Origin: Tubiluchus corallicola
Taxonomy: Eukaryota; Priapulida; Priapulimorpha; Priapulimorphida; Tubiluchidae
DNA length: 64,000 nt
Assembly (NCBI GenBank): GCA_030141605.1
Contig: JAQGDQ010000129.1
Coordinates: 361,281 to 425,280, forward strand
Direction of reading: 5' to 3'
Shown here: positions 1 through 64,000 of the stretch, in pieces
Layout: every line of letters starts with the position of its first letter
Position numbering within the stretch: the first letter of the stretch is position 1
Notes under the pieces: generated by a model
Databases searched by the model: none
Seen by the model: the letters and a program-made list of their open reading frames with translations, nothing else
Told to the model about the DNA's origin: nothing
Program-made: the position numbers and the translations under genes

Positions 1-2715
1 AAAAGTCATGAATCCAGTAATACAAGAAACTCTGAGTCTCAGACAAACCTAATGTGTCGGCCAGCCAAGGCACAGTAGCCCTCAGTTACGTGCACGTGGT
101 TTTTAATGGCTCTACCTTACGAAGATAGCAACTATAACAAATTCTCGTCTGTCGTACAAATAAATACCGTCCAGATCACCACCGTCGTTTTCCAAACCTA
201 TTCGAAGTCTTGGGCGCCCCACACACTGCTGTTTTATATACAAATGTGTGAGCTCATGATCGATTTTATTAGCTATAAACGAGCAGAAAATGACGTGTGG
301 CGTTTTGATGTTACCGCGCAATTTTTTGGAAGCTGAAAATGCTTTCCACTGAAGTAATTTCGTTTTCCAACTAGACGTTTGTTTTAACCGTAGGATAAAA
401 ACGCACTAAATGCTTAAGGAGATAACTTTATATTTAAAAACTAATTAAAAATGTGCGAAAATGTACAAATCTACAAAACAGAAAGCAAAAAAATCTTTTT
501 GATAGAAAGAAATTTGCCAATTAACATAGGAAAATATTAATCCAATAGATCCGATGTTCTTAATTTGCAAAAAAGTGAAGCCTTCACATGACTACGCCCG
601 TGCAAAATTTACCCGCCAAATTTTTTCTCGCCCAGATCCATGAAACTGAATCCTGTGAAAAGTTTGTTGGGAGGTTCACATGCGCTTTCAAAAAACAAAG
701 CTGAGAAGACATGGCCAGGACAGGCGAAATATGTAACGGCTGAGTCCCTGAGGGACCAGCATCCCATCTTCAGTTACCAAAGGTTAGCATGTGTTACACT
801 TCCTAGTATAAGAAGCGAGGGCACACCTGCGGCATTACAGAAATAGTGGGAAATTAATGGGTAAACGATTCCTAAAAATGCAGGAGTTCCGGTTATCTCA
901 ATGAATTTTCCCATTTTGCGAAACTTTTTTAATGCATTATTGTTTTTATTAGAATATTATGGTCATTGGATTCGTTGTCTGGAACACATGATGATTTCGT
1001 AATAAACCTTAACAGTAAGAAGGCAACAGGTGGTGAGTTTTGAACCTTAAGCGTGTCCTATTCACAGCTTTACGCTTAGAAAACATCAAAATCAAGTTAT
1101 AGAAAGTTGTTGAACAAGGCAAAAATCCGCTAGCACTGGCCGATGTTTTTATTTTAATTTTTAGATCTGTACATGTTACACTACGACGTTTGAACCATCT
1201 ACTGAAAGAAGACTAAAACGTGAGTTGATCGACCGTAATATTGTTACCACAAAGCAGAAATTTTCTCATTCGGTTACAACACGTAGCTAGACAATAATTC
1301 TAATGCCATAAAACCTTTATAGTTCGCATTTTATTGCAATTAATAGCTAACACACCCTGCAATATTATGCCAAAGTGGTAGCACAACCATGAAAAAGACA
1401 AGTTTTTCAGCTTACAGAGAGAAGTGGTAAATAGAGTGTTGTCCTATAATGTCCTACAGGGCTTTGTCATAAATTCTTAATGTTTCTCTTAATACCGTCT
1501 CAAGATACCAAGAGGGACAAAATTTTCGTTTAGGAATTTTGCAATTATCGTGCGTGTTTAATTTTCTTATTGTATTAAAAACATAAAAATGCCATATTAT
1601 CACTGATGTATGCCTAATAGGTCCTACAAGTACAACCAATGAACCCTAGGACCTATTATAAACCAAAGAATAATGAAGTGAAAGGAGTGTATTACTAGAA
1701 AGCAGCAGAGAGCTCAGGATGCGAGTTCTGGATGAACCCGTTTTCTCACAAAGGCAAGTAACAACAGCATTCTTTAACTTAACAGGTACAGTAGCAACTG
1801 GACTGAGCTATTAAAGTAACGGAGCAGAAAATGTGATATCTTTATATTGTCGTATCTAAACATCAGCTGCATGAGCTGCATCAATCATTGCCCTTTTATG
1901 CTAGAAACAGAGCCGAGTGCATAAAGGCTTTAAATTTAAATTATGATTTTAAGCTAACTCAACGTGCATTAAAAGTCGCCCATGATCTGTCAATAACATT
2001 AAACGCCAGTTATGCGGCATTGCGCATAGAAAACTTCAAAACTTCTGCGGTGTTAAAGATACAAAAGTTTCGAGTACTTCAAACGCCCTCTATTAGGTGG
2101 CGACACTGTTGCTTGTAAATGCTAGCATTTTCTTGAATCTAAATTGATGTAAAATGATATGATATGATAAAAAGATATATATTTGATATCATATGATTAT
2201 GATAAGAATTAAGTATTATCGTGAGTAAGTAAACATTTAAATTCATAATTCGCGTAGTTTTATTGCACATACGTGGTTTACAGACGTCGAATGTTAAGGT
2301 TTTAAAAGGCCTGTACTTCGTTTTTCAAAATAAGCTGGCATTTTCAATTTTAGGTTAACATCTATCATCAAACAAACAAACAATATCGATACAATATGTC
2401 ATTTTGTTAAATACAGTATCATTTAATTCAATGAAATATTTATTAAATAATTCGTCAATTGTTCGATGGATTTATTCGATTAGATACTAAAGCTTACATC
2501 TTAATCCCCACTGCAGAGACAGAATAGAATGTCGTAGAATAGAAACTTGTGCGCGCCTCCATGCATACGCAAATCTCATACCTATAACTTTCTACGACAA
2601 CCGAAAATCGGACCTTTCCTAGCGTCCGCTCTGTACGATTGGTTTTTGGGACAAAAAGTAGCATTTGCGAAGACATCTATAATTTGCATATTATAACTAC
2701 AGATGTAGCACTTAC
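1..2715. other. Left edge, mostly Fringe first intron; no exon recognised
   Basis: On the minus strand this is the sequence downstream of the Fringe exon-1 donor. I looked for the next Fringe exon, which in the family opens with a TFIFTDGED-like motif and later carries the DDD metal motif, and found neither. The stretch is AT-rich with a short palindromic ATATGATATC-type patch near 2150-2200. Open frames near 640-846 and 1888-2118 resemble nothing I know and are probably chance. Confidence 0.5.
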
Positions 2716-3171
2716 CTGTTGCGGTGCTAAAGTAAACCAAGTGTCAAGAATTATTTGAACCCTACTTCGATGAAATTTCTGCGTGGTTTTAACGGCCATG
2801 AAAATGTCATTTAGTTCTATAAGGCCTTGCAAATTAGTTCTTTTAGAAAGCTCGATGTTCATTAATTCTACTTCATTGCTATAATCACTGAAGTCTAAGC
2901 TCGAGTTTTTCTTTTCTAGCACCTGATCATTCGCAGAATCGTCGTTAGAGTTTCTGCTTTGCTGTAGTCTGAAATGATGAAAATTTGGGTAGAAGTCTCC
3001 TGCAGGAGCCTGACCGGCAGGTCCTAATTTGCTAGTATCAAAATACGGCGCTGCTTGGGCATTACGTATCGCGATTGACTGTAACATTGTCTGGTATAGT
3101 AAAGTCCATAGAAACATAGGAAACACAATAAATATAACTCCCTGTGCCATCCTACGCAACGATAATCTCAT
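2716..3171 (-). CDS. fng: Fringe-type beta-1,3-N-acetylglucosaminyltransferase, first coding exon (partial gene)
   Basis: Seen: 152 codons from ATG (3171) to a consensus donor (CAG then GTAAGT, boundary at 2716/2715). The protein starts with a short basic cytosolic stretch and one hydrophobic segment at about residues 10-27, a type II Golgi signal-anchor. A low-complexity stem with an NSS glycosylation sequon (near 89) follows. The conserved start of the Fringe catalytic region is at about 120-152, with the motif DIFMAVKTTQKFHRSR and then LDTW. Known: Fringe enzymes extend O-fucose on Notch EGF repeats with GlcNAc in the Golgi. Vertebrate fringe genes also splice just after the TWxxR/K region, which fits this exon end. 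The catalytic DDD motif and the rest of the enzyme would be in later exons outside the window. It faces syntaxin-8 head-to-head. Identification is firm at family level; the paralogue cannot be stated. Confidence 0.9.
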
Positions 3172-3451
3172 TTTGTGTTAAACTTCTTGACCATCATCAT
3201 TACTTCTATCCCATATGGTTAAAACCAAGCACCTCAGAAATTCTTCTGCTCTCTGTGTTCGCACATCGCTACTGGTGTCCTGAGCGTGGGAACGTCGAAA
3301 GTCAGTGGCTCAGTGCTCGGTGGATCATAACCATGCACGTCACTCGGCGGAGGACCAAACAACGTGAGTCCAAAGGATGAGTGAATGTACTCACTCTTCG
3401 TCCGAGCGATGGCGCCACGTTACATGTAAATAAATAGGACTGGCTTTCAAG
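3172..3451. promoter_or_regulatory. Candidate bidirectional promoter between Fringe and syntaxin-8
   Basis: Only 280 bp separate the divergent start codons of Fringe (minus) and syntaxin-8 (plus). The interval is visibly richer in G+C and CpG than its surroundings (for example around 3290-3420) and contains a CACGTCAC element near 3335. A small hairpin, GAGTGA/TCACTC, lies near 3380-3397. I see no convincing TATA box. Shared-promoter function is inferred from geometry alone. Confidence 0.55.
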
Positions 3452-3471
3452 ATGGATGGCTCTGATAGTTG
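3452..3471 (+). CDS. STX8: Syntaxin-8 exon 1 (coding part)
   Basis: Only 20 nt: ATG plus five codons plus two bases (MDGSDS and the start of a Trp codon), then donor GTAAAA. Joined to exon 2 it gives MDGSDSWLIKYEAC, parallel to the MAPDPW start of human STX8. Position just downstream of the putative bidirectional promoter supports it. A transcript read would settle it. Confidence 0.75.
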
Positions 3472-6400
3472 GTAAAATTTAGATTTCTGTGGTTTAGTGG
3501 AAGAAGGGCGTAACCCACATTACGTTTGTTCTGAGAAAATCACATTGTTTTGTAACTGTGTTAAAAATTTGCAGATAAACTATCATTCTCATGACATAAT
3601 AATACTTGTTGATGTCAGAACCGTTATCCACACTAAGTAATGTCATGATCATGTTATTTGGAATTGCATCACTGATAATGACTCTAGTAGGGCACTACGG
3701 CTTCTAGTAAGCTTGGTAAATAATGACATAAAGCTTTAAGCCCCGCACAGACATGCAATTTTCAGTTGTGCAATTAAAAATTGCAGAATCTGTAAATAAC
3801 TAAAGTCGGTGAGGGCGCACCAACTAAAAACTGCAATCTGAGCTCATACTTTTAGTTGCACAACTGTTTGGTAATGTACTCTCTTCAATGAGAGCACGTA
3901 GACATGCAATTTTTAATTGTGCGACTTTTAATTAAAACATACTAGTTAAGCGAGAGAAAAAGCCAGTGTCTTATGAAGAGGCACTATTAACCATACAAAA
4001 GAGAGAAAAGAAAAACAAATTAATGACTATAAATCATTGTTTCTATTTCTGCTCCTATCTTTCAAGAAATTCAGTGACAAATTCAGAAAATGGAGATCAA
4101 AATATGAAGTTCTGAAATTGACAAGCTTACTTCAAACATGTCTCAGTGCAATGAACACATTTCTGCTGATACTGTTCTGACTGTGTCTTGTACTTACACC
4201 AGACAGAAGATTTACATCCTCCCCTGCATTAGAAGAATACAAAATTGAAGAACTTTAAATTGTGCAAAGTGTCTGGTGTGCTTAAGAGCCCCAAGTCATT
4301 ATAGAACTTGTAAGGTTGCCTTTTTAATATATGCTGGTTAATTATTGTGCGCAATATTTCCGGCGTCTCTTTTGACTTTTTGTGAATTAATAATGAACAA
4401 ATGCAAGCAACGCTTCAAGCTCTGTACTGCCAGTTGCACAACGCAAATTGCATGTCTGTGTGCCCGATTTTGGTATACTAGTAAAATTGCTTTAATTTTC
4501 AGTTGTGCAACTTTTACTTGTGCAATTGAGTGACTCAAGTGTCTAGTGTGCAATTTTTCAGTGACTCAATAAGAAAACGAATTCTGTACTTTCTAATATC
4601 TGTTCGACATTGTGGCTTAAATAATTTCATTTTGTATAACATGGTAAACTATAATTAGAATTTCGTTTCAAGTTATACTCATGGTGAGTTTAGTCATTAG
4701 TATATGAACTGTGCATGAGACTTGTTAAAGTGACAACCAGTGAATCCCAATAATTAACCAGAAGGCTTAGCAGAATTAGACACAGACTGAATAATTCCAT
4801 TCAGTCGTTGAAGCTCGAAATAAACATAATGTTTATTTCGAGCTTCAAACGTACAGTTACGCGAAGATGTAAAAAATTTGCACATGTAAAATAAAAAGAG
4901 GAAAGTATATATCAGAGTGGTTAAGGGAGTGCAAGAGTTAGGGGATCAAGACAGATACCATTTTCTGATTAATATAATGCAAACTATAGGCATCGCAAAA
5001 TTAATAAAAAACAAGTTAAATATAAGAAGACGATAATAAAAAACAGAGAAAAAGTTAAAGAAAAACTATATACTGAGTAGTGTGTAATTAGACCTACATA
5101 ACAAGAAAATATAGACATATATATTATAACACTTATAATTTCAAATTAGGTACTAATTAAAATTATGATACATTTGATCATTTATATAGGTGCACATATA
5201 TATATATATTGGCTTGTTACAGGCTTATGCTGAGATTCAAACATATACAATACGTGCATGCATGATATATCATATATACATACATACCTAGTTACTAGAT
5301 ACCTAATTACTAGCAAGTAGCAAGCATACACATGTGCAAGCATGAATTCTTGCCTGAATTCTGAGAATCTCGAATTATCGGTAAAGCAAAAGTACAAAAA
5401 ATCAAACAACACATTTAGTGTGCAATGCCAAGTATTTACTAGGCTAAATATGAGAAAGTATCCGAGTGTACATACTACCCAATAAAACTAGTTTAAAGCT
5501 AGTTTTCTCTCAAGAAATAATTATGCTCGCTTTAGTTTTGATTCAGGTACATATAGTTGTGCATAAAATTAGTGTATTTACTCATCTTAGTAATTTTGGG
5601 CCTATAGTAGGCTTAATACCTGTCAAGTCTCAGACATTGAGCATGCATCTCCAGTTACTGATCTTCAACTCACACGCAATTTTTGATTTTCTTCTTGTTT
5701 CAGGAACTGAAAGAGATATATGTGTATTCAGGGTACTTTGTATTCTGTTTAAATTTTAGTTAAAGGCTGAAAGTGTTGTGCTAATGGCTGAAGGAGCATT
5801 GCTTTACCTTGCTATTATAATTCTACTGCTGCTGTATTATTCTATTACAGTAGTATTACAATTTTTACACATGTTACACTGTTACTTATTCAATTTTTTT
5901 CTTTGGTACCATTTGGAAACATTTTCTGTCTTTTGTCTTGTCCTTTTCCAAACTGTTTTGCATAAAGCTTAACTGACATTCTAAATCCTGAAAAATGTAA
6001 TTTAATGTTAGCATTTAAATGAATTATTACCTTGCAAAATATTTTTCAGTCTCTTCAGTCTTCATTGGAGCACCTTCATTTCTTAAACCTAATTTAAGTA
6101 AGGGAACAGTGCTTCATGCAGAAACCAAATTGCACATCACTTGCTTAGAATACATCATCTCAAGCAAACTGATTAAGCCTATATATTTCTGTGGCTCTAA
6201 TATTGTTTGAAAACGTGTTGAAGAATTGAAGTTGGCTACCAAGGAAAACCCATAGGAACAGTAGAGGCAAAATGTATTTTTAGAATACGGCTATTGTGGT
6301 AATCTCACAGATTCGCTGCCCAAACCACCAGTATCTAATTTAATATTTACAAATAGGTCTAAGAGATTATATCTGTGGCTAAGTAAGTGATTCATTACTT

Positions 6401-9400
6401 CTATGTTAAGTTTACTAAGTTAACTCACATATTACTTTTATTAGCTGTGCACATTTGATTTGATAATTTTGCACATCTACCAGGGAATTAAAAGAAACGC
6501 AAATTTGACTTGACCACTGTGCATGTAACATAGATAGCATGTTACTCTGTTTGATGAAAACTGGGCACTCTTTGATTGTATAGTTTGTATTAAGTTTAAT
6601 ACAACCCTTGCATATTGAATTTAACTATGCAAAAAGTTACAACACTATAGGCATTAGTCTGCTTCTACATTTTGCGATCCAGATCATTCTGTAAATGTGG
6701 ATACATTGCACCATTAGAAGACATAGTTATTGTCCACATTTGATCATGGTAGTTTAAACAAGGTTTTGGGTAATTCTTGCTTATTTACTTTTGTGCTTTC
6801 ATTTTCATGTTGATACCTGTTCACTTTGTGTGGTTAATCTTCATTCTGTATGTCATATTTTGCACAATTATGTGTCCAGTTTTTTTTTCAGTATAATGTC
6901 AAGTTTTTTTTCTGTTTAGCACTACGTAATACTGCCACCTGTTATCAAATGCTTGAATTTCATTCATTTTTTCCTTTCTTATTCAGAAAGCTAAAGCAGT
7001 TTTGATAAAATATTCATTTATTTTGCTTAAATTAAATAATTTAGCTTAGTTTTGTTTATTGAAAGTTACAGCACAAAGTGCACATGGTTTTTGCAAATAC
7101 AAGTACGATATAAAATCAAATAGAAAATTAAATTTAGATGACATTACTATAAATAGGCTGGTAGATTCCTTTATTACTTAACTAATGCCTAACAGTTACC
7201 GTGATGTTACAATCAATTAATTATATGTCAGACTCACACAGGTTCACACAGCAGATGGTCCAGCCTTAATATAGCAGTGCCATCTAGTAGCAAAAAGTAT
7301 AACTTCAAAGTTTAATCCGGCTATATTCAAAAGTAAAGTTACTTTCTGTTACGTATACTTTTTGACATGTCCAAAATACATTAGAGCATTGTCTGAAATG
7401 TGTTTGACTTTTGCATTTGCTGCTTAGGCCCTTCTTACGTAATTAACGTGTATAAAACTTTTTCACTTATGAGTAAAATACTTTTTAAGTTAAGCATGAT
7501 TTTTGCTTTATTTTCAGGTTAATAAAGTATGAAGCATGTGAGCATTTGAGTCGTGAAATTATGCAAAACTTAGCAGAAAGGAACCAAAGCCAGAATGATA
7601 GTGCTAGATATACTCGGGTACATGTTTTTCTAAGTGAATGTTTTATTTTTTATCAAAAGTTATTTGGTCCCTGATGTTAGTTGCCATTTCTTTATCCTCT
7701 GATAGCTTATACATTATCTATGATAGTATTTTAGTAAATATAACTGCATGTAATCATATGAATGCATGAAACCAGTACCAAATTTGAAATTCTGAAAAAG
7801 TTTCTTCTTTCAACTGGGACCTGAAAGCAGGCTGTCTGCTGCACTAAGAATTTTGTAAATAATTAATTTTTTATGAAAATTTATATTTAATTTTGTCTTA
7901 ATGGGTAAGGTAAGTGTTTCAGAATCTATTGGGTTAACTATAATTTGTATAGGATAGCTTGATTGATGTGTTTATTAGTTGTAGGCAGAGGCTGATGTGT
8001 TTCAACTTGTAGCTTAGCTTGTAGCCTTATAATTTAATTTCTCCAATCTCACCGTTTTATTATAAGAATAGGTCATAAGAAGGAGGTGTTATTGACCATG
8101 AAACCTAACATTAGCTTGCCACTTTTTGTCTTTACCTTATGAATGTATTTTCACCATAATACTACTAGTATAAATATGAAAGCATTTTTTTATTTCAGTT
8201 ATCAGCAAATATTCGGCAGTCTCTCACAGTCTTCTCTGCTGATCTAAGTGCCTTACAAAATAGGCTACCTAGTACAACCTTTACTTCTAAAAATATGTAT
8301 CCTTTTTGATATTTTGGTTGTTCAGCCGTATGGCAGAGTTGCACATAGTTTTGGATGAGTTAACTTGCCTGACATTATAATGAAGGGTCATAAAATTACT
8401 GTTCTAGATTATTGCTTGCCATTCATCTGCTAGACATTTTTTCTAGGCTGTTGCCATCATATTTACACTTGCGGCAGCAAAACCAAGATAGACATGTTGA
8501 TAAATTGCATACACATTAGTAGATATTGTCAAGCCACAATTATTAGTTTTGATAGATTGTTAGTGTACAATTGCTCAATTAACAAGTATAATAATATTTC
8601 TAAATAATGTGCCCAAATTCAGTGACTAGAAGGTTTAAACTTGGAGAAATTGTTTGATGTGTGTGGTGGAATTAATGAAACATGACTATGCGTTTGTTTA
8701 CTTAAGGCAGTCTCAGATCCTCACATGTGATTGAAACTCGATTATACTGAAAAGTCAAGTAAACTAATAAAACAAACCCGTACACCTATGGTCATAATTA
8801 CTTTTATGGCTATAACTCAAACTCGGTTTTGACTGCTATGTGTTTTGCAAAGCCTTTACAAATAAACTATGGAGAAACATTTTTTTAAATTTAATTTCCT
8901 TGTTTTAGTGCACCAATAAATGAATATATATATATATATATATGCTTAACACATGCTTAATCTGTGCTTATGGTTTTGTAACTAATCAATCACTGCTCTA
9001 TTTGGGCCGTGGATGTGTGTATATCAGCCTCTAGTTTTCTCCAAGTGTCATATTTAATGAAATAAGAAAATTCTCATTCTTTCACGTACTAGTCCATTTC
9101 TCAGTTTTGGCTTGCATAATTTGGTTTTGCTTTTGTAACTAATCAATTACCGCACGTTACCTCTACTTTTTTCTAAGTGTCATAGTTAATGAAACAAAAA
9201 ATTCTCATTGTCTTACATTATACTAGTCCATTTCTCAGGATTGGCTTACATAACTTTTAAGCATATTGCAAACTAACTAATGAATCTATACTAAACTTAA
9301 CCACATGAGATATCAGCTAAACGAGATGCTTGAAAACAAGTGACATAAATTTCTATAATAACTGTGCTACATTCTACAATATAATCATCAGATATTTAGT

Positions 9401-12400
9401 TTTTTTGCAAGCTTCAGTATGCTAGGAAAGTCACCACAATAACTGATAAGCTGCTGCGACAAGTGTCACTAATAGCATTGAAATTATGGGAGAAATAGAG
9501 TTTCCACTAGCAGCTGACATACGAACGTTAGTGTAAACATTATCTGTAACCGCAAACACCCTAGCAGGAGAGCCAGTACCATCCCTTATTTTCATTGGAA
9601 TGGCAAAGACTTTTGCTCCCGTTGGTGGCAGTTTGTCAAGATTGGCAACATTTTCCAGCACTGGTATGTCTTCAGAAAGCAGTGTGAGGTGTACATTAAA
9701 CCTCTGTGCTTTACCGTAATCTACTGATATGCAGTCCACTCCATACATTTTAATACGGCGTTGTTCTACCAACCAAGCTGCAGCATCTGGATGAAGTCCT
9801 GGATAGTGGAGTTCACTTTCTGTCCATTCAGCTGTGCTTCCTAAATAATTCAGCGCATTTGGCCAGTATCTATGCCATCCCGTGTTCAGAAAGAAAAAAC
9901 TGTGCCTTGGTATTTTGCCATATTCTCTTTCCCAATCTTTTATGTCATCTACAGTACATTGGTAATCCCTATTTCTTCTGGTTTTAGCAGTAATATCAAT
10001 ATTTACGGCTTCTCCGATCAGTTCGTCTAAGCCTAGCTCGTGAATACCTCGCAGCCCACGCACGCAATGCCTTGGCGCATCCATGTGTGTGCCCGTGTGC
10101 TCTCCCGTGCAAAAATTGTTTACTTCCCAGTAATTTCCATTTGGATCTCTTCCTTTCATGGCTCTAGTCAAGTTGAATGGCTTGATGAGATCTTTTGCTG
10201 GGAAGAAAACCATGTCGTCATTGGCATAGTCATAAGTCAAATCAATTATTGCTGCACTGCAACTGCAAACAACCATTGCAGCAAAGATGTGGCATATGAA
10301 TACATCATTCATACTTATTCTTTCTTTGTCGAAACCTGCAAAATATCAAGCGATAGTTGACTTTACAATTTATTAAAAAATATCAAAGTAAGTGTGACTG
10401 ATATGGTGCTGGATCTTTTTTATCAACTTTAGTTAATGCAAATGACGAATTTACTTAGCATTTTTACATACACTATAAACTTTTACACTGCAGCATGATT
10501 TCAAAGAATTTTTTGGGTTTTACAGCTGCTGTTTTATAATGTTTTAAAATGAAATGTTGTATTTTTACAAATAATTGCACCTTATATACATTTTTAAAAC
10601 GAACAAATGGAATTATTTGGCATGTACCTTAAACTTCACACTTGTCCACATTCTTTATTGTTAGCTTAATTATTTTTAGAAAACACAAATATGCTGAACA
10701 AACTACTTGAAAAATATGGCATGTGCATACTAATAAATGTTCTAAGACCTCTGAAACACAGTTTAAACACTAAATAAAATTATAGAAAACTGAACAGGGC
10801 TTGATTTACCTGATATAATTATTGTGACTTGTATGAAGCATCATAGCAGATCACTTGTGCTGAGAAATTTCACTTGTTACAAAACTATATATAGCAGTGG
10901 CAGATGACAGTTAAAAGTTTTTCTGTGCTGTTACACTGATTACAGCTAGGGACACTCGTTCAAAAATTCCTTATGGATCAATATGGTTAACAATTACTTA
11001 TACTTTTAGAACTATATTGACAACAACTGCTGCATAAAAAATTATGCCTACTGCCTGATGGTAGCTACTAGTGTATAGTTGAAGTATTGCTTTTTAAATA
11101 AATATTCTTTTGCTTGTTAAAAATTAATAACTACTGCCAGTAGCAGCAGACAGCAGTAAAGTCTAATAAAACTCTCATACCTGGCAAATGAGCAAAGATT
11201 CTAAAGAAAATACTCTGCAGAGGTTCAGCTTGGTTGTAAAAGCTTTCACTTTCAAATGCAACATGCCAGGGCCCAGAATTTGCAGTGGCAGCTAAACACA
11301 TGTGCCAAATGGTATCTATCTGTGCCTCTAAATATGCCTGCCTGTCCTGTACGTGTGGCATCTTGGCATTCAATCTGTCTGCTTAAGATTTTAACTTGTG
11401 ACAGAGTGGTTTAAGGCATCTGCTCTTGCCATGATTTTTTTAAGTGTATTTAATTTAATGTTATCAATAAGGAGAGAACTAATTACTCAAAGACAGTTAG
11501 GTGCTAATTCAGAACCATTTATAGGAATACAATAAACTTTTGTAAAGTCGATTAGGTATTTACAACAAGCCAAATATGTAATGAATAAACAGGCCTGTGG
11601 AAAATAAATAAATACAGTAACATATAGCTAAGTGTTTGAAAACACAGTTAAGGGAATTCAACTACTTCGCACATTAAGAGAAGGCTTATTATGGTACATA
11701 AATAAACTTTCTTTCCCAGTTATATGTAGCTCTGGTCACAATGCTGAAATTATTAAAAGCAGCTTTGTGGCCAGAGGCACAAATATGGTCATTAATACTA
11801 GATTGAGGAGAATTTTTTAATTTCTTGGTAGTTCTAGACGAAATACCCAGTTGTATTCACATATACTTACTTTAAAGTATCTGGACGTTTTGCCATGGTA
11901 CGCAGCATTGAAGCTGCTACATTGAAATCTATAAATAATACCAGACTGTAAGAGTGTGGGTATTTTATCTTTAAATGTGAAGAAAGAGCCTAAACTATTG
12001 CCACATTTTAACTCGAATGTGTAACTGAACTGAATATGGGGGTATAGTTGCTTAACGATTTTGTTTTTCACTTCCAAAGTCTGGTGACCAATAAACTGTA
12101 TGAGTAAATATACTATTTTTGGAAACAGACAGTATGGTGATTTTTTGGAAAAAACTTCATCAAGATATTTTTTGATGGTTAAGTCAATGAATCACATTAG
12201 AAATCTGTTAGAAATTTAATTTTTTTTATAGTATTAATGTTTTCATGGAATTGTGATATTTTTGTTGATAAGTTATGAGTTATGATGATTTGTTATGATA
12301 AGTTTGTTTGTTGATGAAATATAAAAATACAAAATACAGTAGCTATCCGTTAATGTATCTATTTTTTTTCTACAGGTCTGTCTACTCATTAAGTATTTGA

Positions 12401-15400
12401 CTTCTTGTAAATACATAATTTTCTGTACTGTATGCTGTGCCTATAAAACTTGTTTGTTTGTTTGTATGTATAAGTCTATCACAGATGATTGCTGCAATTG
12501 ACAGTCGAAATATTTGGTGACATGTTTTTTAAACTTCTGTAAACTTATAGTTTTTTGTTTTTGTAGGACATATATATATATATTCTTGGCTTGATGATAT
12601 ATGTATAATGTCCTTTCTTTGCCATCATCATCAATAGTGATGCAGTCTGCATGATTTAGAAAGAAGTCAAGAGACCAAAATGTTTGGTAAGTTAACTTTG
12701 TTCGATTGTTTGCATTAAACCTCAATATCATAATCACTGATCAATCAGGGTAACTCAGTAATTACAAAGTGAGACCTAACTTAGCCAGTTCTCAGAATCT
12801 CAGAGTGAGAAGTGAAGAATGAAGGACCTTGATGTTTTCCTGGGTTATTTTGCTTAACAGATTCTGCCAGAGCTATCAACATTAATAGACTTATGTTGTG
12901 TGCTGGTTACCAGCTTACATAACAGATGTGCTGGTTGTTATTAAAAATATGTAACAGAAAGAGTTGTTATTTTTAATGACAAGCTGTTGGACACTACCTT
13001 TATTCAGAAAACTACGTTTGAATCCAATTTAGCTACATACTTGTTTATGCGGTGCGGTGTAATTAATTGCAAACAGATTAGTGTAGGTATAATGATTATG
13101 CATCAGAAACAGGGGCAGAACTAGGGGGAGCGAGGGGGGCGCATGCCCCCCTGTCAAAATTTGCGCCCCCCCTGCAAAATCGGACGAATAATTTTTTTTT
13201 GCAGTGAAAATTGCAGTTCGCATGTAATCATTTTCAATATGAATTAGAATTAGGTAAAAAAATGTTCGCTACGCCGTCCTACACACATGATAATTATATC
13301 ATTCACGGTGCATTGGTAATCCCTATTTCTCTGTGTTTTAGCAGTAATGTCTATGTTTACGGATTCTCCAATCAGTTCATCTAACTCAGATCGTTAAAAC
13401 CCTGTGATCCACGTATTAAATATCGTGGAGCATCCATTTGAGTTGAGTTCCAGTATGTTCACCTCTACAGAAATTTTTCATTTCCCATTCAGCTCCATTG
13501 GGATCATTTCTTTTTATGGATTTTGTAATATTAAATGCATTCACTAGTTGTTCGTCTGGATGAAACACCATTGCATCATTGGCATAATCATAGCTCAGAT
13601 CAATTATCTCTCCACTGCAGATGCGCATACAGAGGCTAAGCATAAAGGTAAAGCCCTGCACTGTCTTCATGTTTCTGTTCTGGTAAGCTCTGCAAATTAA
13701 ATATTTTATAAACTTATTTTCTCCAGTTACGCATCAGTCAATACTTTTAATTTAGCAGCTATATTTATTTGTGGATAGATTTATTTATTTATATAATATG
13801 CTACTTTTTCTGCAACTACTGAACGATTTGTCACAAATGACGTATCAAACCAACTATCTCATTTTCTCCCAGTCCCTTTAGGTGGTTTGTTTTTCGACTT
13901 CGGTCATCTGGAAAGAACAACGGGCAAAAATCTCCATAAATCGGCATTTTACTCCGATTGTTTGCAAAATTTTTAAAACAGATCTGAAGAATGGAATCAC
14001 GAGAGACTATACAATAACATTTAAAAGAGCTTTTAGCATAGCGTGTGTATGCTAATGTGTATGTATACCATATAATTTGGTTTCCTTGGGAGCAGCAGTA
14101 AGCATTTTTCTGGAAACACCTAACCAATTTTTTTTTAAAATACGTGCAGACAGCCTCTAGTAAAAAATCGATTGTTGAAATTGTTATTGGACAACTCCCA
14201 GAAAGAGGTCAAAATGGTCCAGCTAAAGTGTGACTATTTCATTTAGAGCTATGCCCACTTAAAGAAATGAGGAGGAAGTATTTCAGAGCTCTTTTTCAAC
14301 CTCCCCGGCAATGGTGGTTTTGTCTGGGTAGTGCTGGTGTGTTGCGGGTGTCGGTGATATGGTATCACTGGTATGTGTTTGGGTTTTATTCATTAACTTT
14401 GTTCTTTTCTTGCCCTGTCTTTGATTTGTGTATTGCAGTGATATCTCTTTAAAAAGTGTAAAGTTATTGCTTTTCAACTTGACTGCTCTAACCCAAGATT
14501 ATATTTTTTGTTAATTATATGAGCTAATTCGATTTTTATACGAGACTGAAATTGGTCATGCTTGAGTCTTTTGTTCAAAATTATTTCATTTTTGTCCTTT
14601 GCAAACAACAAAATTCCTGGATGAAATGTTTATCACAATATGCTTTTTGCATCATTCGTTAACCAACCAAATTTGAGTATAACTGGATTAAGAGCACAGA
14701 AATTATTTTATCTCTTTTGTTTGATTAATAACAATAACAGATCTGTTTGGGGGATAGCCAAATGGAAACAATGTGTGCTTATCAGCCAAAGTTTAGCAAT
14801 ACTGAACCTCATCACTGATGGGCGCCCTCCGTGTTCGATTCTCGCTGTAATGCGCTTTCACGTGGGTATGGACATACCACCATATAGATATACAATCAGT
14901 GTCACCCTGAAGGAATCAATCTGAAATCACTAAATACCAAAGAAAAAAGTTAATTTATGGAAAGAAAGATGTGTTAAAAATTGAAATTGAGCCTAGATAT
15001 TAATTAAACAAGAAGCTTGCATCAAATGTTAAACATAAAATACGTCTAGGTCAGCTAGACATAAGAAAAAGTTATGCTTCATCCTGCAAACTGTGACAAC
15101 CATTGATTTGATTAAAACAAATTTCGGCTCAGTACCGTTGCATTATCAAATAAGAAGGATATTTACCACACTTAACAACAAATAGCTATATATATATACT
15201 TAAAAAATAGACTTACCTTAAATTGTCTTTTTCTGTCGTCTCACCATTGTCAAATTTACGTGTTTTAGCTCGCTAATTTTGCCTAGGTAGAAACCACCTG
15301 ACTGTCAAAAACACTGCAGTTAGTACATGTGCAACATCATTAGGACAGACATTTGCTGAGTCATTTACATTTACGCGCAGCTATTTTAATATGTTAAAAT

Positions 15401-18400
15401 CCGACACGGTTTTGTGGTCCTTGTTATTTTTCAAGCAAGCGCCACACTTGTTCTTGCAAGGTTTTCAAAAATATGTTTTTATAAATGTTCCACTCATGTT
15501 TCGTCCCCCTTAGAGTGTTGACCAAATTCATTACGTTTTTTTAATTTTGAGACGTTGGCAATGTGGCAATTTTTAATTTTAATTACATATTAGGTCTTTT
15601 ATCTAATAACATGTTCGCATATTTGCAAGTTCTTTTTCTTTTTGCACAGTTTTCTACACTACACACGACTGCCACGAGCTTTATAGGTTAACGTTATATT
15701 AAAATTACTACTTAGTGATAGTAATATTGTGCAGCAAAAGGAGTTTGTATTTTGACGTTTTGGCTACCTAATAGTCACTATCTTAGCTGTCTAATAATAA
15801 CTCCAAGTTAACAGGATTATCACAAAAATGTTTATTTTTACACAATATAACATTTAGTACGGTATTAAAAACACCCAAATTAAGGTGCCACATCAATATT
15901 GCTTTCATTCTCTAGGATTCTGTTGAAATGTAACATTCACAAAATACAGTCATTTCACAATAACTAAAACGCTACCTTCTATGGAGAATATTAATGTCTA
16001 AGTTCATAAAAACACTGATTTATTACAAGGGAAAATATAAACAATGCATGGTCGGTCGTATGATTGTCGGTATTTATAAGAATAGAGTTGCTAGAGCAGC
16101 CAAGAACACGATGGCTGTGCACACATGTCTGCTTTTCATGGCTTCATTTTTAATGGCAAACAGTCTTGTTGGAGCACCAGTGCCGCCTTTTATATACATT
16201 GGAATAGCGAAAACCTTGGTTCCTGTTGGGGGCATATTGTCCAAATTTGCAACGTTCTCCAGCAGCGGGATGTTCTTGCGCAGAAGTACCTTATGAACTG
16301 GGAAAGTTTTTGACTGCCCGTAGTCATTAGAGACCGTGTCTACGCCGTAAAGCTTAATGTTACGCTCTTCAAGCAACCATTTAGCTGTATCAGCATGTAA
16401 GCCAGGGAAGTGCATTTCGGTCCACATGTCACCGCCTTTCTTCATTCCTAGGTACTTCTCTTCATCTTGGAAGTGCCGATGCCATCCTGTATTTAGTAAG
16501 AAGAGAGCGCCATCGGGAATTTGGCCATGGTTGGTTTCCCATTCTTTCATGTCTAGCACTGTGGCTTGGTAATCGGGATCTTCCTTGGCCTTCTCAGAAA
16601 TGTCAACAACCACTCCTGGTCCAATGACACTTTCTAGCTTGATTTGTTCAATTGGACGACCATTTATAACAAAATGGATGGGTGCATCCATGTGTGTTCC
16701 CGCGTGTTCTGTAGTTTCAAAGTTATTTGATTCAACGTAGACATTGTATGGTCCTGCGGCACCTTTATGTGCTCGGCTGAGGTTGTAGCGAAAGAGGCCA
16801 GGCCAGAAGGTCATTCCGGTGTTGGAATACTGGTGTGTTAAATCAATCACTTCATCATCTTCCATGTCGTCGGTTGATTTTTCTTCCTTTTCGCAAAGGG
16901 CAGGAATGACATTTGCGCTTAGCAAACCAATGAATAGCAATAATTTTAGTGCCATTTCCTGAAAATCAACAAAACAACGAACAGTGAATTGACAATGACA
17001 TATTTTTTACACGCTGGAAAAAAACGTGTTGGTAGTACGGCTTGCATTGCAGTGTGCACTTATTGCATATAACTGGATGGCGTAACTCAATGGTAGCGTG
17101 CTCGCTTCCACCTGGGTGGTCTCGGGTTCAACTAATGATCGAGCCATACCAAAGACAAAAAATGGTACAGCTGGTTCTTCGATCAAGCAAGCGGGTTTAT
17201 CGAAATGCAGCTCGGTGTAAAATGCAGGTAACAAGTATATAAGTATTGAGTTACTTAAGGTGTTATCAGCTCGGTACAACAATTTGGGTCATACAAAACC
17301 AGGTCAGACCAACAAAAAGCAATAATTTTATCAAGTGACACTTAGTAAATCTTTACTATTGTTAGTTTGTTATCCATACAAAATTGGCTTCATGCAAAAG
17401 TTGTGTGCACGCCAGTTTTGTGCGGGCGGTTAGCGTCATACAGTTTGCTGCATACACATTTTTTGCAGTGTGAAACTAGTGTATAAGGCTTCTTAAAATT
17501 TACGAGCATTTCTTTTGAAGCTGTAAACCGTAGACGGTAATGATTACGTGCAAACAGCGTTTGACAAAGCTCATGTAACCATCGCCTGTAGTGTTTTAGT
17601 ATATTTGTGATAACATAACTGCATTTATAAATTCTTTGTCACCTGGCTATTTTGTTCTTTACAATTAGACTTTATAACAGTTTCTATCATGACGCTTACT
17701 AGAGGCTCAGTAAAACTAACAAATTAAAGTAATTATTCTGAAAAAACGTATTCATTTTTGCACTGTGGTTACCGAGAACCGTTAAACCAACTGGTTAGCT
17801 TTAATGGGCCTTTACAAATCTATTTTACTTCTGCCTACGATACGGACCAGCACGGATTTGCCCTGTCAGCGCTATCACAGTGTGCAATTTAAAAACGGAT
17901 CTAGAATTTCTGTTTTATTTATCTTTCAAAGAACTGCCCATTAAAAACAATTTCAGAACACAATGTGCGCTTTTAATTTTTGTGACTTTATTGAAAATGC
18001 ATTGGACTAATTATAAACTGGACTCGGTTTCTCCGCTTGTACATTTTTGCAGCGTTGGCTGGATGCAAGCGTTCGTGCAAAGCTTGCACGATATTATTTC
18101 GGGCACTTTGAGTTCTTTACGACGATAACATTTACTTATAACTTGAAGTTTATTTAAAAAAATATATAAGTGAGCAGTAAGATGTAAAGAGGAAAATGAA
18201 AAGTGAAAATCTTTCGTCCTATAGGTATAGCTATCTGCCGTTCATATTGAGTGTTTTGCCACGCCCGTTTTATGCACTGCCGATAACCTGCCATACGACA
18301 TGGGTGCGCATTTTAATTTTTAATCCGCGTTATTCACCAAACCTTAAAAATCGTTTTTAGGTAATAAAAGCAGTTAAACAGTAAAAAAACTAAAAGCATC

Positions 18401-21400
18401 ACTCACCGTTTTTTTCATGCAATCGTTTCCTGCAGCAGATACTAAGCAGCTGAAGACTATCCTATAAGATAAGTTATTACAAATCACGCACCTAATCCAC
18501 GTATCGTGTCCAATTCCCAGCAGTAATGTCAATAGTTTTACATTGGGCGCATCCACCGCGTCATTCAACCGTGCACATCATATGCATGGGCAGGCTGGCA
18601 TCCACAATCTCACTCTGGCTACTTAACTGCTTTGGCATAGGCTAATAGGCTTGTGTATACCCACAGTCTGCTTATTCTCGTTTTGAAATGTCCTTGTCAA
18701 ACATTCTGGAATCTTACTGCAAACTCTGCGTGCTCTGTCAGTGTGGCCCGAATGCAGTAAAAATAGAAAAAAATTATCCCAGTTTGCGCCTGGCAGGAAT
18801 GTGTTGTGGGCATTTTCAAGTTCCAAGTTTTTTGGAATTTTAAGTATGGCTGTGCTCTGCAAGCAGGAGTCTTGCAGAAAGTGTTCCAACTTATTTATTC
18901 ATTAATTTTGTTCTTCGTTGTACTTGCCGTTCACCATTAATTTTAAAATCGGTGCCGAGTTGAAATTTGGCCTATTGGTAGAGGGATGCCCAGGTCTTGT
19001 GCAATTTATAAAAATCGGGTCAACGATGAGGATCAGCGGTCACTGGCGACTGTTGGCCTTAGAAAATTTTCGATCGCGCAAAAAAGTCGAGGCCCCGTGA
19101 AACCAAGGCTTTAACAGTTCGAGAAAGAATTTTGGTTTAACAATTTGATGCAGGCACATTTGAATTCAGGTATAGGTGAGTGAGGTTACTCAAGGTTAGA
19201 ATGCACCCTGTAACTTGATCGTGATCGTAGGCTGGCTGGAGATTTGGCATGCATGTGACTGCTGGCAATAAAAGTTTGCACTTAACACTTCCATTACAAA
19301 TTTACAATGTACAGTACAACAGAAAAGTTCCCAAAACGAGAGAACAGAATTTGTTGTTCTGTCAAAGAAGCTTCTCAAGTTTACCACAATGACCAAAGAG
19401 CGTTCATTTTTCGTAAGAATTGTCCGAGCAAGTATGATCTCGATTGCTGTATACACACCTATCAAAAGAGTCGATCTAAATTTACTCTATTTTGTAGACG
19501 CGACCCTATGTGTTGTTTGTTAGATTTGATTTTTATGACTTTGCTTCAGTTTTTTGATTAAAATTTGTCACGCTATCCACGTTGCTTAACAAAACTCTGC
19601 TAGTAATAAAGTATTCTAGTGCATGTCAACGGGGAGGTTAGTTTGAACGTACTTGGTTTAACAAGATGCCTATCCAGGCAAATTTGACTATAACAGTTAT
19701 TTCTCTAACTATTATAAAATGAGACGCACTAAATAAAAACAAAACTGTAGTCGGTAACTTTGTGTAGTAATATATTACTGTCTTAGCTTGAATTCGCGTG
19801 AGGCCAAATTCAGTACAGACTTTCGTGCTTCGTTTCCGCTTAACACCCTCCTAACTACGATCATTTTCCCAAATGTTACTGCTTAACTTGTGGTCGGTCA
19901 AACGTTTGTACCACATTTGGGACTTGCTGACTGGTCGAGCTTGGTTTTAAATTATTTATAACTTATAAATAGTATACCACTAAGCATGCAGCGCTGAGTA
20001 CTATGTCCCTGTTAAATTTACTGCTGTCAGTTGCGTGCCTTTCTCCACTCTGAACATGCCTTGATTTCATTGGCAGTTGTTCAGCGTTGTCATCAATGTC
20101 AAGACGTTGAAGTGTCTGGCCATGTGTGAATGTTGGTCTTAGCTGTAAGGTTAGCACCAAATCCCCGCCAATTTTCCTGCTACACTGCCTAGAGTTTAAT
20201 GTGAAGTTCTGAATCTGTTGCAGCAAAAGCATTTCTGTCATAGTCTGCTTTACAAACTTATGATGTAATTTTAAATACAGATTGGGCTATTAAGTTCATC
20301 CTTCAAACCAAACTTGATACATATTAAAAATCTACTAGTGTTTAAACATGCATAGAAATTCCGGTAATTTTAATGTCATGTTTAATCAAAATGAAGCTAA
20401 AAAAATTCAATTTAAAAATGTTATTTTGTTACCCTTTTTACCATTCTACGTGTAATATTTTTCAAGGCTTGTTTCGCAAGCTTTAGAAACAGAGGTTGAG
20501 ATTTACAATTCATGGTTAGAAAATTGCTTTCTTTTTTAACATAGTAATGCTTACCAAAGTCATTTTCATTTAGTGATGGTTTTACATTTTTTATTTAAAG
20601 TCTAATTCCAAATTGCAAAACCCAGGTGAAAACCAAATTGCAAAACTGCTAACATGATTACCTATGGCAAGTAGCACCTCCAAATTATTACTTACAAATA
20701 CTGTACATATGTGCATCTATATACTGCACTAGCATCTATATAGCCTTCACAAGCCACATTTTTTTGGAACTACTTTTCTAAACCTTAAAGAGACTAATTG
20801 AAAGCACTAATAATGCTTTTTAAAATGTAATTAACTATACAAACAGGTAGGCAAGAAACATAAAAATTACAAGCATGAGAGCCATGTTAAGGTGAATTAA
20901 GGTGACACTGCCATTTACCACAGCAAAGACCCTTACTGGTGCACCAGAACCGTCCTTAATTTTCATGGGTATTGCAAAGACAGTGCTACCCGTTGGTGGC
21001 ATCTCATCTAGATTTGCTAAGAAATCTATGATTCCGATACTGTGGTGTGCCTGAATTCTATAGTGAACTCTAAATGTTTGATCTGAGCCAGGGTCCAATC
21101 CCATATCAGATCCAAATAGCTTGATCTTTCGTTCTTCAATTAACCACTTCACAGCTTCAATGTCTATCCCTGGGTAGTGCATCTTGCCTCTTCTGTCTAT
21201 TCCAAAGTAAACCTTTGGGTCATCCCAATATCTGTGTCTTCCTGTAAGTTAAAAATAGTTCATGTGTCATCAAATGAAGGTTTCATGACATCACAGTGAC
21301 TAGCATAGAAATGTGTTTTTGTAAGAGGAGAATATGGATATAAAACCTTATATATTGTTATTGCTATGTATGCTAGTACATTGCAAGGGTTTTCTATACA

Positions 21401-24400
21401 TGCATACCCGAATGGTCTCATCAGACGAAGTACCTCAGTATCGATAAATTTTTGTAAGCATTACTGTAGCAAATTTCTTTACAGTCATCATTAGCCTTGG
21501 CATCTAGAGTCTCTCTGCACAGCATTTATCATACACTTCAAGGATAACTTAGTGTTCATCCTTTCTAAAGATAAAAATAGATTTGCCACTGTTGCACATT
21601 TCGCTGATGTTTTTCTTCTCTCTGCCATTAATCAATGGTTATGCTTTATTAGGATCATTCAAAATATCATAATAAGATTACCAGTATTTAAAAAGAAAAT
21701 GCTGCCATCTGGTATTCGCCCGTGTTTCTCCTCCCATTCTTCAATATCATTCTGTTTTGCTATGTAATCCCTGTCTGCCATTCCTTTCTGTGAGATGTCC
21801 ATCATTACACCATTTCCGATCAACTCTGATAGTGTCATGTCACTGATGGTTCTTGCTCCATATCGAAAATGCAGTGGCGCATCCAGATGTGTTCCACTGT
21901 GTTCTGATGTGCAGAATGAGTTTGTCTGGTAGTAGACACCATGGTCAGACTTTCCTCTGTGAGCTACAGTCAGATTAAATGGAAGATGACTGTCTGCTGG
22001 CCATGTCGTCATGCCGTTGAAGTATAAGTGTGTCAGGTCGATGAATCTTCTTCCTTCCTCGGCATTAACATTAAGACATCCTAGTAATGCTAGCACAGCA
22101 ATACTGAAGGATACCATTTTTGTGCCTGTATAGTTACAACCACTGGTTCAGTATGACTGATAGACTGCTAAAACTTCGGGTGTTTTCTTTAGGATAGCAT
22201 ACGTCACAACGACAATATTTTCTCTTTTCAGCATCTGTTTTGAGGTGTGAAGCTCCACACCCCATAAAGTTTTTACATGTGCTCAGCACTATGTAATGTT
22301 GGGAAGTTGGGCTTCCTAGCTAATTTACTATAGAGCCTGGCAAATTATTGCATATCATGAACAACTTATTTGTAGTAGTTTGTTATGAAAACTAGAAAAT
22401 CTATAAATAAATGTTGCTTGTTCTGGAAACAGCTAGAACATAAAATTGATAAAATAAAACAGTCACTCAAACGTTGTGGAGATTGAACAGTAATGCTTGC
22501 AGATTATTCTGTTTGTCATGTTTGTTTTAAGATTAAATTTTTATTTCATTTATTCCTTAATGTTTTGCACTTCAATTTTGAAGTTGGTCATTGAATTTAA
22601 ATGTTGTTTAACTGTTTAAGTGATTTAAGTTAGAGCATTAGATTTTAATGGAAAACGCTTCTTAATTCTCACATTTGATGACAAAATTTCTGAAATTCTA
22701 CGTTTATTGTTATCGAGCAAAATTTTCATTGTTTTTCATTTTATCATTATTGTGTGCTAGTTGCATGTTAGTTTTAATTTCTTTTATTAATTTGCAAGAA
22801 GTGATTTTTCTTGACCATAATATCAACCAGAACTCAGCGAGAAGTAGAACGAAGGCAACGTCTTCTAGATGACTTGACTAGTAAGCAACGCCAGTTTGAA
22901 GAAGCCTTTCAAAGCCGGTCTGCTGGAATGGATAACAGGTGATTTATGAGTTGCAAGTTGTTGGTGTCTTTACTTAACACATAATTCCTTAGATTAGGAA
23001 CATTAATAGTAACCATCACATAAAGACCCGCTTACAGATTTATAGTGGCAACTGTCCTACCATCATCAGCAGCAGCAGCAGAAGAAGATGAAGAATGGTC
23101 CCATGTTCAATGGCATAGGGCTAAGTGGTTACAGCATCTGTTTTTACTGCCTCGTTTCACAAGAGGAACATAATAGGGTGCTCAGTTAAGGCTTACTAGA
23201 CCTAAGAAGGCAACTAGAGAAATGGGATTCAGTGCCCTTCCGCTCCTCCATGATACCTTTGCGAGCCTGTCTTCAAATGAAAAATAATTTAGTTCATTAT
23301 TTACAAATTAGCACCACAGAATGATACAGCTAAGTTACCGCTAAATAAATATGTGCGAGTGTGGCCTTGTGTGTGAGCATTTGCATTGACGGTAGGAGGA
23401 CTGTGGCAAAGAGTTCAAAATTCAGTCACAGATTTTTATTTTGCTTTGGGAATAGAGGAAATAGAGGTTTGTGATTTTGCATAATAAAATTTTTATATTG
23501 TTTTTAAGGTTATCATTATTTGGACAAGGTAATCCATCTGGAAGCAGGATAAATCCATTCATGGAAGACGATGATGAAATTAGAAATTTAGACCCCAGCC
23601 AGATTAGACAATTCCAACAACAAACAATTAGAGGTAAAAATGTTTATTTTTATTGTTGAGTGTTATTTGTCGCTTTCATTTTTTTTTCATTCGTTCTTCT
23701 ATTCAGTATTTCTCTTTTTGTTTATTTGTTTGATGGTTTCCTTGTTTACTTGTTTTTTGACAGTCTGCTTGTTTGTTTGTTTGTTTGCCTGTCTGTCTTC
23801 TAACTTGTTTCTAATTTGTTGTGTGATCATTTTTTCTTGAAAATAACCATTTTCTGCTTGATTGTTTTGCTTTTCAGACATTTGCTGCCTATTTTTTATA
23901 TTTTTGGCTTTTTTCCAATTACACCCGATAGACTTTTACACACATAGCAAATCTCGTATGTGCTTGGTGGACCTGTTTTGATAAATCACATAGATGGGAA
24001 TGGTATTTTGATGTTTTTGGAGCGGCACAACATAATTCACCGATGTGGGAGGAACTAGAAATGCATAATTTGAGAAAACTTATACATGTTTTCTCAACCT
24101 ACTTTTAAATTGAACATTATCATTCATGTTCTGTGGCCTTGGTGAGGAGTTAAAATTTTACAGGAATATCGCAATTGTTCCGTTTCTGTGGATGTATGCT
24201 GAAATATGTGTTAAATAAAAGATTTGAAAATTTCTGACTTTTCAATAATAACAATGATTATGACAATAATGACAATGATGATGATGATGATGATGATGAT
24301 GATGGTGGTGAAGGTAGTAGCAATAGTAGTAATAGTTATTTAAGTGACGTCTTTAAAATATCATAATTTCAAAATTATAATTACATATCATAGAATAAAG

Positions 24401-26538
24401 AAAAGATAAAATCAACCCATCTGGGCTTATAAGTCACTAAATATATATACATGAAGTCTATTAGATAACAAAAAAGACTCTTGGCTGCCATGCAGTTAGA
24501 CAGTTTATTTACATATACTGTGCTACCTTTTCACATTAGCTTTCTGTATGAAATTTTCGAACAAATCTAGTTAATTTTATTTAAATTTTCCTTGCAGTGT
24601 CATATCAACAAAATTATCGTTTACAATTATCTTAGAAAAGTGGTTCTGCCAGTATATTCTTCTTTTTTGCAACTTCATTCTATTTAGAACAAGATGCTGG
24701 TCTTGAAGCTCTAGCTAAAGTGGTTGCCAGGCAGAAAAACATTGCTGGTGCAATCGGAGATGAGGTCGACTATCAGAATGGTACGTTCTAGATAAGATAA
24801 TCATAAAATATCACAAAAACAAAAGGCACTTTTGATAAAGTGTTGAAAGTACACGACTTCGGTCCAAAAGAGCAGATCCAAATCTTATTAAATTATAAAC
24901 TGCCACTTTGATTCCTGACCGCTTGACCTGAGCTTTTATGATGTTTGCAAAGATTCAAGGTTTATTCATAAGCAAATGATGTCAAGTGAGTGGACAACTG
25001 TTTTTGCTTTTAAGTTGAATATGACTAGCTAATTCCTTACCAGAAGAAGTACTGTTTTTAACCAGTAATTATGCTAAATTTGCTGTTGCCTTTTATTTTT
25101 GTCATTTATTTTCTTAATTTCTAGGTTATCATGTGTCACTTTTCGTTAAAATTGATCCTACTTTTGAATGTTTTTAATCATGAGTGGACTATGTAAAGTG
25201 AACTCAGAGCTTGAGAAGCAGAGAAACTGCTTTCTTTTTACATACTGCACACTTTAAAAACATCTGGAACATACAAACAAGCAGCAATAATCATTGTTTT
25301 TCACATCCATTTAGTCAAGTAGGCAGACAGAAAGTCAAGTAGTTGTCATTCTTATGTCTATCATGGTATAATTTGCACACCCATTTTGGTTGCTCATGGT
25401 CAATTTTCTTCACGTAATAATGTTGAAAAAACGATATTGATTATGTATTTCAATTAGTTTTTGCACATGCCTAATACCAGTAAATTTTGTTGGATTTTTG
25501 TTCATTTAGCTTTCCTGCTTTCTTTCTCTAGAGCTTATAGATGACATTCACGATCATGTAGAAAGAGCAGATCAGCGATTAATAACAGAGACAAGGCATG
25601 TGAAACTCGTTGATCGCAAGTCAAACACCTGCTGTAAGTATTCACAATAATGATTTAATAGACATATTACCTCATCAAGCACTTCTTAAGTTAACACAAA
25701 TAAAAATGAAGGGTATAGAAATGATTCAAAGGTAAACTCCCTTTGTGGGAGTCATCATCAGATATACAAGGGAGTTGAAATTATGATTAAAATTTTAACT
25801 CATCTCTATAGCCATTTATTTTTATTTGTTGAAGTGGTCGCTATTAAAATAATTAAAATAGTAGGTGAGAAATCACCTATGAGTATGTTATGTACAAAAT
25901 ATACAAAAGTTGGCTTTTTATCTGAGAAACATACATTCACTTGTTGATGTCAGATAAAAACGTTGATTTTTTTACTTTATTTCTGAAATAATGTCATATT
26001 TTTTTATTTATAAACCTCATTGTTAAATGAGAGTTTTTGTTGCCAATACTACTGTAGCTTTCGTTTTATATAACTTAGCTCATTGTAACTAGATTAAAAA
26101 GATAATGTATTTTATGCATTTCTTCCACAGCTACTTGATCGTTGTTTTTAGTTGTATGAATAATATGATAATCCTACCTTAACTGCTAGTACCATTTGTG
26201 TAGCAGTATTAGAATTTTTAGATATAATAAAAAGAATAAAAAGAATAAAAGAGAGTAATAAAAGAATGACTATAAGTAGATTTGACTGTAATAGAGTGGA
26301 ATGTATTTAATGAAGAATCATACTGAAACAAAATGTTAATGTCTTTTCTTTATATTATTTATAATAGTGAGGTACTTTTCTTATTTTTATCTTCTACTGC
26401 AAAACTTTAAAAGTAATTATTGTAACTTATTTAATTATATTTAAATATTTAAATTTTGCAGGTTACTGGGTTATAGTTGTCCTGCTTTTTGTAGCCATCA
26501 TCGTGGTAGCTGTTGTGCCTTATAAAGGCAAAGCATAG
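3452..26538 (+). CDS. STX8: Syntaxin-8, complete eight-exon gene
   Basis: Qc-SNARE of endosomal fusion complexes, tail-anchored in late-endosome/TGN membranes. Model: 3452-3471, 7518-7617, 8199-8296, 22831-22938, 23509-23633, 24688-24780, 25532-25633, 26462-26538; 723 nt, 240 aa, against 236 aa in human. All junctions keep frame. Domains: N-terminal helical region (1-105) containing the ITQ...RRQRLLDDL block shared with vertebrate STX8; acidic linker; EQDAGLEAL opening the SNARE motif (151-205). The central Q of VDYQNELIDD (about residue 180) is the zero-layer glutamine. The VDRKS juxtamembrane motif comes next, then a transmembrane helix at 217-234 and the short luminal tail PYKGKA. Intron 3 (14.5 kb) has U12-type signals and hosts the antisense cyclase cluster. 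The weakest part is the 20-nt first coding exon (MDGSDS plus part of W), chosen because it joins in frame to an N-terminus matching the family. Confidence 0.93.
3739..4465. repeat. Inverted-repeat region, possible composite MITE
   Basis: The left end (3739-3772, containing GACATGCAATTTTCAGTTGTG) and the right end (4434-4465, containing TTGCACAACGCAAATTGCATG) are imperfect reverse complements of about 32 nt. A further direct copy of the left end lies at about 3903-3925. No transposase frame is visible inside. This looks like nested copies of a non-autonomous element rather than one clean unit; I saw no clear target-site duplication. Confidence 0.5.
3763..3866. repeat. Small foldback element, copy 1
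   Basis: About 104 bp bounded by inverted repeats of the form CAGTTGTGCAAYTAAAA. It resembles a second copy in opposite orientation at 46223-46341 along much of its length, including an internal block like AATCTGTAAAYAACTAAAGTC. No coding capacity. Confidence 0.65.
4807..4851. repeat. Near-perfect hairpin (about 20-bp arms)
   Basis: The arm GAAGCTCGAAATAAACA is followed by a three-base loop and its exact reverse complement; the symmetry continues outward with one extra base. It lies in intron 1 of syntaxin-8. It could be a short foldback or a MITE scar. Confidence 0.75.
7518..7617 (+). CDS. STX8: Syntaxin-8 exon 2
   Basis: Acceptor TTTTCAG, donor GTACAT. Encodes residues 7-40 (Trp completed across the junction), including IKYEACEHLSREIMQNLAER, the amphipathic start of the N-terminal helical region. 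Confidence 0.9.
8199..8296 (+). CDS. STX8: Syntaxin-8 exon 3, ending at a U12-type donor
   Basis: Acceptor TTATTTCAG. Encodes residues 41-72 (LSANIRQSL... to TSKN) and two bases of an Ile codon. The donor reads GTATCCTTTTT, the minor-spliceosome 5' splice-site consensus, not a U2-type site. Confidence 0.9.
8918..8944. repeat. (AT)n microsatellite
   Basis: Short alternating AT run in the U12-type intron, between syntaxin-8 exon 3 and the first cyclase gene. Confidence 0.85.
8972..9257. repeat. Diverged tandem duplication, two units of about 140 bp
   Basis: Unit 1 (8972 to about 9120) and unit 2 (about 9122-9257) share, in the same order, GGTTTTG...TTTGTAACTAATCAAT, AAGTGTCATA, TTAATGAAA, TTCTCATT, ACTAGTCCATTTCTCAG and TTGGCTTRCATAA. 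It lies just 3' of the cyclase gene at 9431-10312 in that gene's sense. No coding sequence. Confidence 0.8.
9431..10312 (-). CDS. Secreted cyclase-family hydrolase A (kynurenine formamidase / isatin hydrolase-like)
   Basis: Seen: an uninterrupted 293-aa frame. A hydrophobic signal peptide occupies about 1-21, followed by IIDLTYDYAND. The metal-binding signature HTGTHMDAPRH gives His72, His76, Asp78 and His82. The second part of the active site, VHLTLLSEDIPVLEN, places His208 and Glu220 with the 12-residue spacing of bacterial KynB. Further family motifs are NTGWHRYW, GVDCISVDYG and PPTGAKVFAIPMK. After residue 268 small residues (SAASGNS) precede a hydrophobic C-terminus, like a GPI-attachment signal. 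Known: the family (PF04199) uses divalent metal to hydrolyse amide or lactam bonds such as N-formylkynurenine or isatin. Inferred: extracellular, possibly membrane-tethered; substrate unknown. The CDS has no intron, but a 3' splice-site-like sequence lies 23 nt upstream of the ATG, so a 5' UTR intron is likely. It is nested in a syntaxin-8 intron on the opposite strand. Confidence 0.92.
   Translation of the reverse strand: MNDVFICHIFAAMVVCSCSAAIIDLTYDYANDDMVFFPAKDLIKPFNLTRAMKGRDPNGNYWEVNNFCTGEHTGTHMDAPRHCVRGLRGIHELGLDELIGEAVNIDITAKTRRNRDYQCTVDDIKDWEREYGKIPRHSFFFLNTGWHRYWPNALNYLGSTAEWTESELHYPGLHPDAAAWLVEQRRIKMYGVDCISVDYGKAQRFNVHLTLLSEDIPVLENVANLDKLPPTGAKVFAIPMKIRDGTGSPARVFAVTDNVYTNVRMSAASGNSISPIISMLLVTLVAAAYQLLW
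10313..13294. other. Between cyclase A and the cyclase pseudogene; no gene seen
   Basis: AT-rich intronic sequence with a short TATA run near 12568 and a G/C-rich dispersed repeat at 13108-13180. Short open frames such as 11817-12077 and 12441-12737 have no recognisable motifs. Cyclase A's inferred 5' UTR exon should be somewhere here, but I cannot place it. Confidence 0.5.
13108..13180. repeat. G/C-rich dispersed repeat fragment
   Basis: An abrupt island of G runs and C runs (GCGAGGGGGGCGCATGCCCCCC and a second C7 tract) in otherwise AT-rich DNA. The G-run/C-run symmetry around GCATGC allows it to fold back. It resembles termini of non-autonomous transposons from memory only; I cannot name a family. 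Confidence 0.5.
13295..13670 (-). pseudogene. Truncated, frameshifted cyclase pseudogene B
   Basis: The first 255 nt read as an intact frame (13416-13670): a signal peptide, then IIDLSYDYANDAMVFHP and FCRGEHTGT, very close to cyclase A. Inside the metal motif the frame is lost: the bases for MDAP (ATGGATGCTCCA) are present but in another frame, so the ORF stops at 13416. Homology resumes in shifted frames (DELIGES, then VNIDITAKTQRNRDYQCTVND) and ends abruptly near 13295, where cyclase A continues with KDWERE. At least two frame disruptions and loss of more than half the enzyme make it non-functional. The 3' splice-site-like sequence before the ATG is still present (boundary near 13689). Confidence 0.88.
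13671..16073. other. Between pseudogene B and cyclase C; no gene seen
   Basis: AT-rich intronic sequence. It contains one tRNA-like SINE head at about 14747-14850. Nothing else is recognisable; open frames near 13831, 14267 and 14640 have no family motifs. Confidence 0.5.
14747..14850 (+). repeat. tRNA-like SINE head (low confidence)
   Basis: An A-box-like GATAGCCAAATGG is followed about 75 nt later by a B-box-like GTGTTCGATTCTCGC, the pol III internal promoter layout with class II (long variable arm) spacing. The cloverleaf does not pair well, so this is not a functional tRNA. A non-tRNA body seems to follow to about 14930. Confidence 0.4.
16074..16955 (-). CDS. Secreted cyclase-family hydrolase C
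   Basis: Seen: an intact 293-aa frame. A signal peptide (about 1-21) is followed by an acidic, lysine-rich insert (22-35) absent from copy A, then EVIDLTHQYSNTGMTFWPG. The metal signature HAGTHMDAPIHF gives His84, His88, Asp90 and His94. VHKVLLRKNIPLLEN gives His221 and Glu233 with the expected 12-residue spacing. NTGWHRHF, GVDTVSNDYG and PPTGTKVFAIPM are also present. The C-terminus ends in about 17 hydrophobic residues after SRHVC, a plausible but less typical GPI signal. It has the full set of metal ligands expected for an active kynurenine formamidase/isatin hydrolase-like enzyme. There is no intron in the CDS, but GATTTTCAG ends three bases before the ATG, which marks either a 5' UTR intron or a trans-splice acceptor. 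It is clearly diverged from A, so this is not a recent duplicate. Confidence 0.92.
   Translation of the reverse strand: MALKLLLFIGLLSANVIPALCEKEEKSTDDMEDDEVIDLTHQYSNTGMTFWPGLFRYNLSRAHKGAAGPYNVYVESNNFETTEHAGTHMDAPIHFVINGRPIEQIKLESVIGPGVVVDISEKAKEDPDYQATVLDMKEWETNHGQIPDGALFLLNTGWHRHFQDEEKYLGMKKGGDMWTEMHFPGLHADTAKWLLEERNIKLYGVDTVSNDYGQSKTFPVHKVLLRKNIPLLENVANLDNMPPTGTKVFAIPMYIKGGTGAPTRLFAIKNEAMKSRHVCTAIVFLAALATLFL
17077..17152 (+). repeat. tRNA-derived pseudogene or SINE head
   Basis: GGATGGC at the 5' side pairs at six of seven positions with GCCATAC at the 3' side. Between them are a D-arm-like AACTCAATGGTAGC, a loop reading CTTCCAC (TCC anticodon position) and a B-box-like CGGGTTCAACT. Anticodon and T stems contain mismatches, so this is a degenerate tRNA or SINE head, not a working tRNA. 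Confidence 0.5.
18480..18590 (-). pseudogene. Possible degraded cyclase remnant
   Basis: On the minus strand GTGGATGCGCCC (as in the MDAP codons) is followed by GTAAAACTATTGACATTACT, close to the NIDITA codons of copies A and B. The roughly 80 nt normally between them are missing. No frame is open across it. The match is short and could be chance. Confidence 0.3.
20835..22117 (-). CDS. Secreted cyclase-family hydrolase D, two coding exons, altered active-site region
   Basis: Model: exon 1 21682-22117, exon 2 20835-21241, phase 1 intron of 440 bp with donor GTAATC and acceptor TTACAG; 280 aa. Signal peptide about 1-19, then FIDLTHLYFNGMTTWPAD. The metal signature HSGTHLDAPLHF is intact (His73, His77, Asp79, His83). 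Differences from A and C: NTGW has become NTGR at the exon junction; GVD..S.DYG has become GSDMGLDPG; and the second ligand region reads VHYRIQAHHSIGIIDFLANL. Here His205 is kept, but the conserved Glu is replaced by Asp218 with one extra residue before it. The C-terminus after NGS is hydrophobic, GPI-signal-like. Inferred: structurally intact but perhaps with changed metal geometry or substrate. An acceptor-like sequence (CTATACAG) ends 8 nt before the ATG. Confidence 0.9.
22118..22830. other. Upstream of cyclase D, 3' end of the U12-type intron
   Basis: About 700 bp. It holds the inferred 5' UTR intron boundary and promoter of cyclase D (minus) and the U12 branch-site motif at 22807-22816 (plus). 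No coding sequence. Confidence 0.5.
22831..22938 (+). CDS. STX8: Syntaxin-8 exon 4
   Basis: Encodes residues 73-109, beginning ITQREVERRQRLLDDL, the best-conserved block of the N-terminal half. Acceptor ATCAACCAG (U12-type intron end), donor GTGATT. Confidence 0.94.
23509..23633 (+). CDS. STX8: Syntaxin-8 exon 5
   Basis: Encodes residues 109-150, from LSLFGQGN through an acidic MEDDDE stretch to QIRQFQQQTIR, the lead-in to the SNARE motif. Acceptor TTTTTAAG, donor GTAAAA. Confidence 0.93.
23700..23830. repeat. Degenerate TTTG/TTTC tetranucleotide tract
   Basis: Runs of GTTT and TTTC on the plus strand, including four consecutive TTTG units near 23770-23787, in syntaxin-8 intron 5. Confidence 0.7.
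24268..24308. repeat. (ATG)n microsatellite
   Basis: About ten GAT units followed by GGTGGTGAAGGTAG, in syntaxin-8 intron 5. Confidence 0.9.
24688..24780 (+). CDS. STX8: Syntaxin-8 exon 6
   Basis: Encodes residues 151-181, the first half of the SNARE helix (QDAGLEALAKVVARQKNI), up to and including the zero-layer Gln in VDYQN. Acceptor TATTTAG, donor GTACGT. Confidence 0.95.
25532..25633 (+). CDS. STX8: Syntaxin-8 exon 7
   Basis: Encodes residues 182-215: the second half of the SNARE helix (ELIDDIHDHVERADQRL) and the VDRKSNTC juxtamembrane segment. Acceptor TTCTCTAG, donor GTAAGT. Confidence 0.95.
26462..26538 (+). CDS. STX8: Syntaxin-8 exon 8 (transmembrane anchor and stop)
   Basis: Encodes residues 216-240: the single transmembrane helix YWVIVVLLFVAIIVVAVV and the short tail PYKGKA, stop TAG at 26536. 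Acceptor TTTTGCAG. Confidence 0.94.
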
Positions 26539-28379
26539 TTATTCTGCAGAGACATTGCTTTGGTCACGTTTTGAAAAATTTGTGGTCAATACCAAGAAAG
26601 TGGACATTCTTCTCATACAGGTACCTATGTATTTGATTCATAACAGTGTTCTCAAAGGGCCAATAAGTTTTTTCTGTTTTATCTTGGAAAAGTTAAAAGC
26701 TTGTTATGTATGATTAAGCACTCTTTTGCCAAGGAACAAATGCATTCAAATTCTAAACAGTGATTGTAATGCTTAACTATTATTTGTTGAATGTTGTTAA
26801 ACACCACGCGGTTATTATCAATGACCAGATTGATAGCAAATGTAATATGCCTATAATTTGCACAAATGATAATAACAATAACAATAATAATTTCCTTTAG
26901 GTCATAGTAATTTCTGCTTACAATATTTGTTTTCATAGTTAGTAGTAAAAATTTGTTTGTGTATTTTGAAGGTGGTAAATGTGGCCATTGCAATTTTATA
27001 ATTAGTAGTGCATTTGCAATTATAATTAGTAGTGGAAAGTAAATTTAGCACAATGTCATGTTTCTATCTGCAATTCCGTAAGGTATCCTGATTGACAAGT
27101 ACATTTTGATTTTATTAACTGTTCTGGTTGTAAAAAAATAACAGTAATGGCAATGATGAGTTTTGTGATGATACAGATGCTTGTTTGATTTTTTAGAATT
27201 ATCACTATACCGTTATGCCAAAAAAATTATCTGAGGACTTTAACATTGCAGAAGTTTTGTTTTCATAAATGTTATAATGGGCATTTGCTAGCAATTTTTT
27301 TTGCGAAATGCTTCAGCTGCTTTAAATATGTTTTTGCACTTTATTAATCATGTACTATTGTTGGTTATATAATTTTTTTCTAAACAAATCATTTAAAGTT
27401 TTTATAAGTTTTTGATGAAAGTTTGACTAGAGATTTAATCTGTGATATAAAAACTGTATTGTAAATACATGTAAACTATTATGTCTACCAGGATTTGATA
27501 CTGTGTAGCCAGTGAAAATCAGTAAAGTTCCATTTTGTATTATTCTTATTATTTAGCAAATTTGACAAACATAATGTATTGAAATAATAGATTTTTTGTA
27601 AACTTTGGATTTCTTTTTTGTTAAGAGGCACAAAGGATGACCTAACAGTTTCATTATTTAATGTTGGCCTAGCTTCCAGTAAGCAGTAATAAATCTGTTC
27701 AAATAAATACATCATGCCAGCGTCGAGAGGTGGCAGCACAATTCTATACCCGAAATGGTAATCTACATCACCATTAGATTACCATTAATGCAAAGTTTTC
27801 AACAAGCTATTATAACAATTTCTGTAATTATATTCATACAGTTTTGATTTTCCTACACATCCTACCTTAACCCTTTAATGCTTTAAAAGACTTCGAAAAT
27901 TCTATACAATTATAAACACATTTACATTTTGAGAAGTCCAAAAGAAACTGATAAAACAACAAAAAACAGATAAGTACAAACATTCCTTATTACTGATTAT
28001 TATTCAAAAAAACGAGTATAAAGAGCTAGCGTAGCCAAATGATTAAAACTCGCCTTCGCATATTCTACAAACAGGAAGTGTCAATATGCTGTGTCCAAAA
28101 CAGACAATTAACAGTAGAACGTGTCGGTTTTACTCAGATATAGTAAAATTAAAGATAAAAACACTTTGCCATTGATTATTATAAAAATATCGTGAATTAG
28201 GATAAAGTTACCCGCAATCTAGGCTCTGCCACTGGGCACTTGCGGTTTGGGGTAAGTAATAACAGTGTAATACTAACTGAATGAAAGTAAGCGTTTTTTC
28301 ATGACAAAATGTATGATTCGTAGATACTGGCAGCTCTCTTCCTGCAGCAAAACACTACTGGTTTATCTGGTTTCCAAAC

Positions 28380-28945
28380 ATTACGTCATTTCACCGTAAA
28401 CGTACTGACGCATTACCCTGCTTTTGCCCGCAGTTTCTATTGTCTGCATGGAACATCAGAGCTAATGATCCTTCCTTTAATGAAAAAAATCTTGCAATAG
28501 CATTTATCTATTTATGGCAGATAAACTTATAAGAACTGAAGTCGTAAGGATACAGGAAACGAAAGGTAAAAAGGCCAGCGAGTGGCGACATTGAACAGCA
28601 AAAAAATTCTCTAATAAGGTATTTGCAAGCAGACTAGAGTTGCAGCGGTTGTGAAGTTAGTGAAACACATACATACGTGAACAAATAAGATACGTGTTTC
28701 AAAAAGTTCCTGATGAAATGGCTGAGGGAAAATCTACCCGGAATAGCAAATTTAAATCCAAACTAAATTTAAAACTCACTCAACGCAAGATGTGGATAGG
28801 TAATAAACTACACTTAACTAGTACACTATGATACATGTTTATAAGCATAACACACAGGCCGTTATACATAATATTATACCAAGGAAGAAAAATCAATTTT
28901 GGAGGCGTGGTGGGCACCATGGGGCAAGGGGTTGACCGTTAAAGA
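28380..28945 (+). repeat. Dispersed repeat R2, copy 1
   Basis: Resembles 54830-55445 in the same orientation. Shared stretches include TTCCTTTAATRAAAAAA, GCATTTATCTA..TTATGGCAG, ATAAACTTA.AAGAA, GACATTGAACAGCAAAA and a G-rich end. Spacing between blocks is kept, so this is a diverged interspersed element. No protein is evident. Confidence 0.75.
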
Positions 28946-30159
28946 GAGACACTAAAAATACTTACCTGAGGTATTGCATGAATCGTAAATCGTCCCAGAC
29001 TTTGCTAACCTGTCTGAAGAACTGAACTGAACTTTTATTTATTTGTCTCATACGGTAAACGTGCGACATAGTATTACTAACGATTAATAGTTAACAAGAG
29101 AGACGGCGTGGAGGAAGGCCGTAAGATCAAAAGTTCATTTTCTTAATAGAAGGCAATTATAAGAAATCACTAAATTAGCCTTGAGATTTAATTATTACTA
29201 ATTGTTTTATTATCAAAATGTTTGATGCTTTATCAAATTAGTTAAGCTTATAATGATTAATAAACAATTAGTGATTTATAGCACTCGAATAACCAGAATT
29301 GTCATTTTGCTGTTTTGATTACAAAACAGACACATAAAAAGTTAAACCTACGATAATCCGCGTGGTATTTTTGATTCTGTTGATAGTGAAGCAACTTTTC
29401 CTTGAAATTTTTATTACCTTTTCCTTATGTTTGCTCTAAATTCGAGCTAAGACTTTTATTCTAATATCTTTCTTAAGACAGTAATTTATATTATTCTTTT
29501 AATTATAATCGCAATTTCAAAAGTGTTGGAAGTGATGGAAAGGAAGGTTTACTGACACTAATGGTTTTGGTAGGACCGGAATCTAACAAGTTGCACAAGA
29601 CAGTCCTCTGAGATGCAATTCTGAACCGACAGTGACGTCTTACTGAAGGTTTTAGCTACATTTGGCATCATTTTTATTCGTTTTGTTTGCATTTTTTCGT
29701 GCGGTTATACCCCGAGTTTGCATAGATTTGCTCTTGAAACTGCAACATATCAAAGTTAGCTATGTCAGTAGCAGGTGTAATCGTAGTTAGTTCACTAATT
29801 GCATTCTCTATTAGACGGATTATGTTGTAACTTGACAGTCAGCCAACTATCCATCATTGTCCGCCAATCGTGAGCATGCATAAATACCTAGAACCAAATT
29901 AGTTGCGGTTTAGGTTACTTGATCGAATCAACCAATGCGCTACAGAGAAGTAATGAGTTAACGCGTGCGTGTCAAGAGAGCTTGCAATTTCTTGCCGACA
30001 GTAACTTGCAAAACATTTCAAACTTCCGAGGTTGCTATCAGAGAGAAAACTCGCTAGTCTAGACGCGTAGTTAAACAGTAACGAGTTAAGTAACGCCAAT
30101 TTTAAATGTAATTTCAGAAACAAAGACATCAAATCGCGCCTGGTCGTTTTTCCAATTTA

Positions 30160-30360
30160 TTTGTTTGTTTGTTAATTGTTATTTGTTCTTTAGTTTTTTG
30201 TTTATGTGCTTTTCATTCGTTTGACATTCGTTTAGTCGCTCACTTGCTCACAAATTCATGCGTTCGTTCATTTGTCCATTCGTCCGTTTAAGCGTTCGTT
30301 ACTTCGTTTGTTTATTTATTCGTTCACTTTTTCATTCATTCATTTGTTTGTCTCAGTGAA
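30160..30360. repeat. Degenerate TTCG/TTTG-type tetranucleotide tract
   Basis: About 200 bp dominated by TTTG, TTCG and ATTC units on the plus strand. A related complement-like tract (GAAT, AACGAAT units) is present upstream of netrin at about 61490-61566. Confidence 0.65.
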
Positions 30361-33300
30361 AAGACTGATTCCTATTAGTAAAGGGATCTACAAACTAGCC
30401 CAGATTTACCTCCACAAATAGACTATTTTTAATTTTTAAAAAAAATCATTTTTCTACCTTTTTTGAGCTTGGCCGAGGAAGAAATTTTTCTTTGAGAGAC
30501 TTCGGATTATTTTACGCTCTAAATTAATTTAAAAAATATTCTAATACTAAATATTCAAGTGTAATTAAACTAACAATTAGAAACCTGGAATGCTTTGTAA
30601 GCTATTAGAGTGAAATAGCGTCGTGTTTGGTTAGACCACCAAACAGTTGTCATGGCATTTGTCATGGTATAAAAAAAATTGCGTTATAGGCACGCACGTA
30701 ATTTAATAGATTTAGTCATTTCAATTTCGAAACTTCTATAAACAGTTTAATTCTCTTGCAATTTCATGCCACTGTGCATTATGGTACAGTCCTTTGAAGG
30801 TAATACATAGCAATTTTTTGCTTTACCGTCGGACTTGCTGCTCCTGAAGCATAATACAAAGGCACACCTAGTACAACGCGGCGTACGTAATCTGCATGAT
30901 AGGTTTGATGAACCTGTGTACAAACGAAAAGAATTATTTTTCCAAATTTGTCTTAATTATAATGTCTACCAAAACTGGCGTAGACTGCGTAGTTCAGTTT
31001 ATCCAATATAATGTTTATAAATGAGTAATACGTCATGCATCAAGAATTTTGATTAAAAATAAAGCAGTGAATACCAGATGCAGACTGTTACCAAATTTGG
31101 CTAATATCTTGATGTTGATTGGCTTTGTTTCTAAATGTTAGCACCTCTAGCTGTAACACGATCACAAATTGACAGTAATTAACCACTGGCCTGCTTTTAC
31201 TAAACCGTCAGAAGGATCTCTCTCCATCTGAAAATAAAGTCCTGAAAATTGAATAAACACTTGTCCATTGTCCGAGTGCATGTAGTAGCCAGTGTCCACT
31301 TGAGATGAGTAAGATTCTTATTCTCTATATATGGGCCCCTAACCGCCTTTGTGATGGCAGATTCACGCCTATTGGATTGGTAATACTTTCATTAAACAAC
31401 GGTCCAATGTTGCAATTTCTTCCGGCTATTTACTTGCCAACAGTGACCATTGTCCATGATTTTGTTCCCAGCTGCATTATTGTTTAGACTTCTGGCCCTT
31501 CAAGTGTCCTTACTCGCTGCCTCGTGGTACTTGAATATGCATGCATACTTTTGAGCTATTGTAAGTTTTGTTCTGAAATGTAAGACAGAAAACGGGAAAT
31601 CTCGAATTTACAGTAGGCCTATATAACACATCTGTATTATCCGGCCTGCACTGACATTTTTCTCTCATTTATTGATTTCTTTTTTCTTCCATTCCTGTCT
31701 TTCTTTTTTCGTTTTTTTCTTTCTCTCTTTTTGCGTGTTTGTATAGAATTCACAACTCTCATAATTTTAATGCAAATGTAACAGTTACCTATAAAACAGA
31801 CCTATATGAAGAATTTTTGGCAATTAAAACAGGTAAACATCCGAATAATGTGGTCACGTCAATATCATAAAAATAATGATATCACTGAAAGAAATGGAAT
31901 AAAATTGTTGGCTTAGAATTTCCACTATACTGAAAACTTTAGTCAACAGAATGCGTGGCCACCTACTAAACAAGACGACCTGCTTCTGGACAGGTCTTTC
32001 AAGGATTAGAATCCTTTTATATTATCCTTAGAAATATTAGTAATGAAATCCCTATAACCTAACATAAGTCTTTTGAACAAAGAAGTAGGTGAGGCTCACG
32101 CTATTAGAAACAGAGGGATACTACAATGCAAAATAAGTTTGATTAGTTAGAATGCGAACAAGTTATGTTCGGCCTCGAGAAATGAGAATTCCACTTATTC
32201 CAGCAAAATCCATGGTGGGACACAGACAGACATTTTTCTTGGACAGCCCATAAAATAAGAATTTGAGTTTAGAAAATATATAATTGTCAGTGGCAATAAG
32301 TCTTTGTTTTTTAAGTAATGCCCAGCAGACAGACTATGGAAAAGTTAATAAAAAACGTTCAAACTTTTATAATTGTACTATTATGGTACTTTATTACAAC
32401 ATAGAGATTGTACAATACTACAAAAATGTACGGAAAAGGAAAATTTGAATGCCTAGTTTTTTTTTTTTGCTTCTGTTTATTGCCTTGTGATTATTGTTTT
32501 GTTTTTTCCTAACTAATACCAGGAACGATAATTCTATACCAAAATTTGTGAAAATTGTTAACGTTGTTCCCTACAGTCAGGCGTTTATGTTTTGTAGATA
32601 CCGTAATAATATTAATAATAGATAACTATAAGTTTACAGACCACAATTTATAATACAATAATGTCTTAACAATACAATATATAACTACACATCTTTTCAT
32701 CTAATACGATGAAACTAAACTTATTATACAGTTATAATAATTACATATTCAAGAATAATTATGATATGCTTAAATACAATTATCTAAAATTCCATATAGT
32801 TTAAACTATAAAACAGTGCTTTCTATAGCTGAGTACTCTAAACATAATATTTTACACAATTAAATGTACAATCGTTTAAAACGTAGCTAAAATAGGTCTA
32901 TGCTTTACAGATACAAGAAGAGTCCAAGAAATGCTTTCTATATTTAATGTTTCCAAAGACTGCAACAAATAAATTCATTATAATATTGTCAATATTCACT
33001 TATGAAGTCATTGTCCATAGCAAAATTTTATGCCTTGCTTTGCTACGCTAATTAGTCCAACAAATTTAGGCCGATGTAAAATGTGAAACAGGTACTGAAG
33101 ACCTAATAATAATAATGATAATAATCAACTAAAAAATTTTCATTACCTACGCCTACATTAAACGTTTTTTCTGCTATAGACATCAGTATACAGTCACAAA
33201 ACAACAATAGTATAAGATTAACGAAGTACAGTGAATATTAAAGCTAACACTGTCCACGATTTCCTAAACTTTATCAATAAATAAGTGAACGTGTTAAGAC

Positions 33301-33588
33301 GAACATTAATTTAACTAGCTCACTGGAATACGCATTCACACAAAATGTCAAAAATCGGTACAGAATGTCACAACACAGAAGGTTTTGTATGCCTGTGTGG
33401 TTGTGCACATTTATGCACAGACTTCATTTTTGCCAAAATATTCGGTCAATTCTCAAGTTAATTCACCATTTTGTTGCCATGTTAAAATCTGTCACTAGTC
33501 TCAGTGAGTCTTATCTTTCAGATTCGGATTTGACCCTGGGTTGCCAGACTCCGGCTTCTCTTATAAGACCCGTGTAACGTATTATGGT

Positions 33589-60509
<26,921 letters not shown>

Positions 60510-61315
60510 AATTGTTTTTGTTTGTTTTGTTTACCAACTAGCAACTACCTGAGAAAAACAGATTGCACTCAGGGCCACGTCACGCTGATATCAAGCAAAA
60601 TGTGTGAACGCTTGTGATCACTCGTAGATTCTTATCTCGTTATCTTGTCCTGACATTAACTACGTACACACGCGCACGATTGTACGCACCGCATCAAACT
60701 CACTTTTTGCTATGATTTCCACCAAAATTTGATCGCAAGACACACGTGCGCTTTCTGATTTATTTATTGTGTCTTATTCGTCGGCTCAATCAATCAGGAG
60801 TATCGATATGGACAGTCCTAAATAAGTGCTTTACTGCGCAGCTGCCGTGTGAAGAAGACAAGAGGATCCCATCAGCGTGTGAATAGTAGGCGGGCAACCA
60901 GCGGCCCGTTGCCATCGCAAGCCGGGGCGATCAGGGGTGTACCAGGGCATGGATGCTGCTTACTCCATGAGCATTATTTACATCACAGAGTCTGGTATGC
61001 GCCCCTCTCCTCCGAATATTTCGATAATTGACACTAAATTTCTTATAAGTTTAGGTGTATGATATAAAAAGATGCGCCTAAGAATTAATAAGCAGAAGGT
61101 GACTGAAGTTTTAGTTAAAATTTCCACTTTTGTTACATGATTCTGAAGTTCTAACTTTACAGCCTAGCAAAACTACAGCGACATCTGCTCAGATAAGGTA
61201 TTTTTATAACATTTTTGAAGGCTGATAATACTTTGTTAAGTTTATTGGCCTCACCAAAAACGCGTCTAAATGAATTGTATGAATTCAGAGTTCACTGGTT
61301 GAAATTGCCAGTATA

Positions 61316-61377
<62 letters not shown>
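61316..61377. repeat. (TA)n microsatellite
   Basis: About 60 bp of uninterrupted alternating TA upstream of netrin. Confidence 0.97.
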
Positions 61378-61379
<2 letters not shown>

Positions 61380-62944
61380 TATTTAATACATGTAATAATA
61401 TTATATTGTTGATGAATAAACCATGTTGCATTACAGTAATTTTATTTTTGTTCACGATCATTCAAAATTTTTATGACTATATAGCTCACTATTGAATAAA
61501 CGAATATAGGTTAAAGAACAAACAAATGAATAATAGAACGAATGAATAGATACATAAATGAACAAGTGTTTTTACACCGTCACTTGGTTATGTGATGTAT
61601 CGCTGGTATGGATAATACAAGGCTGCATTTGTAACTTACAGATGCCCAGTAGTAATTAGATTTACAGCGTACGTAAAATTCAACTTTGAACTTTGATCCA
61701 TCTTTGACAATATTGATATCTATAGCTTGGTGATTCCTATTACCATCTGTGCAGCAATGTACACCCAAATGTTCTAAAAACGTGTTGTTTGGCCATTAAA
61801 TTAGCATTACTCGTATCAATCCCATTCTTTTCCCTAAAGTACCTGCCTATGCTCTTATCAGACGTTCAAAATATTTTGATGTGACACCTGATAAAGACAC
61901 CTTGCAGATTAGTAATTACATGTTCACCTTACTGTCGCATAACTTAACTCGATCTGAGGCTTGTGAAAGGTAGTCACCCTTTAGTCTACGCCCTGTCTGG
62001 GTGGTCACGTAAGCCAGGTGTTAAAACTGATCATTAGCATTGATGAGTTTTCTAATGCCTTCTATTCATGCCGCCTACAACGAAACTTGACTTGCAAACA
62101 GGTAAAAACAGTTTTATGGGATATAACCATGTAGCTAATTAAATAAAGCTTCACACACCTGGTGAGACTGACCCGCCTGAAAATGTCTTTACAGATAGAC
62201 TCTAGAAAATAAAGCTTCTGGCTGCAAGATATCTCAAAATATCAAGATAGATCTTGAAATTATTATGCACAGAAATTATTATAACTTATTTTCAGCACAC
62301 ATGGTGCTTCCAGAAGATAAACGAGTGTTAGAAGGAAAACAATGTTTAGTAAGTAATAATTCTCTAAATAATTTTGCGTGAATTGAAAAACAATTGCTGC
62401 ACATATTTTTATTTAATTAAACCTCTCTTATTAAACCGTTTGAATGTAAGCATAACATTAAAACATCAATACATGATTTGATTCACCAAGGTGTATCTAT
62501 GTCTCTGTGAAAGGTCAAGTCAGAATCTACAAACTGGCCGTATGACCAACAGATCTCATCACTCATCAGAGGTGTGAAGATGACATGCCGGCATTCAGTA
62601 TAATCGGCGAGCTCAAAGACATTCTAATTAGTGGAGCATTAACACTCAGTTGTCTCTACAAGACTGGACACAAGTACGCTTTACAGTCGGAGATGCAACT
62701 GCAAAGGGTGGACCAGACCAGGTGAGAACAGCATTGGAACAACCTGTATAGCTTTAAACACCTGTGCAAAAACCACGGGTAAACACTGAACACTCAGTTG
62801 TCACAGTAAATGCTGAACAGTCCAGTTTTATTATACTGTTAATCACCTGATGTATGGAGTTCTTTTAGTGGTACACTTTTCATTAGATTGCGTCACGTGA
62901 ACAGAAGCTAAAGGCCTATTCACATTTATGCTGTATATATTTAT

Positions 62945-63110
62945 TTAAAGTATGTGGGACAGAAAAATGAGAGAAAAGGGAAGAGAGAGATGTAGGGAGA
63001 GATAGATGGAAGATAAAGAGGAAGATAGAGAGTTAATGAGAAACAACGAGAGAAAAGGAGGAAAAGAGGGTAGAGCGGGGGACATGAAGAGGAAATAGCA
63101 GAAAACAATT
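62945..63110. repeat. Purine-rich GA tract
   Basis: Plus strand nearly all A and G (GAGAGAAAAGGGAAGAGAGAG). Similar in style to the tract in netrin intron 2. Confidence 0.85.
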
Positions 63111-63903
63111 AAGTTTTACTTTCATGATGTTAGAAGCCAATAAAAATTAAATTAAATTTAAATTGCCCTATACGTTTGATTCACAACTATAGCTTCTGGC
63201 CTGTCTGGAGGACAGAACTGTAGGAGTAATTGCACACGTATCTGCAAAGTGAATAGGATAGTTTTGATGGAATGTATTTATACTTTCCCAAACTATGTTT
63301 GTGCATTAGATACGTGCTTTAACTAAATAGCATGATAATTAAGACAGAGTATTCTTTATTCGGTGCTGATCATTAGGCTGCAGAAATAACTGACCATAGC
63401 ACCGTGATATTTTGGTACTAAAAAAATGTATGATGCTAAACCATTTCCTTAAAAACATGTAAAAAAACATGAAACAGTAATTCTGGGTTCAAATAACTCT
63501 GACTAACAGCTTCAATCTACACAAAATTGTGTTATACAGAAGATCTTGATGGGCCACTCCAGGAACGTTGCAGCCACAGTTAAATCTACCTTTATGGAAT
63601 ATAAAATGCTCTTCAGGAGACTATATTTGTGCATAAGATAGACTATTTATTTGTAAACAACTGAAACTCTATTACTCCGCGAGTAAAACTACTTACAGCA
63701 AGGACCAGTAAGCCTTATATAGTTTTCTAATTTGCAAAATCAAATTGATTCCAAAACAAATTACTTCTATTTGTTGTACACTGTAAAATACATGTAAACA
63801 GTTTTTGAATGTTTGTGTTTGAATTAAATGACAAGAGAACAAAATTTTTCTTGAAATCTTTTGTTACTTATGAATTCTTGGTCAAGTTAAATTTCTTGCT
63901 CAC

Positions 63904-63984
63904 GAAATTTAAATTCTCGGCAATTTAAAATATGTGCCGCATAATTTTTATATTATATTTTAAATTGCCGAGAATTTAAATTTC
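63904..63984. repeat. Perfect 30-bp inverted repeat
   Basis: Arms 63904-63933 and 63955-63984 are exact reverse complements (GAAATTTAAATTCTCGGCAA followed by ten further bases), separated by a 21-nt loop. Likely a foldback/MITE remnant or recent palindrome. Confidence 0.92.
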
Positions 63985-64000
63985 CCAGTTGCATGTCTTT

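Follow-up and report, generated by a model that had tools for sequence, protein, structure and literature searches.

Cyclase-family genes nested antisense in a syntaxin-8 intron with U12-type ends in Tubiluchus corallicola

We identified three intact genes of the PF04199 cyclase family and one truncated copy inside the third intron of the syntaxin-8 gene (STX8) of Tubiluchus corallicola, an intron whose ends are of the U12 type. All of these guests lie within the one intron, and four of four are on the minus strand, opposite to the host (Table 1). The stretch of DNA analyzed, referred to here as the window, is 64,000 nt long and corresponds to positions 361281-425280 of contig C968. A preliminary description had already placed three intact and one broken cyclase gene between STX8 exons 3 and 4, on which Pfam matches, gene models, and a shared motif agree, and the junction it claimed for STX8 (8296/22831) proved exact, with the frame unbroken across the joint. 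The explanation we favor, with somewhat better than even confidence, is that of an old antisense array that would have been in the intron first, would be removed from the STX8 transcript by U12-type splicing, and would have exported copies to other parts of the genome.

The host gene spans positions 3452-26538 of the plus strand. It has eight exons with GT/AG splice junctions, which together encode 240 aa in a single open frame that ends in a stop. The product is a Qc-SNARE with a single C-terminal membrane anchor, and its best match is syntaxin 8. Compared with Pfam and with solved structures minus its short first exon, the protein matches the SNARE domain PF05739 with 27.9 bits against a cut-off of 26.8, and 1gl2_D, a syntaxin 8, is the sole structure matched at E ≤ 0.001 (E 6e-15); this match spans the SNARE motif, and the membrane anchor was judged by eye. 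Downstream of STX8, a netrin gene is represented by an exon matching netrin-1 and by a laminin-EGF exon that, judging from its position, probably belongs to the same gene. We take STX8 and NTN1 to be tail-to-tail neighbors in human as well. That the window is animal DNA follows from the genes predicted in it.

Table 1. Features of the STX8 locus and its surroundings, in window coordinates.
Feature	Position	Strand	Description and basis
STX8 exon 1, coding part	3452..3471	+	start codon, GT donor, frame runs on into exon 2
STX8 exon 2	7518..7617	+	frame-joined gene model
STX8 exon 3	8199..8296	+	frame resumes in exon 4 beyond the 14.5-kb intron
STX8 intron 3	8297..22830	+	phase 2, 14,534 bp, U12-type ends, houses the cyclase array
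U12-type 5' splice site GTATCCTTT	8297..8305	+	9/9 consensus positions
Cyclase A	9431..10312	-	single exon, 293 aa, motif HTGTHMDAPRH, hydrophobic N- and C-termini; Pfam, model
Cyclase B	13294..13670 (about)	-	truncated, frame-broken A-like copy; nearest relative the fragment in L015
Segment around C	14756..18966		4.2 kb, with a gapped, about 75% identical counterpart on contig C1270
Cyclase C	16074..16955	-	single exon, 293 aa, motif HAGTHMDAPIH; Pfam, model, structure matches
Cyclase D exon 2	20835..21241	-	D is 280 aa in all; Pfam, model
Cyclase D exon 1	21682..22117	-	motif HSGTHLDAPLH; Pfam, model
Branch-site-like TTTCTTGAC, U12-type	22807..22815	+	7/9; branch A at 22814, 16 nt upstream of the final base of the intron
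STX8 exon 4	22831..22938	+	frame-joined gene model
STX8 exon 5	23509..23633	+	frame-joined gene model
STX8 exon 6, SNARE motif	24688..24780	+	gene model and structure match
STX8 exon 7, SNARE motif	25532..25633	+	gene model and structure match
STX8 exon 8, membrane anchor and stop	26462..26538	+	gene model
Laminin-EGF exon	46481-46867	-	probably the same netrin gene, assigned by position
Netrin exon	59460..60530	-	netrin-1 match, E 4e-139; downstream of STX8, tail-to-tail

The two halves of STX8 on either side of intron 3 are very probably one gene, because the reading frame runs unbroken over the joint and the two ends of the intron carry U12-type splice signals that match. If a misassembly had instead fused two loci, there would be no true nesting, and three contigs bearing other members of the cyclase family (L002-L004) share an identical stretch of more than 8 kb, so the assembly may have trouble elsewhere. 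At the locus itself, however, the phase 2 frame is kept, the U12-type signals are in place, and there are no Ns anywhere in the 64-kb window; among the loci compared, STX8 matches away from its own locus come down to two weak ones, both at prokaryote loci (E 0.045 and 0.90). On the frame, the splice signals, and the absence of gaps, we judge misassembly to be extremely unlikely.

The other six STX8 introns measure 570-4,046 bp. The conserved 5' splice site of U12-type introns is RTATCCTT, which has a GT form. Scoring 5' splice sites and branch sites against the U12 consensus (for the branch site, TTCCTTAAC), we found that GTATCCTTT is the sole 9/9 match among the window's 7,244 GT dinucleotides, both strands counted; the 5' ends of the other six introns, which lack the start motif, score 4-6 of 9. 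Near the 3' end of intron 3 stands a branch-site-like TTTCTTGAC, whose match to the consensus is modest, and the best branch-like sites of the other six introns reach 4-6 of 9. The pattern TTYCTTRAC followed by AG 6-16 nt on, which was picked post hoc, has its single occurrence in the window at the end of intron 3. With this 5' splice site and a branch site near its 3' end, STX8 intron 3 looks like one of the rare type spliced by the minor spliceosome, and on these signals it would be spliced in this way. In the available portion of one source, the U12-type consensus is given as ATATCCTT for the 5' splice site and TCCTTAAC for the branch site, and a U12 intron is tabulated for syntaxin 6 of fly and human (PMC2831892); the GT-AG subtypes of U12-type introns are treated in the accessible part of a review (PMC3584512). 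Our literature search found no paper linking the STX8 introns of other animals to the U12 class.

Cyclases A and C match PF04199 with 137.5 bits (E 4.7e-40) and 146.1 bits (E 1.1e-42), and the two exons of D do so with 95.0 and 24.3 bits (E 6.1e-27 and 3.9e-05), against a curated cut-off of 23.1; the ORF of B alone has no Pfam match. The motif HxGTHxDxPxH, presumably the metal-site motif of PF04199, is unbroken in the full-length A, C, and D. The best hydrophobicity means over 15 residues in these three proteins are 2.15-2.48 close to the N-terminus and 2.33-2.84 close to the C-terminus; in mid-protein they are 0.91-1.33. The hydrophobic ends suggest a signal peptide and an anchor of the GPI or a similar type. 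By sequence, the best solved relatives of C are 8f9x, a cyclase-family protein (E 3e-38), and 5nmp, an isatin hydrolase (E 6e-37). The predicted structure of C is weak (mean pLDDT 62.4, pTM 0.64, four aligned rows); the folds it matches are in line with the sequence matches, on which the identity of C leans more than on the model. As far as their sequences indicate, A, C, and D would be PF04199 hydrolases with the fold of isatin hydrolase and bacterial kynurenine formamidase, secreted and probably membrane-anchored. Cyclase D also carries an intron of its own. Our gene scan of intron 3 covered ORFs of at least 80 aa, a size at which shorter or spliced genes could escape, and returned 17 besides the five cyclase ORFs. 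All 17 were scanned, and none has a Pfam family over the cut-off; DUF6650 is the one match below it (17.6 of 27 bits).

The 343.5-Mb assembly holds at least 15 PF04199 matches: three in the window (A, C, and exon 1 of D) and, beyond it, L002-L004, L005, L007, L009-L013, L014, and L015. Our tree has 26 rows, of which 11 are from this genome and 15 were taken from 80 prokaryote loci (161 relatives were reported); it leaves out L003 and L004, which are identical to L002, L014, which is on a bacterial-looking contig, and the fragments L015 and B; L010 was trimmed to its intact first part, and the model of L012 has no start codon. Nine rows form one clade (support 100/99), in which A groups with L002 (100/99), C pairs with L010 (100/99), and D falls in with L009 and L011-L013 (100/100). 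L005 and L007 come next (85/92), and support for uniting the C and D groups is weak (82/77). The nearest relatives of A, C, and D are each on other contigs, and on this tree each nested gene represents a different one of three old subfamilies.

These results bear on the age of the array, which the preliminary description had presented as an expanding family. A young, locally expanding family would agree with the tandem layout and with the resemblance of the relic B to A. For A, C, and D, however, such an expansion is contradicted by their pairwise identity of 47-54%, by saturated synonymous sites, and by the rejection of a clade of A, C, and D only (p-AU 0.0003) on the tree, a phylogeny of cyclase copies being one of the checks that the description itself had proposed. 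Closer relatives and recent copies are found outside the intron, where L012 and L013 are near-identical to L011 (dS 0.03 and 0.02). We give a young expansion hardly any credence; it could survive only for B, whose closest relatives among the sequences compared are L015 (77.5%) and then A (72%), the closest within the window.

Low non-synonymous against saturated synonymous change in the pairs A/L002 and D/L009 indicates lasting purifying selection. Between C and the intact part of L010, dN/dS is 0.27 over 172 codons; for the recent pair L011/L013 it is 0.92 with very few changes, and purifying selection is not evident there. The 4.2-kb segment shared by C and L010 is 85% identical in its coding part and 80-83% in its flanks, and since it takes in these non-coding flanks, it was copied at the DNA level, whichever of the two was the source. 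Retroposition as the origin of the single-exon copies is not favored. L005 and L007, on the outgroup side, are also single-exon, so the intron of the D lineage looks gained.

The three subfamilies could have reached intron 3 by three independent insertions at different times, with the dispersed state ancestral. On the tree, the fewest location changes possible, three, are obtained in just this way, and L005 and L007, which fall outside the nine-row clade, are dispersed copies. An intron-first history needs one entry and three exits, or four changes against three, and plain counting of moves slightly favors repeated insertion. Three insertions would nevertheless mean three hits, in one orientation, on a single 14.5-kb stretch of a 344-Mb genome, and where flanks were compared, similarity beyond the coding sequence is confined to the segment shared by C and L010 and to B and L015, which match in two pieces. 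The intron-first history is preferred only because three independent same-strand arrivals in so small a part of the genome are improbable; we hold repeated insertion to be unlikely, and the array is probably the source of the dispersed copies. Provided that the intron was their common home, the array would be old, since its three genes come from three old subfamilies.

In the intron-first history, the array would have been founded before its three subfamilies diverged and would have stayed small, at three genes and one relic, with copies carried elsewhere in the genome giving rise to the dispersed relatives. Minor-spliceosome (U12-type) splicing would take all 14.5 kb out of the STX8 transcript, and because the entire intron would be spliced away, the guests could be present without harm to the SNARE protein. 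Each guest cyclase would be transcribed from its own promoter.

Host and guests may alternatively be functionally coupled, with STX8 read-through and a slow U12-type intron yielding antisense RNA that modulates the cyclases, or with cyclase transcription tuning STX8. Such coupling is in keeping with the orientation of all four copies opposite to the host, with the U12-type ends of intron 3, and with the slower removal of U12-type introns described in the available part of a review (PMC3584512). Four of four genes on the same strand are, however, expected from tandem duplication anyway, and in the TipE cluster host and guest expression correlates poorly, according to the accessible text (PMC3240667). 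We consider coupling distinctly unlikely. The U12-type intron might even be part of the mechanism: its slow removal would hold a long antisense STX8 pre-mRNA in the nucleus, minor-spliceosome activity would jointly set syntaxin-8 and three secreted hydrolases, and minor-intron constraint would explain why the array never left. This we regard as very unlikely.

Our results add another enzyme family and another animal genome to the antisense paralogue clusters found in one intron, and they suggest that a nested array can be an old source of dispersed copies and not a site of recent growth. With the cluster inside an intron that has minor-spliceosome-type ends, the tolerance or regulation of nested genes by slowly spliced introns becomes testable. 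The encoded enzymes resemble isatin hydrolase and bacterial kynurenine formamidase in sequence, fold, and metal-site motif, a likeness by sequence and fold only, and differ from them in the hydrophobic stretches at both ends of A, C, and D.

In the accessible portions of some papers on nested genes with U12-type or minor introns, no nested array in a U12-type intron is described, and nested families as such have several precedents. In the parts of one source available to us, the genes OMG, EVI2A, and EVI2B in an intron of NF1 are likewise several guests of one host gene on the opposite strand, though that source does not present them as a single enzyme family, and the KRTAP5 genes in MOB2 are a paralogue family in one host gene (PMC4394429). 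The TipE family likewise persists as a cluster nested in the last intron of CG18675; its members are sodium-channel subunits, its terminal exons overlap those of the host, and the available text attributes retrotransposition and translocation events to the family (PMC3240667). The closest parallel is that of the insect GMC oxidoreductases, of which, as the accessible part of the source reports, several diverged paralogues (27-69% identity) lie in one 83-kb intron of flotillin-2 (PMC1891103). They have the same layout, with diverged paralogues of one enzyme family in one large intron and almost all of them antisense to the host, and the rarity that the preliminary description had ascribed to a family nested in one intron was overstated. 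The differences lie in the family, the host, the larger size of the flotillin-2 intron, and its conservation in four insects, whereas the T. corallicola array is seen in one genome only and has a host intron with U12-type ends. The layout is already known from insects, and the new element is the class of the host intron, which appears to be U12-type.

The intron of D, the two-exon member of the nested cyclase genes, lies at the same site in all five D-type genes (D, L009, L011, L012 and L013) and is absent from the nested genes A and C and from the PF04199 matches L002, L005 and L007 elsewhere in the genome, so that the sequences point to a probable intron gain in the D-type lineage. At the dispersed cyclase loci L098, L099 and L100 (contigs C156, C1309 and C1753), a stretch including the cyclase gene is 100% identical over more than 8 kb, a lower bound, as identity runs to the limits of the fetched sequence. 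This reflects either assembly duplication or very recent copying. A repeat-like stretch of the window, probably a mobile element, has 69-85% matches close to three other such loci (L097, L102 and L103).

Another PF04199 match, L014, lies on a contig of bacterial appearance (G000:C1761, 873,888 bp). By eye, its adjoining long ORFs resemble gyrase A and thymidylate kinase, and we take their gene order to be reminiscent of Chlamydiae; the assembly may therefore include a symbiont or contaminant.

Features in and around the syntaxin-8 gene (STX8), in window positions
Feature	Position	Strand	Match
Fringe-like glycosyltransferase exon	2677-3177	-	PF02434, E 3.5e-11
STX8 start	3452	+	
D intron	21242-21681	-	
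Repeat-like stretch	37706-38300		
Netrin	46481-60530	-	

STX8 begins head-to-head with the Fringe-like glycosyltransferase exon, their starts about 280 bp apart, and the gap is a candidate two-way promoter. Its tail-to-tail partner is netrin, an adjacency that is possibly ancient microsynteny; human NTN1 and STX8 are presumably also arranged tail-to-tail.
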